A model generated the notes under the pieces. The model saw only the letters and a program-made list of their open reading frames with translations, made no database searches and was not told where the DNA came from. From Martelella radicis (GTDB lineage: Bacteria; Pseudomonadota; Alphaproteobacteria; Rhizobiales; Rhizobiaceae): a DNA stretch of 64,000 nucleotides. A program made the position numbers and the translations under genes. Position 1 is the stretch's first letter. Every line of letters starts with the position of its first letter. The stretch is from NCBI RefSeq assembly GCF_014196625.1, contig NZ_JACIDZ010000001.1:186001-250000 (forward strand), given 5' to 3'. Below are positions 1 through 64,000 of the stretch, piece by piece.

Positions 1-1
1 C

Positions 2-406
2 GGTTTTGCCAACATGATCGGCGGCGCGCGCATGCAGGTGCCGCTTGCAGTGTGGGGCACGCTGCTGGCCGTTCTCGGGGCTCTGGTTCTGGCTTTGACC
101 GCGAATACCGCGATTGCGCTCATCGGCGCCGTCATCTTCGGCGGTGCGCTTGCGGCCGGCGGTGTGGCCTCGCAGACGGTGCTGCAACTCGGAAGCCCCG
201 CACATCTGCGTGGCAGGGTCATGTCCCTGCATGGTATCATTTTCAGGGTCGGGCCGGCCCTGGGGGCGGTGACGCTGGGCGGTCTTGGCGATTACCTCGA
301 CTTGCAGCAATCCCTGTTGATCGGTATTGCAGCGATGCTGCTCGTTTGGGTCCTGCTGATGAAGCGACGGGGAGCGGTTCATGGCTGGCGGGGCCGGTTG
401 CGCTAA
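2..406 (+). CDS. MFS transporter, C-terminal fragment (cut by window start)
   Basis: This is the 3' end of a gene whose reading frame is open to the left edge, so the 5' part lies outside the window. The roughly 134 visible residues hold three or four hydrophobic helices separated by a short basic loop (around HLRGRVMSLHG) and end in a basic tail (LLMKRRGAVHGW). The loop and the Gly-rich helix after it resemble the second half of major facilitator superfamily exporters of the MFS_3/enterobactin-exporter type. Those are 12-helix inner-membrane secondary transporters. The substrate cannot be inferred. The lacI-type gene starts 21 bp downstream on the same strand, so the two may be cotranscribed. 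Confidence 0.7.
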   Translation, partial: GFANMIGGARMQVPLAVWGTLLAVLGALVLALTANTAIALIGAVIFGGALAAGGVASQTVLQLGSPAHLRGRVMSLHGIIFRVGPALGAVTLGGLGDYLDLQQSLLIGIAAMLLVWVLLMKRRGAVHGWRGRLR

Positions 407-427
407 CGCGAGACGGGGAGGGTTTCG

Positions 428-1465
428 ATGACGATCAGAGGCAAGAGAATCAGTCAGGCGGACATCGCGCTCAGGGCCGATGTTTCGATAAGCACGGTGT
501 CGCGTGCGCTGGGCGGCGCGACGCGGATCAGTCCCGTGGTGCGCGAAAGGGTTCGTCGCATTGCCGAGGAGCTTGGGTATAGTGAAAGGGAAAGGGCGCA
601 GCCGACCCGCGCTTCCGAAGCCGCAATCAAGACCGTCGTCTACCTGCCGATGCATCCGGTGACCGGCGGTCTGCACCCGATCTTCCAGGAAACCTATGAC
701 GGCATGGTCGCTGCCGCCGCCGATATCGGCCTGCGGTTGTTTCCAAAGCTCTTGCCGGAGGAGGATCTGGATCTGGCCTTCGTAACGCGTCAGGCGGAGG
801 AGCACGGGACCGCGACTGCTTTCATGTTCTATGTTGACCCGATACCGGAAGTTGCTGAATTTTATCAAGAAAATGGAAGCCTCGTACTCGTCAACAATGT
901 TGACACGCGGATGCGTTTCGACAGCATCATCGTGGACAATTACGCCGGTATGAAGCTTGCCACACAGGCGATGCTCGATGCCGGGCACCGGCGGCTTCTG
1001 TTCGTTGCGGGCAATCTGCGCTACAGCCCGCGCGAACGCATGCGCGGCTTTTTCGACGCCGTTTCGGAATGTCCGGATGCAAGCGGCGAGCAATTGGTGA
1101 TCGGCCATGACCGCCACGAAACGGCGCTTGAATATTTCAAGCGTTATTTTGGCGAGAACGAAAGCTGGGACTGGACGGGCATGGTCTGCGGCAATGACCT
1201 CATGGCGATCGGCGCGATCCAGGCCGCGCGCGAGAACGGGCTGACCGTCCCGGACGATTTTTCGATCATCGGTTTCGACGACATAAGCTGGTCGGCGATG
1301 ATGGCGCCGCGGCTCAACACGATCTGCTATGATCGGATCGGGATGGCAGAAGAAGCGATCCGGCTTCTGCGGCGGCGCGTGGAAAAACCCGAGGCGCCAG
1401 TGATCAAGGCGGTTCAGGGCGTCACCTATACGCCCGGCGGGACGATCGGCCGGATCGGCGCCTGA
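428..1465 (+). CDS. LacI-family transcriptional regulator
   Basis: The 345-residue product has the size and plan of the LacI/GalR family. An N-terminal helix-turn-helix covers residues about 8-30 (SQADIALRADVSISTVSRAL), followed by the hinge helix region (VRERVRRIAEELGYS). A periplasmic-binding-protein-like sensor domain fills residues about 65-340, with the typical GNDLMAIGAIQAARENG and IIGFDDI segments. Such proteins bind an operator as dimers and respond to a sugar or sugar-like ligand. The ATG follows a GGGAGGG Shine-Dalgarno site. The likely target is the MFS transporter just upstream or genes outside the window, which is inference from position only. Confidence 0.9.
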   Translation: MTIRGKRISQADIALRADVSISTVSRALGGATRISPVVRERVRRIAEELGYSERERAQPTRASEAAIKTVVYLPMHPVTGGLHPIFQETYDGMVAAAADIGLRLFPKLLPEEDLDLAFVTRQAEEHGTATAFMFYVDPIPEVAEFYQENGSLVLVNNVDTRMRFDSIIVDNYAGMKLATQAMLDAGHRRLLFVAGNLRYSPRERMRGFFDAVSECPDASGEQLVIGHDRHETALEYFKRYFGENESWDWTGMVCGNDLMAIGAIQAARENGLTVPDDFSIIGFDDISWSAMMAPRLNTICYDRIGMAEEAIRLLRRRVEKPEAPVIKAVQGVTYTPGGTIGRIGA

Positions 1466-1625
1466 GCCATCGCGCCATGGAGCGGTGGGCAAGCCGCTCG
1501 AGGCTTTCATTTCGCGGTTTGTGCGTGGATATGACCTCGATCATTGTCGCTTTCTTGCTTCCATCAAGAATGGACTTGATGAACAGCAGAAGCGAGGGCC
1601 GGAGGGCCCGCGAAAGGCGCATGCC

Positions 1626-3503
1626 ATGATGTCCCGCGAACAGATGAGGCGACTGCTCGTCGCGTTTCCTCTAGTCGGCCTTACGACGGGCCTTGTTGCC
1701 CGCTATGCAGGGTATTCCGACCTGTCGGTTGCAGCCTGGTTCGCGGCGACCCTGCCTGTGCTTGCCTTCTTGATCGTTGACGCGGTCGCGTCCTTGAAGC
1801 GCGGCGAATTCGGTATCGATCTTCTGGCAGCCCTGTCGATGAGCGGAGCGCTTGCCTTCGGCGAAACGCTGGCCGCGTCGATTGTTGCCCTGATGTATGC
1901 CGGTGGAAGCTATCTCGACGTGCTTGCCGACCGGCGGGCGCGACGCGAAATGACGGCGCTTCTGGCGCGCGCTCCGCGCACGGCGCTGCGTTATCGCAAC
2001 GGACGCACCGAGGAGGTGCCGGTGGGGACGATCCTGCCGGGCGACAGGCTGATGATCCGGCGGGGCGATGTCATTCCGGCCGATGGCGAACTGCTTTCCG
2101 GCTCGGCCGTTCTCGATCAATCGGCGCTGACGGGCGAGGCCGAGCCTGTGCGCCAGTCCTCGGGCGGCAGCCTCTTGAGCGGGGCGACCAATGTCGGCAA
2201 TGCCTTCGACATGACGGCTCGGCGGGCTGCGGCCGAGAGCACCTATGCCGGTATCGTCCGGCTTGTCGAAAGGGCACAGGCCGCCAAGGCGCCGATGGCG
2301 CGGCTCGCCGATCGCTATGCGTTGTTCTTTCTTGCTGCGACACTTCTCGGCGTGGCTGCCACCTGGTGGCTCACCGGCGATCCGCTGCGGGTTGTCGCCG
2401 TTCTGGTGGTCGCCACGCCGTGTCCGTTGATCCTGGCTGTTCCGGTTGCCATGATGTCCGGCGTCTCCTGCGCGGCCCGGCGCGGCATTCTGCTGAAAGG
2501 CGGCAAGGTGATCGAAGCGATTGCCTCGGCGCGTTCAGTGGTTCTGGACAAGACCGGGACGCTGACTGTCGGAAGGCCCGGACTGACGGCCATCCACGTC
2601 TCCGATGATTACGGCGAGGACGAACTGCTTCAGCTTGCCGCATCGCTGGATCTTGCCTGCAAGCATCCGATGGCTTCGGCTCTGGTTTCGAACGCCAAGA
2701 CCAGGGGCCTTTCGCTCAGCCAGCCGGAGAAGGTCGTCGAGACGCCGGGCGAGGGGGTCGAGGGCGTCGTCGAAGGGCGTCGCGTCGTCGTTGGCGGCCG
2801 TCATTTCATCGAAACTCACTGTCGTGGCGGAGGGGGCTTGCCGCGTGGCCAGAGGCGCGCGGTGGCGGCCGGCACCTCGGTCGTCAATGTGCTGGTTGAC
2901 GGAAAGTTCGCCGGTGAGATCCACTTCTCCGACCGGGTTCGCGCGGGCGCACGGGCCGTGTTCGACACATTGCGCGCCAATGGTGTTGAAAACATTTTGC
3001 TCGCAACGGGCGATGCAGGCGCTGCCGCACGGCACATGGCTGCCGGACTGGGTTTCGACCGGGTCCTGTCGGACCTGACCTCCGACCAGAAAGTCCTGAC
3101 CGTGCTTTCCGAACGCAAGAACGGCCCGGTGATGATGGTGGGCGACGGCGTCAATGACGCGCCGGCGCTGGCGGCCGCCGATGTCGGCGTTGCCATGGGC
3201 GCGCGCGGTTCGGCTGCTTCCATCGAGGCGGCCGATGCCGTTCTGCTGCTCGATGATCTCGGACTTCTGGTGCCCGTCTTCGCGATTGCCCGGCGCACCA
3301 TGCGGATCGCCTATCAGAGCATGATCGCCGGCATAACGCTTTCGGTCGTGGCAATGGGCTTTGCCGCAGCCGGCCATCTTGATCCCGTCGCCGGTGCGCT
3401 TCTTCAGGAGGCGATCGACCTGGCCGTGGTTCTCAACGCGCTGCGTGCATTGTCTTTCGGGCTAGCGGGGGCCGAAGGCGATGGAGCTACCAGCCGACGG
3501 TGA
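1626..3503 (+). CDS. Heavy-metal translocating P-type ATPase (P1B-like, TPC motif)
   Basis: The 625-residue product carries the P-type ATPase signatures in order: actuator TGE at residues 169-171, transmembrane metal-site motif TPC at 264-266, phosphorylation loop DKTGT from Asp308, the HP pair of P1B pumps at 347-348, and the hinge motif GDGVND at 506-511. It therefore should couple ATP hydrolysis to transition-metal export across the inner membrane. There is no N-terminal HMA domain, no CxxC, and no C-terminal hemerythrin domain. TPC instead of CPC or SPC argues against a classical Cu+ pump; TPC is known from the P1B-5 group (Ni/Fe), which normally carries hemerythrin. I start at ATG 1626 rather than the open frame from 1485, because the added 47 residues look non-coding. 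The 3' end overlaps the convergent CHAT gene by 17 bp. Confidence 0.85.
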   Translation: MMSREQMRRLLVAFPLVGLTTGLVARYAGYSDLSVAAWFAATLPVLAFLIVDAVASLKRGEFGIDLLAALSMSGALAFGETLAASIVALMYAGGSYLDVLADRRARREMTALLARAPRTALRYRNGRTEEVPVGTILPGDRLMIRRGDVIPADGELLSGSAVLDQSALTGEAEPVRQSSGGSLLSGATNVGNAFDMTARRAAAESTYAGIVRLVERAQAAKAPMARLADRYALFFLAATLLGVAATWWLTGDPLRVVAVLVVATPCPLILAVPVAMMSGVSCAARRGILLKGGKVIEAIASARSVVLDKTGTLTVGRPGLTAIHVSDDYGEDELLQLAASLDLACKHPMASALVSNAKTRGLSLSQPEKVVETPGEGVEGVVEGRRVVVGGRHFIETHCRGGGGLPRGQRRAVAAGTSVVNVLVDGKFAGEIHFSDRVRAGARAVFDTLRANGVENILLATGDAGAAARHMAAGLGFDRVLSDLTSDQKVLTVLSERKNGPVMMVGDGVNDAPALAAADVGVAMGARGSAASIEAADAVLLLDDLGLLVPVFAIARRTMRIAYQSMIAGITLSVVAMGFAAAGHLDPVAGALLQEAIDLAVVLNALRALSFGLAGAEGDGATSRR

Positions 3504-6500
3504 CGAAGGGAGCCCATATGCCGGGGTGGCTCCAGGATGGGGCGTCTGGATTGTCGATCATGGCAAGGATAGCCCTGCGCAGCGCTTTCGCGCCGCTGTC
3601 ATTCCCGTTCGCTTCAGTAAGCGCTTCGAACATGCCGGTTGTCAACGCCACGGTCGCGTCGCTCTGAACTGCCCAATGCGAAACGACGAGACGGCGCGCG
3701 CCTGCATAAAAGAACGCGCGCGCTAACCCGGAAAGGCCCTCCGAGCCTTCGCCATCTTCGCCCTGAGCGGTGTTGCAGGCGGAAAGCAGGACCCAATCGG
3801 CATCAAGATCGAGCTCCGCGATTTCGCTTGCCGTCAACAGGCCGTCGCGCATTCCCGCCATGCCGTCAATCGCATCGTCAAGCGGGGTCAGGGCGAGAGC
3901 CGGCTCCTGCAGCCCGTTGGCTTCGCCGCCCATCAGTCCGTGAGTTGCAAAGGCTATGATGGCGGGGCTCTTGAGGTCGGCTGCCGCAAGCGCGCTTTCA
4001 TTGGCCGCATCCCCCAGAAGCAGATTGCCGCCGTCATCGGCAACGATTGCGTTGAGGGTCTCCAGTTCGAACCCGGTCTCAGGCAAGGGCGCAAGGTTCA
4101 ACCAGGCCGGATCCTGGCGGAAATGCGGATTGCCTATGCCGAGGAACGAACCGCCCGTCGCTTCCGGGGCGCCATCGGCGCGAAGCGCGCGCAGTGTCGA
4201 AGGCAGGGGCAATGTGGCAAACGCATTGTCGCGGATTGCCCAATGCGCTGCGCGAAAACGCTCCGGTCCGGTCAGTTTTTCCTCCGGCGCTTCGGCAACC
4301 ATTGCCGCAAACGGTATCGCCTGCAGTGGCCCGTCGGGCGCGATAAGCAGGGTTGTCCCTTCGGGAAGAAGCGTCAGCACCGGGCCGAGCGCCTTTTCAT
4401 AAAGTGTATGCGCCAGCGCGAGGTCGAAACCGTCCTCGGGCGACGCGGTAGGCGTTTCGCCGAGATCGAACGGCGTCATCGCGCCGCGAACCGGCGCGCG
4501 CAGCGGCCCGCGCGGATCAAGCGCCTTGCGCAGTTCGCGTACTGTTTCGTCGAGCCAGTCCCTGTCAACGAGAGTCCGTTCCCAGATCACGTTTTCGGGC
4601 GTCACGACGAAGACGTGCAGGCCGCGGTCTGTCAGGAGATAGGTTGCCAGCGCTTCGTCTGGGTGCAGAAACCCGCGCGCCTCGTCAAGGGCAAGCGGCC
4701 GGAAGGCGATGTGATCGCGGAATGCCGGATAGGCGGCGTCAAGCTCGGCCTCAACTGCATCCAGCCTTGGTTCGATGTCCGCGAGCAGGTCGTACCGGGT
4801 GATCGCCTCGTCGCCGGCGCGTTCCAGGATGCGGTTGCGCTCGGCTATCAGGGCATCGCGCCTGCGCAAAAGCAGCGCCAGCTCATCAGAACCGGCGCTC
4901 ATCCGCGCCGTCATCGCGGCGATCGCGCGTGCGGCGCTGCTCTGGCGCGCAAGCTGGATCTGCCTGAAGGCGTCATCGAGCATCTTTGCGTAGTAGCCCT
5001 CGCCGGCGGATGAGGCGTAGCCCTTGTCGAGCGCATTCTCGAAGGGGAAGAGATATGGTCCGGTCTGGCTGAACCCGTCATTTACATTGACGGCATCCAT
5101 CGGCCCGGCAATCATGCTCTCCTCCAGAAGGTCGAAGCCGAGATCGACGCCCTGTTCCATGATCTCGGACAGGCGCGCGATCTGTTGCTGCAGAAGGCCT
5201 TCGGAGCGCGCAGGAATGCCGGCAAGAAAGGCTTCGGCCGAGCCCGCGGCTGTTTCGGAAAGAGACAGACGCAGGCTGAGATCGTCGCGCAGTTCGCCTT
5301 CCACCGTCAGGCCGAGCCGGGCAAGGCCGGCGGCGGCTTCCGCCGTCTCCAGAAGGGAGGCGGCTGTAGAGTAATACACATCTTGGTAGAGCGTGCGCGC
5401 CCTGTCGTGCATACGGAGCGCCTCCGCCGTCCGGGCCAGCATCAGCCGCGTATCGGAAAGCTTGTGCTGGGCGAGCGTGTCGGAGGTGAAGACAGCGCCG
5501 ATTTCGGAGAGGGTGGCAAGCGTATTATCGACGAACTCCAGAGCTGACGGATCATCAAGCACGCTGTCATCGAGGGCGCTGACCATGATCGATACGATCT
5601 CGAGCAGGTCGACGCCGTCTTCGTAGACGAGGTTGTCGCCCTTCGCCGAAATGACGGCCATTTCGTTCATCAGCGCGCCGACTTCCGCTTCATCGATCTC
5701 CGTCGCACCGGCGACAATCAGAAGCGAACGCAAAACGGCGACGCGGGCCTCGTCGAGGCTCTCGGAATTTTCAAGGGCCGCACGCGCCGTGCCTGAAGCG
5801 GCATCGTGGTCGCCAAGCTCCCATTCCAGCACGGCGAGACGGGCCAGCGCCTTTGCACGGAGGCTCGGCGGCGCCGCTGCTATGAGCGCAAGATAGGCGG
5901 AACGCGCCTCGATCTCGAAGCCCTGTGCATTGAGCGCCTGGGCGAGAAGATAGTGATAGTCGTAGTTGGCCGCTCCAGTGATCTCTTCGTATTCGGCGAT
6001 CGCCAAGCGCAGCGGATCGATCGTCAGTTCCGGAGCGGGCACGCTGAAGGAGCGGCTCGTCAGATAGGCATCCTGCACGCGCGTGGCCGCGATCGTCTCG
6101 GGCGCGAACCGGTCGGGTTGGCTGGCATTGTAGCTTTCGGCGAGCCCTGTCGCAGCGGCATAGGATGATGCGGCCTGAGCGAGGAAGCCCAATCTCGCCT
6201 TGGCCCAGCCCTCGATCCAATAGAATTCCGGATAGCGCGTCACAAGTTCCGGGCGGTGCGCCAACGCGGCCTGGCTCGCATCGAGAGCTGCGGACGCATC
6301 GCCCGCATTGACGTAGGTGAGCGCCAGGTAATAGGCGAGGCTTGCGCGCTCGACCGGATTTCCAGGAGCCTGGTCATAGATCTCGATCGCGTCTTCCATT
6401 ACGTCAGCGGCCGCGATGTAGTCGCCGTCCTGAAACAGGGTCGAAAACCGCTGGAACAGAGACTGGAAATGGGCCGGTTGCTCTTGGGCTCGCGCCGGGT

Positions 6501-6579
6501 GAACCAGGACCAGGAGAGCGAGGAGCCAGACGGCAAACGGCAACAACCGGCCCGGCGGAGACAAGGGCGCAGGCCTCAA
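3487..6579 (-). CDS. Exported TPR-CHAT domain protein (caspase-clan protease)
   Basis: The 1030-residue product begins with a signal-peptide-like segment (basic start, hydrophobic LLALLVLV, then PARAQEQ). A long helical tetratricopeptide-rich region covers about residues 35-560, and a C-terminal CHAT domain covers about 700-1030. The CHAT catalytic pair is intact: His880 in FATHG and Cys935 in LLSACNT, followed by ARRLVVSHWAV and the closing HPGIWAPFVTVG. CHAT domains are cysteine proteases related to caspases and separases. The start is TTG at 6579; TTGA overlaps the TGA of the upstream hydrolase gene, and AAGGACAG lies 11 nt before it. The open frame reaches 6813, but that part is the hydrolase gene read out of frame. 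The pair is probably translationally coupled and acts in the periplasm. Confidence 0.85.
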   Translation of the reverse strand: MRPAPLSPPGRLLPFAVWLLALLVLVHPARAQEQPAHFQSLFQRFSTLFQDGDYIAAADVMEDAIEIYDQAPGNPVERASLAYYLALTYVNAGDASAALDASQAALAHRPELVTRYPEFYWIEGWAKARLGFLAQAASSYAAATGLAESYNASQPDRFAPETIAATRVQDAYLTSRSFSVPAPELTIDPLRLAIAEYEEITGAANYDYHYLLAQALNAQGFEIEARSAYLALIAAAPPSLRAKALARLAVLEWELGDHDAASGTARAALENSESLDEARVAVLRSLLIVAGATEIDEAEVGALMNEMAVISAKGDNLVYEDGVDLLEIVSIMVSALDDSVLDDPSALEFVDNTLATLSEIGAVFTSDTLAQHKLSDTRLMLARTAEALRMHDRARTLYQDVYYSTAASLLETAEAAAGLARLGLTVEGELRDDLSLRLSLSETAAGSAEAFLAGIPARSEGLLQQQIARLSEIMEQGVDLGFDLLEESMIAGPMDAVNVNDGFSQTGPYLFPFENALDKGYASSAGEGYYAKMLDDAFRQIQLARQSSAARAIAAMTARMSAGSDELALLLRRRDALIAERNRILERAGDEAITRYDLLADIEPRLDAVEAELDAAYPAFRDHIAFRPLALDEARGFLHPDEALATYLLTDRGLHVFVVTPENVIWERTLVDRDWLDETVRELRKALDPRGPLRAPVRGAMTPFDLGETPTASPEDGFDLALAHTLYEKALGPVLTLLPEGTTLLIAPDGPLQAIPFAAMVAEAPEEKLTGPERFRAAHWAIRDNAFATLPLPSTLRALRADGAPEATGGSFLGIGNPHFRQDPAWLNLAPLPETGFELETLNAIVADDGGNLLLGDAANESALAAADLKSPAIIAFATHGLMGGEANGLQEPALALTPLDDAIDGMAGMRDGLLTASEIAELDLDADWVLLSACNTAQGEDGEGSEGLSGLARAFFYAGARRLVVSHWAVQSDATVALTTGMFEALTEANGNDSGAKALRRAILAMIDNPDAPSWSHPGIWAPFVTVGW

Positions 6580-8333
6580 TTCGCGCCCTGTCCTTCTGGC
6601 GCGATATAGGTGTCGAGCCGGCCTTCGATCTCGCTTGCGGCCGCCTCGTCGGTGACAAGTTCGGAAATCAGGGCGGAGATGTCCTCGCGGGTGATCTCGG
6701 ACTTGCTCCACAGATGGCTGATCATGCCGATCATCATTTTGTCGAAGCAGCCGCCCTTCCGGTATTTCCAGGCCGTTTCTCCGGCCTCGGTAACGGTCTC
6801 CGTCATGCCGCAACGCACGCCCGGCGGCGGATTACGCCAGATCAGCGAAACGATGTCGGCAAGGGCGGAACTGTCGTCTGCGAAATAGGTATGCGCCAGC
6901 ATGTCCTCGCCGAGATCGGACATGTCGATCGTGTCGAACAGCTCATCCGTCGTCACGCTGTCGCCGCCCTGTCCGGCACGCGGCGCATTGCCATGCAGCT
7001 TCTTCGAGGCGACCAGCGCCCAGTCATTCTCCGAGGTATAGAGGGTGAGACGTTCGGCCAGCGGATGAATGGTTTTCATCATCTCCTTGAAGAGGCCGGC
7101 ATCCACATCGGGCGCGGCGAAGAAAACCTGGCCGAAGACCGGATCGTTGCCTTCCGTGACGCTGTTTCGAAGCGCCATCAGCTCCAGTGCATCAGTCAGT
7201 GCGCGGTTACCCATGCTGTGGGCGACGATATGGATCGTATCTGCGCCGGATCGGTCGCGCAGGTCCTCCAGGAACATGGAAAGCCGCCTGCCGCTGAGCC
7301 TGACCACGGCAGTATCGGCGACATAGCGCACCGTCTGGCCGGCCGACGGCCAGGAGTAGAGCACCGGAACGCCGCGATAGTCCATATCATAGGCAAGCTG
7401 GGCGGCGCGCTTGGCGGCGGCATCGAAGCGGGTGTTGAACCCATGGATGAAGACAACGATCTCCTTGCGCTCGCGCGCCTCGAGTTCACTGTTCATCCGG
7501 GCGAAATAGGCGTTCGCCTGCATGGGGTCGACCTTCTGGACCATCACATGCTTGGCGGGCGAGGGGCCGAACTCCAGTTTCCAGATCGAGGGCGTCTCGA
7601 TCGCGCCCGGCACATGGGTATCGGGAATGGTGACGGTGACGACGCCATATTCGAGGTCGCCGCGACCATAGCCGTAGAAGTCGGCGGGATCGGTATTGCC
7701 AGTGCGCGCCCGGTCGGTTGCATAGAAGACGTCGACGGCGCTGAAACCGCCCTCCAGGTTGCTGCGCTTGTTCATGCGCATCGACATGATCGCGAAGTTG
7801 GCCTGGCCGGCGAATTCCTCGGCGGCAGCCGTGTCGCCGCGCAACCTGGCGATCTCGGCCTTGCGGTTCAAGAGTTCGGCCAGCACCTGGCCGGCCTGTC
7901 CGCCGTTCCGGCGATAGGCGATCTGCGTGTCGAGAACGCGCAAGGCCTCGCGATAGGCTCCCGCCTCGCCGTAGAGATCGGCGGCAAGGTCCAGATAGGG
8001 GAGCGGATTGCGATCAAGAACGGCGCTCATCCTGATCGCAAAATCTGCGAGCCCCTCGGCGGCGGCCGCCGCCGCCGCCGTTTCACCCGCTTCCTGCAGG
8101 ATTTCGAGCCGGAGTGCCGAAAGGTCAAAATAGATCTCCGGATCGGGATCCGGCATTTGCTCAAGCGCGGCGATTGCCGTTTCCACCATGGCGAGCCGCT
8201 TAACGGGCTCTTCGACTGCAGCCAGCTCAAGCTCGAAACCGATCGGGTCGAAGGTTTCCGTTTCCTGGGCGAAAGCTGGCGGGGCCGCAAGCAGCGGCAG
8301 AAGGGAGAGGAGGGCAATTCGCGCAAGACGCAT
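6576..8333 (-). CDS. Exported alpha/beta hydrolase, DUF900 type
   Basis: The 585-residue protein has a clear signal peptide (residues 1-23, ending APPAFAQ). Residues 30-190 are helical with a TPR-like pattern. A DUF900-type alpha/beta hydrolase domain follows from about residue 200 (DVFYATDRARTG is the usual entry). The oxyanion loop FIHGFN is at 295-300, the nucleophile Ser373 is in AHSMGN, an acidic candidate is near 409-411 (APDVDAG) and His481 is in AHTYF, so a complete catalytic triad is likely. The natural substrate is unknown; related enzymes act on esters or lipids. It is the first gene of the leftward operon, 149 bp from the divergent caspase-like gene, and its stop overlaps the CHAT start. 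Confidence 0.85.
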   Translation of the reverse strand: MRLARIALLSLLPLLAAPPAFAQETETFDPIGFELELAAVEEPVKRLAMVETAIAALEQMPDPDPEIYFDLSALRLEILQEAGETAAAAAAAEGLADFAIRMSAVLDRNPLPYLDLAADLYGEAGAYREALRVLDTQIAYRRNGGQAGQVLAELLNRKAEIARLRGDTAAAEEFAGQANFAIMSMRMNKRSNLEGGFSAVDVFYATDRARTGNTDPADFYGYGRGDLEYGVVTVTIPDTHVPGAIETPSIWKLEFGPSPAKHVMVQKVDPMQANAYFARMNSELEARERKEIVVFIHGFNTRFDAAAKRAAQLAYDMDYRGVPVLYSWPSAGQTVRYVADTAVVRLSGRRLSMFLEDLRDRSGADTIHIVAHSMGNRALTDALELMALRNSVTEGNDPVFGQVFFAAPDVDAGLFKEMMKTIHPLAERLTLYTSENDWALVASKKLHGNAPRAGQGGDSVTTDELFDTIDMSDLGEDMLAHTYFADDSSALADIVSLIWRNPPPGVRCGMTETVTEAGETAWKYRKGGCFDKMMIGMISHLWSKSEITREDISALISELVTDEAAASEIEGRLDTYIAPEGQGAN

Positions 8334-8350
8334 GTTTCAGGCCTGTGAAA

Positions 8351-8380
8351 TTGACGATTGAACATCTGCTAGTCTATCGT
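8351..8380 (+). promoter_or_regulatory. Candidate promoter in the divergent CHAT/caspase intergenic region
   Basis: TTGACG at 8351-8356 and TATCGT at 8375-8380 are 18 bp apart and resemble a sigma-70 type promoter reading toward the caspase-like gene at 8483. The whole intergenic region is only 149 bp, so both operons must be driven from it. I found no convincing inverted repeat for a regulator. Confidence 0.35.
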
Positions 8381-8482
8381 CAGCGATGACTAAGTAAACA
8401 GCCGATCTCCTCCGAACGGGCGCAGCGTCGGCCGCCGCTTGATCTGTGAATGCATATTGTTGTTCTTGTTCGGAGAAATCGC

Positions 8483-10672
8483 ATGAAACACCTGTTCCGC
8501 CTGTGCTTGCTGGCATTCGTTCTCGGAGCATCCGCAGCGCATGCCGAATCCCGCGCGCTGATCATCGGGGTGGCAGGCTATGACGACCCGAACATTCCCG
8601 ATCTTCTCGGACCGACAAACGACGCCTTGCTGATGCGCGACGTGCTCGCGACATCCGGTTTCTCCGACATCACGCTTCTGGGCGATATGAACGAGGCGGA
8701 CGGGCGGCCGACGCGGGCGGTGATTCTTGACGGTTTTTCAGGGCTTGCGGCGCGCGCAAGACAGGGTGACCAGGTCTACATTCATCTCAGCGGCCATGGT
8801 TCGCGCCAACTCGATCCCGAGGGCGATGAGACCGACGGGCTGGACGAGATATTCCTGCCAGCCGACACCGCGATCGCCGAAGCCGGATCCGGCCTGGTGC
8901 CGAATGCAATCACCGATGATGAAATCGGATCGCTGCTTGCCGAAATACAATCGACCGGCGCCGATGTCTTCTTCGTTATGGATAGTTGCCATTCGGGCAG
9001 CGGTACGCGCGCCTTTGCACGCGGCGTGGCCGATCGACAGGTCAGCCCGGCGCTGCTCGGAATCGATCTTGCGGCAGCGCGCGCCGGAGGCTCGGTCCGA
9101 TCGGTAGATAGCGGACCGGATGCGGTCGGGCAGGCGGAGGGAAGCGGTCGCTTGATCGCCTTCTACGCGACGCGCTCGAACGATGTCGCCCGCGAAGTCG
9201 ATATGAGCAACGGCACGGTCGCCGATGACAGCGAATGGTTCGGACTTTTTACCGCCGCGATCGCCTCGCGGCTTGAGAGCGGGCAAACGCTCACCTACCG
9301 CCAGCTCTTCCAGTCCGTTCTCTCCGAACTGAACAGCGGCAGCGGTTTCGGAATGGGCGCGGTGCAGACGCCGCTCTGGGAGGGCGATATGATCGACGAG
9401 CCGGTCTTCGGAAAGGAAGGCCGCGCCGGCCCGACGCGTTTTCTCGTTGACGGAGACGCTGTTGATGCCGGTCGGCTGCATGGACTGGAAGAGGGAACGC
9501 TGCTGGCCCTTGTCGCCGATATCTCCGACCCGCAAGATGCCGTTCTCGGCTATGCGCAGGTGGAGGCTGTCGAACCGCGCCGCGCTTTTCTGCGACCGGT
9601 TGCCGATGACTGCGTGCCGGAAGCGGGCACGCTTTGCGCCTTTGCCGGCGGTCTGCCCGAGGCGGCGCGTTTCGCCCAGGTCGAGCTGAGCCCGGTCACG
9701 CTGACCATCGCCTTCTCGCCAGTGTTCGACGCGGAAACCGGCCAGCCGCTTTCGCCCGACGCACCGGAAAGCGGAATGGTCGCGGCGGCTCTCGAAGACG
9801 CATCCGCAAGAACCGGGATCGGCGCGGAATTTCCGGCCGAGATATTCGATGTGCAGATTGCACTCTCGCAGAACACGCTCTGGTTCGGCCCGGCTGCGAC
9901 GATCGATGGCGCGCCGGCGGGCCTTGCCTTCGGCCTTGCGGAGGATGAGCCGCGCCTCGTGCAGCTTCTCGGGCGCGTCCTGAGGGCGGAACGTCTGGCG
10001 CGCACGCTCGATGCGCTCGGGGAAGAGGCCAGCCCCTTCAATCCCTCGCCGGTCGCCGTCGATGTGGAACGCAATGCGAGCCCCATCGAAGCGCTGTCGA
10101 AACCCGGCGCGCGGGTTGATCCACGCCGCGAGTGCCAGGCAGCGTTGCGGTCGATGAGGGAAACGGGTTTTGCGCCTCTTCAGGGCATGGACGATCTCAA
10201 GCAATGCGATCTGTTGCGGTTCCGTGCCGCCGGCGAGCGAGACGGCCAGCGCGACGTCAACCGGATCCATATCGACGCGCAATACTGCGTCAATGTCGAC
10301 TATGAGCTTGTGGAAGGCGATCAGGCCCTGCGCGACCTCGGCGATCCCATGGTGATGTGTTCGGACTGTCCGGGACCGGTGCCCTATTCGGCGGGGTATG
10401 AGCGGCTTTATGTCCTTGTCAGCGAGCTTGAGGAAAATGCCGAAGCGCTGAACCTGTCCGGCGTTCTGGAAAACTGCACGGGCCGGGAGGGGACGCGCTC
10501 GGCCGCCGCCAGTGCGCTTTCCGGCGTTCTCGAAGATGCCGCCCGGCGCGGCAGGACGCGCGGAAGCATGGGGCTTGGCGGCGCCTTGTCGGATGTCTGG
10601 GTCGATCGCTATGCGTGGCGGGTCTTGCCGCGCGCTTCCGTCTTTGCCCGTGGTGAGGGGGGTACGCCGTGA
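8483..10672 (+). CDS. Exported caspase-like (peptidase C14) protein
   Basis: The 729-residue protein starts with a signal peptide (residues 1-21, ending SAAHA) and goes straight into a caspase p20-like domain (SRALIIGVAGY). The catalytic dyad is visible: His105 in HLSGHGS and Cys169 in VMDSCHSG, both in standard context. This places it with bacterial orthocaspases/metacaspase-like proteases, cysteine peptidases that usually cleave after basic residues. The remaining roughly 450 residues match nothing I recognise and contain several Cys near the C-terminus (MCSDCPG, ENCTG). I chose ATG 8483, with GGAGA upstream, over an ATG at 8450 because only 8483 gives a proper signal peptide. Its stop overlaps the GTG start of the MscS gene, so the protease and channel are probably cotranslated. 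Confidence 0.88.
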   Translation: MKHLFRLCLLAFVLGASAAHAESRALIIGVAGYDDPNIPDLLGPTNDALLMRDVLATSGFSDITLLGDMNEADGRPTRAVILDGFSGLAARARQGDQVYIHLSGHGSRQLDPEGDETDGLDEIFLPADTAIAEAGSGLVPNAITDDEIGSLLAEIQSTGADVFFVMDSCHSGSGTRAFARGVADRQVSPALLGIDLAAARAGGSVRSVDSGPDAVGQAEGSGRLIAFYATRSNDVAREVDMSNGTVADDSEWFGLFTAAIASRLESGQTLTYRQLFQSVLSELNSGSGFGMGAVQTPLWEGDMIDEPVFGKEGRAGPTRFLVDGDAVDAGRLHGLEEGTLLALVADISDPQDAVLGYAQVEAVEPRRAFLRPVADDCVPEAGTLCAFAGGLPEAARFAQVELSPVTLTIAFSPVFDAETGQPLSPDAPESGMVAAALEDASARTGIGAEFPAEIFDVQIALSQNTLWFGPAATIDGAPAGLAFGLAEDEPRLVQLLGRVLRAERLARTLDALGEEASPFNPSPVAVDVERNASPIEALSKPGARVDPRRECQAALRSMRETGFAPLQGMDDLKQCDLLRFRAAGERDGQRDVNRIHIDAQYCVNVDYELVEGDQALRDLGDPMVMCSDCPGPVPYSAGYERLYVLVSELEENAEALNLSGVLENCTGREGTRSAAASALSGVLEDAARRGRTRGSMGLGGALSDVWVDRYAWRVLPRASVFARGEGGTP

Positions 10673-12768
10673 GGAGAGACAAGTCGGTGAGGCTTGCCGT
10701 ATTCACCTTGATCCTGCTGGCCTTGCCGGCTGCGGTTCAGGCCCAGGGGACTGTACAAACGCCCGTTCAGCTTTCGCCGCTGGAGCGCCTGGGCGCCGTC
10801 CTGTCTTTCTTCGCCGACAATGCGACGGCGGCCTCCCAGAGGCTGGAGGCCCTGATGTGGGGGCTCGGCGACTTTCCCGCCGAAGTGTCCTTCTTTCTGC
10901 GTTCACTGAGCGAAGATGGATTCAGCCTCGCTGCGATCATTTTTCGGGTGGTTCTCTGTCTCGGTATCGGCGCTGCTGCCGAGGCAGTCTTCCGAATGAT
11001 CTTCCGCAGATTGAGGACCGGCCTCGACCAGAAGAGCCCGGTGCAGAGGGCCATCCATGTTGCCGTTGATTGCGCGGGCATCCTGATCTTCGCGATGGTC
11101 GGCGGCTGGCCGCTTTTGATGAGCGTGCAGGCGGATCCCGGTGCACAGCTTTTCGTCGTCACCTATCTGACGGCGTTCTTCGCCATGCGCGGTTTCGCGC
11201 TGCTGGCGCGCATACCCTTGTCGCCGCGCCGGCCCGATCTTCGCATCGTCGCACTTTCCGATCAGTCTGCCGGGAGGCTCTACTGGCAGTCCGTCGGTAT
11301 CTTCGCGCTGGCGATCTTCTTTCTTGCCACCACCTCGCTTCTCCGCCAGGCCGGCATGCCGGCCGATGAGACGCTCACGCTTTCGCTCGTCTCGCGATCT
11401 GCGGTCACGCTGCTGCTGATCTTCGCCTGTCTTAGCAATCGTTTCTCCGTGGCGGCGATCCTTGCAACCGATCCGGCAGGGCGCAGCCGCGGCCTGGGGT
11501 GGAAATCGCTGAGCGCAGTCTGGCACCTCTTCGCCATCTTCTACATCTGTCTTTCCTGGTTCGGCACGTCGGTGCTCTTGCTGTTGAACCGGCCGCAGGC
11601 CGGAACGCTTGCCGTCTTCAGCTTCATGGTTCTGCTGGGGCTCGTCATCGCTTGCCTGCTGATGGATGACTGGGCGGCGCGCGCCGATGCCCGCGATCGA
11701 GCAAGGCGGCGGGCAGCGCTAGCGGCAGAGCCGCAGATGGCGCTGCCGGAAGACGTGCCGACCTTCGCCCAGTTCTTCGCGCGCCTCGGGCAGGCAGCGG
11801 CGGTGCTCGCGGCGCTTCTGGCGCTGATCCGGCTCTGGAGCGGACCCTGGCAGGGGTTGTCCAATCCGCGCATCACCGCCATCATGCCGTCGCTGACGCA
11901 GCTTCTCGTTACGCTGGTTCTCGCTTATGTGGCCTGGCACCTGGTGCTGATCGGCTCGCAGCGCATGCTGCTCAAGGCAGCCTATGCGCAAGGGGAGGCC
12001 GAAACCGCGCGCGCCGCGCGTCAGAGCCGGGTTGCGACCGTGCTGCCGCTGGTGCGCAACACATTGCTGATCACGATCGCCTCCATTGCGACCATCATCG
12101 CGATCTCGGCGCTCGGCATAGACGTTCTGCCGCTGCTTGCCGGCGCCGGCATCGTCGGTATCGCGATCGGCATGGGCAGCCAGACGTTGGTCAAGGACAT
12201 CATCTCCGGCATTTTCTTCCTGGTTGACGACGCTTTCCGCGTTGGCGATCTCGTTGATGTTGGCGTTGCCAGCGGCACGGTCGAGCGGGCGGGCATCCGC
12301 TCGGTCCAGATTCGTCATCCGCTTGGGGCCATCCACACCGTTCCCTTCGGCGAGATCCGCACCATTGCAAACAAATCCCGCGACTGGGCATCAATGTGGC
12401 TGGAGTTCCGGCTGCCGCTGGAAACGGATCTCGACGGGCTGGAGCCGCGCTTTAGGGTTTTGAACGAGAAGTTGCTTGCAGAACCCGTGCATGGCCAGAG
12501 CCTTGTCGCGCCGCTCGAAAATGCCGGCATCGTGATGATCGACGATAGCGCGATGGTTTTGCGCATCGTCTACAAATGCAAACCGGGAACGCAGTTCGCG
12601 CTGCGTTCGGTTGTCTACGATGCCGTCCGGCGCATGTTCCGCGAGGCCGGCATTTCGATCGCGCCGCGTGAGGTGCGGCTGAGGGCGGAGCCGGACTTCT
12701 CCTATACGCGTACCAAGGATGTTGCGCCTGCGGCGAGGAACGACCAGGCGGAGGGTGGCGGAGGCTGA
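10669..12768 (+). CDS. MscS-family mechanosensitive channel
   Basis: The 699-residue protein has an N-terminal signal-like segment (VFTLILLALPAAVQAQG) and several predicted membrane helices. The conserved MscS pore helix and beta domain lie at about residues 475-540, with LAGAGIVGIAIGMGSQTLV lining the pore and then ISGIFFLVDDAFRVGD. MscS channels form homoheptamers in the inner membrane that open under membrane tension. The extra N-terminal helices put it with the larger MscS/YbdG-MscK-like members. The start is GTG 10669, overlapping the caspase gene stop as GTGA. Tight coupling to a caspase-like gene is unusual and suggests the channel is a partner or target of the protease rather than a general osmotic valve. 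That role is inference. Confidence 0.88.
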   Translation: MRRDKSVRLAVFTLILLALPAAVQAQGTVQTPVQLSPLERLGAVLSFFADNATAASQRLEALMWGLGDFPAEVSFFLRSLSEDGFSLAAIIFRVVLCLGIGAAAEAVFRMIFRRLRTGLDQKSPVQRAIHVAVDCAGILIFAMVGGWPLLMSVQADPGAQLFVVTYLTAFFAMRGFALLARIPLSPRRPDLRIVALSDQSAGRLYWQSVGIFALAIFFLATTSLLRQAGMPADETLTLSLVSRSAVTLLLIFACLSNRFSVAAILATDPAGRSRGLGWKSLSAVWHLFAIFYICLSWFGTSVLLLLNRPQAGTLAVFSFMVLLGLVIACLLMDDWAARADARDRARRRAALAAEPQMALPEDVPTFAQFFARLGQAAAVLAALLALIRLWSGPWQGLSNPRITAIMPSLTQLLVTLVLAYVAWHLVLIGSQRMLLKAAYAQGEAETARAARQSRVATVLPLVRNTLLITIASIATIIAISALGIDVLPLLAGAGIVGIAIGMGSQTLVKDIISGIFFLVDDAFRVGDLVDVGVASGTVERAGIRSVQIRHPLGAIHTVPFGEIRTIANKSRDWASMWLEFRLPLETDLDGLEPRFRVLNEKLLAEPVHGQSLVAPLENAGIVMIDDSAMVLRIVYKCKPGTQFALRSVVYDAVRRMFREAGISIAPREVRLRAEPDFSYTRTKDVAPAARNDQAEGGGG

Positions 12769-12856
12769 GCGTCGGCCTTCGTTTCGAGTGTTTCCTTCCG
12801 CAAAGGCGGATGGCAAAGTGACATTTGGCAGATCTAGATAGAAGCCGGAGGCGGGA

Positions 12857-15800
12857 ATGCGCAATCGACGGGAGCGATCGGAAGACAAGACCGCGCGGCT
12901 TGCCGCTGCGGCGACTGCTCTTTGGCTGGTGCTCGGTTCTCTGGTTTTCGCGCCAGCAGCCGGAGCCCTGGAGATATACCGGAACGGAGTGCGCTATGAC
13001 ATTGATGCCACGCTTCCGGACGGCGCCGACTTCGAGGTGGACGGTGTCGACCGAAAGTTTTCGATCGGCCCGGTCGAAGGCAATCTGCGCCTGATTCAGG
13101 ATACCGGGTATGATGATTGCGCCCGGCTTGTCGATGAGCGCGTGGCGAATTGGCGCAAGTATGGTTTTACGTTATCAGATCAACGCTTTACTTCTGACAG
13201 TGAATGTAGCGTCACGATCGGAACCCCCGCTAGCGACGCGTTCGCCAGCTCCTATTATATCCGGATTGACGATTGCGACTGCTTTTCAGCGCTGCATTTT
13301 CGCTATTCGCGCGACGACCGGGACGCCTATGAGGCTGCCTTTCCGGAGATCGTCGCCAGCATTCGCGCCAACAACGCGGCCTTGCCGCCTTCGTCAGGGG
13401 CAGGCCGCCCCGGCGATGCCGGTTCCGGGCATGCAGCGAGTGCGCTTTCGGGCCTTTCCTGCATCTCGGAGGACCTCTTCGCCCGTATGGACTTGGGCAC
13501 GCGCAACGAGTTCATGGTAACGGCATTTTCGGCCTGGTCCGCGATGAAGGTCGACGATATCGCCCGCGGTGCCGGAATCTGGGAGAACGAGGGCTACAGT
13601 CTCGATCTGGCGGATGGCAGGCTTGAGCGCGTCGCCGGGTTTCTGCCCGAGGCACTCGGTGCCATGGCGGAAGATGTGGAACGTTATGGCGATCGCCTCT
13701 GCCCGTTGGTCGTCAGCATGACCACTCAGGATCTGAATTACGGCTATGTCGGGCTCAGCGATCTCCGCTTCACCCAGCGTGATTTCAATTCGCTTTTTCA
13801 CGACTACCTCCGGCTCGCGCAATCGCTGATGATGCGTCACGGCTGTTATGCGGGCGCACTCGACGGCGCCTTCGGCCCCGCCAGCCGGGCGGCGTGGAAC
13901 CGCATGCGCCAAGGGTTGGGCCTGCAGCCGCGCGACGGAGAGTTCACCCCCACGGTTTCCGATCTTGCCGCCATTGCCGATATCCCGGTGACGGGCAGGG
14001 CCTGCGAAGACGGGGGAGGCGTTGTCGCCGAAAATGGCGAGGGAATCAGGCTTCTCGATTTTCTCTACCCGGCCCACCAATTGCCGCCGCTTGACCGACC
14101 GTGGGTGCGTGAAACGCTTGGGCCGGCCTTCGACCAGATGACTGCGCGCGGACGTTTCAGCGGACTTGAGCGGGAGGCTGTCGTCTCGCTTCTGCCGGAA
14201 GGGGCGGCGACAGCATCGACGGGCGCGGAAAGTCATGTCAGCGCCGTCGCGGAGCTTTTTGGTTATGACGGTCCGGCCTGGGGGGAGGCGGACTATTTCG
14301 CGGCCATGGAATCTGAACGCGCCGCGATCCCCTTCACGGTAGAGGCAGCGGCGCGCCAGAGCCAGTGGCGCGAGGTGCAGACCTATGACGTGCCTATCGG
14401 CATGTTTACCACGAGCGATTTCGGCCTCGTCCTCTCAATTTCCGACCGTGACGAGACAAGCCGTGTTGCCAATGTCGTGCTTGCGCATCCAGGCGCATTC
14501 GAGGCGCTCAAAGCCACGTCCGGGCCCGCCTATGAATATGTGCTTGCCGAACGCATGCTGCAGGGAGCGACCACCTTCGGCAAGTCCGCCGCAGGCGCTC
14601 GTGGTTTGCTGGAGGATGCCGCCGACAAGGGAGCGCCTTACGCCATGGCTCATCTCGCGCTGATGCTGGAATACGGGCAGGGCGGCGCGAAAGATCCGGA
14701 GCGCGCCTTGCGGCTTTACGAGGAGGCCGCCGCTGCCGGCGAGGGCTTTGCGATGGCGCAACTGGCAGTGAGGACTGACAAGAACACGTCCGAGGCTATC
14801 GCGAAGGCACTCTTTTGGTACGAGGCGCTGATTGGCGTGGCTGAGGAACGGATCGCCGACAGGGGGCCGGACGCCGACTGGGCGTCTGTTTATTCCTGGA
14901 TCGCAGATTTTCTCGCCAATCGGATGATGGACGGCAGTCCGGCGTTGTTGTCGCCTGCCGGAGACGCGTTGATCACGACTGCTGCGGAACAGTCTGCGGC
15001 GTTCGCGGCAAGGCTGGCCGAGACGAATTTGTGCGCTGAATGCGGTGCGGTGCTCGATGAGGCCGAGGGCGCCAAATGGCTGGCGATCGCTGCGGACAAC
15101 GGCGATACGGACGCGCTTTTCAAGCTGGTGCGGCTGATCGAGGCCTTTCCGCAGCTCTCCGACTACGCTGCGGAAAATTCTCTCAAGTTTTTCAAACAGC
15201 GCTATGAGCAAGCCCCGGATGACTTTGACGGCGCGCAGGCCCGGCGAGAATCGGCCGTCGGGGCGGTAGCGTATGATGTCAGGCTGGCGCGGGCGTCGCT
15301 TGCCGGTCCCGAAGTGGTGAAAGCGGCGGAGGCGGCGCTGGAGCGCGTCTGTGACGATGATTGGGAAAGTTGCGAAAATGTCGCCAAGCAGCTTTCCGCC
15401 GGGCGTTACGGCGCCGATCTCGTATCTGTCGGGTTTGATCGACTGAAGGCTCTGGACTCGCTCGAACTTGTCGATGTCCTTGCCGCATATGGTGATTTCC
15501 GAGGGGCTGCGGAGCGGGCTCAGCGCGCCGAGGGTTACGAACTGAGCGGACTGGCCGATCCCCGTTTCGACGAGCAGGCAACCAATCTCCGCGACGCCAC
15601 GATCCGGCGCCTGGTCGAGAACCGCGCGCCCGGCGACCTGCAGTCTTTGCCGGAGGGGCTTGTTGGCTTTCTCGGCCTGATGGCAGCCAATGGAGACAAG
15701 GCGGCTGCGGACTTTCTGAGACTGATCCGCGCCGCCGACCCCGAGGTCGAGCCGCCCTTGCCGGATCTTCAGTCGGCCGCTGAAACCTTCGCCGAGGTGC

Positions 15801-17728
15801 GCGCGCGCGGCGGGACCAGCCTCGGTCTCGTCAATTCAGCCCGCCGCTACGGCGATGCGCTGCAAGCTTCTGGCGACAATCGCGAGGCTCTCGCGATGGA
15901 ACTGACCGCGCTTTCCGCAGAGCTGAGGCTCGACCGGCTGCGCGAACTTTCCGACGGGCCGCTTTCCGCCGAGCTCACCCGCGTCTGCCATCTTTCCAAT
16001 GCCAGCGAACGGGCCTTTGCGCTCGGCTCGGATTCGCTTGCCGTGCTGCTTGCTAAGCAGGCGATCAACCGGCTGCAGGTCGTGCGGGCGGACCTCGCGA
16101 CTTTGCCGGAGGACCTGCGCGGCTGTTTCCGCGACCTGATCGCCGACAATTATCGCTGGCTGGCCGATCTCTTCATTCAGCAAGACCGGCTGAGTGACGC
16201 CGAATTCGTGCTCGGCCTCCTGAAGGATTTCGAGGCTTTCCAGTTTACCGATCGCGATCTCGATTTCGTCGGCGACGCCTTTGCGACATTGCCGCTGACG
16301 GAAGAGGAAGCAGTGCTCCAGGCCGCCATCAACGCGCTTCAGCCGCCGAGCATTTCGGATGTACGCGAGCGCGATGCGCTGATTTCTCGGCAGGAGGCGG
16401 GAACGCTGACAGATGCCGAGGAAGAGCGCCTCAACGCCCTGAACGCCGATCTTGCTGCGGCGAACGCTGCCTATGAGGCCGGTCTCCAGACCATTTTCGC
16501 TGCGCTTTCCGACCTGGAGGAAAGCGCGCCGGCAAGCGAGACCCCGCTTGCGGAGCAATCCGTGCAGGCCACCATCCTTTCAGGACTTGAGACGAATGCG
16601 GTAGCGCTGCACTATCTCGTCATGCCGGACCGGCTCAACATTCTGCTGACATCGCGCGATGAGCAGTTGAGCTATACGATCGATAGCTGGAACGGGGAAC
16701 CGTTTTCCGAGGCGACGCTCAACGGCGCGCTTGCCGATCTCCATCTTGCCTTCAATGATTTCTACAGCGATCCGCGCGCCGAGAGCGAGTTGCTCTACGA
16801 TCTCCTGATCGACCCGGTCGCCGATGATCTTGCCCGCATCGATCCCGATCTTCTGCTGGTCTCGCAGGATCGGCGCCTGCGCTATCTGCCCTATCAGGCG
16901 CTTTATGACGGTGAGCGCTATCTGGTGGAACGTTATGATGTTGCGAGCCTGACCAGCAGCGAGAGCGAAATCACCGGCGTCGCCGTGGCCGAGACGCCCT
17001 TCGCTGGCTTGGGACTGACACGGGCGGTCGGCGATTTTTCCGAACTTCCTGGCGTGGCGCTGGAATTCGGCGGACTCTTGAGCGGCGAGGAACGTTATGG
17101 CTTCATGGAGGGCGAACTGGCGCTCGACGAGGCCTTCGACAGGGCGGCGCTTTCCGAGGCGCTGACGATCGGCGGGTCGTCGCCGGTCGGGGCGGGAACG
17201 GTTCATGTCGCCTCCCATTTCGTGCTCGGCAACACGGAGGACGATTCCTATCTGCTTCTGGGCACCGGCGAGCACCTTCCGATCAGCGAAATCAAGGGCG
17301 GAGCGGGGGATTTCGACTTTTCCAATGTTGATCTGCTGACCTGGTCTGCCTGCGAGACGGGCCGCGCCAATCCCGGCTCCGACGGGCGCGAGATCGAAAG
17401 CCTCGCCAAGATCACCGGCGAACGCGGCGCCAAGGCGACGCTGGCCACGCTCTGGCCGGTGCTCGATATATCGACGCCGCTGATCATGCAGCGTTTCTAC
17501 GAGCTCAGGGAGTTCGGCGGATTGTCGAAGGCGGAGGCGCTGGCAACCGCCCAGCGCGAATTCATTCAGCGCCGGATCGGCGATCGTGACGTGCTCGACC
17601 GGGAGAGCGTCGTCTTCCAGACCGCGGGCCGCCTCGGCCTTCCCGCCGATCCGGGGTCGCCGATCACCTTTGATTTCGACCACCCGATCTTCTGGGCGCC
17701 CTTCATGCTGATGGGGAATTGGCGATGA
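12857..17728 (+). CDS. Large exported CHAT protein with peptidoglycan-binding-like and Sel1 repeats
   Basis: This 1623-residue protein has an N-terminal signal or anchor (hydrophobic at about 19-38, ending PAAGALE). A peptidoglycan-binding_1-like stretch spans about residues 317-355 (MMRHGCYAGALDGAFGPASR). Sel1-like repeats follow at about 575-640 (YAMAHLALMLEYGQGG, then FAMAQLAV). A long helical middle leads to a CHAT domain at about 1230-1623. The CHAT dyad is present: His1454 in VASHFVLG and Cys1499 in TWSACETG, with the usual LATLWPV and HPIFWAPFMLMGNW ending. The ATG follows GGAGG. The gene lies 88 bp after mscS and overlaps the next gene by ATGA. It is probably a periplasmic protease tied to the cell wall. 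This CHAT domain is diverged from the one at 3487. Confidence 0.85.
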   Translation: MRNRRERSEDKTARLAAAATALWLVLGSLVFAPAAGALEIYRNGVRYDIDATLPDGADFEVDGVDRKFSIGPVEGNLRLIQDTGYDDCARLVDERVANWRKYGFTLSDQRFTSDSECSVTIGTPASDAFASSYYIRIDDCDCFSALHFRYSRDDRDAYEAAFPEIVASIRANNAALPPSSGAGRPGDAGSGHAASALSGLSCISEDLFARMDLGTRNEFMVTAFSAWSAMKVDDIARGAGIWENEGYSLDLADGRLERVAGFLPEALGAMAEDVERYGDRLCPLVVSMTTQDLNYGYVGLSDLRFTQRDFNSLFHDYLRLAQSLMMRHGCYAGALDGAFGPASRAAWNRMRQGLGLQPRDGEFTPTVSDLAAIADIPVTGRACEDGGGVVAENGEGIRLLDFLYPAHQLPPLDRPWVRETLGPAFDQMTARGRFSGLEREAVVSLLPEGAATASTGAESHVSAVAELFGYDGPAWGEADYFAAMESERAAIPFTVEAAARQSQWREVQTYDVPIGMFTTSDFGLVLSISDRDETSRVANVVLAHPGAFEALKATSGPAYEYVLAERMLQGATTFGKSAAGARGLLEDAADKGAPYAMAHLALMLEYGQGGAKDPERALRLYEEAAAAGEGFAMAQLAVRTDKNTSEAIAKALFWYEALIGVAEERIADRGPDADWASVYSWIADFLANRMMDGSPALLSPAGDALITTAAEQSAAFAARLAETNLCAECGAVLDEAEGAKWLAIAADNGDTDALFKLVRLIEAFPQLSDYAAENSLKFFKQRYEQAPDDFDGAQARRESAVGAVAYDVRLARASLAGPEVVKAAEAALERVCDDDWESCENVAKQLSAGRYGADLVSVGFDRLKALDSLELVDVLAAYGDFRGAAERAQRAEGYELSGLADPRFDEQATNLRDATIRRLVENRAPGDLQSLPEGLVGFLGLMAANGDKAAADFLRLIRAADPEVEPPLPDLQSAAETFAEVRARGGTSLGLVNSARRYGDALQASGDNREALAMELTALSAELRLDRLRELSDGPLSAELTRVCHLSNASERAFALGSDSLAVLLAKQAINRLQVVRADLATLPEDLRGCFRDLIADNYRWLADLFIQQDRLSDAEFVLGLLKDFEAFQFTDRDLDFVGDAFATLPLTEEEAVLQAAINALQPPSISDVRERDALISRQEAGTLTDAEEERLNALNADLAAANAAYEAGLQTIFAALSDLEESAPASETPLAEQSVQATILSGLETNAVALHYLVMPDRLNILLTSRDEQLSYTIDSWNGEPFSEATLNGALADLHLAFNDFYSDPRAESELLYDLLIDPVADDLARIDPDLLLVSQDRRLRYLPYQALYDGERYLVERYDVASLTSSESEITGVAVAETPFAGLGLTRAVGDFSELPGVALEFGGLLSGEERYGFMEGELALDEAFDRAALSEALTIGGSSPVGAGTVHVASHFVLGNTEDDSYLLLGTGEHLPISEIKGGAGDFDFSNVDLLTWSACETGRANPGSDGREIESLAKITGERGAKATLATLWPVLDISTPLIMQRFYELREFGGLSKAEALATAQREFIQRRIGDRDVLDRESVVFQTAGRLGLPADPGSPITFDFDHPIFWAPFMLMGNWR

Positions 17729-18459
17729 CGATAAGAAGAATGATGCAATTTTCGGTCATTGCATCGGTTTCATTGTTCACCGTTCTGGCCGCTTCTGCAG
17801 CCTTCAGCCAACAAGGCACGGCCGAGGCGATCAGCGGGACGTGCTTTGCCGGGGAATTCGAACGTGGCGACAGCAAAATCCGCAACATGATGGTCAGGCT
17901 CGACCCTTCGGACAGCGACAGCCCCTACCTGATGACGCTCAGTCTCAGCTATTGGGATGTGCCTAACGAGCGGTTCGGCACCCTGGCCAGTTGTTCAGAC
18001 GGTGAAGAAGTTCATTGCAGCATCGAATGCGACGGCGGCAATGCCTTTCTGACCCTTGTTGATGGCGGCGGCCTGAATTTCAGAAGCGCACGTCTGCGGC
18101 TGGAGGACAACGAACTGATCGATAGTGCGCTTGCCAACGTGTTTGACGCCGATGGCGGCGAGCTTCGGGGCGAATTCAGGCTTGCGCCCGTGGAGGACGA
18201 GGCTTGCATTGCCGAGCCGGAGGTGATCTTCGCCGAACTTGAGATCGGCGACATGCTGCCGAGGGTGACGGCGCTGGAAGCCTCGCTCAACCGGTTGGGC
18301 CTGTTCCTTGCCTATCCGGACCCGGTCTTCGACGAAAAGACGAGGGCAGCGGTGATCGCCTTCCAGACGCAATACGGCTTTGCGCCGACCGGCGTCGTCG
18401 ATCAGGCGACCGATCGGGCGCTCAACACGATCGTGCGTTCGACCATCGGCGGCTGCTGA
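17725..18459 (+). CDS. Exported peptidoglycan-binding domain protein
   Basis: The 244-residue protein has a signal peptide (hydrophobic FSVIASVSLFTVLAASAAF, cleavage near FSQQG). A Cys-containing middle part follows that I do not recognise. The C-terminal peptidoglycan-binding_1 domain is at about residues 180-240 (LNRLGLFLAYPDPVFDEKTR, then AFQTQYGFAPTGVVD). The start ATG 17725 overlaps the upstream stop (ATGA) with GGGGA before it. An in-frame TTG at 17719 is possible but weaker. It is the last gene of the caspase/MscS/CHAT operon and shares the wall-binding theme with the CHAT protein before it, so it may position that protein at the murein. Confidence 0.8.
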   Translation: MTIRRMMQFSVIASVSLFTVLAASAAFSQQGTAEAISGTCFAGEFERGDSKIRNMMVRLDPSDSDSPYLMTLSLSYWDVPNERFGTLASCSDGEEVHCSIECDGGNAFLTLVDGGGLNFRSARLRLEDNELIDSALANVFDADGGELRGEFRLAPVEDEACIAEPEVIFAELEIGDMLPRVTALEASLNRLGLFLAYPDPVFDEKTRAAVIAFQTQYGFAPTGVVDQATDRALNTIVRSTIGGC

Positions 18460-18462
18460 GCC

Positions 18463-19194
18463 TTACATCTTCTCTTTGATGCCCTTGGAAACGAGCCACC
18501 AGTTGACGGGATAGGCGGTGATGAACCCTGCCCACATCGCGATCTGCATCATGAACCAGAACTCCACCGTCGTCACTTCGAGCTTCACGCCAAGCAAGTG
18601 GCGGAACAGGAAGAACTGGGCAAAGGCCATGAAGCCGTACATGCCGACCTGCCAGGACGTCAGCGACAGGAAATCGGCCTTCACCGCCTGGATAAGGCCC
18701 TGAGCGGGCGTCAGGCCGCGCATCGGCTTGATCGTGAAATACTGGAAGATCACGCCGAAGGAAAAGGCGAAGATGAAGTCGAGGATCCATACGGCGAACA
18801 TCTTCTCGGCAAAGATCGTCTGCCAGCCGAACCAGACGGCGATGGCCGGGACGAGGAAGGCGAGCCATTCGGCGACCAGATCGCCGAGCGCGCAGCCCGA
18901 GCCGCAATGGGCCGCCCCCTTGCCAACCATTACGGCGAAGGGTGTGTCAGTCATGTTCGGCGGCTTCTCATGGTTCTGCATGGCCCGGTGATGGGCTGCG
19001 CGGGTGGCGAGCCGGCCATAGCGGAAATAGGCCCACAACGCCGCAGCCGAGCCGAACAGCGTGACAAGGGGCCAGACCACATTCATGATCCACATATGCT
19101 GGGGGTTCCTGAAGACATCGACAGCGATGATGATCGCGGATCCGAGGCCGGCGAGGAGGGAAATGATGGCGAGCAGATGAAGCCATCCGGGCAT
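18463..19194 (-). CDS. DUF4396 integral membrane protein
   Basis: The 243-residue protein fits the DUF4396 family. It has an N-terminal pair of helices (LLAIISLLAGLGSAIIIAVD and the next), a His-rich loop (RAAHHRAMQNH), and the signature AHCGSGCALGDLVAEW at about residues 95-111. Four more membrane helices follow, then a basic C-terminus. The two Cys in CGSGC and the neighbouring Asp could bind metal, but no function is established for the family as far as I know. AAGGAG lies 7 nt before the ATG. It converges on the CHAT operon with a gap of only 3 bp, which leaves no room for a separate terminator. Confidence 0.85.
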   Translation of the reverse strand: MPGWLHLLAIISLLAGLGSAIIIAVDVFRNPQHMWIMNVVWPLVTLFGSAAALWAYFRYGRLATRAAHHRAMQNHEKPPNMTDTPFAVMVGKGAAHCGSGCALGDLVAEWLAFLVPAIAVWFGWQTIFAEKMFAVWILDFIFAFSFGVIFQYFTIKPMRGLTPAQGLIQAVKADFLSLTSWQVGMYGFMAFAQFFLFRHLLGVKLEVTTVEFWFMMQIAMWAGFITAYPVNWWLVSKGIKEKM

Positions 19195-19388
19195 GTTTCA
19201 TCTCCTTTGGCATTTGGCGCGGTGAAAATCCGCGCGCTTTGAATGAGCATCCTTATGTCTAAAAACCTCCGGGCCGGTCTTGTTCCGAGACGCCTGGCAG
19301 GTCCATTCGCCCGACTTCGCTCAAAAGGGGAGAACATTTGTCGCTCCCAGCCGTTTCTTCCGCACAGACATCTGAAAGGAGAAACGCC

Positions 19389-19880
19389 ATGGCTGGTTCA
19401 AAGACGAAGCCGCATGAAACGCCGCGCGAGGAGGATTATCGCGATTACGAGGACCGCAATCTCGATGACGGCTGGCCGTATTCGGATGAGGAAAACCGGA
19501 AGGGCGAACGCAATGCGCCCTATGACGCCAATCCGGCCAATCTGGATCGGCGCGAAACGCCGGGCGCTCAGGTCTCGGAGGATACCGCTGTCCACACCGC
19601 CCAGCGTCTGGCGCCTGAGCCGGACGATACGACGGTTGACGATGACGGCCTGTCGGATGCCATCACCCGGTTGATCGACGAAGATGAGCGCTTCAACGCT
19701 GATCTTGTAACCGTCACGGTGCGCGATGGGGTGGCGATGCTGAGCGGCGAAGTGGAAACCGAGCCGGAGCGCCTGAAGCTCGAAACCCTGGTGCTCTCGG
19801 TCAAGGGCGTGCGCGATGTGGAAAACGCGATCGTGCTGATCGGCGTCGACAGCCATGTTCCGTCGGATTTTGATGAGTAG
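19389..19880 (+). CDS. BON domain protein
   Basis: The 163-residue protein has a very hydrophilic, acidic N-terminal half rich in Asp, Glu and Arg (DYRDYEDRNLDDGWPY) and a C-terminal BON domain at about residues 90-155 (VTVTVRDGVAMLSGEV, then GVRDVENAIVLI). BON domains bind phospholipid or other envelope components in stress-induced proteins such as OsmY. No signal peptide is visible, so the protein may stay in the cytoplasm. The start is ATG 19389 with GGAG 7-10 nt upstream; an in-frame ATG at 19338 has no such site. Two hairpins lie downstream. Confidence 0.85.
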   Translation: MAGSKTKPHETPREEDYRDYEDRNLDDGWPYSDEENRKGERNAPYDANPANLDRRETPGAQVSEDTAVHTAQRLAPEPDDTTVDDDGLSDAITRLIDEDERFNADLVTVTVRDGVAMLSGEVETEPERLKLETLVLSVKGVRDVENAIVLIGVDSHVPSDFDE

Positions 19881-19911
19881 CCGAACTTCGTCCGTCAGAT
19901 GCGAAATAAGA

Positions 19912-19932
19912 AGCCGCCTCACTGAGGCGGCT
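19912..19932 (+). terminator. Stem-loop after the BON gene
   Basis: AGCCGCCTC, loop ACT, GAGGCGGCT: a perfect 9-bp stem 31 bp after the BON gene stop. No T-run follows, so termination strength is uncertain. Confidence 0.6.
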
Positions 19933-19956
19933 CAGACTGCTGTCGTCTGCCAGAAG

Positions 19957-19982
19957 AAAGGCCGGTCATGAAACCGGCCTTT
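19957..19982. terminator. Bidirectional terminator between BON and lipoprotein genes
   Basis: AAAGGCCGGT, loop CATGAA, ACCGGCCTTT: a perfect 10-bp stem with A-run and T-run at its ends. It can stop transcription from the BON gene on the plus strand and from the lipoprotein gene on the minus strand. Confidence 0.75.
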
Positions 19983-19993
19983 CTCCGTTCTAG

Positions 19994-20245
19994 TCAGTTT
20001 GGGCAGGCGGCGACGTAACGTTCGCCATTGGCATCGCGATAGTAGCAACGGCCCGGCTCGTTTGCGCGGCCGATCAGCGCGCCGGCAGCAGCACCCACAG
20101 CGCCGCCAAGTGCCGCGCCGCCGACATCGCCCGTGACGGCTGTGCCCACGGCTGCGCCGGAAAGTCCGCCGACCGTTGCGCCCTTTTCGGTGGCCGAGCA
20201 TGCGGTCAGTGCGCCCAGTGCGATAACGAAGAACAGTCGTTTCAT
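19994..20245 (-). CDS. Small glycine-zipper lipoprotein
   Basis: The 83-residue protein has a lipoprotein signal peptide ending in the lipobox LTAC with the lipid-accepting Cys at residue 16. A glycine-zipper segment follows (GAAVGTAVTGDVGGAALGG and repeats), then a short tail with two Cys (GRCYYRDANGERYVAAC) that could form a disulfide. This is the layout of the SmpA/YMGG-like glycine-zipper outer-membrane lipoproteins common in Rhizobiales. The biochemical role is unknown. It is monocistronic, with a bidirectional terminator directly downstream. Confidence 0.8.
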   Translation of the reverse strand: MKRLFFVIALGALTACSATEKGATVGGLSGAAVGTAVTGDVGGAALGGAVGAAAGALIGRANEPGRCYYRDANGERYVAACPN

Positions 20246-20720
20246 GATTTTTCACTCCAGTTGCGAGTTTCGTCGTGACTGGCAGGCCCCACGCCGAAGA
20301 ACCGAAGAAGCGCCTCCCGATCGCTCGACGGCGGCGGAGATCCGGCTCGGCATAGCGGCTGCTCATGGGCCAACCTGTCGGGGCTGCGATTGTTCCATAT
20401 TTTTCGGTTTTGAATTCTGGACTGCGTGAAATGACGGCCCGGATGCCGGGAACGCGCCGCACCGCCAAAGGCTGATCAGACAAGATTGATTCTGATCTGC
20501 TAGTCTGGCAGAGTTGAAATCTCAGTCTCGTCGCTTCCCGATTCTTCCGGACCTGCGGGTGTTTTGCCCGGCTTTGTCAGAATGTCGGCGCCGGATATGC
20601 GGTGCGGATGGAAGGGTGTTGCGCGCGGGATGCGTTTGGGAGGCCGGAGCGCTTGGGAGCGCGCTATCGGCGGGGCAGGAAAACCGACGGCTGGAGCCGT
20701 GCGGACAGAAGGGCAGGATC
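20246..20720. other. 475-bp intergenic region without a supported gene
   Basis: It lies between the divergent lipoprotein and oxidoreductase genes and should hold both promoters. The oxidoreductase frame is open from 20514, but the extension (Arg/Cys-rich, no Shine-Dalgarno) does not look like protein. I found no confident promoter or operator. Confidence 0.5.
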
Positions 20721-22022
20721 ATGAAATACGCCATCGTTGGAACCGGATCGCGGCACAAGATGTTTCGCGGCGCCGTCGCCGAAACCTATGCCGATCGCAA
20801 CGCGCTGGTCGGGCTCTGCGACATCAACGAGAAGCGGCTGGCGCTCTCGGCAAATGCCGTGCCTGCCGAGGGAAATGGCGTTGCGACCTACCGTGCGGCG
20901 GAGTTTCCGCAGATGCTGAGCGAGCAGAAGCCGGACACGGTGATCGTCACGGTGCCAGATTATCTGCACCATGACTATATCGTCGATGCGATGCGTGCCG
21001 GCTGCGACGTGATGACCGAAAAGCCGATGACGATCGACCTTGAGAAGCTGAAGGCGATCCTCGACGCGCAGAAGGAAACCGGCCGCAAGGTGACGGTCAC
21101 CTTCAACTACCGCTACACGCCGGCCCGCACGCAACTGAAGGACATCCTGATGTCCGGCGCGATCGGCGACGTCACCGCCGTCAGCTTCCGCTGGTATCTC
21201 GACCGCGTGCACGGCGCCGATTATTTCCGCCGCTGGCATCGCTACAAGGATCAGTCCGGCGGTCTTCTGGTGCACAAGTCGACCCACCATTTCGACCTCG
21301 TCAATTGGTGGCTCGGCTCCTCGCCGGTCTCCGTCGCCGCCCACGGCTCCCGTTCCTTCTACCGGGCCGAAACCGCCGAAGCGCTCGGGCTTCACCGGCG
21401 CGGGCCGCGTTGTCACGACTGTCCGAGCGCCGGAAGCTGCGACTTCCGGCTGGACCTCGAGGCAGACCAGGCGCTGAAAGCGCTCTATCTCGACGCCGAA
21501 GACGATGATGGCTATCTGCGCGACCGCTGCGTCTTCGATGATGACATCACGATTGAGGACACGATGCAGGTGCAGGCGGTCTATGGCACGGGCGCAAGCC
21601 TCAACTACACGCTCTGCGCCTATTCGCCCTGGGAAGGGCTGGAAGTGAAGTTCTACGGCACAAAGGGCGAGTTGTCGCACCGCCATGTCGAGGTCCACGG
21701 CGTCTTCGGCGGCAAGCGGGAAAAGGCCGCCGGCTCTGAAACGATGACCACGACGCTACACCTTGCCGGAAGGCAACCCGAGACGCTGAAGGTCTGGGAA
21801 GGTGAGGGCGATCATGGCGGCGCGGACCCTGTCATGCTCGGCTATCTGTTCGATCCCGACGCCGGAGATGACCGCTACGGGCGCTCCTCATCCCATATCG
21901 ACGGGGCCTGGTCGATCCTGACCGGCATCGCCGCCAACCGGTCGATCGAAACCGGAGAGACGGTTCGAATCGACAGATTCCTTGCCGAACACGGCATCGA
22001 TCTTCCGCAGAAGCAGTGGTGA
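20721..22022 (+). CDS. Gfo/Idh/MocA family NAD(P)-dependent oxidoreductase
   Basis: The 433-residue protein has an N-terminal Rossmann fold (AIVGTGSRHKMF, residues 3-14) and the family's conserved EKP motif near residue 100 (DVMTEKPMTID). A substrate domain follows with the usual GGLLVHKSTHHFDLVNWWLG stretch, whose Lys and His residues are candidate catalytic groups. Members oxidise or reduce sugars, inositols and similar polyols. A Cys cluster (RCHDCPSAGSC, about residues 232-242) might bind metal. The ATG at 20721 follows GGGCAGG. No sugar transporter or kinase flanks it, so the substrate remains open. Confidence 0.88.
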   Translation: MKYAIVGTGSRHKMFRGAVAETYADRNALVGLCDINEKRLALSANAVPAEGNGVATYRAAEFPQMLSEQKPDTVIVTVPDYLHHDYIVDAMRAGCDVMTEKPMTIDLEKLKAILDAQKETGRKVTVTFNYRYTPARTQLKDILMSGAIGDVTAVSFRWYLDRVHGADYFRRWHRYKDQSGGLLVHKSTHHFDLVNWWLGSSPVSVAAHGSRSFYRAETAEALGLHRRGPRCHDCPSAGSCDFRLDLEADQALKALYLDAEDDDGYLRDRCVFDDDITIEDTMQVQAVYGTGASLNYTLCAYSPWEGLEVKFYGTKGELSHRHVEVHGVFGGKREKAAGSETMTTTLHLAGRQPETLKVWEGEGDHGGADPVMLGYLFDPDAGDDRYGRSSSHIDGAWSILTGIAANRSIETGETVRIDRFLAEHGIDLPQKQW

Positions 22023-22058
22023 TCTCTCGATGAAGCGCGGGGTTTTCGCCCTGTCGGG

Positions 22059-25000
22059 TCAGCCGACCGGGTCATCCGCGCGTGCCAGCTCGAGCCGATG
22101 CAGGAGGTCTGCGATCGGCTCCGGCTCGTGGATGTAAAAGCCCTGGGCGAAATCGACGCCGTAGTCCTTCAGCTTCGCACAGGTGGGCTCGTCGCCGACA
22201 TATTCGGCAATGGTCTCGACGCCCAGCACACGCGCCACCTCGACGAAACACTTGATCGTCGCCTCGTTGAGCGGATCGCTCAGGAGTTCGCGGATGAACT
22301 GGCCGTCTATCTTCAGATAGTCGAGCGCGAAGTGCTTGAGATAGCCGAAGGAAGAGGAACCGGCGCCGAAATCGTCGAGCGCGACAGAAATGCCGCGGTG
22401 GCGAAGGTTTTCGATGAAGGAGGAGGCCTCCTCCATATTGGTGATGACTGCAGTCTCCGTGATCTCGATGCAGAGGCAGTGGCAGGTCTCGCTTCCGGCC
22501 TCGTCCAGAAGATCGAGCGCCATCTTGTGGAAGGCGCGGTCACCGAGCGATTTCCCCGAGAGGTTGACGCAAAGCCGGGCCCTTTCGCTCGAAAGCCCGG
22601 AGGAGGCGATCTTTTCGAGCGCCTTTGCAAGAACCCATCGATCGATATGGGAGACGAGATTGAACCGTTCGGCAGCCGGCATGAATGCGCCCGGCAGAAC
22701 GATCTCGCCATTGTCGTCGACCATGCGCAGCAGCAGTTCGATATGGCGGATTGACCCGTCCCCATCGATCGGCGCGATGGCTTGGGCGTAGAGAACGAAA
22801 CTCTCTTCCTGCAACGCTCGTTCGATCCTGGAAGCCCAGCGGGTTTCGCCCGACCGCATCTTCAGGGTCTCGTCGCTTTCTTCCCACGCATGCACGCGGT
22901 TGCGGCCTCTCTCCTTGGCGACGTAGCAGGAGGTGTCCGCTGCCTGCAGAATCGCCGAAACGCTGGTGGAGCGCCGGTCGATCGGGACCAGACCGATACT
23001 GGTGCCAACCCTGAAATGCTTTTCATCGTGAACGAAGCGGAACTCGCTCATCCGGTCGCAGATTTTCTGGGCAATGCGCTCGCCGTCCGCCGGGCTGCAA
23101 TGCTCGAGCAGCACCGCGAATTCGTCGCCGCCGAGCCGCGCCAGCGTGTCGCGCTTGCGCAGACAGTCCTGCATCAGGCTGGAAACCTTTTTCAAAAGTG
23201 CGTCGCCGACGGTGTGACCGCATGTGTCGTTGACGATCTTGAACTGGTCGAGGTCGATATAGAGAAGAACATTCGCCGTGCCGGCCTCCTGGGCCGTCTC
23301 GAACGTTCTCTGCAACCTACGGTCGAATTCGGAGCGGTTCAAAAGGCCTGTCAGCGGATCGTGACTGGCACGGTAGGTCATTTCCCGCGAAAGGCGTCTT
23401 TGCTCGCTGACATCGTGGAACACCAGGACCACGCCGAGGATCTGGCCTTCGGAACTTCGGATCGGCGCCGCGGAATCCTCAATCCCGTATTCGAGTCCGT
23501 GACGCCCGACAAGAAGCGTATTCTCCGCAAGTCCGACGACGCGTCCGTGTTCCAGGCTTGCGGCGATCGGGTCCGGTGCAATTTCGCGCGTTTCCTCATT
23601 GATGATCGAAAAAACCTGGGCGGAAGGCTTGCCCGCCGCCTCATCCGCGCTCCAGCCGGTCATCCGCTCGGCTGCCGGGTTTAGCCAGCGGACCCTGCCT
23701 GCCGCATCGGTCGTGATCACCGCATCGCCGATGGAGTTGAGCGTCACCCTCATCAGTTCGTGTTGTTCGGCGAGATCGAGGGTCATTTGCCGCCTGGCGG
23801 TCACATCCCAGGCCGCGCCGATGACGCGGCTCGGGCGGCCGGACTTGTCGCGCACCAGATTGGCGGCGATGTGGAGATGGCGATAGGCGCCATCGGACAG
23901 CATGACGCGGTATTCCTCATCAAGATGGTCACCGGTTTCGATGGTTCGGTGCACGGCCTTTTCCACTCGCTCGCGGTCTTCAGGATGTACGGCGCGCCTC
24001 CAGATATCCCCGATATCGTCCTCGCCCGAAGCATCGAGGCCATAAAGCCGATACATGAGCGCATCCCAATGGGCGACCCGACGATCGATTTCCATCTCCC
24101 AGATGCCGATCCCGCCGCTGTCGGTGGCGATCGTCATGCGCTCGCTCATCAGGAAACGTTCTTCCTCGGCGCGTTTGCGGGCGGTGATGTCGGTGTGGGT
24201 TCCGATCATGCGCATCGGCGAGCCGTCCTCGGCGCGCTGGACGACGCGGCCGCGATCCAGGATCCAGATCCAGCGCCCGTCCTTGTGGCGCATGCGGAAC
24301 TCCTCCTCGAAGAAGGGAGCCTCGCCGCGAATGTGGTCGGCATCGGCTGTGCGTGCCCGTTCGACATCGTCGGGGTGGATGTAGTCCAGCCAATGGTCGC
24401 CACTATCGGCAATCTCGTTGCGGCGATAGCCGATCAGTCCGCACCAGATGTCCGAATAGTAGGTCTTTCCCGATGCAAGATTGGCGTCCCAGACCCCGAT
24501 CCGCCCGTTTTCGGTGGCGATGGCCATCCGCTCGTTGACCCTTTCCAGCTCGAGGCGCTGGAGCACCTGCTGGGTCACGTCCTGGGATGCGCCCAGGAGG
24601 CGCACCGGTCGGCCGTCCTCAAACTGGACGGAACCGTTGACCCGCAGCCAGATGCGGCGGCCGTCGCCCCGCGTCATCGGCAGTTCCATGTCCCAGCTCG
24701 TGCCGTTTTCTATGCTCGAGCGCAAGGACGTCTCGAAAGTTTCCCGCACCTCCGGATCAAAAAAAGAGACCACTTTTTCAAGCGAGGGCTCGAAATCGGA
24801 TGCAACGCCATGAATGCGGCAGGTCTCCTCCGACCAGTAGACCTTTGCGGTCTCAAGGTCGACTTCCCAGCCGCCGACGCCGGCAAGATTGCCGGTGCGC
24901 TCCAGAAACTCGCGGTTCTGGCGCAGTTCCTCTTCCTCGTCCTTCTGGCGTGTGACGTCCTGCAGCGTGCCAAACACCCACTCAGGCTTGCCGCTTTCGG

Positions 25001-26585
25001 TCCATGTAAGGGCGCGGCCGCGGCCGGCGACCCAGATCCAGTCTCCGGATTTGTGGCGCAGCCGCATCTCGCAGTCATAACTTTCGGTCTCCCCGCGCAG
25101 GTGTGCGGCAAGCTGCCCCTCGTGAAGAGCCAGATCATCAGGGTGGATCCGATCCTGCCATGTGCGGATGTTGGGCGATCCCAGCTCTTCACGCTCATAT
25201 CCGATGATCCGCGCCCAGAGGTGATTGAGCCTGAACTCGTCCGTCTGGGCATTCCATTCCCATGTGCCGGAACGCGTTGCCTCGATGATCTGCTGCAGAC
25301 GGCGCCGTTCCTCGATCAGTGCGTTCTCCGCTTTCCGGCGCTGGGTGACATCCTCGATCGTGGATATGATCCGCAGCGGATTGCCCGCGCCGTCGCGTTC
25401 GAGAATGGCAGAGAGCAGTACATCGAGGACCTGGCCCGACCGCGTGACCATCTGGTAGCGGACGTTTTCGCAATGGCCGTCGAACAGGAAGGCGGGCAGC
25501 ACTTCCGTTCGCGAAATTCTGGCCGATTCGGGCGTCAGGAAATCGGCCAGCTTGCGGCCGATCACCTCCTCGCGATTATATTTCATCACGTCGAGCCAGC
25601 GGTCGCTGACGCTCAACAGCGTTCCCGAGGGATCGGTCGAATGCAGCATTGCCGGCGTCGCGCGGTAAAGCCGCTCGATCTGCCGTTCGGCCGCTTCGAG
25701 TTCCCGGTGGGTTTTGACGACATCGCCGATGTCCCGGATGATTTCGGTTGCCCCTGTGACCGCGCCGCTGTCGGAGACCACGGGGCCAAGCGAGACGGAG
25801 ACCGCCAACCGCGTTCCATTTTTATGCACCCGTTCGGTCCGCAGGTTGCGGTTGGCGCTGATATCCCCGAGCCGTTCCGCAAGGTTGGTCTGCGCGTCGC
25901 GGTGTTCCGGCGCGACGATCAGCGAAAGCGGCCTGCCCACGGCTTCTGCGGCTAGGTAGCCGAAAAGTCGTTCGGCGGCGTCGTTCCAGTGGCGGATCGT
26001 ACCGTCATTATCCATTGTCAGGATTGCGTCGGGACTGTTCTCGAGAATGGAGCGCGCCTCGGCCTCGACGGCTTGCAGCTCCCGTTCGCGAAGAGCCATC
26101 AACCGGGCCTCGAGCGCTTTCGCCGCGGCGCGGGCCAAATGGCTCAGAATATCTCTCTGGTTCTGAGAGAGGGTCTTCGGCTTCTGGTCGATGACGCAGA
26201 GCGTACCGACCCGCTCGCCATCGGAAAGCTCAAGCGGCACGCCTGCATAAAAGCGGACGCCGATACCGTCAGTGACGAAGGGGTTTTCTGCAAAGCGACT
26301 GTCCTGCGTCGCGTCCTCCACCTCCATCAACTGCCTGCCCTCAAGGGCGTGCGTGCAGAAAGAGACGTCGCGCGCGGTCTCCTCCACGCCTTCAAGGCCG
26401 TAATTGGCCTTGAACCATTGCGTGTCCTCGTTCAGGAGTGTGATCAGCGAAATCGGCGTGCCGCAGACCAGCGCGGCGGCCTTGGTCAGCGCGTCGAGTT
26501 CAGCGGACGGGGCGGTGTCGAAGCGCCTCAACCGATCATAGGTCGAATGCTGGCCCGCACCCGTTTCTTTCGCTCGCTCGGTCAT
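22059..26585 (-). CDS. GAF / multi-PAS / GGDEF / EAL cyclic di-GMP enzyme
   Basis: The roughly 1508-residue soluble protein begins with a GAF domain (about 20-175). About seven PAS domains follow, several with PAC motifs (RHKDGRWIWILDRGR). Next comes a GGDEF domain with intact RLGGDEF preceded by an RKRD inhibitory site, then an EAL domain. In the EAL domain the signature reads ELLLRM instead of EALLR, but the other metal and catalytic residues are present (NLSGKS, EITETA, DDFGAGSSS, KIDGQFI, AEYVGD, QGFYI). Both diguanylate cyclase and phosphodiesterase activity are therefore possible. No membrane helix is seen, so it should sense cytosolic or redox signals through GAF/PAS. A GTG at 26624 is an alternative start; ATG 26585 has GGAGG 14 nt upstream. 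Confidence 0.88.
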   Translation of the reverse strand: MTERAKETGAGQHSTYDRLRRFDTAPSAELDALTKAAALVCGTPISLITLLNEDTQWFKANYGLEGVEETARDVSFCTHALEGRQLMEVEDATQDSRFAENPFVTDGIGVRFYAGVPLELSDGERVGTLCVIDQKPKTLSQNQRDILSHLARAAAKALEARLMALRERELQAVEAEARSILENSPDAILTMDNDGTIRHWNDAAERLFGYLAAEAVGRPLSLIVAPEHRDAQTNLAERLGDISANRNLRTERVHKNGTRLAVSVSLGPVVSDSGAVTGATEIIRDIGDVVKTHRELEAAERQIERLYRATPAMLHSTDPSGTLLSVSDRWLDVMKYNREEVIGRKLADFLTPESARISRTEVLPAFLFDGHCENVRYQMVTRSGQVLDVLLSAILERDGAGNPLRIISTIEDVTQRRKAENALIEERRRLQQIIEATRSGTWEWNAQTDEFRLNHLWARIIGYEREELGSPNIRTWQDRIHPDDLALHEGQLAAHLRGETESYDCEMRLRHKSGDWIWVAGRGRALTWTESGKPEWVFGTLQDVTRQKDEEEELRQNREFLERTGNLAGVGGWEVDLETAKVYWSEETCRIHGVASDFEPSLEKVVSFFDPEVRETFETSLRSSIENGTSWDMELPMTRGDGRRIWLRVNGSVQFEDGRPVRLLGASQDVTQQVLQRLELERVNERMAIATENGRIGVWDANLASGKTYYSDIWCGLIGYRRNEIADSGDHWLDYIHPDDVERARTADADHIRGEAPFFEEEFRMRHKDGRWIWILDRGRVVQRAEDGSPMRMIGTHTDITARKRAEEERFLMSERMTIATDSGGIGIWEMEIDRRVAHWDALMYRLYGLDASGEDDIGDIWRRAVHPEDRERVEKAVHRTIETGDHLDEEYRVMLSDGAYRHLHIAANLVRDKSGRPSRVIGAAWDVTARRQMTLDLAEQHELMRVTLNSIGDAVITTDAAGRVRWLNPAAERMTGWSADEAAGKPSAQVFSIINEETREIAPDPIAASLEHGRVVGLAENTLLVGRHGLEYGIEDSAAPIRSSEGQILGVVLVFHDVSEQRRLSREMTYRASHDPLTGLLNRSEFDRRLQRTFETAQEAGTANVLLYIDLDQFKIVNDTCGHTVGDALLKKVSSLMQDCLRKRDTLARLGGDEFAVLLEHCSPADGERIAQKICDRMSEFRFVHDEKHFRVGTSIGLVPIDRRSTSVSAILQAADTSCYVAKERGRNRVHAWEESDETLKMRSGETRWASRIERALQEESFVLYAQAIAPIDGDGSIRHIELLLRMVDDNGEIVLPGAFMPAAERFNLVSHIDRWVLAKALEKIASSGLSSERARLCVNLSGKSLGDRAFHKMALDLLDEAGSETCHCLCIEITETAVITNMEEASSFIENLRHRGISVALDDFGAGSSSFGYLKHFALDYLKIDGQFIRELLSDPLNEATIKCFVEVARVLGVETIAEYVGDEPTCAKLKDYGVDFAQGFYIHEPEPIADLLHRLELARADDPVG

Positions 26586-26838
26586 CTCTTGTTTCGTGAC
26601 CTCCGTCTTCTGCGGCCGGCGCACCCGGCTCTTGCGATCTCCTTTTGAGCTCCGCTCAATATTAGGACGTTTTGGTCGTGTAAACGACCCGTCAGGCCCG
26701 ACAGATTTGCCTTCGGCGGAAAACAGTCGTCCCGTCTTGCCGCTCCGGCCGGGCCAAAGTGATATTTATCAATGGAGTAGGGGGATTTCTTAAATCCCTG
26801 ATCGGAGTGGAGAAAATCGCTGTCAGGCTGCAGATTGC

Positions 26839-27825
26839 CTAGATTTCGATCGGTTCCTGGACCAGATCGACCCCGAAACGGGTGCTGACCTGCTCGCGCA
26901 CAAACGCTGCGAAGCGGATGACATCCCGGCGCGTCGCGCCGCCATGATTGACCAGGACCAGGGCATGTCCTTCAAAGGTGCCGACAGGGCCGAGCCGCTC
27001 GCCCTTCAGACCGCATTGCTCGATCAGCCAGCCGGCTGACAGCTTGACGCTGCCGTCGGGTTGCGGGTAGCGCGGCGCGTCCGCGAAATTCTCGGCTTGG
27101 GCAGCGCTGACGACGGGGTTGTGAAAGAACGAACCGGCATTGCCGAGCCTGCGCCAGTCCGGAAGCTTCGACCTGCGGAGCGCCAGAACATGCGCCATGA
27201 CCTCGCCCGGCAAAGCCCCGGCGGAAAGACGCTCGAGACCGGCATAGACGTTGGACGGCCGCCAGTCTCGCGGTAGCGCCAGGGTCAGCGACAGGATGAC
27301 GTGCCGGTCCGGTTCGGCCTTGAACCGGCTTTGGCGATAGCCGAACCCGCATTCCTCGCGTGTGAAAACCCGGGTCTGCCGGGTTTCGGTGTCGTAGGCC
27401 TCAAGACGTTGAAAGAAATCGGAGAGCTGGGCGCCATAGGCGCCGATATTCTGGACCGGCGCCGCGCCGACCGTTCCGGGAATGCCGGCAAGATTTTCCA
27501 GCCCGGGCATGCCGCTTTCGACGGTCCAGGCAACGAATTCGTGCCAGTTCTCGCCGGCGCCGGCCGTGACGATATTGTGCGTTGCGGTCTGGTCCGCCTG
27601 GTTTCGCCCTTCGATCTTCATCAGGCCGACAAGGGCCTCGACGGTTTCACTGAGGACGACATTGCTGCCGCCGCCGAGGATCTTGAGCGGCATGTCGCGC
27701 TCTCTCGCCTCGTCAACAAGCGCATCCAGATCGTCGGCTGCGTTGATGCGGGCGGCGAGCCTGGCGGCAGATACGAGGCCGAGCGTATTCTCGCGCGTCA
27801 GGTCGAAATCGGCAATCAGGTCCAT
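26839..27825 (-). CDS. murB: UDP-N-acetylenolpyruvoylglucosamine reductase
   Basis: The 328-residue flavoprotein catalyses the NADPH-dependent reduction that makes UDP-N-acetylmuramate in peptidoglycan synthesis. The FAD-binding stretch KILGGGSNVVLS (about 50-61) and the catalytic-domain motifs GIPGTVGAAPVQNIGAYG, FGYRQSRFK and GNAGSFFHNPVV are all present. The Tyr in the YRQSRFK insertion is typical of E. coli-type (type I) MurB, while rhizobial dcw-cluster MurB is usually the shorter type. I start at ATG 27825 (MDLIADFDL); the frame is open to 27912 but that extension is not conserved-looking. It stands alone here with no other cell-wall gene, so it may be a second copy. Confidence 0.9.
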   Translation of the reverse strand: MDLIADFDLTRENTLGLVSAARLAARINAADDLDALVDEARERDMPLKILGGGSNVVLSETVEALVGLMKIEGRNQADQTATHNIVTAGAGENWHEFVAWTVESGMPGLENLAGIPGTVGAAPVQNIGAYGAQLSDFFQRLEAYDTETRQTRVFTREECGFGYRQSRFKAEPDRHVILSLTLALPRDWRPSNVYAGLERLSAGALPGEVMAHVLALRRSKLPDWRRLGNAGSFFHNPVVSAAQAENFADAPRYPQPDGSVKLSAGWLIEQCGLKGERLGPVGTFEGHALVLVNHGGATRRDVIRFAAFVREQVSTRFGVDLVQEPIEI

Positions 27826-28088
27826 CAGGCAGTCGGTCCGCTTCACGTGGGCTTGGCAATGCCCGTCAATAGTCTCAGCGTCGCCGCCGCGCAAGCGTCG
27901 GCCGTTCTGCAAAGCGTCAGATCGTGTCCGGCCGGCACTGACGCTCGTCAGAAAAAAGTCCTGCTCCCCCCAAATGGGGGGCGCGTCTGCAGGGGGCGTT
28001 CGCTACTTCTCTTATCCTGAACGCGCGAAGGTCGCGCGGACTGCAACCGGACGAAGACTTCTTCGCGTATAATGAGGGTGAATACCGA

Positions 28089-28454
28089 ATGTCGAAAATG
28101 AAGATGCTGCTGTGCGCGGCGCCCCTGATGCTTCTCGCTGCATGTACCGAATCGCTGGATTATGATGCAGAGGACGACGCCTATATCAGCGGCGCGAATA
28201 CACCTTCGTCCAACGCGAGCGCGAAATCCTCGATCCTGCAATGTCCGTCATCGTGCACGACCACCAAGGGCGGCAAGGTCAACGTTCAGGTCGCCTCGAC
28301 CTGCGATGCCGCGCGCAGCTATTACAATGAGTACAAGCTTGCCGTTAACAAGTATGGCTCCGCCGGAGCGGAACCCTACTGGGACGCCTATGAGCAGACG
28401 GCCGATCTGGCAAACGAGATGTACTCCGCATACGGCTGCCAGCCGGACTACTAA
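28089..28454 (+). CDS. Small Cys-rich lipoprotein of unknown function
   Basis: The 121-residue protein has a lipoprotein signal (hydrophobic LLCAAPLMLLAAC, lipidated Cys at about residue 19). The mature part is Ser/Asp-rich first, then has four Cys (QCPSSC, STCDAA, YGCQ) that could form two disulfides in the periplasm. It ends in a Tyr-rich tail. I do not recognise the family. It lies 65 bp upstream of the ABC export genes with a hairpin between them, so it may be an accessory part of that exporter or merely a neighbour. Confidence 0.7.
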   Translation: MSKMKMLLCAAPLMLLAACTESLDYDAEDDAYISGANTPSSNASAKSSILQCPSSCTTTKGGKVNVQVASTCDAARSYYNEYKLAVNKYGSAGAEPYWDAYEQTADLANEMYSAYGCQPDY

Positions 28455-28468
28455 AGCATTCAAAGTGC

Positions 28469-28502
28469 GGGACCGTGCGGCGTATGCCGCGGCACGGTTC
28501 CC
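28469..28502 (+). terminator. Strong hairpin between the lipoprotein and ABC genes
   Basis: GGGACCGTGC and GCACGGTTCCC pair with one bulged base around an inner GGC/GCC stem. There is no T-run. It could partly terminate the lipoprotein transcript or protect its 3' end, giving uneven expression across the cluster. Confidence 0.5.
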
Positions 28503-28519
28503 TCAGGGCAGAACTGCCG

Positions 28520-29203
28520 ATGTCTGAAATGCTTCTAGATGTGCGGGGTGTCGGAAAAAGCGTCACTTCGTCATCGCAGACGATCGAAATCCTGAAGGCC
28601 GTCGACCTCGCGCTTCGACCCGGGGAGCGGCTGTGCATTATCGGGGCATCTGGGTCGGGCAAGTCTTCCCTGCTTGAAATTCTGGGAACGCTTTCGATCC
28701 CCGACAAGGGACGGGTGCTGATATCGGGTCGGGACGTGATTGCGATCGGTGATGCGGAGAAGACGCGTCTTCGTCGCCAGTCCATCGGATTCGTGTTCCA
28801 GGGCTTCAACCTGATCGATCATGTGAGTGCGGCGGACAATGTGGCCTTGCCCTTGCGTTATCAGGGCATCGGCCGGAAAGCGGCGCTAAGGCGCGCGCTG
28901 GCGGAGCTGGACAGGGTCGGGCTGTCCGCGCGCGCCGGCCTGCGCTGCAGCCGCCTCTCGGGCGGGGAAAAACAACGGGTCGCGCTGGCCCGCGCGCTTG
29001 TCACCCGGCCAAGACTGATTCTTTCGGATGAGCCGACGGGCAATCTCGATGAAGAGACCGGACGTCACATTCTTCGGCTTCTGATGGACAGCGTCAGCGA
29101 AGATTGCGGGCTGGTCATGGTCACCCACAATCTGGAATATGCCCGCCGTTTCGACCGTGTCGTGAAACTTTCGGGCGGATGTTGTCACGATGTCAGTCCT
29201 TGA
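28520..29203 (+). CDS. ABC transporter ATP-binding protein (MacB/LolD type)
   Basis: The 227-residue ATPase has all the ABC motifs: Walker [11 protein letters not shown]-loop [10 protein letters not shown], signature [14 protein letters not shown], Walker [13 protein letters not shown] and H-loop VTHN. The sequence is closest in style to LolD/MacB/FtsE ATPases that drive type VII (mechanotransmission) ABC systems. I start at ATG 28520 (MSEMLLDV); an upstream in-frame ATG at 28475 falls inside the hairpin region. It overlaps the permease gene by 14 bp, so the two subunits should be made together. Confidence 0.9.
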
Positions 29204-30380
29204 GCCGCTTCTCGCGCGATTGCGGGCCTTCGGGCTCACCCGTCTGTTCTTCGCCGTGGTGACGTTGTCGATGACACTTTCCGGCACCATCGCCAACTAT
29301 GCTTTGTCGGGCAATGCGCTCAGGCATTTCGACATGCTGCTGGAACTCAACGAAGCGGATACATTCGTGGTGAGCGGCGCAAATGCCGAGGTCGGCACAT
29401 TGACGGATGGCATGTTCGACCCGGCGGGTCTTGCGCGCTTCGCGCCCGCAGCGCTTGAAGGCCTCCTTCCGCCCGGTTTCGAGGTCGTTTCCTTCCGCAG
29501 TTTCCCGGTCGCCATCGGCAGCGGAGGCGCGACCCAGCGCGCCAACGCCTATGCGGTGGGGCGTGGTTTCATGCGGCTTGCCGGGCTCGACATCGGCGCG
29601 GCCGGCCGGCTTTCGCTCTCCGATCATATGGAGGATGGCTGTCTCGTCGGCCGGAGGCTCGCCGAGCGGATTCAGCTTGATGCAAACCTTCCGCTCTGGG
29701 TGGAGGGCCGGGTCTGCCATGTGGCTGCCGGTTTCGACGCGCCGGCGCGGCCGCCCTTCGCCAATCTTTCCGATTCGATCCTGATCGCAGAGCACGAGGA
29801 TTCTTTCGAGCAGGTGACTGCGGGCGCTTTCAGCCTTCTTGTTTCGGGGCCGCCGTCAAGCCTCGCCGAGGACCGGCTGGAGGGCCTGCTCTCCCTGATT
29901 TTCGACACTTCACGCCTGTCTTTCTGGTCGAGCCTGCCGATCGTCGAACAGGCCCGCGAACTGAAATTCATCGCGACGGCCATATCTGTCGGTCTCTCGG
30001 CGATCATTCTTCTTGTCGGCGCGGTCTCGATTGCGGCCCTGATGTCGTTTTCCGTGACCGAGCGCCGCCGCGAGATCGCGATCCGGCGCACGCTCGGCGC
30101 AACCCGCAGCCGGATCGTCATCGAGATCGTTCAGGAAACGCTGCTGATCGCTGTCCTCGCGCTTGTGATCGGCATTTTCGGTGGGTTGGCGCTTGCCGAC
30201 ATCTTGCAACAGCCGTTGAGCCGCTATTTCCTTGCCGGGCGCGCAACGGGGGCGGGGATCGATATCACCCGTATTTCGGAAGCGATCGCCGGTTTTCTGG
30301 CGGTCACGCTGGTCGCCGGCATCATACCCGCGCTGAATGCGGCGCGCACGGATCCGGCGACCGTGTTGCGGGAAAGCTGA
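29190..30380 (+). CDS. FtsX/MacB-like ABC permease
   Basis: The 396-residue protein has the topology of MacB-type permeases: one N-terminal helix (about 18-38), a periplasmic domain of about 220 residues, and three C-terminal helices (about 265-290, 315-340, 360-385). The segment RRREIAIRRTLGATRS between the second and third helices is the conserved coupling region of the FtsX/MacB family. The periplasmic part has two Cys (DGCLVG, RVCHVA) that may form a disulfide. It works with the ATPase just upstream and the adaptor just downstream. Confidence 0.88.
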   Translation: MSVLEPLLARLRAFGLTRLFFAVVTLSMTLSGTIANYALSGNALRHFDMLLELNEADTFVVSGANAEVGTLTDGMFDPAGLARFAPAALEGLLPPGFEVVSFRSFPVAIGSGGATQRANAYAVGRGFMRLAGLDIGAAGRLSLSDHMEDGCLVGRRLAERIQLDANLPLWVEGRVCHVAAGFDAPARPPFANLSDSILIAEHEDSFEQVTAGAFSLLVSGPPSSLAEDRLEGLLSLIFDTSRLSFWSSLPIVEQARELKFIATAISVGLSAIILLVGAVSIAALMSFSVTERRREIAIRRTLGATRSRIVIEIVQETLLIAVLALVIGIFGGLALADILQQPLSRYFLAGRATGAGIDITRISEAIAGFLAVTLVAGIIPALNAARTDPATVLRES

Positions 30381-30419
30381 GGGAAAAGACCATGCGCATC
30401 ATATCTGGGGAGAGCGGCC

Positions 30420-31643
30420 TTGCCTAAGTCTAGGGAAACGCTGGCAGTTCTGGTTCTGGCGGCGGCGGCCCTTGCGGCCGGGCTTTGGACCGCGCGCGCC
30501 AACGTCTGGCCGTTCGCCGGCGACAAGGCGCGTTCGACGACCGCCGACTTGCGACGCGTCGCGATCGGGACGCATGCGTTTGTCCGCCAGGTCGTGCGAC
30601 ACTGCCATGTCGATTATGGCGCTCCCCGATCGATCGAAGTGACCGCGGATGGGCGCGTTGAGGCGCTGGAGAAGCAGAATGCCGCAGTGAAGCGAGGCGA
30701 TCCGATCGCACGCTTCGATGCGACCAAGCTCGAAAGCGAAAAGAAGAACGTTCTCCTGGAGCTGTCAAACCTGAAGGAGCGGCTCGCGTTTCGCACCGGC
30801 CCTTACCGGGAGCAGACCGACGCGATCGCCGCGATCGAAAGACAGGATCTAACTGAAAAACGCGACCGGCTCAGCCAGGCCCTGACGGAAATCGTGGCAC
30901 TGGAGAAGAGGGGACAGATCGCTCCGAACCGGGTCGAGGAAGCAAGGCTCAAGCTCGGCGAGGCCAAGACCGCGCTTGGTCGTTTCGAGCACCAGCAGAC
31001 TTTGCGGAAGGCGCAGGACGCGCTGGATGTCAGCCAGTTGCGCTATACCGTCGACAAGACCAAGCAGCGCCTTGGCGATATCCGGGCGGAGCTGGAGCGC
31101 GCGATCATTCGCGCCCCGGCGGATGGACGGCTTGTCTGGACGGATCCCGGTTTTGCCTTGAAGGGCGAGGGGACGGTTCGATCCGGCATGACGATCGGCT
31201 CCATCGTTGATCCCGAGGTCTATGGCGCGCGGCTGCGTTTTATCGACAGCGACATGAGCGTGGTGGATGGCTCGGCGGTAAGTGTAAGCTTCGGTTCCGG
31301 CCGGCCGGAGGCCGCCGCGACAATCGTCGCTACGCAGCTTGTCGACGACCCGCTCGAACAGGCGCGCGGCCGCTTTGAATATGCCGTCGAAATCACATTT
31401 CCGGCGACAAGCCATGATGGTGTGCTGCATTCACAGGCCGTTTGCAGCTTCTCCAAGGCGCTTGGTGAACCGGCACCCGCCATTCCCGCAGCGGCGATCA
31501 TGTTCGACAACGGCAATCCCTATGCACGCAGCGTCGAAGGCGATCAATTCGGGCTGGTCGCTCTTGAACTTGGAGAGGTCTCCGGCAGCTATGTCCGCGT
31601 CCTCTCTGGCCTTCAGCCGGGTGATATCGTCCTTGAGCCGTAA
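30420..31643 (+). CDS. HlyD/MacA-like periplasmic adaptor
   Basis: The 407-residue protein has an N-terminal membrane anchor (LAVLVLAAAALAAGLW) and a biotinyl-lipoyl half-motif (VEALEKQNAAVKRGDPIARF). A long coiled-coil hairpin follows (about 85-220), then the second lipoyl half (AIIRAPADGRLVW) and beta-barrel domains, the standard plan of membrane fusion proteins. It should bridge the inner-membrane ABC pump and the outer-membrane factor encoded next. The start is TTG 30420 with GGGGAG seven nucleotides upstream; no in-frame ATG fits. Two Cys (RHCHVD and AVCSFS) are unusual for this family. Confidence 0.85.
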   Translation: MPKSRETLAVLVLAAAALAAGLWTARANVWPFAGDKARSTTADLRRVAIGTHAFVRQVVRHCHVDYGAPRSIEVTADGRVEALEKQNAAVKRGDPIARFDATKLESEKKNVLLELSNLKERLAFRTGPYREQTDAIAAIERQDLTEKRDRLSQALTEIVALEKRGQIAPNRVEEARLKLGEAKTALGRFEHQQTLRKAQDALDVSQLRYTVDKTKQRLGDIRAELERAIIRAPADGRLVWTDPGFALKGEGTVRSGMTIGSIVDPEVYGARLRFIDSDMSVVDGSAVSVSFGSGRPEAAATIVATQLVDDPLEQARGRFEYAVEITFPATSHDGVLHSQAVCSFSKALGEPAPAIPAAAIMFDNGNPYARSVEGDQFGLVALELGEVSGSYVRVLSGLQPGDIVLEP

Positions 31644-31662
31644 TTCCTGCCATAAACCCGAC

Positions 31663-33057
31663 TTGGGAGGCCGTATCCGTGCGCCTTCGACCGCGCCGCG
31701 CGCTGGCCGCGCCCCTTTCTCGCGGTTTAGAGCCTTCATTGTCAGCGTCATGTTTCTCGCCGCGCTTGCCGGATGTGCCTCGCCGGAGCTGAAGGCGACG
31801 CGCGATGACATCGACATGCTGGCAAAGAAGATCGACGGGCCGGTCCCCGCGCCAGCGGCAGGCGCGACGCTTAGCCCGGAGGCGCTGGTCGCGACAGCGA
31901 GCGAGCGCGGCCAGGATGTCATGAAGGCCGAGATAAAGAGGGCCGAAGCTGAACTCGCGCTCGACGAGACGAAATCGCGCCGGCTGCCGCGTATTTCGGC
32001 CGAGGCACGCGATTATGTCACCTTCCAACGCCAGGGCGGCGTCGCCAGTGATGCCAATGTCATCCTCGGCGTGAACTGGGATATCGCCTACGCGCTGCTC
32101 GGTCTCGACAAGCATAATGTCGAGATCGCCGAAAAGCTTATCCCTGTCCAGTATCAGATCGCCCGGCGCAACGCGCTCTCCGGGCTGCTCTCTTCCTACG
32201 CCTCGCTGAGCGACCTCGATTTTCAGCGCAGACGCACGCTTTTGGAGGCCGACAAGCTGTCCTGCCAGCAAACCGTGATGCGGGCGGAGAGCCAGCTCGG
32301 CAATGTATCGGAGGCCGAACTCAAGGCGCTTGGACAGAAAATCGTCGCCGTCCGCAGGGAGGTTGGCGCGATCACAGCGGCCATGAAGGCGCAGGAGGCA
32401 AAGGTCCTTTCGCTCGCCGGGCTTGGCGATGCCGGCTACAGAATTCGCCCGGCGGCCTCCGTCTTGCCGGCGCTCTCCGCCCTGCCTCAGGCCGCCGACA
32501 CCGACGGCGATGCCTGTTTCGAGCGTTCGGGCAACAAGATCCTCGAGAATCTTCTGGTGGAAGCGGCGGGCGCACAGCTCGATCTTGCAAGGAAATCGCG
32601 CTTCACCAAATTGACGGCGGCGTTGCCGACCTTCATGAGCCAGAATGGCGGCCTCAGCTTCCAGTTTCTGGTGGGTTACGTGCTCCCGCTGATCGACCAG
32701 GGCGACGCGATGCGCGTGACCCAGAGGGCGCGGTTGAACCTCTTGAATACCATCCTCGTTGCAAAGGAGAACCGCCAGGGTTTCCTGAACCGCTATAATG
32801 ACATGGCGCTGAACGCGGCGGGCCTCGCGCGCGAACAGGCTCAGGCGCAGCTTGCCGTCGAGACGGCGCGAACGGCGCTTGCCTCGGCGCCGGAGGCCGG
32901 TCGATGCGAGGCGGAGGTGGTGGTGCGTCAGGCGCGGCTTGCACGCGAGGAGGCCCTCTTCAAGCTTGATCTGGCGCGCGCCGGGCGCAGGCTCCTGTGC
33001 GCGCCGCTTGACGACGAGGCAGGCGCTGAGCCGGTGCTGGCCGAGGCAGAGCGCTAG
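31663..33057 (+). CDS. TolC-like outer membrane efflux lipoprotein
   Basis: The roughly 464-residue protein has a hydrophobic segment ending in the lipobox LAGC (after FIVSVMFLAALA). Long heptad-like helices follow, such as AEIKRAEAELALDETKSR and AREQAQAQLAVETARTAL, as expected of outer-membrane factors. It should form the exit duct of the ABC export system. The start is uncertain: ATG 31750 leaves too short a signal peptide, and the better GTG (31679, after GGGAGG) is out of frame and hits a stop. I use TTG 31663 in the correct frame. Four scattered Cys in the mature part are unusual for a TolC homologue. Confidence 0.7.
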   Translation: MGGRIRAPSTAPRAGRAPFSRFRAFIVSVMFLAALAGCASPELKATRDDIDMLAKKIDGPVPAPAAGATLSPEALVATASERGQDVMKAEIKRAEAELALDETKSRRLPRISAEARDYVTFQRQGGVASDANVILGVNWDIAYALLGLDKHNVEIAEKLIPVQYQIARRNALSGLLSSYASLSDLDFQRRRTLLEADKLSCQQTVMRAESQLGNVSEAELKALGQKIVAVRREVGAITAAMKAQEAKVLSLAGLGDAGYRIRPAASVLPALSALPQAADTDGDACFERSGNKILENLLVEAAGAQLDLARKSRFTKLTAALPTFMSQNGGLSFQFLVGYVLPLIDQGDAMRVTQRARLNLLNTILVAKENRQGFLNRYNDMALNAAGLAREQAQAQLAVETARTALASAPEAGRCEAEVVVRQARLAREEALFKLDLARAGRRLLCAPLDDEAGAEPVLAEAER

Positions 33058-33154
33058 AAAATATCGCAGTCAAGTGGCAAGATCTGACGTTCGAGAAATG
33101 CGTAAAACCAAGTAGAGGAAGTGAGGTCGCGTTTCCGTGCAAGGCGGAACAGTC

Positions 33155-34804
33155 TTAGTGCGGGCCGCTTCTGGCGGCCGTCACGCCTTCGACCGGTTTG
33201 TCGATCGTCTTCTCCGGCACGGCTGATGAGGTGGGCTCATCCCGCAACAGGAGGTCACCGGCTGCAAGCGCGCACAGGCGGGGAAAATGGCTTGCGGCGA
33301 CGTGATGCCCGGCATCCGGGACGAGCTGAAGTTCGGCGCGCGCGATTCCTTCGCAGAACCGGGCGATAGCCGCCGGCGGGCACATCGTGTCCTGGCCGCC
33401 GTGCAGAAAGGCGAGCGGTTGCTGCAGGTCTGCCGCCTCGTGCTCCCAGCCCCGTTCGTTGACGGCGAGATCGGCGACGACGCTGGCCGTCGCCCGCTCT
33501 CCGATCAGGCGAAGCCACTCAAGCGCCCAGCCGGTTTCGATATAGCGGTCGATTGTGGCGAGATCGGCCGGGCAGTCGCGATAGGCATGACGATAGGCCC
33601 GGGCTGCGAGCGCGGGCGAACGCGTCAGCATCGCATAGGATCGGACCAGCGCCGAGAGCACGAAAGGGCGCTGGCGGATGGCGTTGGAAAGGGCCGCCTG
33701 CATGCTGCGATCGGCAACCCCCATGGAGTGCGATGGCGGGTAGGGCGCGCCGGCAATGACCAGGCGAGAGGCAAGTTCGGGATGCCGGTGCGCGAAATGG
33801 ACCGCCCAGGACACTCCGGAATTGACGGCAACGCAGGTAACCGGCTCACCGATGAAATGCCGCACATATTCCGCGAGCGCGTCCGAATAGGTCTCGAGAA
33901 AGCCGAGGGGATGGGTATCCGCTGCGCCGGGTACGAAGAAGCGCGGCACGACGATCCAGCGCAGTCCGTGGCGGCGAAGAAGCGTTACCTTGTCCTCGTA
34001 GAAGGTGGACGGCGAGAGCAGCCCGTGGAAGAAAACCAGGGGTCTGCCCCTGCGGTCGCCGAACTCCCAGACCGGCAATTCCTTGCCGGATTCGAGTGCC
34101 ACGGCGTGCACCAGGACATCCCTGCCGTAGTGGCGGGCGAGAAGCTTGCGCTCCGGCCTGTCATCCAACGGGCGGCTGAGCGTCTCGATGAAATAGGCCA
34201 TCAGCCTGGTCGAGACGAGCCGCGTCAGCGCGGCCTGGCTGGTGACTTCGAATTTCTGGAAGATGACCTGCAACTGTTTCCGCTTGGTATCGTAGGACGT
34301 ATTCAGCCTCTCGGCCGCCTGTTTCAAGTCGTGTCCGGCGAGCAGGCTCGACAGAAGGGAGTATTCGCTGTTGGTCAGTCCTGTTTCCGGGTTGGCCGTC
34401 AGCGTGTCGAAGAAACGCGGGCCGATGTTCAGCGCCAGCCAGGCGGCGCGAGGCGGAGGATCGGACCAGTAGCGGCTGACGTCGAGCAGCAGAACGAGAT
34501 CGTTGTTGTGCTCGGAGATGAAGACGCCGTGTTCGTTTACTGCCGGCAGTTGCAGTTCTTGGGGCCGGAAGGCCTCGTCGCTGCCGTAGACGGCGTGCCC
34601 CTCGCTGTCGAGAAGGCAGCACGGCATGTCGAAGGCCGGCAGCCGTGTATGAAAAAACTGCTGGACCTCGATCTGGCTCCGGGCCTCGCGGATTTCGGGG
34701 TCGTCTTCTTCCCAGCCGCGCGGCAGCGCTGCTGAGCCCAATAGTTTCGGAATTTCGGCGAGCCGGGAAAGATGCCGCCTGAGAGCCGCGCGTGGTAAAT
34801 TCAT
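33155..34804 (-). CDS. LuxR-type HTH fused to an alpha/beta hydrolase
   Basis: The 549-residue protein has an N-terminal region of about 150 residues that looks like a small sensor domain. A LuxR/GerE-like helix-turn-helix follows (TNSEYSLLSSLLAGHDLKQA, then AERLNTSYDTKRKQLQVIF). The C-terminal part is an alpha/beta hydrolase fold (VFFHGLLSPSTFY; nucleophile elbow VNSGVSW; acid in LHGGQDTMCP; His in DAGHHVA). The usual GxSxG is altered, with the first Gly replaced by Val, so catalytic activity is uncertain and the domain may be a ligand sensor. I start at ATG 34804; the frame is open to 34840. It is monocistronic. Confidence 0.82.
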   Translation of the reverse strand: MNLPRAALRRHLSRLAEIPKLLGSAALPRGWEEDDPEIREARSQIEVQQFFHTRLPAFDMPCCLLDSEGHAVYGSDEAFRPQELQLPAVNEHGVFISEHNNDLVLLLDVSRYWSDPPPRAAWLALNIGPRFFDTLTANPETGLTNSEYSLLSSLLAGHDLKQAAERLNTSYDTKRKQLQVIFQKFEVTSQAALTRLVSTRLMAYFIETLSRPLDDRPERKLLARHYGRDVLVHAVALESGKELPVWEFGDRRGRPLVFFHGLLSPSTFYEDKVTLLRRHGLRWIVVPRFFVPGAADTHPLGFLETYSDALAEYVRHFIGEPVTCVAVNSGVSWAVHFAHRHPELASRLVIAGAPYPPSHSMGVADRSMQAALSNAIRQRPFVLSALVRSYAMLTRSPALAARAYRHAYRDCPADLATIDRYIETGWALEWLRLIGERATASVVADLAVNERGWEHEAADLQQPLAFLHGGQDTMCPPAAIARFCEGIARAELQLVPDAGHHVAASHFPRLCALAAGDLLLRDEPTSSAVPEKTIDKPVEGVTAARSGPH

Positions 34805-35003
34805 GGCGCAGACAGTTGAGCAAATCTTGAAAAAGATCAACGATAAAGGCGAGAACAGGGCGGTCTTTGCTTACCGACCGTTGCGTTGGCGGTACACCGA
34901 ACGCCGGCCCCTGATGGTCACCGCATTGCGCGCCGGCGGCCGCAGTCGATCTTCAGCGAGAACACGGTGAGCAAGGCGGCGGCCCCACGCGGCCATCCTT
35001 CTC

Positions 35004-35798
35004 TTATCGCGCATCCGCGAAGGCTTTCGACAATAGTTTGCACGCCGCGACGACGTCACTGCCTGCAGGTTTGAGAGGCTTGTATTCAAGCCCGATCCGT
35101 CCTCTGTAACCGGCACCGACCAGCCACCTCAGTCGTTCGGCAAGATCGACCGTGCCCGACCCCGGATCGTTGCGGCCGGGGTGATCAGCGACATGGACAT
35201 GCACCACCTTGTCGATATGTCCGGCGAGAACGGTTTCGATCGACTCGTCCATGACCGCGGAATGATAGAGGTCGTAGAGAAGGCCGATCTCATCGCGATT
35301 GACCGCATCGATGATCTCGAAGCCCTCGAGCGTGGAGTGCAGGAAATAACCGGGATGGTCGATCCTTGTGTTCAGCGGCTCGATGCCCAGCCTGACATTG
35401 CTTCCGATCAGGATGTTTGCGGCTTTGGAAAAGGTCTCGATCAGAGACGCCTTCTGGTCGGCTCTTTCGATCTGCGGAAGGTCATTGCCGGTCTGGGCGA
35501 TCAACACCGGCGCCTCAAGTCGGTTGGCGACCTCAACGGATCGCTTCAGGCCTTCCAGCCATTCATTCCGGTTGACCGGGTCCGTGACTGCGATCAACGG
35601 TTCGGCCACGAGGCCCGATACGGCGATCCCGCAGGCTTTGGCGATCCGGGCGATCGCCTCCACATCCTTGTTTGACCAGAGCCAGAATTCGAAGGCAGGG
35701 AAACCAGCGGCCGCCGCTCGCTCGATACGGTCGGTGAACGTGTCGTCGGGCTCGGCGAACAGCCATTCCAGGCAGGGCGAAAATTCGAGCTGCGGCAC
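35004..35798 (-). CDS. Hydroxypyruvate isomerase-like TIM-barrel protein
   Basis: The 264-residue protein matches the xylose-isomerase-like TIM barrel of the Hyi family. Likely metal ligands are the Glu in LGIEPLN, Asp/His in LYDLYHSAV, the HVHVADHPGRNDPG loop and the final Glu in GLEYKP. Hyi converts hydroxypyruvate to tartronate semialdehyde in glyoxylate and serine metabolism, but close relatives act on other ketoses. It lies 10 bp downstream of the TIGR03032 gene on the same strand, so they form an operon. No glyoxylate carboligase or reductase flanks it to confirm the pathway. Confidence 0.82.
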   Translation of the reverse strand: MPQLEFSPCLEWLFAEPDDTFTDRIERAAAAGFPAFEFWLWSNKDVEAIARIAKACGIAVSGLVAEPLIAVTDPVNRNEWLEGLKRSVEVANRLEAPVLIAQTGNDLPQIERADQKASLIETFSKAANILIGSNVRLGIEPLNTRIDHPGYFLHSTLEGFEIIDAVNRDEIGLLYDLYHSAVMDESIETVLAGHIDKVVHVHVADHPGRNDPGSGTVDLAERLRWLVGAGYRGRIGLEYKPLKPAGSDVVAACKLLSKAFADAR

Positions 35799-35807
35799 GG
35801 GATTCTC

Positions 35808-37004
35808 CTAGATTGCCGGATGCCAGCCGCGTTCTGACAGCGGACGGTCGGGGGCTTCGATGGTGATGAAACTTGCAAGATCGGGGCCGAAGGTGGGCAG
35901 CGCCATCGGGCAGGAAACTCCTGGCAGAACCCGCACGTCGAATAGCTCCTTGATGCCGCCTTCGATCCTCAGCCACTCGACGATGTCTCCGTTTGCGGTG
36001 TTCACGATCTGCAGGCCGCACCAGGCTTCGGCGCGGCGCTTTTCGAGCTCGTCCTGGAGATTGAGGCCGGAGAAGACCCCCTCGCGACGGGCAAGCGAAA
36101 GCCCGACAATGGCATGGCCGTCATGGAAGGAGAGGCCGCGCAGGAAGCCAGGGCAGAAAGCGACGCGTTCACGCGTCCTGTTTTCGAGATCGAGGCGGGT
36201 CAGATAGCCGTTGCCGGAATCAAGGAACCAGAGTGCGCCTTGATGAAGGCGCGGCGAGTGTGGCATCGACACGCCCTCGGTGACGATCTCGTCGGTTTCG
36301 ACATTGACGATGACGCCGCCGTCGCGGCGCTCGTTGCGCCAGCCGTCGACGATATCGGTGGTCGAGACCGACGTTACAAAGCGCGGCACGCCGTTTTCCA
36401 TGGCGAGCCCGTTGAGGTGACAGCGGTCCTCCGGCGCCAGCTTGGAGATGAAGGGCGGACGCCACACCGGCTTGAAGGAGTGGACCACGCTGTCTGTGGC
36501 GAGGCAGGAATATTTGGTGTTGACGAAGAGCAACCGTCCGGCGGCATCAATGCCGAGTTCGTGGACATCGAGATCGGCGACCGTCTGCCCGCGCCGCGGT
36601 ACATAGAGCTTGTCAAAGGCCCCATTGGCGCGCTCGTTCGGACCAAGCACGTTCTCGAACCGCCAGATCTGGGCAAGACCCGCAAGAAGAAGCCGCTGCT
36701 GATCGCCGATCAGGCCCATGGCGCGCACGAAATTGCGCTGGTGAAGCGACAGCGAGCCGTTGGGCAGAACGCCGACGAGAAACAACTGACCTGTCTGGTA
36801 GGAGGTGAAGGCGAGCGAGCAATTGTGGAGCGAAAGCCATTGCGCAAACCCGCGTGAACAGGTCACCTGCGATCGGATTTCTTCGGCCTGCGGTGCTGCT
36901 GCTCCAGGCGCATCGGCGGGGGCGAGCCCCTGGTCGGGCGCTGTCGCGTCGGTGGTCTTTGCGTCTGTGCCTTCCAGACGCGGTTCGTTTTCTCTGTCAT
37001 TCAT
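35808..37004 (-). CDS. TIGR03032 family protein (beta-propeller-like)
   Basis: The 398-residue protein has a low-complexity, Ala/Pro/Asp-rich start (about 1-40) followed by the TIGR03032 core. Recognisable segments are LAFTSYQTGQLFLVG, the GRLLFVNTKYSCLA block, HLNGLAMENGVPRFVTSVS and SPRLHQGALWFLDSGNGYL. The regular 40-50 residue strand pattern suggests a beta-propeller. The family is conserved without a firm function and often accompanies TPR or glycosyl-type genes. No signal peptide is seen. It is the first gene of a two-gene operon with the hydroxypyruvate isomerase-like gene. Confidence 0.8.
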   Translation of the reverse strand: MNDRENEPRLEGTDAKTTDATAPDQGLAPADAPGAAAPQAEEIRSQVTCSRGFAQWLSLHNCSLAFTSYQTGQLFLVGVLPNGSLSLHQRNFVRAMGLIGDQQRLLLAGLAQIWRFENVLGPNERANGAFDKLYVPRRGQTVADLDVHELGIDAAGRLLFVNTKYSCLATDSVVHSFKPVWRPPFISKLAPEDRCHLNGLAMENGVPRFVTSVSTTDIVDGWRNERRDGGVIVNVETDEIVTEGVSMPHSPRLHQGALWFLDSGNGYLTRLDLENRTRERVAFCPGFLRGLSFHDGHAIVGLSLARREGVFSGLNLQDELEKRRAEAWCGLQIVNTANGDIVEWLRIEGGIKELFDVRVLPGVSCPMALPTFGPDLASFITIEAPDRPLSERGWHPAI

Positions 37005-37424
37005 GGGGAATTCCCGGCGCCTGCTTTTCTTGTTGCCGGCGGCATGGCCTCGTGGCCTGCAGCACGGTGCCGGCTACTAGACATGAGGAGCCGCGCGGGA
37101 GCAAGCCGCAGCGACCCCGCATGAGAGCGTTTCAGTGCAGCAAGGCCCGGAATTCAGCCGCGAACATGACTGAAACCCCAAAAAAAGTCCGCGTCCTGTC
37201 AGTGACGCGCCCATTGCGGCATCCACGCATCGTGAGCAGCAAGAAGATCGTCGACTTGCGACCGGATCTGGTCGAGGTCAATCTCTGCGGCGGTGTGGGG
37301 TCCGTCATGCGACGTGATAGGGGTGCTCGCGACTTTCCTTCTTCAGCGCCGGCCCTTCATCAACGCTGCGACGGTCAGTTCCTGCACGTTGATATTGGTC
37401 CTCATCAGCGCGGCAAGCTGCGAG
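37005..37424. other. Intergenic region without a supported intact gene
   Basis: Several short frames cross this 420-bp stretch on both strands but none has convincing composition, Shine-Dalgarno or homology. The plus-strand frame that enters the AraC-like remnant is open from 37293, so the right part may be decayed 5' sequence of that gene. Confidence 0.4.
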
Positions 37425-37730
37425 GCAACATTTTCGGTAAGTGAGATTGCACTTATATCCGGTTTCCCTCGCTCCAAATTCTCGCGCGTCTTCGCGTGCT
37501 TCAAAGGCATGCCGCCGGCGGAATGAGTGGTCTTGCGGCGGCTTCGCCATGCAGCCGAACTGCTTGCCGGAAGCGAACGCCCGGTCAAGGAGATCGCCGA
37601 ACTCTCCGGGTTCCCCGATCCGAACTATTTCGCCAAGCTGTCTCGCCGCTATCTGCGCACGAACCCGACGGATTTCCGGCGTATCGGCGCTACCGCGAGC
37701 TTTGTCGTCTCTGATGCGGCGAGCGGTTCA
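37425..37730 (+). pseudogene. AraC-family regulator remnant with in-frame stop
   Basis: In one continuous frame the translation reads like an AraC DNA-binding domain. The first helix-turn-helix is SEIALISGFPRSKFSRVF, then GMPPAE, a TGA stop at 37524-37526, and then the second half (LRRLRHAAELLAG, VKEIAELSGFPDPNYFAKLS, TNPTDFRR). The stop sits where AraC proteins have an aromatic residue after PAE, so one G-to-A change in TGG would explain it. The N-terminal sensor domain is not recognisable upstream. The gene is therefore probably dead, unless the downstream GTG at 37527 gives a short product. Confidence 0.65.
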
Positions 37731-38001
37731 TCTCTTTCGAAAAGGCAGGCGGGGCGGTTTGACGCTTCGGACAGAGCACCGTGACAATATGGGCCTTGAT
37801 TCGTCTGGTGAGCCGTCTATGTCTTGTAGCAGGGCGCAATTACCCTGAGGACATGGTCTCCCGCGAACCCGAGAGGGCAGGCCGGAGGTTTCTCAAGCCC
37901 CGGGAAGAGTCGACTTGATTTCCCGTATCGGGGGATCGTAAGCATAAATGCACGCAATGCGCGCCTGATTGACATGGTTTTCATCATGGTCGCGCGATAA
38001 G
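37731..38001. other. Intergenic region upstream of the pflB promoter
   Basis: I see no gene in this stretch between the AraC remnant and the FNR-type box. Base composition becomes more AT-rich toward 38000. Confidence 0.4.
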
Positions 38002-38046
38002 TTGACCGATATCAATGCATGCGCGCCTTGATTATGTTTGTATTAT
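38002..38046 (+). promoter_or_regulatory. FNR/FixK-type box and -10 element of the pflB promoter
   Basis: TTGACCGATATCAA at 38002-38015 is a full match to the FNR/FixK consensus TTGAY-N4-RTCAA. TATTAT at 38041-38046 is placed so that transcription would start near 38053, putting the box at about -42 to -45. This is the layout of an activator site at a class II anaerobically induced promoter. It fits the oxygen-sensitive enzyme downstream. The pflB start codon is about 390 nt beyond the predicted transcript start. Confidence 0.7.
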
Positions 38047-38445
38047 CAGTTTGCAATTGTATTTTGTCATTTGTACTTGAAAAATAAGTAAAAATGTCAA
38101 TTTCTTGTGGACTTTATACGCCTTTGGTACCATATAGAGGTCGTCAAAACGAGAAGCGTTGACGGTTGGCGTCAACATTCGACGCGATCTTTCGCAGGCT
38201 TAAGCCCAAGACCAGCGCCAGGCGCCAAAGTCAGCCATCGGAAGCGATCGGAGATCGCTAGAATTGGTGGAATGAAATGTCCCGCAACTGCCTGCCCAAG
38301 AATGGCCGTTTTGGTCGGAAAGATTCCGACCGACATTTTGCCGGATAATTCGTTCGCCGAACCCAGCGCCTTTTGCCGAACATCCTCCTCGGTCCCGGCG
38401 CTGGAACCCTGAAATGTTCCTCTTTTTATGGTGAGGGCTGAAACC

Positions 38446-40716
38446 ATGGATATGTATGCCAAACACACGAACGTTCACGCCGACCCGTGGAGCGGGTTCA
38501 GCGATGGTGCATGGCGCACCGCAATCGACGTTCGCAACTTCATTCAGGAAAATTACACGCCTTATGAAGGCGATGCTTCCTTCCTCGCACCGGCCACCGA
38601 GCGCACCAAGCAGCTCTGGGACGAGCTGAGCGACCTCTTGAAGCAGGAGCGCGACAAGGGCGGCGTCCTTGATATTTCGGCAGACAAGCCCTCGTCGATT
38701 ACCGCGCATGATGCCGGCTACATCAACAAGGACCTCGAAATCATCGTCGGCCTGCAGACCGATGCGCCGCTGAAGCGCGCGATCATGCCGAATGGCGGCC
38801 TGCGCATGGTTGAAGGCAGCCTGAACACCTATGGCTACAAGGTGGACGAAACCGTCCATGATGTGTGGACCAAATACCGCAAGAGCCATAACCAGGGCGT
38901 GTTCGACGTCTACAGCCCGGACATTCTTGCCTGCCGCAAATCTGGCGTGATCACCGGTCTTCCTGATGCCTATGGCCGTGGCCGCATCATCGGCGACTAT
39001 CGCCGCGTTGCCCTTTACGGCACGGACTTCCTGCGCGCTGAAAAGCAGAAGGAATTCCACGAGCTCGACGACGCCGTCTTCAACGACAACAACATGCGTC
39101 TGCGCGAAGAGATTTCGGAACAGTTCCGTGCTCTCGATGAACTGCGTGAAATGGCTGCCAAATATGGCGTCGACATTTCCAAGCCCGCCCGCAATGCCCG
39201 CGAAGCCGTCCAGGCCGTCTATTTCGGCTATCTGGCTGCCGTGAAGGAGCAGAACGGCGCTGCCATGTCGATCGGTCGCATCTCGACCTTCCTCGACATC
39301 TACATCGAGCGCGATATCGAAGCCGGTTACATCTCGGAAGACGATGCCCAGGAAATGGTCGACGACATGATCATGAAACTGCGCATTGTCCGCTTCCTGC
39401 GCACGCCGGAATATGACGAACTGTTCTCGGGCGACCCCGTATGGGTGACCGAAGCAATCGGCGGCATGGGCGAAGACGGCCGTACGCTGGTTTCGAAGAA
39501 CAGCTTCCGTTTCCTCAACACGCTCTTCAACCTGGGTCCCGCGCCGGAACCGAACCTCACGGTTCTGTGGAGCCCGAGCCTGCCGGAAGGCTTCAAGCAC
39601 TTCTGCGCCAAGGTTTCGGCCGACACCTGCGCCATCCAGTACGAGAACGACGAACTGATGCGTCCGAAATGGGGCGACGACTACGGCATTGCATGCTGCG
39701 TCTCGTCGATGCGGATCGGCAAGCAGATGCAGTTCTTCGGCGCCCGCGCCAACCTCGCCAAGGCTCTGCTCTATGCCATCAACGGCGGCGTTGACGAAAT
39801 GAAGATGAAGGGCAAGAAGGTTGCCGACGGTCTTGAACCGATCACCGGCGATGTTCTGGAATATGACGAAGTCGTCGAAAAGTTCGACAAGGCCATGGAC
39901 TGGCTTGCCAAGACCTACGTCAAGGCTCTGAACGCCATTCACTACATGCACGACAAATATGCGTATGAACGTATTGAAATGGCCCTGCATGACCGTGATA
40001 TCCTCCGGACCATGGCTTGCGGCATTGCCGGTCTGTCGATTGCGGCTGACGCGCTTTCGGCGATCAAATATGCCAAGGTCGAAGTCATTCGCGACGAAAC
40101 CGGTCTTGCCGTTGATTACAAGATCACCGGCGACTTCCCGGCCTTCGGCAACAATGACGACCGTGTCGACTCGATTGCCTCGTGGCTCGTCGAGACCTTC
40201 ATGAACAAGGTCAAGGCACAGCCCTACTTCTACCGTGACTCGATGCCGACGCAGTCGATCCTGACGATCACGTCGAACGTCGTTTACGGCAAGAAGACCG
40301 GTAATACGCCGGATGGCCGCCGCGCCGGCGAACCCTTCGCACCGGGTGCGAACCCGATGAACGGTCGCGACAAGAAGGGCTTTGTGGCCGCAGGCGCTTC
40401 GCTTGCCAAGCTGCCCTATGACGCTGCCCTCGACGGGATCAGCTGGACTGCTTCGGCAACGCCTGGCAGCCTTGGCCATACCGACGAAGACCGCATCAAG
40501 AACCTGTCGAATTGCCTCGACGGTTACACGGCGGCCGGTGGTTTCCACGTCAATGTCAACCTCCTCAACAAGGAGACCCTTCTTGACGCCATGGACCATC
40601 CGGAGAAGTATCCGCAGCTGACGATCCGTGTTTCGGGTTATGCTGTGAACTTCATCAAGCTGACGAAGGAACAGCAGCTTGACGTCATCAACCGGACTTT
40701 CCACACCTCGATGTAA
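38446..40716 (+). CDS. pflB: Formate C-acetyltransferase (pyruvate formate-lyase)
   Basis: The 756-residue glycyl-radical enzyme converts pyruvate and CoA to acetyl-CoA and formate during anaerobic growth. The catalytic Cys pair is at 417-418 (GIACCVSS) and the radical Gly731 lies in RVSGYAVNF; both match E. coli PflB (Cys418/419, Gly734). The length equals the family norm. I chose ATG 38446, 8 nt after GAGGG; ATGs at 38428 and 38452 are alternatives. Codon choice is strongly biased, as expected of a highly expressed gene. The activating enzyme follows 12 bp downstream. PflB is uncommon in Rhizobiales, so gene transfer is possible. Confidence 0.97.
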
Positions 40717-40728
40717 ACGAGAAGAAGA

Positions 40729-41511
40729 ATGCACAAGCGCGTTTCCGCACCAACGAAGCCAACCGGTGTCCATATCGACATCGACCACGGATTTCTCCAC
40801 TCGGTCGAAACCGGCGGGGCGGTGGACGGTCCGGGAATGCGCTTCATATTCTTCATGGCCGGTTGCCAGTTCCGGTGCCTGTATTGCCACAATCCGGATA
40901 CCTGGAAGCTCCACAATGGCCGCAAGGTCGATGTGGACGACATGCTCAAGGAGGTCCGCCCCTATGCGGGCTTCCTGAAATTCGCCGGCGGCGTCACCTT
41001 CTCCGGCGGCGAGCCCATGATGCAGGCCGGCTTCATCGGCAATGTCATGGGACACATCAAGAAGGAAATGGGTCTGCATATCGCACTCGATACGCAGGGC
41101 TATCTCCACACCGGCGTGGAAGACGAATGGTTCGACAATGTCGACCTCGTCATGCTCGATATCAAGCATATCGATCCGGAAAAATATCACGCCATTACCG
41201 CGCAATATCTGCAGCCGACGCTCGACTTCGCCGAGCGCCTGAAGCGGCTGAAGCAGAAGATGTGGATGCGCTATGTGCTGGTGCCGGGCCTGACCGATGA
41301 TGCCGATGACGTCAACAAGATGGCCGACTACGTCGCCACGCTTGGCGATATCGTTGAACGGGTCGAGGTTCTTCCATTTCACCAGATGGGTATTTCGAAG
41401 TGGGATGCTCTCGGCAAGGAATACACGCTGCGTGATACGCCGACGCCGACGACCGAGCAGGCTGAAGCCGCCCGGGATATTTTTCGGGCGCGGGGACTCT
41501 ACACCGCCTGA
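40729..41511 (+). CDS. pflA: Pyruvate formate-lyase activating enzyme
   Basis: The 260-residue radical SAM protein installs the glycyl radical on PflB. The CxxxCxxC motif is Cys46, Cys50 and Cys53 (GCQFRCLYC), followed by the GGEP SAM-binding motif (FSGGEPMMQ) and DIKHID. The size matches PflA (about 245 residues) with a somewhat longer N-terminus. It directly follows pflB and is followed by a clear terminator, so the two genes form one anaerobic operon. Confidence 0.95.
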   Translation: MHKRVSAPTKPTGVHIDIDHGFLHSVETGGAVDGPGMRFIFFMAGCQFRCLYCHNPDTWKLHNGRKVDVDDMLKEVRPYAGFLKFAGGVTFSGGEPMMQAGFIGNVMGHIKKEMGLHIALDTQGYLHTGVEDEWFDNVDLVMLDIKHIDPEKYHAITAQYLQPTLDFAERLKRLKQKMWMRYVLVPGLTDDADDVNKMADYVATLGDIVERVEVLPFHQMGISKWDALGKEYTLRDTPTPTTEQAEAARDIFRARGLYTA

Positions 41512-41577
41512 GGCCGGTTCTGGCCTGGCAGGCGAGGGGCGCTCGCTCTTCATCCGCTCTGATATCGTCAATTCCAG

Positions 41578-41604
41578 AGGCCGCCTTGGGGTGGCCTTTT
41601 TCGT
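41578..41604 (+). terminator. Rho-independent terminator of pflBA
   Basis: AGGCCGCC, loop TTGG, GGTGGCCT gives an 8-bp stem with one G-T pair, followed by a run of T. Confidence 0.75.
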
Positions 41605-41653
41605 ATTGTTATATATTAATGCTGACGCTTGCGCCCGGTCTGCTTTTCACATA

Positions 41654-41671
41654 AAGATATGTTTATATCTT
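41654..41671 (+). promoter_or_regulatory. Candidate ArsR/SahR-type operator
   Basis: AAGATAT, spacer GTTT, ATATCTT is a perfect 7-bp inverted repeat that ends 14 nt before the regulator's start codon. An AT-rich dyad this close to an ArsR-family gene suggests autoregulation by the encoded protein, probably also covering metF. Confidence 0.6.
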
Positions 41672-41685
41672 GATGAAGGCAGAGC

Positions 41686-42693
41686 ATGATGACGAAACTT
41701 GATCTCGACAATCTGGTCGACGTCCTGAAAGCAGTGGGCGAGCCGACGCGGCTCCGGCTGATTGCGCTGCTTGCTGCCGGAGACCTTACGGTCTCCGATC
41801 TGACTGACATACTCGGACAGTCCCAGCCGCGCATTTCCCGTCATCTGAAGCTTCTGGCGGAGGCTGGTCTTATCGACCGTTATCAGGAAGGCGCCTGGGC
41901 CTATTTCCGCCTGAAGGAGGAAGGCGCGCCGGCGCGACTCGTCCGGGAACTGCTGCAGAATGCGTCCGAGAGCGATTCGGCCCTCGGCCGCGACGCGGCG
42001 CGCCTTGCCGCGGTCAAACAGGCGCGTTCCGAGAAGGCGCTGGCCTATTTTGCAGAACATGCCGGCGAATGGGACGAGATGCGACGGCTGCATATTTCCG
42101 AAACGGAAATCGAGGAATGCCTGGTCCGGCTGATTGGAGAGAAACGCGTGGAGAGCGTTCTCGATCTTGGAACGGGCACGGGCCGTATGCTTCTGCTGTT
42201 GAAAGATCTTTACCGCCGCGCCGTCGGCATCGACGCCAGCCGCGACATGCTGGCTGTCGCCCGCGCCAATCTTGATGCCGAAGGGGTGACAAAGGCAGCC
42301 GTCCGTCTCGGCGACATACTGAACCTGCCGCTGGAGAACGAGGATTTCGATCTGGTGATCATCCACCAGGTTCTGCATTTCCTCGAGCATCCCGAGCGCG
42401 CGATTGCCGAGGCCGTGCGGGTGATGCGTCCCGGCGGACGGCTTGTGGTCATCGATTTCGCCCCGCACGACCTTGAATATCTTCGGACTGACCATGCTCA
42501 TCTGAGGCTCGGCTTCTCCCACCAGGCGATGTCGGACTGGATGACGGCCGCAGGCCTCGACGTCGACAAGGTCGTCGACCTTCCTTTTTCCGGAGCCGAG
42601 GGACGGTCGCTTACCGTCACCGTCTGGCTTGGCCGCGACCGCCGCGTCCTGATGGCCTCCGAAGCCGAAACACACTACGCGAGGAGTGTTTGA
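41686..42693 (+). CDS. ArsR-type HTH fused to SAM-dependent methyltransferase (SahR-like)
   Basis: The 335-residue protein has an ArsR winged helix at about residues 5-90 (LTDILGQSQPRISRHLKLL) with no ELCVC-type metal site, joined to a class I methyltransferase domain (motif I VLDLGTGTG near residue 160; VGIDAS; GGRLVVIDF). This is the layout of SahR, a regulator that senses S-adenosylhomocysteine and controls methionine-cycle genes in proteobacteria. The gene right after it, 3 bp away, is metF, which fits. Whether the methyltransferase fold is catalytic or only binds ligand cannot be seen. The symbol is left blank because orthology is inferred. Confidence 0.85.
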   Translation: MMTKLDLDNLVDVLKAVGEPTRLRLIALLAAGDLTVSDLTDILGQSQPRISRHLKLLAEAGLIDRYQEGAWAYFRLKEEGAPARLVRELLQNASESDSALGRDAARLAAVKQARSEKALAYFAEHAGEWDEMRRLHISETEIEECLVRLIGEKRVESVLDLGTGTGRMLLLLKDLYRRAVGIDASRDMLAVARANLDAEGVTKAAVRLGDILNLPLENEDFDLVIIHQVLHFLEHPERAIAEAVRVMRPGGRLVVIDFAPHDLEYLRTDHAHLRLGFSHQAMSDWMTAAGLDVDKVVDLPFSGAEGRSLTVTVWLGRDRRVLMASEAETHYARSV

Positions 42694-42696
42694 ACC

Positions 42697-43620
42697 ATGT
42701 CCGAAAGCAACGAGACGCGCGGACGCAAGCGCGATATTCATTTTTCCTTCGAGTTCTTTCCTCCCAAGAGTGCCGAGGCGGAAGCAAGCTGGTGGCGTTC
42801 GGTAGAAGAGCTCTCGACCTATGATCCCGGCTTCGTGTCGGTGACCTACGGCGCGGGCGCGACCAGCCAGGCGCCGACCTATGCGGCGGTGAAGCGGCTT
42901 GTCGACGAGACGCAGCTTCAGACGGCCTCGCATCTGACCGTCGTCAAGGCCAGCAAGGGGGAGGTGGACGACGTGATCCGCCGTTTCCGCGATGCCGGCA
43001 TCCGCCGTTTCGTGGCGCTCCGGGGCGACCCGCCGGGCGGCATCGGCACGGCCTATAGTCCCCATCCGGGCGGCTATGCCAATGCGGCCGCGCTCGTCTC
43101 GGCGCTCAAGGCCATCGATCAGGATTTCGATATCTCGGTCTCCGCCTATCCGGAAAAGCACCCCGAAAGCGCTGACCGCACGGCCGATATCGCCATGCTC
43201 AAGGCCAAGGCGGATAACGGCGCCGATCGCGCGCTGACCCAGTTCTTCTTCGATAATGACGTTTTCGAGGATTATCTGAACGACGTGCGCCGTGCGGGCA
43301 TCGATATTCCAGTCGTGCCGGGGATCATGCCGATCCAGAACCTTGCTCAGTTGAAGCGGTTTGCGGCCATGTGCGGCGCTGACGTGCCGGCCTTCGTGGA
43401 GCGTCGCTTCGAGGGGCTGGACGATGATCCCGACGGCCGGTTCGAGGCGGCGGCCGATCTTGCCGCCGAACAGGTCGAGGACTTGATCGCGCGCGGACTT
43501 GCCGACTTCCATTTCTACACGATGAACCGCTCGAAGCTGATGATCGCCGTCTTGAAGCGGCTCGGCATCAGCCCGGATGCCGCGATCTGCGATGCGGAGC
43601 CCTGCCGGCTGCGCGCTTGA
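42697..43620 (+). CDS. metF: 5,10-methylenetetrahydrofolate reductase
   Basis: The 307-residue flavoenzyme reduces methylene-THF to methyl-THF, the methyl donor for methionine synthesis. The family motifs FEFFPPKS (N-terminus), the ASHLTVVKASKGEVDD block, FVALRGDPPGG and the TQFFFDNDVF segment are present, and the length is typical. It is translated from ATG 42697, 3 bp after the SahR-like gene, so the two form one operon, presumably under control of the AAGATAT-N4-ATATCTT operator. Confidence 0.93.
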   Translation: MSESNETRGRKRDIHFSFEFFPPKSAEAEASWWRSVEELSTYDPGFVSVTYGAGATSQAPTYAAVKRLVDETQLQTASHLTVVKASKGEVDDVIRRFRDAGIRRFVALRGDPPGGIGTAYSPHPGGYANAAALVSALKAIDQDFDISVSAYPEKHPESADRTADIAMLKAKADNGADRALTQFFFDNDVFEDYLNDVRRAGIDIPVVPGIMPIQNLAQLKRFAAMCGADVPAFVERRFEGLDDDPDGRFEAAADLAAEQVEDLIARGLADFHFYTMNRSKLMIAVLKRLGISPDAAICDAEPCRLRA

Positions 43621-43639
43621 GCCCGTGGGTCGCGCGCCG

Positions 43640-43793
43640 GACAGGATGGGGTGCGGCTCCATTAATTTCGAAGAATACTAATTTAGTGAAAACTATATTT
43701 ATGATATTTACATGTATATTTAAATTATATTGAAGAATATCTCAATTTTGTTATATTCCGGCGTTATTGAGGCAAAAATAACGTCGGGACGGC
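43640..43793. other. AT-rich intergenic stretch
   Basis: Bases about 43660-43770 are strongly AT-rich (runs such as ATATTTAAATTATATT), in sharp contrast to the GC-rich flanks. It probably carries the promoter of the next gene, for example TATATT-like -10 elements. No gene fits. Confidence 0.6.
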
Positions 43794-45089
43794 ATGGACT
43801 ATCATGGCAATCTGATCACCGGAACGCCATCTGCTGCGTCGGCTGGTTCGCAGCTCTCGCTGCTGTGGAATGGCTATATCCGGGCCTATAACCTCTTCAA
43901 TTATGGAGAGGCCCTTGAATATGCACGCGCCGCCAGCCGTTTGCAGCCGGGCAATGCCTCCATATGGTCCAATATCGCCGTGTGCTGCCTGCGGCTGAAC
44001 GATTACGACGGCGCGATTGCGGCGGCGGAGAGATCGGCGGCGCTCAACGATCGGCATTTCGTTGCTTTCGACGCGCTCGCTCATGCGTGGGGTGAAAAAA
44101 AGAATGATGAGAAAGCAGGTCAATACGGCCTCAGGGCGCTGGAACTGCGCGAGCAGCAATTCGGCCTGCCTGCGGAGCAGGAGCTTTCTCCCAGGCAGCC
44201 GCCGCCGCCATCGCCTGGCACGCGCGACAGAAACATTATCGCCTTCTCGCTCTATGGCGATCGTCCCCGCTATTGCGAAACGGCGGTGATGAACGCGCGG
44301 GCGCGGGCGGACATCTATCCGGACTGGACGTGCCGCTTCTATGTCGACAAATCCGTGCCGGATGCGACCATCGCCCAATTGCGGGACGCCGGAGCAGAGG
44401 TGGTGTTCGCCAACCGCAAGATGCGGGAATGGCCCGGTCCGATGTGGCGCTTTGCCGCCTATGACGATGATGGGCTGCATCGCGTCATCTTTCGCGATGC
44501 TGATTCTATCATCAGCGCGCGCGAGAGCGAAACGGTCGAGGAATGGGTCGAGAGCGGCCTTCAATTCCATGCCATACGCGACTGGTTCACGCATACCGAA
44601 CTGCTGCTGGCGGGCTTGTGGGGCGTTGCCGGGGGGGCGTTGCCGCCCATGCGGCTGCTGATCGGGCGCTTCCTGCGCACGCCTGTCAAATCCCGTCACT
44701 TCGCCGATCAGCATTTTCTGCGGGAATATGTCTGGCCCTATGCTCGCCGCAGCATTCTCCAGCATGACAGGCTGTTCGGCTTCATGGACCCGGCGCCTCT
44801 TCCGGCAATTACCGATCTCGACAACCATCATATCGGCGCCAACATCTCCCATGGCGGTTTTCACCGTCCGGTCGATCTCGCCGATGGCGTGGCCGTGCGC
44901 TGGGAGCTGAGGCAGGATGTGCCGTCGCCCGAAGGCGGGAAATCCTATCGCGTGGTATGTTCCTATTCCACCGTCGTGGAGAACGGCATGCTCATCGAGC
45001 ATCTGCCCCGGATCTGGCTGGATCGGATGAACAAGGATATGCGCGTAGTATTCTTCCATCCTTTAACCGGAGAGCCATCGGGGCCATAA
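43794..45089 (+). CDS. TPR protein with glycosyltransferase-like domain
   Basis: The 431-residue protein has two or three tetratricopeptide repeats at about 25-125 (YGEALEYARAASRLQPGNAS, then YDGAIAAAERSAALN). A linker rich in Pro follows, then a domain of about 270 residues (IIAFSLYGDRPRYCETAVMN, then DWTCRFYVD and RVIFRDADSI). The DAD in FRDADS resembles the DxD metal motif of GT-A glycosyltransferases, and the YPDWTCRFYVD segment is seen in family members of that type. The acceptor is unknown. The Shine-Dalgarno is weak and the upstream DNA is AT-rich, so acquisition by transfer is possible. Confidence 0.65.
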   Translation: MDYHGNLITGTPSAASAGSQLSLLWNGYIRAYNLFNYGEALEYARAASRLQPGNASIWSNIAVCCLRLNDYDGAIAAAERSAALNDRHFVAFDALAHAWGEKKNDEKAGQYGLRALELREQQFGLPAEQELSPRQPPPPSPGTRDRNIIAFSLYGDRPRYCETAVMNARARADIYPDWTCRFYVDKSVPDATIAQLRDAGAEVVFANRKMREWPGPMWRFAAYDDDGLHRVIFRDADSIISARESETVEEWVESGLQFHAIRDWFTHTELLLAGLWGVAGGALPPMRLLIGRFLRTPVKSRHFADQHFLREYVWPYARRSILQHDRLFGFMDPAPLPAITDLDNHHIGANISHGGFHRPVDLADGVAVRWELRQDVPSPEGGKSYRVVCSYSTVVENGMLIEHLPRIWLDRMNKDMRVVFFHPLTGEPSGP

Positions 45090-45180
45090 GCAGGCAGTGA
45101 AGGTGATATCGCGCGGAAGCATCCCGCATGTCCGCGGAAATACCCGGTGGCAGGCGAAAAGGTGTCAGAACAACAAAAAG

Positions 45181-45221
45181 CCGGTAGAGCGTCTCCGTGG
45201 AATGCGGAAACGCTCTACCGG
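45181..45221. repeat. 17-bp-arm palindromic intergenic element
   Basis: Two 17-bp arms (starting CCGGTAGAGCGT and ending ACGCTCTACCGG) with one mismatch surround a 7-nt loop. It lies between two convergent genes and could end both transcripts. The AGAGCG core resembles short palindromes dispersed in rhizobial genomes. Confidence 0.6.
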
Positions 45222-45271
45222 ATCGATACGGTCGATTGCGCTCTGTTTCTGTTTCGAAGCGGTCAATGCCG

Positions 45272-47155
45272 TCAATCGGCCATGGCCTCTTCATATTCGG
45301 CCGAAAGCGTGAGCCATTCTTCCTCGATCTTGGCAAGCTCCGCCGCCGCGTTGGCGCGGGCCTGGATCATCACCTTGGCCTTTTCCGGCGCTTTTTCATA
45401 AAGCTTCGGATCGGCAAGGTCGGCATCGAGCCTGGCGATGATCTGTTCGATCTTTGCCGTCTTCTTCTCGGCCGTGTCGATCTTCTTCTTCAAGGGCGCA
45501 AGGGCGGCGCGGCGTTCGGCGGCACTCTTGCGCTGCACGGATTTCGAGCGCGCCTCGGCATTGGGTGCTTCAGCCTTCTGCGCCTTTCTGCCGCCGGAGA
45601 CGATCAGGTCGCGGTAATCCTCCAGATCGCCGTCATAGGCCTTGACCGTGCCGTCATGGACGAGCCAGAGCCGGTCGACCGTCGCCTCAATCAGGTGCCG
45701 GTCGTGCGAGATCAGGATCACGGCGCCGGGATAGTCGTTCAGCGCCCGCACCAGTGCATTGCGGCTGTCGATGTCGAGGTGGTTGGTCGGCTCGTCGAGG
45801 ATCAGCAGGTTCGGTGCGTGGAAGGCGGCAAGGCCCATCAGAAGCCGCGCCTTCTCGCCGCCGGAAAGGTCACGCGCGGGCGTATCCATTTTTTCCGTCG
45901 CCAGGCCCATCTGCGCCACGCGGGCGCGCACCTTCGGCTCGGTTGCCGTCGGCATCAGCTTGCGCACATGGGCAACCGCGCTTTCGTCCGGCACGAGATC
46001 GTCGATCTGGTGCTGGGCGAAGAAGCCGGTCGAAAGATGCGGCGCGAGTTTCAGCGTGCCCGATTCCGGCTTCAGCCGCCCGGAAATGAACTTGGCGAAG
46101 GTCGACTTGCCGTTGCCGTTGGCGCCCAGAAGCGCGATCCGATCGTCATTGTCGATCCTGAGATTGATGTCCTTGAGGATCGGCTGGCCGGGCGTATAGC
46201 CGACCGCGCCATCCTCGATGGCGATGATCGGGGAGGCGGGCTGCTTTTCCGGCTCCGGAAAGGAGAAGCCCTGGACGTGATCCTCGATCACCGCGGCGAC
46301 CGTGCCCATCTTCTCCAGCGCCTTGACGCGGCTTTGCGCCTGACGGGCCTTCGAGGCCTTGGCCTTGAACCGGTCGATGAAGCTCTGCAGGTGCTTGCGC
46401 TGCGCCTCGTTCTTGGCGCGAGCCTTCATCTGCAATTCGTCGGCCTCCGCCTTCTGCCGCTCGAACTGATCGTAGGAGCCGCGATAGAAGGTAAGCTTCT
46501 TCTGGTCGAGATGGATGATCGCGTTCGCGGCGGTGTTCAAGAGGTCGCGGTCATGGGAAATGATGATGACGCTGTAGGGGTAGCGGCGAATATAGTCTTC
46601 CAGCCAGAGCGTGCCCTCAAGGTCGAGATAGTTGGTCGGCTCGTCGAGGAGCAGGAGGTCGGGCTCGGAGAACAGCACGGCCGCAAGCGCCACGCGCATG
46701 CGCCAGCCGCCGGAGAAGGACGATGCCGGACGCTTCTGTGCCGCCTCGTCAAAGCCGAGGCCGGAGAGGATGCTTGCCGCGCGCGCTTCGGCCGAATGAG
46801 CATCGATATCGACGAGCCGTGTCTGGATCTCGGCGATGCGATGCGGATCGGTCGCGGTTTCCGCCTCCGCCATCAGCGCCGCGCGCTCCTTGTCGGCGGC
46901 CAGCACGATGTCGATCAGCGGGTCTTCCGTGCCCGGCGCTTCCTGCGCCACCTGGCCGATGCGCGCCTTCTTCGGCAGCGAGACCGTGCCGGTCTCCGGC
47001 GAAAGCGCGCCGGTCAGCACGCGGAACAGCGTCGATTTGCCCGCGCCATTGCGCCCGACAAGCCCCGCCTTCATGCCATCGGGAATGGAGACGGAAGCGT
47101 TTTCGATGAGCAGGCGGCCGGCAATGCGGACGGAAAGGTCGGATATGGAGATCAT
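45272..47155 (-). CDS. ABC-F family ATPase (YheS/Uup-like)
   Basis: The 627-residue protein has two ABC domains and no membrane helices. Walker A motifs are GRNGAGKST and GANGNGKST; signatures are FSGGWRMRVALA and LSGGEKARLLMG; Walker B are LLLLDEPTNYLD and LLILDEPTNHLD. Between them is a charged coiled-coil P-site linker (about 240-310), and at the end another coiled coil (KKKIDTAEKKTAKIEQII). ABC-F proteins act on ribosomes to resolve stalled or inhibited translation. The start is ATG 47155 (MISISDLS); the frame is open to 47269. No antibiotic resistance specificity can be read from it. Confidence 0.9.
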   Translation of the reverse strand: MISISDLSVRIAGRLLIENASVSIPDGMKAGLVGRNGAGKSTLFRVLTGALSPETGTVSLPKKARIGQVAQEAPGTEDPLIDIVLAADKERAALMAEAETATDPHRIAEIQTRLVDIDAHSAEARAASILSGLGFDEAAQKRPASSFSGGWRMRVALAAVLFSEPDLLLLDEPTNYLDLEGTLWLEDYIRRYPYSVIIISHDRDLLNTAANAIIHLDQKKLTFYRGSYDQFERQKAEADELQMKARAKNEAQRKHLQSFIDRFKAKASKARQAQSRVKALEKMGTVAAVIEDHVQGFSFPEPEKQPASPIIAIEDGAVGYTPGQPILKDINLRIDNDDRIALLGANGNGKSTFAKFISGRLKPESGTLKLAPHLSTGFFAQHQIDDLVPDESAVAHVRKLMPTATEPKVRARVAQMGLATEKMDTPARDLSGGEKARLLMGLAAFHAPNLLILDEPTNHLDIDSRNALVRALNDYPGAVILISHDRHLIEATVDRLWLVHDGTVKAYDGDLEDYRDLIVSGGRKAQKAEAPNAEARSKSVQRKSAAERRAALAPLKKKIDTAEKKTAKIEQIIARLDADLADPKLYEKAPEKAKVMIQARANAAAELAKIEEEWLTLSAEYEEAMAD

Positions 47156-47240
47156 GGCTGCGGTTTTGTCCGAAACCGTGCGGTTTTGCAAGAGAGGAGG
47201 CACCAAGAGGGAAGTTGCTTTTCGCCTCGGCACGGCTGGC

Positions 47241-47287
47241 TTGACGCGGGTCAATGCCAATCTACGCAAATGCGTTTATGCGCATAG
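47241..47287 (+). promoter_or_regulatory. FNR-type box and candidate ArsR operator of the arsR operon
   Basis: TTGACGCGGGTCAA at 47241-47254 is a perfect palindrome of the FNR/FixK class (TTGAC-N4-GTCAA). Just downstream, 47270-47285 contain ATGCG, 6 nt, CGCAT, which could be the ArsR operator. A start of transcription near 47287 would put the FNR-type box close to -40, so oxygen and metal signals may both control this operon. Confidence 0.55.
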
Positions 47288-47318
47288 GCAGTAGTCGTCT
47301 CGACAGGAGGAAGATCCG

Positions 47319-47609
47319 GTGGTCATTGACGTTCTCTCGGCGCTTGCCGAACCCACGCGGCTTTCGGCACTGCGCATTCTCGCCGACGGCGGAGAGCATT
47401 GCGTCTGCGCCCTGATGCGCGCCTGCGGGGCAAGCCAGTCGCGCATGTCGCGGCATATGGCGGTGCTGAAGGCCGCGGGCCTGGTCGTCGACCGTCGCGA
47501 CGCGCAATGGGTCCGCTACCGCCTCAATCCGGCGCTTGATGCCGAAACCCTGGCTTTGCTTGATGCGGCGGTGGCTTGCGCAAAGGCAAATGAGAGGAGG
47601 GCGGCATGA
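47319..47609 (+). CDS. ArsR-family metal/metalloid-responsive regulator
   Basis: The 96-residue winged-helix protein contains the HCVCALM segment at about residues 27-33, equivalent to the ELCVCDL metal site of ArsR repressors, so metal or As(III) sensing is likely. The recognition helix follows (SQSRMSRHMAVL). Translation starts at GTG 47319 with AGGAGGAAG upstream. Its stop overlaps the permease start (ATGA). ArsR proteins leave the operator when bound to metal, which here would turn on the permease and thioredoxin-like genes. Confidence 0.88.
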   Translation: MVIDVLSALAEPTRLSALRILADGGEHCVCALMRACGASQSRMSRHMAVLKAAGLVVDRRDAQWVRYRLNPALDAETLALLDAAVACAKANERRAA

Positions 47610-48664
47610 GCATATCCGTTGAAAAGACAACGTCCTCGGGACCGCAATGGTTTTGGCATGCGGTGGTGATCGCGGCGCTCGCCGCCTGGTGGGGCGCCTA
47701 CCGGATGCTTCAGCCTTTCGCGGAATTCCTTGTGTCGCTGCTGCCGGTCGAGCGGTCCAGCCATACCGGGGAGGCCCTGGCATTCTTCTTCTACGATGTT
47801 CCCAAGGTGCTGATGCTGTTGGCGCTGATCGTCTTTGCGATGGGCGTTGTCCGCAGCTTCTTCAGCCCGGAGAAGACGCGCGCGCTGCTGGCCGGCAGGG
47901 CCGAGGGGGTCGGCAATGGCCTTGCCGCCGGGCTTGGCGTGCTCACCCCGTTCTGTTCGTGTTCGGCGGTCCCGCTCTTCATCGGTTTCGTGTCAGCTGG
48001 CGTCCCGCTCGGCGTTACATTTTCATTTCTGATCGCCGCGCCGATGGTCAACGAAGTGGCGCTCGTCCTGCTCTTCGGCCTCGTCGGCTGGCCGGTCGCG
48101 CTCACCTATCTGGGCTTCGGGCTCGCGATCGCCATTGTGGCCGGCTATGTCGTCGGCAGGCTGCATCTGGAAGGCTGGCTGCAGGACTGGGTGCGCGAAC
48201 TTCATATTGGCGGGAACGCCGCCGATGCGCTCGATGACGGACCCATGAGCATGACGGAGCGATACCGGCTCGGCCTTGCAGCCCTGAAGGACATTGTAGG
48301 CAGGGTATGGCTGTGGATCCTGCTCGGCATTGCCATGGGCGCGCTGATCCACGGCTATGTGCCGGAGCGGTTGATGACCGGTATCATGGGCGCGGATGCC
48401 TGGTGGAGCGTTCCCGCCGCCGTGCTGGTGGGCATCCCGATGTATACGAACGCTGCCGGCGTGGTGCCGATTGTCGAGGCCCTGCTGGGCAAGGGCGCGG
48501 CGCTCGGCACGGTGCTCGCCTTCATGATGTCGGTGATCGCGCTGAGCCTGCCGGAAATGATCATCCTGCGCCAGGTGCTGACGCTTCGCCTGATCGCTGT
48601 TTTCATCGGCGTTGTCGCCACCGGCATCCTGCTGGTCGGGTTTCTTTTCAACATATTGTTCTAA
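47606..48664 (+). CDS. Permease of the DUF318/ArsP type
   Basis: The 352-residue membrane protein has about eight to ten helices in two related halves (GVLTPFCSCSAVPLF and GIPMYTNAAGVVPI mark the inverted repeats). The FCSCS motif is the Cys pair typical of the ArsP/SO_0444 group, which exports methylarsenite or other soft metals. It overlaps the arsR gene and is followed 7 bp later by a thioredoxin-like gene, the usual three-gene set of this family. The exact substrate cannot be assigned. Confidence 0.88.
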   Translation: MSISVEKTTSSGPQWFWHAVVIAALAAWWGAYRMLQPFAEFLVSLLPVERSSHTGEALAFFFYDVPKVLMLLALIVFAMGVVRSFFSPEKTRALLAGRAEGVGNGLAAGLGVLTPFCSCSAVPLFIGFVSAGVPLGVTFSFLIAAPMVNEVALVLLFGLVGWPVALTYLGFGLAIAIVAGYVVGRLHLEGWLQDWVRELHIGGNAADALDDGPMSMTERYRLGLAALKDIVGRVWLWILLGIAMGALIHGYVPERLMTGIMGADAWWSVPAAVLVGIPMYTNAAGVVPIVEALLGKGAALGTVLAFMMSVIALSLPEMIILRQVLTLRLIAVFIGVVATGILLVGFLFNILF

Positions 48665-48671
48665 GGAGGCA

Positions 48672-48911
48672 ATGATGGTTTCGGTCAAAATCTATGGTCC
48701 AGGCTGCAAGCGTTGCGAGGCGACGGCGAAGCTGGTGGAAGAAGCGGCAGCGCTGAGGCACGTCGCGGTAAGCCTGGAAAAAGTCACCGATCCTAGAGAG
48801 ATCGCGATGGCCGGCGTGATGTCGACGCCCGGCGTCGCCATTGACGGCAGGCTGGTTCACACCGGCGGTCTGCCCGACCGGAAAAAGGTCGAGGGCTGGT
48901 TTGCCGCCTGA
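48672..48911 (+). CDS. Small thioredoxin-fold protein
   Basis: The 79-residue protein fits the thioredoxin_3/MTH895 type of minimal thioredoxin: strand VSVKIYG, redox motif CKRC (about residues 12-15), and the cis-Pro region MSTPGVAIDG. It could reduce disulfides or hand metal to the adjacent permease. The Shine-Dalgarno AAGGAGG precedes ATG 48672; a second ATG follows at once. Confidence 0.85.
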   Translation: MMVSVKIYGPGCKRCEATAKLVEEAAALRHVAVSLEKVTDPREIAMAGVMSTPGVAIDGRLVHTGGLPDRKKVEGWFAA

Positions 48912-48932
48912 GCGCGCGGGTCGTCCGCGCCC

Positions 48933-49445
48933 TCAGGCGAACGGACGGCCGTTCTCGCTTCTGAGGAAATAGATGAGGTCGATTGCCAGTGACGGCTGGC
49001 CGAGCATGGTCAGCATGGCATGCGCCTGGCCGCGATGATGGGTCTGGTGGTTGAAGAAATGCGCGAGCGTCGTCTGGAACCGGTCGGTGTGGCTTTCCGG
49101 CGGATTGCCGCGCTGGTAGGAAAACGTGCCGCCGATCCGTGCCTCGTCCATGCCGTCGAGGAAGGTGATGATCTTGCGGTCCTCGCGAACGCGGTCTTCC
49201 CGCAGCGCGGCGAAATCATCGTGGAGGATGGTGTCGAGTTTGACCGGACCCGTATCCCCGCCCTCAAACCGGGTCATCCAGACCCGATCGGCGTAGAGCA
49301 CGTGGTTGAGCGTGGCGTGGAGCGAGCGGAAGAAGGCGCCGAGATCGCGCTTGCGTTCGTCGTCGGAAAGGTCTGTCGCCGCGTCATAGACCATGGCGTT
49401 GGCCCAGGCATTATAGGCGGCGAACATGCGATAGTGTTGCAACAT
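48933..49445 (-). CDS. DinB-family protein
   Basis: The 170-residue protein has the four-helix DinB/YfiT fold with metal-binding histidines in TLNHVLYAD and HFFNHQTHHRGQ. Members include thiol-dependent enzymes such as bacillithiol or mycothiol transferases, but none is established in this lineage. I start at ATG 49445 (MLQHYRMFAAYNAWAN), the family's usual beginning; the frame is open to 49553. Confidence 0.85.
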   Translation of the reverse strand: MLQHYRMFAAYNAWANAMVYDAATDLSDDERKRDLGAFFRSLHATLNHVLYADRVWMTRFEGGDTGPVKLDTILHDDFAALREDRVREDRKIITFLDGMDEARIGGTFSYQRGNPPESHTDRFQTTLAHFFNHQTHHRGQAHAMLTMLGQPSLAIDLIYFLRSENGRPFA

Positions 49446-49549
49446 GGGTCTGTCTCTTGCGTGGCGGAGGCGCCGATCATAGTGCAAGCCTGGCCGTCCG
49501 GCACATGAAAACATGCGATGGCGGATATCAGCCGGCCTGATGGGCCCTG

Positions 49550-49903
49550 TCATGCCACGGCGCGGCGGCGGTCTTTTTCGCGTTCAAGGATCGAGAGCGC
49601 GTCGAGCCTGGCGATCGGCAGGCCGCTCGGAATGTCGCCGGAAAGCTGCAGCGCGAGGTAACGCCCGCAGCAGACCCTGAGAAACGAGGTGAAATTGCCG
49701 CTGTCGTGGCCAGCTTCGAGGGCTTCGTGATAGAGTTTGGCGATCAACTGCGTGGTGGCCAGCCCGTCGCGACCGCCGATCTCGGCAAGCACGTTCCAGA
49801 AGAAATTCTCCAGCCTGACGCTTGTCACCATGCCGTCGATGCGGATCGAGCGCGTGGCGCTCTCCCAAAGCGACGGATCAGCCTCGATGAACAGTCTGCA
49901 CAT
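49550..49903 (-). CDS. Ribbon-helix-helix domain protein
   Basis: The 117-residue protein resembles the RHH_4 type: an N-terminal CRLFIEAD strand, the IRIDGMVTSVRLENFFWNVL stretch corresponding to the ribbon and first helix, and then a helical tail ending in LEREKDRRR. RHH_4 proteins are small putative DNA-binding proteins of unknown role. It lies between DinB and the DJ-1/PfpI gene, all on the minus strand. Database entries often misname members as aryl-sulfate sulfotransferase, which I do not follow. Confidence 0.7.
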   Translation of the reverse strand: MCRLFIEADPSLWESATRSIRIDGMVTSVRLENFFWNVLAEIGGRDGLATTQLIAKLYHEALEAGHDSGNFTSFLRVCCGRYLALQLSGDIPSGLPIARLDALSILEREKDRRRAVA

Positions 49904-49981
49904 GGTTTCCTCCCTGTTCTCCCGTTGGCCAGTATAGGCCGGCGCGCGCCAAAGCGATAGCGCCGCGCCGGCCTCGGCATT

Positions 49982-50551
49982 TCAGGCGTCGAGAAGCTTC
50001 ATGAACTGCCCAAGCCATGCCGGATGGGCGGGCCATGCGGGTGCGGTGACGAGGTTGCCGTCGGTCACGGCCTCGGTAACGGCGATGTCGGCATAGGTGC
50101 CGCCGGCAAGCTTCACCTCGGGCGAGCAGGCCGGATAGGAGGAGCATTGACGGCCCTTCAGGACATCGGCGGCGGCGAGGATCTGCGCGCCGTGGCAGAT
50201 CGCGGCCACCGGCTTGTTCGCGTCAAAGAAATGCTTCACCAGGTCGAGAACCCGCTGGTCAAGCCGCAGATATTCCGGCGCCCGCCCGCCGGGGATCACC
50301 AGCGCGTCATAGGCCGCGGGGTCGGTCGTCTCGAAATCCGCCGTCAGGGCGAAACGATGTCCGGGCTTTTCCGAATAGGTCTGGCCGCCCTCGAAATCGT
50401 GGATCGCGGTCGGAACCGTATCGCCGGCCTTCTTGCCCGGGCAGACCGCATCAACCGTGTGGCCGACCGCGAGCAGGGTCTGGAACGGCACCATGGTCTC
50501 GTAGTCTTCAGTAAAGTCACCGGTGATCATCAGGATCTTCTTCGCTGCCAT
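49982..50551 (-). CDS. DJ-1/PfpI family protein
   Basis: The 189-residue protein has the family's nucleophile Cys119 in [10 protein letters not shown], with the conserved acidic residue in the GDFTEDYE region near residue 15. The GGRAPEYLR loop is typical of the PfpI-like group with glyoxalase/deglycase or chaperone-like activity. The Shine-Dalgarno GGAGG and ATG 50551 are well spaced; the longer frame to 50566 is not needed. Confidence 0.88.
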
Positions 50552-50708
50552 TTCTTCCTCCTTCAAAAAATGACGAGGCTCAATTCTAGCAGCATTGGTC
50601 GGCGCACAGGTATTATGGACATACTACGCCGCACTCAGCCTGGCCGCGCCGGTCTTGAAACTTTTTGCGGTGCGGCACATTCTGTCTGGTAACAGAAGGA
50701 GTCATGCC

Positions 50709-51377
50709 ATGAGCCGGATCCTCTATTCGCTTCGTGGCGCCGATGGCACGGCGCCGTTCTCGCCGCATTGCTGGAAGGTTGTCCTGGCGCTGCGGCACAA
50801 GGGCCTCGATTTCGAGGAGAGGCCGGTCGGCTTTACCGATATCCCGAAGCTCGAGAACGGGTTCTCCAAGACCGTGCCTATCCTGCGGGACGGCGACCGG
50901 CTGATTTCAGACAGTTTCGCGATCGCCATCTATCTGGAGCAGACCTATCCGGACCGGCCGTCGCTGTTTTCGGGCGAGGGCGGGCTTGCCACGGCGCGCT
51001 TTGTCGAGGCCTGGGCGCTTTCGACGCTGCATCCGGCCGTGACGCGTATTGCTGTCAAACATATCCACGATATGCTCTCGCCGGTGGACCAGGCCTATTT
51101 CCGCGAAAGCCGCGAGGCCCGCCTCGGCGCGACGCTGGAAGAGGTGGTGACGGGGCGCGAGGCGGAGATCGCCGCCTTTCCCGAAAAATGCACGCCGATC
51201 CGCAATATGCTGAAATTTCAACCTTTTATAGGCGGAGACCGGCCGCTTTTTGCAGACTATATCGTCTTCGGCGCCTTCCAGTGGGCAGCGCTCACCGGCA
51301 ATACCGGCCTGCTTGACCCGAATGACCCGGTGGCGAACTGGTTCGAGCGGTGCCTCGAATTCGTTGAGCAAGGCTGA
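50709..51377 (+). CDS. Glutathione S-transferase family protein
   Basis: The 222-residue protein has an N-terminal thioredoxin-like domain (FSPHCWKVVLALRHKGLDFE, then VPILRDGDRLISDSFAIAIY) and an all-helical C-terminal domain. The SPHCWK context is like the LigE/LigF beta-etherase group, suggesting action on aromatic or ether substrates, but this is weak. AAGGAG stands 9-14 nt before ATG 50709. It is divergently placed from the DJ-1 gene. Confidence 0.85.
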   Translation: MSRILYSLRGADGTAPFSPHCWKVVLALRHKGLDFEERPVGFTDIPKLENGFSKTVPILRDGDRLISDSFAIAIYLEQTYPDRPSLFSGEGGLATARFVEAWALSTLHPAVTRIAVKHIHDMLSPVDQAYFRESREARLGATLEEVVTGREAEIAAFPEKCTPIRNMLKFQPFIGGDRPLFADYIVFGAFQWAALTGNTGLLDPNDPVANWFERCLEFVEQG

Positions 51378-51490
51378 AATTGCCATGCGTTCCGGCAGAT
51401 TCGGTTGCCTGACACGCTTCCATTTTACTTCAAACACCTCTATACACCGGCCAAATTTCCCGAAACGAGATTTGCCAGAGGACGATTGAT

Positions 51491-51913
51491 ATGGCGATTG
51501 AACGCACTTTTTCGATGATCAAGCCGGATGCCACCAAGCGCAACCTGACCGGCGCCATCACCAAGGTATTCGAGGAAAACGGCCTGCGCGTCGTCGCCTC
51601 CAAGCGCGTGTGGATGGCAAAGCGCGACGCGGAAGCCTTTTACGCTGAGCACAAGGAGCGCCCGTTCTTCGGTGAACTGGTCGAGTTCATGTGCTCCGGC
51701 CCGACCGTCGTTCAGGTTCTCGAAGGCGAAAACGCCGTTCTGAAGAACCGCGAGATCATGGGCGCGACCAACCCGGAAAAGGCCGACGAAGGCACGATCC
51801 GCAAGACCTTCGCGCTGTCCATGGGCGAGAATTCGGTCCACGGTTCCGACGCTCCGGAAACCGCAGCCCGCGAAATCGCCTTCTGGTTCTCCGAAACCGA
51901 AATCGTCGGCTGA
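51491..51913 (+). CDS. ndk: Nucleoside diphosphate kinase
   Basis: The 140-residue enzyme transfers the gamma-phosphate between nucleoside triphosphates and diphosphates. It shows the full conserved set: [11 protein letters not shown] at the start, the phosphohistidine in [12 protein letters not shown] (about residue 117) and the final ISFWFSE-like IAFWFSETE. The size is that of bacterial Ndk. A strong terminator follows. Confidence 0.97.
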
Positions 51914-51941
51914 GGCTGATTGTTTCTTTCGGATGTCTTTG

Positions 51942-51967
51942 AAGCCCGCCGCTCTGGCGGGCTTTTT
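51942..51967 (+). terminator. Rho-independent terminator of ndk
   Basis: AAGCCCGCC, loop GCTCT, GGCGGGCTT, then a T-run: a perfect 9-bp stem. Confidence 0.9.
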
Positions 51968-52017
51968 CGTTGGGAGAGCCTGTCGCTGACAAGCGGAGCG
52001 AGCCCGCCCATTCTCCG

Positions 52018-52044
52018 TCACGCCGGACTTGATCCGGGGTCCAG
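52018..52044. repeat. Alphaproteobacterial interspersed palindrome
   Basis: The block around CCGGA-CTTGA-TCCGG (52023-52037) with flanking GTCACG and GGTCCA looks like the short dispersed element common in alphaproteobacterial intergenic DNA (GTCATCCCGGACTTGATCCG type). It sits downstream of the tyrS stop. An AAAAAGCTTTTT palindrome follows at 52052-52063. Confidence 0.6.
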
Positions 52045-52079
52045 GGCCAAAAAAAAGCTTTTTGCTGTCCGATGCCGCC

Positions 52080-53333
52080 TCAGGCCGGCTTGACCAGAAT
52101 ATGCTTTTTCTTGCCGAGCGAGAGCTTGATGACGCCGTCTTCGGTGACGGCGCCGGCGTCAACGGCCATGCGCTCGTCGGAGACGCCCTTGTCGTTGAGC
52201 TTCACCGCGCCGCCCTTGATGTGACGACGGGCCTCGCCGTTGGAGCCGGCAAGGCCGGCCTGCACCAGAAGCGTGAGGATGCCGATTCCGGCGTCAATCT
52301 CCGCCTTGCCGACTTCGATGGTCGGGAGGTTTTCGGCAAGCGCGCCTTCCTCGAAGGTCTTGCGCGCCGTCTCCGCCGCCTCGTCGGCAGCGGCGCGGCC
52401 GTGCAGCATCGCCGTCACCTCGGTGGCGAGGATCTTCTTCACCTCGTTGATCTCCGAGCCGCCGAGCGCTGAAAGCCGCGCGATCTCGTCCATCGGCAGC
52501 GTCGTGTAGAGCTTCAGGAAGCGGCCGACATCGGCGTCTTCCGTGTTGCGCCAGAACTGCCAGAAATCATAGGCCGAAAGCATGTCCGGGTTCAGCCAGA
52601 CGGCGCCATTGGCGGACTTGCCCATCTTGGCGCCGGACGATGTCGTCAAGAGCGGCGCCGTCAGGGCGTAAAGCTGCGGCGTTTCCATGCGGTGGCCGAG
52701 ATCGATGCCGTTGACGATGTTGCCCCACTGGTCGGAGCCGCCCATCTGCAGCCGGCAGCCGGTCTGCCGGTAGAGCTCGACGAAGTCATAGGCCTGCAGG
52801 ATCATGTAGTTGAATTCGAGGAAGGACAGCGACTGCTCGCGATCAAGCCGCGTCTTCACGCTCTCGAAGGAGAGCATGCGGTTGACCGAGAAATGGCGGC
52901 CGACATCGCGCAGGAATTCGAGGTAGTTGATGCCGCGCAGCCAGTCGGCATTGTTGATCATCAGGGCCGGGCTGTCGGCGCGGTCGTAATCGATGTAATT
53001 GGCAAAGACGCGCTGGATGGAGGCGATATTGTCCTCGATCATGTCGATCGTCATCAGCTTGCGCGCCTCGTCCTTGAACGAGGGATCGCCGACCATGCCC
53101 GTGCCGCCGCCCATCAGCGAGATCGGCCGGTGACCGGTCTTCTGGAACCAATGCAGCATCATGATCTGGATCAGCGAACCGGCGTGCAGGCTCGGCGCAG
53201 TCGGGTCGAAGCCGATATAGGCCGTTACCCGCTCCTTCGACAAAAGGTCATCAAGGCCGGTCTCATCGGAAATCTGGTGGATGAAACCGCGCTCGGAGAG
53301 TGTGTGCAGGAATTCGGATTTGAACGTCGACAT
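52080..53333 (-). CDS. tyrS: Tyrosyl-tRNA synthetase
   Basis: The 417-residue class I synthetase has the HIGH-like motif in PSLHAGSL and the KMSKS-like motif GAKMGKS. The tyrosine-binding segment is [11 protein letters not shown], and a C-terminal S4 RNA-binding domain carries [13 protein letters not shown]. It charges tRNA-Tyr. It is translated from ATG 53333 and is separate from the suf genes. Confidence 0.97.
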
Positions 53334-53556
53334 GGGGCTTACTTCGATTGCTTGAAGGAGGACGCGCGGGCTTTAGCACGGTTTCTCGGCCGTGTGCACC
53401 TGTTTTGCGGTCTATTGGCGCAAATGAGACGGACAGCCTGCCGGCTATTCTGCCATGCGGTTCTGTGTCTCCCCGCTTTTCCCCTTTCGTGCCCGTTCTG
53501 GGGTGGCTGCGTAAACTGCGGCTTGAGCGGGTCGACAATTCATAAGGAGAAAACGA

Positions 53557-53946
53557 ATGGGCAATGAAGTTTATGGCGCTTCGCCGGTAGATGCGTTGAG
53601 AGCGCTTGCGGGCAAAAGAAATCGCGAAACTTTCGAAAGGAAATTTCGTCAATTTGACGTGTGGGCTGGACCTCTGGTTTGGGGACCTTGGACAGAAGTG
53701 TGGGCCCAGTTCGGAGTAAAGGGACCGGAAGCGGACCGACATGTCAGCTATGTCAGGATCTCTTTCGATACACAATCAAACGCCCCTTCTCCGTTCCATG
53801 TGGAGATAAAGGGTGGTGACCGGTTCATCCGTTCTGTCGGTCCGGGCGAGGAAACGGTGACCGTGACCGGCAACATTTCGACCGCAATATCCATAAGATG
53901 CAAGAGTGCGACGCAAGGCCAAAATGTGCTGGTTACTGTTGGATGA
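53557..53946 (+). CDS. Small protein of unknown function
   Basis: The 129-residue protein has no signal peptide. The N-terminal part is basic and helical (DALRALAGKRNRETFERKF); the rest is predicted beta strands with a Trp-rich patch (VWAGPLVWGPWTEVW) and Ser/Thr-rich strands at the end. It may be a small beta-sandwich. I recognise no family. ATAAGGAG precedes ATG 53557 at good spacing, which supports expression. Its AT content is above that of its neighbours. Confidence 0.6.
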   Translation: MGNEVYGASPVDALRALAGKRNRETFERKFRQFDVWAGPLVWGPWTEVWAQFGVKGPEADRHVSYVRISFDTQSNAPSPFHVEIKGGDRFIRSVGPGEETVTVTGNISTAISIRCKSATQGQNVLVTVG

Positions 53947-54229
53947 GCGGCAGCAATACCACCTTGATGATCGGGTAAATCGCGTAAACGATTGAGAAAT
54001 AACCAACTATAACAAAGCCGAGAATGTTCAAAATTATGGTCACGGCTGCAAGCTTCCAGTGTTTTCGCAAAAAAACAAGATTGAGCCCCTGCAGCAAAAC
54101 CAAGACCAAAATGCCGACAGTGAGCGAATTCTCAATCGTCACGATGCCGGAAAGGCGAACGAGATAAGGAAGGAATGCGTTAATAGCCAGCCAGATCAGG
54201 AGCAATTTGAAACGTTGCAATTGGTACAT
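53933..54229 (-). CDS. Small membrane protein of unknown function
   Basis: The 98-residue product has three or four hydrophobic helices (LLLIWLAINAFLPYLV, LTVGILVLVLLQGLNLVF, VTIILNILGFVIVGYF). I chose ATG 54229 because AGGAG lies 7 nt before it. The longer frame to 54340 would have to cross a terminator hairpin at 54295-54320. The stop region overlaps the end of the convergent unknown gene by 14 bp. The two genes share a higher AT content, and no family is recognised. Confidence 0.55.
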   Translation of the reverse strand: MYQLQRFKLLLIWLAINAFLPYLVRLSGIVTIENSLTVGILVLVLLQGLNLVFLRKHWKLAAVTIILNILGFVIVGYFSIVYAIYPIIKVVLLPLIQQ

Positions 54230-54294
54230 TGTCCCGCTCCTGATCGGCCTCATGTTCAACTTATAGTCGAAATCTCCGGAAACTGAAACGTTAT

Positions 54295-54320
54295 TTCCCG
54301 GCAGCGAAAACTGCCGGGAA
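54295..54320 (-). terminator. Terminator hairpin downstream of the alpha/beta hydrolase
   Basis: TTCCCGGCAG, loop CGAAAA, CTGCCGGGAA: a perfect 10-bp stem 16 bp after the hydrolase stop on the minus strand. Confidence 0.7.
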
Positions 54321-54336
54321 TTCAAGGCGGAGTAAT

Positions 54337-55014
54337 TCACCGGATCCGTTTCGGCGCAGGCTCCGGCACCAGTTCACCCTCGAGGCGGCGGTCGAGATAG
54401 TCCTCGCATTCGGCGAGCAGGTCCTCGTTCTTGCCGGAGAAGAAGTGGTTCGCGCCCGTCACCGTCTTCTGGGTGATCAGGATGCCCTTCTGGGTCTTCA
54501 GCTTTTCCACCAGGCCGTTGACGTCGCGCGGCGGGGCCACCTTGTCGGCATCGCCATGGATGATGAGGCCGGAGGAGGGGCAGGGGGCGAGGAAGGAGAA
54601 GTCGTAGATGTTCGGCTGCGGAGCGATCGACATGAAGCCCTCGATTTCCGGACGGCGCATCAGAAGCTGCATGCCGATCCACGAGCCGAAGGAATAGCCG
54701 GCGACCCAGCAGGTCTTCGAATCAGGATGCAGGCTCTGCACCCAGTCGAGCGCCGCCGCTGCATCGGACAATTCGCCCGAACCGTGGTCGAACTCGCCCT
54801 GGCTGCGGCCGATGCCGCGGAAGTTGAAGCGCAGCGTAGTGAAACCGCGCTTCTGGAACATGTAGAAGAGCTCGTAGACGATCGGGTTGTTCATCGTCCC
54901 GCCAAAACGCGGATGCGGGTGCAGAACGATGGCGATCGGGGCGTTCTTCTCCTTGGACGGCTGGTAGCGGCCTTCAAGGCGACCGGCCGGACCGTTGAAA
55001 ATCACTTCAGGCAT
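54337..55014 (-). CDS. Alpha/beta hydrolase, COG2945 type
   Basis: The 225-residue protein has the group's signature LHPHPRFGGTMNNPIV near the N-terminus, the nucleophile elbow GYSFGS, an acidic residue in IHGDADKV and the His in GANHFF, so the serine hydrolase triad looks complete. The substrate is unknown. It is encoded divergently from the suf operon, with the 207-bp region between them carrying the suf promoter. Confidence 0.88.
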   Translation of the reverse strand: MPEVIFNGPAGRLEGRYQPSKEKNAPIAIVLHPHPRFGGTMNNPIVYELFYMFQKRGFTTLRFNFRGIGRSQGEFDHGSGELSDAAAALDWVQSLHPDSKTCWVAGYSFGSWIGMQLLMRRPEIEGFMSIAPQPNIYDFSFLAPCPSSGLIIHGDADKVAPPRDVNGLVEKLKTQKGILITQKTVTGANHFFSGKNEDLLAECEDYLDRRLEGELVPEPAPKRIR

Positions 55015-55067
55015 TGGCTCTCCGGAAAAATCGGTTCAAACTTCCCACACCGCTTGCGCAAGTCCCG

Positions 55068-55121
55068 TTGACTTGACTAATTGGCTCAGCTTTCCTACAA
55101 GCAGTTTAGAATTGTTCGAAA
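55068..55121 (+). promoter_or_regulatory. suf operon promoter with RirA/IscR-type and Irr-type sites
   Basis: TTGACT (55073-55078) and TACAAG (55096-55101) with 17 bp between them make a plausible promoter. TGA-N9-TCA at 55074-55088 matches the iron-responsive operator bound by RirA (an IscR-like Fe-S regulator). TTTAGAA-TTG-TTCGAAA at 55105-55121 matches the Irr box form TTTAGAA-N3-TTCTAAA with one change. The two sites lie over the -35 region and the transcript start, so suf genes should respond to iron through both. Confidence 0.65.
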
Positions 55122-55221
55122 ATAGAAGTCATTTCGTTCTGCGCTCAAATAGGGCAAGCCGCGTAAGGATTTCAAGGAAAATGCGTCGCAGGCCGCCATT
55201 GCCTGCCGAATTAAGGGCGAT

Positions 55222-56388
55222 ATGAGCACTGAGAGGATCTATCTCGACTGGAATGCGACCGCGAAGCTCCTGCCGGAAGCGCGCGCGACGCTGCTCGAGG
55301 GGCTGGATCTTGCCGGCAATCCATCGTCGGTGCACCGCGAGGGGCGCGCCGCCCGCGCCGCGATCGAGAAGGCCCGCCGTCAGGTGGCCGAACTGGTCGG
55401 CGCCGATGCCGCCCATGTCGTCTTCACCTCCGGCGCGACCGAGGCGGCGAATAGCGTTCTGACGCCTGATTTCCGCATGGGCCGCAGCCCGGTTCGCCTT
55501 GGCGGACTTTATGTTTCGGCGATCGAGCATCCGGCGGTTCACGAGGGCGGCCGCTTTCCGGCGGACATGCGCACGGAAATCCCGGTCAGTGCCGATGGCG
55601 TAGTCAGGCTGGATGCGCTGGAAGACCTGCTTCGCAAACATGACGCCGATGCGGGCCTGCCGATGGTCGCGATCATGCTCGCGAACAGCGAGACCGGCAT
55701 TCTTCAACCGGTCGCGGACGCGGCGAAGATCGTGCATGCCCATGGCGGCCTTCTGGTGGTCGATGCCGTGCAGGCCGTTGGCCGCATACCCGTCTCGCTC
55801 GAGGCGCTGGAAGCGGATTTCCTGATCATCTCCGCCCACAAGATCGGCGGTCCGAAAGGGGCGGGCGCGCTTGTCTCGCGCGGGGAAACGCTGATGCCGG
55901 CGCCGCTCATTCGCGGTGGCGGGCACGAGAAGGGCCACCGTTCGGGCACGGAGAATATTCCCGGTATCGCCGGGTTTGGCGCAGCGGCGCGTTTTGCTGC
56001 CAATGGTCTGTCCGAGCGCAATGCGAGGATCGCCGCGCTTCGCGATCGGCTGGAAGCCGGCATGCGGGCTGCCGCGCCGGACGTCATCATTCATGGCGAA
56101 AGCGGCGACCGCGTGCCCAACACCACCGCCTTCACCCTGCCGGGGCTGAAGGCGGAAACCGGGCAGATTGCCTTCGATCTGGAAGGCATCGCGCTTTCGG
56201 CAGGCTCCGCCTGCTCGTCCGGCAAGGTCGGCGAAAGCCATGTGCTGAAGGCGATGGGGCGCGATCCGCGTCTCGGCGCGCTGCGTATCTCGCTGGGATG
56301 GGATACGAGCGATGACGACATCGACCGGGCGATAGCGGCATTCGCGAAGATTGCCGGGCGCCGCAAACAAACGGGCGCCGCCGCCTGA
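55222..56388 (+). CDS. Cysteine desulfurase (class I, NifS/IscS-like)
   Basis: The 388-residue PLP enzyme has the Lys-binding motif SAHKIGGPKG and the catalytic Cys on the class I loop SAGSACSSGKVGESH. It removes sulfur from cysteine for Fe-S cluster assembly. As first gene of the suf operon it is an additional desulfurase beside the SufS-type enzyme at 60207, an arrangement usual in Rhizobiales. ATG 55222 follows GGGCG only weakly. Confidence 0.92.
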   Translation: MSTERIYLDWNATAKLLPEARATLLEGLDLAGNPSSVHREGRAARAAIEKARRQVAELVGADAAHVVFTSGATEAANSVLTPDFRMGRSPVRLGGLYVSAIEHPAVHEGGRFPADMRTEIPVSADGVVRLDALEDLLRKHDADAGLPMVAIMLANSETGILQPVADAAKIVHAHGGLLVVDAVQAVGRIPVSLEALEADFLIISAHKIGGPKGAGALVSRGETLMPAPLIRGGGHEKGHRSGTENIPGIAGFGAAARFAANGLSERNARIAALRDRLEAGMRAAAPDVIIHGESGDRVPNTTAFTLPGLKAETGQIAFDLEGIALSAGSACSSGKVGESHVLKAMGRDPRLGALRISLGWDTSDDDIDRAIAAFAKIAGRRKQTGAAA

Positions 56389-56477
56389 AGATTTGACAAA
56401 ACGCAAGCGAAACGGGGTGCAAATCCCGTTCGCTTTGACTACATAAGGCGGTATAGCCGCTTTGGTACACGTTAAAC

Positions 56478-56515
56478 CGCCGGGCCTTGAACCCGGTCAT
56501 GAGTGGAGTGAACAT
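56478..56515 (+). promoter_or_regulatory. sufB leader hairpin (copy 1 of a repeated element)
   Basis: CGCCGGGCCTTGAACCCGG (56478-56496) forms CCGGG/CCCGG arms with loop CCTTGAA. TGGAG follows and then ATG 56516. Nearly the same 19 nt occur before sufA at 61864. Confidence 0.6.
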
Positions 56516-58003
56516 ATGGTTGCCGTTAAGGAAACCGTCGATCAGGTCGCCGAGATCGACGTCGATCAGTATAAATACGGTTTCGAAACGATGGTTGAGG
56601 TGGACAAGGCGCCCAAGGGCCTGTCCGAAGACATCATCCGTTTCATTTCCCACAAGAAGAATGAGCCGGACTGGATGCTGGAATGGCGTCTGCAGGCCTA
56701 TCGCCGCTGGCTCACCATGGAAGAGCCGAGCTGGGCGCGGGTGAACTACCCGAAAATCGATTTCAACGATCTCTATTATTATGCCGCGCCGAAATCGGTC
56801 ACCGGACCGAAGACGCTGGACGAGGTCGATCCGGAACTGCTGGCGACCTATGAGAAGCTCGGCATTCCGCTGCAGGAGCAGGAAATTCTGGCCGGCGTGC
56901 AGGAAAAGCAGCACCAGCCGAAAAGCCGCGTTGCCGTTGATGCCGTGTTCGATTCGGTCTCGGTCGTCACCACCTTCAAGAAGGAACTTGCGAAAGCCGG
57001 CGTGATCTTCATGTCGATTTCCGAGGCGATGCGCGAATATCCGGATCTGGTGAAGAAATATCTGGGCTCGGTCGTTCCCCAGGGCGACAATTTCTACGCC
57101 GCGCTGAACTCGGCCGTCTTTACCGATGGGTCCTTCGTCTTCGTTCCCAAGGGCGTTCGCTGCCCGATGGAGCTTTCGACCTATTTCCGTATCAACGAGA
57201 AGAATACCGGCCAGTTCGAGCGCACGCTGATCATTGCCGAAGAGGGCGCCTACGTCTCCTATCTGGAAGGCTGCACGGCGCCTCAGCGCGATGAAAACCA
57301 GCTTCATGCCGCCGTCGTCGAACTCGTTGCGCTGGATGATGCCGAGATCAAGTATTCCACCGTCCAGAACTGGTTCCCGGGCGACAAGGAAGGCAAAGGC
57401 GGCATCTACAACTTCGTCACCAAGCGCGGCGATTGCCGGGGCGACAATTCCAAGATCTCCTGGACGCAGGTTGAAACCGGTTCGGCGATCACCTGGAAAT
57501 ATCCCTCCTGCCTGCTGCGCGGCGACAATTCGCGCGGTGAGTTCTACTCGATTGCCGTATCCAACGGCCATCAGCAGATCGACAGCGGCACCAAGATGAT
57601 CCATCTCGGCAAGAACACGTCGAGCCGCATCATTTCCAAGGGGATTTCGGCGGGCTTTTCCAACAATACCTATCGCGGCCAGGTTTCGGCCCACCGCAAG
57701 GCGGAGAACGCGCGCAACTTCACCCAGTGCGACAGTCTGCTGATCGGCGACAAATGCGGCGCGCATACCGTGCCCTATATCGAGGCCGGCAATTCGTCCG
57801 CCCGCTTCGAGCACGAGGCGACGACCTCGAAGATTTCCGAGGACCAGCTTTTCTACTGCATGCAGCGCGGCATCCCGGAAGAAGAGGCGATCGCACTGAT
57901 CGTCAACGGGTTCGTGCGCGAAGTCATTCAGGAACTGCCGATGGAATTCGCCGTCGAGGCGCAGAAGCTGATCGGGATTTCGCTGGAAGGTTCGGTCGGC
58001 TGA
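56516..58003 (+). CDS. sufB: Fe-S cluster assembly protein SufB
   Basis: The 495-residue protein is the scaffold subunit of the SufBC2D complex. Typical segments are [34 protein letters not shown] and YKGQ-like [20 protein letters not shown]. Cys and Glu ligand candidates lie in the C-terminal half ([14 protein letters not shown]). I start at ATG 56516 ([10 protein letters not shown]) after TGGAG; an open frame back to 56462 runs through the leader hairpin. Confidence 0.97.
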
Positions 58004-58052
58004 TCGCCGGTCGCTTTTGGTCACATATTCAAGCGCTTGGAGCGCTGCCTTA

Positions 58053-58066
58053 TTCCTTTGAAGGAA
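58053..58066 (+). promoter_or_regulatory. Hairpin over the sufC Shine-Dalgarno
   Basis: TTCCT, loop TTGA, AGGAA: the right arm is the sufC ribosome site (ATG 58074). Another dyad, AGCGCT-TGG-AGCGCT, lies at 58032-58046. Pairing could damp sufC translation. Confidence 0.4.
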
Positions 58067-58073
58067 ACACACA

Positions 58074-58829
58074 ATGCTTGAAATCAAGAACCTGCACGCA
58101 CGCATTGCCGAGGACGGCACGGAGATCATCAAGGGGCTGAACCTGACCATCCAGGATGGCGAGGTTGCCGCAATCATGGGGCCGAACGGCTCCGGCAAGT
58201 CGACGCTCTCCTATATTCTCGCCGGTCGCGAGGACTATGAGGTGACCGAGGGCGAGGTCCTCTACAACGGCGAGAACATTCTGGAACTGGATGCCGCCGA
58301 GCGCGCCGCCAAGGGGCTGTTCCTTGCCTTTCAGTATCCGGTCGAAATTCCGGGTGTCGCCACCATGCAGTTCCTCAAGGTGGCGATCAACGAGCAGCGC
58401 AAGGCACGCGGCGAGGAAGAGCTTTCGACGCCGGACTTCATCCGCAAGGTGCGCGAGGGCGCGGCCGAGCTGAAGATCGATTTCGAGATGCTGAAGCGGC
58501 CGCTGAATGTCGGCTTTTCCGGCGGCGAGAAGAAGCGCGCCGAAATCCTGCAGATGGCGCTCCTGGAGCCGAAGCTCTGCGTCATGGACGAAACGGATTC
58601 CGGCCTCGACATCGATGCGCTGAAGATCGTCGCCGACGGCGTCAATGCGCTGCGCGCGCCGGATCGCTCGGTGATGGTCATCACCCACTACCAGCGCCTG
58701 CTTGATTACATCGTGCCCGATACGGTTCACGTGCTCTACAAGGGCCAGATCATCAAATCGGGCGGCAAGGAGCTTGCCCACGAACTCGAAGCCAATGGCT
58801 ACGCCGATATCATCGGCGAAGCGGCCTGA
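58074..58829 (+). CDS. sufC: Fe-S assembly ATPase SufC
   Basis: The 251-residue ABC-type ATPase shows Walker A GPNGSGKST, signature FSGGEKKRAEI and Walker B LCVMDETDSGLD. It is soluble and drives the conformational change of SufBCD during cluster assembly. It lies 70 bp after sufB and 17 bp before sufD. Confidence 0.97.
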   Translation: MLEIKNLHARIAEDGTEIIKGLNLTIQDGEVAAIMGPNGSGKSTLSYILAGREDYEVTEGEVLYNGENILELDAAERAAKGLFLAFQYPVEIPGVATMQFLKVAINEQRKARGEEELSTPDFIRKVREGAAELKIDFEMLKRPLNVGFSGGEKKRAEILQMALLEPKLCVMDETDSGLDIDALKIVADGVNALRAPDRSVMVITHYQRLLDYIVPDTVHVLYKGQIIKSGGKELAHELEANGYADIIGEAA

Positions 58830-58846
58830 GGCCGGGAGACGACGCG

Positions 58847-60118
58847 ATGAACATGCAAAAACAGATCAAGCTGACAGCGGCGGAAGAGGCGCTCGTCGCC
58901 TCCTTCGGCCGGCTTTCGGGCTCGCTGCCCGGCAATGCCGAGGTGACGATGGAGCGCGACCGGCTTGCCGGCGATCTCCGCTCCAACGGCCTGCCGACGC
59001 GGCGCGTCGAGGCCTGGCATTACACCGACCTGCGCAACCTTTTGCGCAGCGTGCCAGAGGAAGCGGGCGAGGCCGTCAACGCCCTGCCGCCGCTTCTGGC
59101 CGAAAGCACGATGCTTTCGCTGGTGCAGGGCCGCGCCGGCCGCCTGCCGAGCGTCGAAGGGCTCTCCGGCACGACGACGGCGGAAGCGCTGACCAATGGC
59201 GACAATTCGGTGCGCCTCGAGCTTGCCTATCCGCAGGATGCGATCGGCCGGATCAACGGCGCGATGATGAGCGACGGCTATATCATCGATATCGCCGAAG
59301 GAACCGAACTCGAGACGCCGGTCGAACTGCAGGCCGTCCACAGCGGCGGGCAGGTGCATTCGCGCAACCGCGTCACCTTCGGCGCCGAGACGAAGGGCAC
59401 CTTTGTCGAACGCCACGTCGCGCCGGGCGATGCTGCGGCGCTCGTCAGCACGCTTACATCGCTAGCCCTCGGCAAGGATGCCGAGATCACCTATGTCGTG
59501 ATGCAGCAGCAGGGCGCCGACGATACCCATCTCGGCAAGCTCAGGATCGAACTCGGCGAGAACGCCAGGCTCAAGCTCTTGATCGTCAATGCCGGCGGCA
59601 GGCTGGTGCGTCACGAGATCGATTGCGCCGTCCAGGGCGAGGGCGCGGACCTGATGTTGCGCGGCGTCAACCTGCTCGGCGGCGAGACCCATACCGACAT
59701 CACCTTCGACCTCGGCCATAACGTGCCGAATACGACGTCGACGGAAACGGTCCGCAATGTCGTTTTCGACAAGGCGCGCGGCGTGTTCCAGGGGCTGATC
59801 CGGGTCGCGCCCGATGCGCAGAAGGTCGACGCGAAGATGAGCTGCAACACGCTGCTGATGAGCGATGTCGGTTTGTTCTCGGCCAAGCCTGAGCTCGAGA
59901 TCTTCGCCGATGACGTGCAGTGCGGCCATGGCGCGACGGTGACGGATATCGACCCGAACCATCTCTACTACATGATGGCGCGCGGCATTCCGCGAAAGGT
60001 CGCCGAGGGCCTGCTGATCAACGCCTTCGTCGCCGAGGTCGTCGAGGAACTGGAGAACGAGCAGCTTTCCGAGGCCGTCGAGGCGATCATCACCGACTGG
60101 CTCGACCGGCACGAATAG
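58847..60118 (+). CDS. sufD: Fe-S cluster assembly protein SufD
   Basis: The 423-residue protein is the SufB-related partner in the SufBC2D complex. The C-terminal core has the conserved FQGLIRVAPDAQKVDAKM, CNTLLMSDVG and VQCGHGATVTDIDPN segments. The N-terminal helices (RRVEAWHYTDLRNLL) are usual. ATG 58847 follows GGGAGACG. Confidence 0.95.
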   Translation: MNMQKQIKLTAAEEALVASFGRLSGSLPGNAEVTMERDRLAGDLRSNGLPTRRVEAWHYTDLRNLLRSVPEEAGEAVNALPPLLAESTMLSLVQGRAGRLPSVEGLSGTTTAEALTNGDNSVRLELAYPQDAIGRINGAMMSDGYIIDIAEGTELETPVELQAVHSGGQVHSRNRVTFGAETKGTFVERHVAPGDAAALVSTLTSLALGKDAEITYVVMQQQGADDTHLGKLRIELGENARLKLLIVNAGGRLVRHEIDCAVQGEGADLMLRGVNLLGGETHTDITFDLGHNVPNTTSTETVRNVVFDKARGVFQGLIRVAPDAQKVDAKMSCNTLLMSDVGLFSAKPELEIFADDVQCGHGATVTDIDPNHLYYMMARGIPRKVAEGLLINAFVAEVVEELENEQLSEAVEAIITDWLDRHE

Positions 60119-60206
60119 GGCGCTGCCCGCGCAGATTCCCGTCCCGCTTTGCGGGGCGGCGGTTCCGGTTTCTGAAGCGCGGAAGCCACAGACGGAGTTT
60201 TGGGCC

Positions 60207-61442
60207 ATGGATGCTCAGGTTAAAGGTTATGACGTCGAAAAGATCCGGCAGGATTTTCCGATCCTCTCCCGCGAGGTCTACGGAAAGTCGCTGGTCTATC
60301 TCGACAATGGCGCCTCGGCGCAGAAGCCGCAGGTCGTCATCGACACGATCTCCAACGCCTATGCGCATGAATACGCCAATGTGCACCGTGGCCTGCATTT
60401 TCTCTCCAATGCGGCAACTGATGCCTATGAGGCGGCGCGCGAGAAGGTTCGTGCCTTCCTCAATGCCGGTTCGGTGAACGAGATCGTCTTTACCCGCAAC
60501 ACCACCGAGGCGATCAACACGGTCGCCTATGGCTGGGCGATGGAGCATCTCGGCGAGGGCGACGAGATCGTCATCTCGATCATGGAGCATCACTCCAACA
60601 TCGTGCCCTGGCATTTCCTGCGCGAGCGCAAGGGCGTGAAGCTGGTCTGGGCGCCGGTGGACGAGGACGGCGAATTCCTGATCGACGAATTCGAGAAATG
60701 CCTGACTGAACGCACCAAGCTGGTCGCCATCACCCAGATGTCCAACGCGCTCGGCACCATTGTCGATGTCAAGGAAGTGACCCGGCTTGCCCATGAACGC
60801 GACATTCCGGTGCTGGTCGACGGTTCGCAGGGCGCGGTCCATCTGCCGGTCGATGTGCGCGATATCGATTGCGACTGGTATGTGATGACCGGCCACAAGC
60901 TCTATGGCCCGTCGGGCATCGGCGTGCTCTACGGCAAGTTCGACCGCCTGTCGGACATGCGTCCGTTCCAGGGCGGCGGCGAGATGATCTCCGATGTGTT
61001 CGAGGACCGCGTCACCTATGCCGAGCCGCCGCATCGCTTCGAGGCCGGCACGCCGCCGATCGTGCAGGCTATTGGACTGGGCGCTGCCCTTGACTATATG
61101 CAGGGTGTCGGCCGCGCGGCGATTGCCGCGCACGAGGCGGATTTGACGGCCTATGCGCGCGAGCAGCTTGCGCATGTGAATGCGCTGAGGGTGATCGGCA
61201 ATGCGCAGAAGAAGGGCAGCATCTTCTCCTTTGCCATCGAAGGCGTGCATGCCCACGACATTTCGACGATCATCGACCGTCGCGGCGTGGCGGTGCGGGC
61301 CGGCACTCACTGCGCGCAGCCGCTTCTGACCCGGTTCGGCGTGACATCGACCTGCCGGGCCTCGTTCGGCCTTTACAATACGCGCGCGGAAGTGGACGCC
61401 CTCGTCGAGGCGCTCGATTACGCGCGAACGTTCTTTGCCTGA
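60207..61442 (+). CDS. sufS: Cysteine desulfurase SufS (class II)
   Basis: The 411-residue PLP enzyme has the typical N-terminus (VEKIRQDFPILSREVYGKSL) and the PLP-Lys in TGHKLYGPSGIG. The catalytic Cys lies in the class II context RAGTHCAQPLL. It supplies sulfur to SufBCD; no sufE gene is seen here. ATG 60207 lies 88 bp after sufD. Confidence 0.96.
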   Translation: MDAQVKGYDVEKIRQDFPILSREVYGKSLVYLDNGASAQKPQVVIDTISNAYAHEYANVHRGLHFLSNAATDAYEAAREKVRAFLNAGSVNEIVFTRNTTEAINTVAYGWAMEHLGEGDEIVISIMEHHSNIVPWHFLRERKGVKLVWAPVDEDGEFLIDEFEKCLTERTKLVAITQMSNALGTIVDVKEVTRLAHERDIPVLVDGSQGAVHLPVDVRDIDCDWYVMTGHKLYGPSGIGVLYGKFDRLSDMRPFQGGGEMISDVFEDRVTYAEPPHRFEAGTPPIVQAIGLGAALDYMQGVGRAAIAAHEADLTAYAREQLAHVNALRVIGNAQKKGSIFSFAIEGVHAHDISTIIDRRGVAVRAGTHCAQPLLTRFGVTSTCRASFGLYNTRAEVDALVEALDYARTFFA

Positions 61443-61457
61443 CCCAAGGAGAATGGC

Positions 61458-61829
61458 ATGAGTGTTGAAGAAAACGCAGAGACGGCATCGGCCGAGACCG
61501 GTTCCTCCATTCCTCCCGAGGAACTGGCACGGCTTTCCGACGACATCGTTTCCGCGCTGAAGACGGTCTATGACCCGGAAATTCCGGCCGATATTTTCGA
61601 GCTCGGCCTGATCTACAAGATCGATGTCGATGACGACCGCATGGTGAAGATCGACATGACGCTGACGGCGCCCGGCTGCCCGGTTGCCGGCGAAATGCCG
61701 GCCTGGGTGGAAAACGCGGTGAGCACCGTCGAGGGCGTTTCCGGCGTCGAGGTGGAAATGACTTTCGACCCGCCGTGGACGCCGGACCGCATGTCCGAGG
61801 AAGCAAAGATCGCTGTCGGCTGGTATTGA
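61458..61829 (+). CDS. SufT-like DUF59/MIP18 protein
   Basis: The 123-residue protein belongs to the DUF59 (MIP18) family of Fe-S assembly factors: DPEIPADIFELGLIYK near the middle, TAPGCPVAGEMP with the conserved Cys, and the closing FDPPWTPDRMSEEAK. It begins 15 bp after sufS with AAGGAG before ATG 61458. It aids Fe-S maturation of target proteins; this group is often called SufT. Confidence 0.9.
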   Translation: MSVEENAETASAETGSSIPPEELARLSDDIVSALKTVYDPEIPADIFELGLIYKIDVDDDRMVKIDMTLTAPGCPVAGEMPAWVENAVSTVEGVSGVEVEMTFDPPWTPDRMSEEAKIAVGWY

Positions 61830-61863
61830 CGCCGGCCGATTGTCCTGATGCAATCAATCCGAA

Positions 61864-61900
61864 CGCCGGGCCTTTAACCCGGATGTTGATGGAGAATGAA
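61864..61900 (+). promoter_or_regulatory. sufA leader hairpin (copy 2 of a repeated element)
   Basis: CGCCGGGCCTTTAACCCGG (61864-61882) matches the sufB leader at 18 of 19 positions. TGGAG follows and then ATG 61901, at nearly equal spacing. Confidence 0.6.
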
Positions 61901-62290
61901 ATGGGCTTTCAAGTCATCACGCTGACCGAAGCGGCAGCAACCCGCATCAACGAGATCGTCGCCAATTCCGGGCCGGACGCGCGCGGCATTCGCGTCTCGA
62001 TCAAGAAGGGCGGCTGCGCGGGCATGGAATATGCCGTGGATCTGGTCACCGCCGAGAATATCGCCGACAAGGACGACCATGTGGAGCTCAACGGCGCGAC
62101 CGTCTGGGTCGACCCCGCCGCCTCGCTCTATCTGCTGGGCACGGTCATGGATTTCGAGGTGACGAAACTGCGCACCGGTTTCGTGTTCCGCAACCCGAAC
62201 GAGACATCGGCCTGCGGCTGCGGCGAATCCGTCGAGCTCAAGGCCGCAGACCTTGCCGAGCTGGCGAAGGCGCGCGAAGCCGCGCATTGA
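61901..62290 (+). CDS. sufA: A-type Fe-S carrier SufA/ErpA family
   Basis: The 129-residue protein carries the three conserved Cys of A-type carriers: GGCAGMEY and the C-terminal SACGCGES. It should accept clusters from SufBCD and pass them on. I start at ATG 61901 (MGFQVITLTE), after TGGAG; the open frame to 61775 overlaps the sufT gene and is not needed. It ends the suf operon as visible here. Confidence 0.9.
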   Translation: MGFQVITLTEAAATRINEIVANSGPDARGIRVSIKKGGCAGMEYAVDLVTAENIADKDDHVELNGATVWVDPAASLYLLGTVMDFEVTKLRTGFVFRNPNETSACGCGESVELKAADLAELAKAREAAH

Positions 62291-62331
62291 CGCGGCTGTG
62301 CGTTCGCGACTCTTGAATTCAGGGTGGGAGG

Positions 62332-62997
62332 ATGGCGAGCGCTCTTTTGCTTGAAGACTATTGCGTTCAATTGAAAGGTAGGATTGACGCGGCCTATTCG
62401 GCGGGAGGCTACACGCTTGGGTGGCGCTTGCTTTCAAGCCCTGCGGCAGTGATGGATGGCGCCGAAATAGCTTTCGTGGGCCTCAACCCCGGAGGGGCGC
62501 GCCTTCGCTCTGATCATTCTGAATTGGCGATGAGGGAGGGCAGCGCCTATGTCGATGAAGTATGGGATAACGCGCGCACAGCGGGAGAAAACCCATTGCA
62601 ACGTCAAGTAAGGGCGTTGTTCGATCGGCTATCTGTCGCTCCGGAAAATGTTCTTGCTGGCAACCTTGTTCCTTTTCGCTCGCCAAGTTGGTCCAGTCTA
62701 CCTAATTCCCGAACGGCCCTCGCTTTCGGTGAGGAAATATGGACCGAGTTGTTTGAGCGCGCTCGACCAAAGCTTGTGATCGGCATGGGACTGGAGTTGC
62801 TTTCGCCCCTCTCACGAACTCTAGGGGCCTTCGATCCCGTAAGACACTCCGTGGCCTGGGGCAATGTCACAGCAGCCAAGGCAACATTTCCGACAGGCAA
62901 GCTTGTCGTTTTGCCGCATTTGTCTCGTTTCGGAATTGTTACGAGGCCTCAATCACGTCCCGCTCTGGATTTGTTGTTTAGAGACCGTCCAGCATGA
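62332..62997 (+). CDS. Uracil-DNA glycosylase-like protein
   Basis: The 221-residue protein resembles the uracil-DNA glycosylase superfamily fold: FVGLNPGG at about residues 48-55, ENVLAGNLVPFRSPSW in the middle, and LPHLSRFG near the end. The motifs are not those of a known UDG family closely enough to name an activity; a nucleic-acid-related role is inferred. The third bases are more AT-rich than in the suf genes before it, so it may be a recent insertion. ATG 62332 follows GGGAGG. Confidence 0.55.
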   Translation: MASALLLEDYCVQLKGRIDAAYSAGGYTLGWRLLSSPAAVMDGAEIAFVGLNPGGARLRSDHSELAMREGSAYVDEVWDNARTAGENPLQRQVRALFDRLSVAPENVLAGNLVPFRSPSWSSLPNSRTALAFGEEIWTELFERARPKLVIGMGLELLSPLSRTLGAFDPVRHSVAWGNVTAAKATFPTGKLVVLPHLSRFGIVTRPQSRPALDLLFRDRPA

Positions 62998-63071
62998 ATA
63001 TGCAGTTGTGAGACAAGCCTTCTAGGCGCTACTAGATAGTTGGATTGAGCGCCACGGAGTCGGGACAGTCT

Positions 63072-63689
63072 ATGCCGGAATTATTCCTCAAATCGGTCCT
63101 CGTCGGCCTTGCCATCGCAGCGCCCGTCGGCCCCATCGGCGCGCTCTGCATCAACCGCTCGCTGACGCGCGGCTTCTGGGCGGGCGTCGCCGGCGGGCTC
63201 GGAACGGCGCTGGCGGATGCCTCCTATGGCGCTGCGGCGGCCCTGGGCTTTGCCGCGTTCTCCGCCGCGCTTGCCACGATCTCGACGCCGCTGGCGCTGT
63301 TCGGCGGCGCGTTCCTGATCTTTCTCGGCTGGCGCGAAATGCGCAAGACCGGTGCGGATCCTGCTGTCGACACGGCGGGCAGGGGGGACCTCATGCGCAC
63401 TATCGCAACCACCTATGCGCTGACCATCGCCAACCCGGCGACAATCCTCTCCTTCGTCGCCATCTTTGCCGGTTTCGGCCTTGCGGATGCCGGCGGCGGC
63501 ATCGCGCCGGCAATCGTGGTCTTCGGCGTCTTTGCCGGCTCGCTGCTCTGGTGGATATTCCTCAGTGGCCTCGTCGCCATCATTCGCCACAGGCTGCCGA
63601 AGGAATTCGCCCGCTGGGTGGCCCGCATTTCCGGCGGTATCCTCATCGGATTCGGCCTTGTCGCGGTGTCGACCGCTTTCCCGCACTGA
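63072..63689 (+). CDS. LysE-family translocator
   Basis: The 205-residue inner-membrane protein has six predicted helices and the LysE-family start (APVGPIGALCINRSLTRGF, residues 16-34), with TIANPATILSFVAIF in the second half. Such proteins export amino acids or related compounds. ATG 63072 gives the usual N-terminus; the frame is open from 63045. The substrate is unknown. Confidence 0.9.
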   Translation: MPELFLKSVLVGLAIAAPVGPIGALCINRSLTRGFWAGVAGGLGTALADASYGAAAALGFAAFSAALATISTPLALFGGAFLIFLGWREMRKTGADPAVDTAGRGDLMRTIATTYALTIANPATILSFVAIFAGFGLADAGGGIAPAIVVFGVFAGSLLWWIFLSGLVAIIRHRLPKEFARWVARISGGILIGFGLVAVSTAFPH

Positions 63690-63810
63690 GTTGAGCGCGG
63701 GATGGTTTAAAGATGACTTCAAAACTCCACAAATTGATGTGGCGCAAAACCCGTTTTGTTTCCTGAGGTTATAGCTCGCTTTCCATTCCAGATGAGAAGC
63801 GCGAGCTTGA

Positions 63811-64000
63811 ATGCCCCTCGATATTTCCCGCCATTTCGCCGCCGCCGGTCCCGATCCGCTGGTATCTGCCTTCGCCAAGAGACGCGCGGTCATGCCCTTT
63901 CGCGGCAGGCACCGTGTTGAACCGGAAGAGGCGGAGCAGCGCTATGCCGCGGTCATGGCGGAGGATGTTCCGGCGAAGGGCCGGCTTGCCTATGTGCATG
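63811..64000 (+). CDS. Start of a probable radical SAM (HutW/HemW-like) gene, cut by window end
   Basis: About 63 residues are visible. The start reads MPLDISRHFAAAGPDPLV and the part KRRAVMPFRGRHRVEPEEA is like the N-terminus of HutW-type proteins. The window ends at RLAYVH, just where a HemW-type PFC...C radical SAM site would begin. The assignment is tentative because no catalytic motif is inside the window. If right, it would be a haem-use or coproporphyrinogen-related enzyme. Confidence 0.4.
   Translation, partial: MPLDISRHFAAAGPDPLVSAFAKRRAVMPFRGRHRVEPEEAEQRYAAVMAEDVPAKGRLAYVH

Follow-up and report, generated by a model that had tools for sequence, protein, structure and literature searches.

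The window analysed here is a stretch of 64,000 nucleotides from the alphaproteobacterium Martelella radicis (Rhizobiales, Rhizobiaceae; assembly GCF_014196625.1, contig NZ_JACIDZ010000001.1, positions 186,001 to 250,000 of the forward strand), and coordinates are counted from its first letter. It carries an island of six genes in which CHAT1 and a DUF900 hydrolase lie on the minus strand, followed divergently on the plus strand by a caspase, an MscS-type channel, CHAT2 and a PG-binding protein (Table 1). CHAT1 is taken to start, with TTG as read, where it overlaps the end of the hydrolase gene by 4 bases, and its translation contains ATHG and SACNTA as the His and Cys motifs. The N-termini of all five soluble island proteins (CHAT1, hydrolase, caspase, CHAT2 and PG-binding protein) resemble signal peptides when judged by eye, from which we infer that these proteins are exported.

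The island is flanked by a DUF4396 gene (18463-19194, minus strand) that eight of 13 genomes in the genus possess, and the nine flanking genes checked are ordinary. No clean empty site was found among the genomes of the genus compared: G510 lacks the island but shares, in pieces, the flank to its right (from about 18464 to 27852 of the window), the left flank not being joined there, and in G584, G587 and G588 the DUF4396 gene alone was matched from the flank. Elsewhere the window encodes a 1,521-residue GAF/multi-PAS/GGDEF/EAL protein (22059-26624, minus strand) and a pyruvate formate lyase-like glycyl radical enzyme (38428-40716, plus strand).

Table 1. Genes and sites of the island, in window coordinates.
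Feature	Position	Strand	Basis
CHAT1: TPR-like N-terminus and CHAT protease domain	3487..6579	-	Pfam CHAT E 7.2e-54
DUF900 alpha/beta hydrolase	6576..8333	-	Pfam DUF900 E 2.7e-45
Caspase, C14, metacaspase/orthocaspase-like	8483..10672	+	Pfam; structure model; ATG at 8483 and TGA at 10670-10672 in the window sequence
Catalytic His105 codon (SGHG)	8795..8797	+	Invariant in 10/10 aligned caspases; aligned to yeast-type metacaspase-1
Catalytic Cys169 codon (DSCHSG)	8987..8989	+	Invariant in 10/10 aligned caspases; aligned to metacaspase-1
GTGA overlap, caspase stop / channel start	10669..10672	+	Sequence
MscS-superfamily channel, YbiO-like architecture, cluster-linked clade	10669..12768	+	Pfam; NCBIfam NF008542 (below cut-off); tree; GTG at 10669 and end at 12768 in the window sequence
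Candidate alternative channel GTG start	10687..10689	+	Sequence; AGGAG upstream at 10672-10676
Channel pore helix and beta domain, residues 465-570	12061..12378	+	Pfam MS_channel_1st, MS_channel_2nd
CHAT2: Sel1 repeat and CHAT domain	12857..17728	+	Pfam CHAT E 2.7e-40
Exported-looking protein, C-terminal PG_binding_1 domain	17725..18459	+	Pfam E 1.9e-12; start at 4-base overlap with CHAT2

The caspase contains a Peptidase_C14 domain in residues 24-305 (E 1.2e-17; 64.9 bits against a Pfam cut-off of 21.4), and its motifs ND, GDETDGLDE and DSC align with metacaspase-1 (4f6o). The structure model (mean pLDDT 69.7) matches metacaspase 4 (6w8s) with a Z score of 23.9 and an rmsd of 3.2 over 241 aligned residues. 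By its domain, its His/Cys dyad and its metacaspase-like fold, with the DSCHSG and acidic motifs aligned, the protein belongs to the C14 metacaspase/orthocaspase type; it differs from the known members in the signal-peptide-like N-terminus, in a C-terminal region of about 420 residues beyond the domain and in the cluster of hydrolase, CHAT and channel genes around it. The EACC1-associated caspase model NF047832 scores 31.7 bits, under its curated cut-off of 140. Such aligned motifs favour Arg/Lys in metacaspases. Cleavage after positively charged residues is also reported for orthocaspases in a survey of these enzymes (PMC6426788).

An earlier note on this DNA had described a caspase-like protease ORF that overlaps a GTG-started MscS-type channel as GTGA, and the sequence and Pfam agree with this description. 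A channel start at the alternative GTG is possible, with a good ribosome site, and would abolish the overlap. Starts lying exactly at a 4-base overlap were counted, after rough gene calling, in 5 of 28 co-directional gene pairs of the window, three of the five inside the island; since the arrangement is common in the window it is weak evidence when taken alone, and the step from coupling to cleavage is rejected. Across genomes, the caspase/channel overlap is seen in five of the six loci where both genes touch. It recurs in G585, G589 and G586, in the last behind a caspase remnant, and as ATGA at 12196-12199 in Aliiruegeria (L132); in G590 the caspase ends with TAA and the channel begins with ATG after a short gap.

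The channel matches PF00924 with 60.6 bits against a cut-off of 20.2, and the MscS pore and beta domain are present (MS_channel_1st, residues 465-505; MS_channel_2nd, residues 506-570, E 1.6e-16), preceded by about 464-470 residues. Homology to YbiO (PDB 7a46, 9go3) covers residues 165-665, which correspond to most of the helix array and the pore, so that the N-terminal extension is a YbiO-type helix array and ordinary for a channel of this kind. The channel differs from YbiO in falling far under the equivalog cut-off of NF008542 (153.4 bits over residues 152-675, against 596) and in forming a clade of its own tied to the caspase cluster. The structure model places a 46-residue helix (37-82) ahead of the first membrane helix and shows long helices, but no sizeable soluble domain, up to the pore; its confidence is below 50 at residues 16-34, just past the signal peptide. 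Compared with MscS folds, the model gives a Z score of about 12 with a large rmsd, and the assignment as a channel therefore rests on sequence.

Hydropathy averaged over nine relatives resolves 13 hydrophobic segments, one of which is the signal peptide, and the loops richer in basic residues fall on one side of the membrane; from this distribution, loops 26-89, 154-160, 226-235, 307-313 and 388-411 are predicted to be periplasmic. In the nine-row alignment, none of these five contains a Lys or Arg kept in at least eight rows, and four of the five predicted cytoplasmic loops ahead of the pore do. A long basic loop, 333-368, is predicted to be cytoplasmic and is about 10 or more residues shorter in three of the nine rows.

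In a quick tree of 52 rows, a branch with SH-aLRT 100 separates the nine cluster channels from 43 generic channels of YbiO type, three of which are long-branched, with two of those joining; in this tree and the caspase tree, long ORFs were represented by the final 780 or 800 residues. All nine clade channels have a DUF900 hydrolase gene at a distance of up to about 6 kb; a CHAT gene is nearby in eight, and a caspase of the window's family occurs within about 7 kb in eight, once without a catalytic core; none of 14 generic control channels has a DUF900, CHAT or caspase gene in its 20-kb stretch. For the caspase (8/9 against 0/14) a Fisher test gives p about 2e-5, a value that ignores relatedness, five of the nine rows belonging to one genus. 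The channel of this clade is linked to the cluster, in at least four gene orders among the nine cases. It is also rare, being detected at E 1e-100 in 1 of 385 genomes of the class, the window's own; some MscS homolog is present in 287 of 297 genomes of the order. With a separate channel branch that travels with the same small cluster in marine-type Martelella, the pairing of channel and caspase looks real.

Within 13 genomes of the genus, caspase, channel and cluster-type hydrolase occur together in the same five and are all missing in eight; ortholog identity in the five is at least 68% for the channel, at least 68% for the caspase (in G586 present as a remnant) and at least 75% for the hydrolase. 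The other eight genomes have no caspase match, and their MscS and DUF900 relatives are distant only. CHAT1 is intact in four of the five cluster-bearing genomes, and G590 shows no CHAT2 or PG-binding gene within the piece covered. In the cluster of G586 (L129), the caspase (11745-12956) has suffered two deletions that preserve the frame, one of about residues 46-244, with both catalytic residues, and one of about 578-716; the CHAT1 region (14828-15531) has lost the catalytic core by an in-frame deletion, and the PG-binding gene is shortened; the ORFs of channel, hydrolase and CHAT2 are intact.

When named genomes were scanned with the caspase alignment, 249 relatives were found, and the best 80 were carried forward. 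The channel occurs in the flanks of three of these 80, namely two Martelella already counted and Aliiruegeria sabulilitoris; the flanks vary in length, some loci are cut, and a 97-aa, 17-bit MscS match in L133 was excluded from the count. No channel adjoins a caspase in the mapped regions of further caspase relatives; G183 has an MscS homolog of generic appearance (193 bits), some 20 kb away from its caspase and left out of the channel tree. One Sulfitobacter plasmid has the order caspase, hydrolase, channel and a caspase with WD40-type repeats, with a divergent CHAT gene, and a second carries the cluster without the channel. A tblastn search of plasmids with the channel at E 1e-60 returned no match; a clade member does lie on a plasmid, at 36% identity, so this cut was too strict. 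In 394 genomes of a Phaeobacter's family, 16 channels were recovered at E 1e-95, two of them at 775 and 463 bits and fourteen at 352 bits or less, none of the fourteen having a cluster gene in its 20-kb stretch; in the large searches two or three candidates were scored per genome.

The two high-scoring channels, both clade members, come from G1046 and G1073. G1046 carries channel, CHAT2 and PG-binding genes, the hydrolase, and a caspase followed by a WD40 protein in one stretch, channel and caspase being about 7 kb apart with an opposite-strand gene between them. In G1073 the channel is accompanied by a distant DUF900 relative (184 bits, against at least 662 in the other clusters), with no caspase or CHAT gene found within the 20-kb stretch around it; caspase relatives are located on other contigs. 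Both genomes have genes resembling ornithine cyclodeaminase and arginase, as recognised by eye, in the neighbourhood of the clade channel (G1073 and G1046; L233:2425-4482 and L256:10079-12974), an indication of a shared site. Channel-bearing clusters also encode proteins with WD40-type repeats, roughly 1,500 residues long, at L132:14214-18785, L212:16273-20691 and L256:3331-7995; caspase-like His and Cys motifs can be seen by eye in those of L132 and L256, and Pfam C14 matches the L212 protein only.

At the first 28 loci of the named-genome list (L130-L157), with calls made by a fixed set of query proteins, the next gene found behind the caspase is a trypsin in 16, a CHAT gene in 4, a channel in 3 and a hydrolase in 3, two being left without a call. 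At L136:12188-13258 and 15 further loci, the gene of an exported-looking caspase precedes that of a trypsin zymogen, in many cases accompanied by a rhodanese-domain protein, and more distant caspase-trypsin neighbours recur, for example at L165, L169, L170, L174 and L209. Arg precedes the I/V-x-G-G activation motif in all 14 trypsins that were aligned out of the 16 (L135, cut at its end, and L142, a 107-aa fragment, were dropped). On these features the trypsin zymogen appears to be a better candidate substrate of this caspase family than the channel. In a caspase tree of 41 rows, built without the remnant L129 and the cut or partial L135, L150, L152, L158 and L163, the channel label needs three changes: a channel-free Lentibacter caspase nests among channel-linked caspases, and the Sulfitobacter caspase stands beside a trypsin-linked one. 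These mixed labels indicate that the partner of the caspase has been exchanged.

The earlier note had compared the pair with caspase-activated gasdermins, the protease cutting the N-terminal part of the channel so that the pore opens. Such direct activation would agree with the overlapping adjacency in five of six touching loci, with the separate channel clade and with residues 16-34, which could be flexible according to the model, but we consider it quite improbable. The idea of a large cleavable extension is rejected on the homology to YbiO helices and the helices in the model; in an alignment of the kind that the note had asked for, no conserved cleavage site is seen in the predicted periplasmic loops, and the basic loop 333-368 lies on the predicted cytoplasmic side and varies in length. 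The note itself had held that a channel occurring without the protease would speak against its proposal, and this is the situation in one of nine cases (G1073, no caspase within 20 kb), while in G586 the channel ORF is kept intact beside a caspase without a catalytic core. Bacterial gasdermin operons, as described in PMC13236601, likewise have a protease adjoining a membrane-permeabilising candidate; here that candidate is a relative of tension-gated channels without a visible inhibitory tail, and no gasdermin match was obtained by Pfam or PADLOC among the six cluster proteins. What endures of the note's proposal is the association of protease and channel, supported by the separate channel clade tied to the caspase cluster; the overlap itself is common. 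On account of the same clade, a hitchhiking housekeeping channel is rejected as the likely reading: a housekeeping osmotic valve located in the island by chance would fit the near-universal presence of MscS-type channels in the order but is very unlikely given that the clade is separate and rare and that cluster-type genes accompany it in all nine cases seen, though in G1073 as a distant DUF900 relative only.

The channel might instead serve as an input that senses membrane tension or osmotic stress and whose state licenses the envelope proteases. MscS-type channels are described in the literature as gating on tension, and the channel can be kept in the absence of the caspase, a DUF900 gene being close by in all nine cases; no sensing partner or signal-relaying periplasmic domain of enough size was found, however, and this role appears unlikely. 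We hold an antiviral or cell-death role for the cluster, with the channel as the killing part, to be similarly improbable. To our knowledge, defence caspases act in the cytosol, and the cluster proteins, unlike these, look exported; the nine flanking genes checked are ordinary, and among the six cluster proteins PADLOC matched the caspase alone, through a generic model. In favour of defence stand the patchy presence in 5 of 13 genomes of the genus and the action of caspases and CHAT proteases in several defence systems, according to PMC12799240 and PMC11106740. The bacterial caspase systems described in PMC12799240 and PMC13236601 activate nucleases or gasdermins. The caspase-nuclease system canu resembles the island in having an effector gene next to the caspase, in TPR domains and in a gene content that varies (PMC12799240). 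It differs in that none of the six cluster proteins matches a nuclease family in Pfam and that these proteins look exported. Craspase/TPR-CHAT and SAVED-CHAT share the CHAT protease, which in Craspase has a dedicated protein substrate, Csx30 (PMC11106740; PMC11417357); in contrast to these systems and to type III CRISPR cascades, the exported-looking cluster proteins include no SAVED or Cas domain by Pfam. Among the literature matches listed, no caspase-MscS cluster is described.

The reading that we favour, with a probability of roughly one half, is an envelope-facing module of caspase, CHAT and DUF900 hydrolase with an exchangeable partner, either a trypsin or a channel, in which the channel is the membrane arm. 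Exported CHAT and caspase would form a periplasmic proteolytic relay in which the caspase would cleave partner proteins, themselves exported, after Arg/Lys; the adjacent trypsin zymogen would be its most plausible substrate in the majority of close relatives. For Martelella and a small number of Rhodobacteraceae, we propose the channel as membrane arm: on firing of the module it would alter ion or solute flux, probably in response to contact with the periplasmic proteins or to a changed membrane or wall, and not to conserved direct cleavage. The gene content, the catalytic motifs, the channel's separate clade and its shared presence or absence with caspase and hydrolase are established here; export, the choice of substrate, the sequence of the relay and the part played by the channel are inferred. 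Against this envelope-facing module speak the predicted periplasmic loops of the channel without a conserved basic residue, the channel found once without a nearby caspase (G1073, with a distant DUF900 relative) and once beside a remnant (G586), the distance between channel and caspase in G1046, the channel-free Lentibacter caspase nested among channel-linked ones, and the fact that five of the nine clade members come from one genus. A bolder version, put forward tentatively and as rather doubtful, is an extracytoplasmic inflammasome-like circuit of Alphaproteobacteria in which exported CHAT and caspase drive an exchangeable output; this would usually be a trypsin zymogen activated by a cut after Arg, with a dedicated mechanosensitive-type channel in its place in some lineages.

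With proteases that look exported, a dedicated channel branch and, in other genomes, a trypsin zymogen in the channel's position, the cluster would constitute a new setting for caspase signalling. A survey counts 3,075 alphaproteobacterial orthocaspases (PMC6426788), and for some alphaproteobacterial orthocaspases the cluster provides a concrete, testable neighbourhood.
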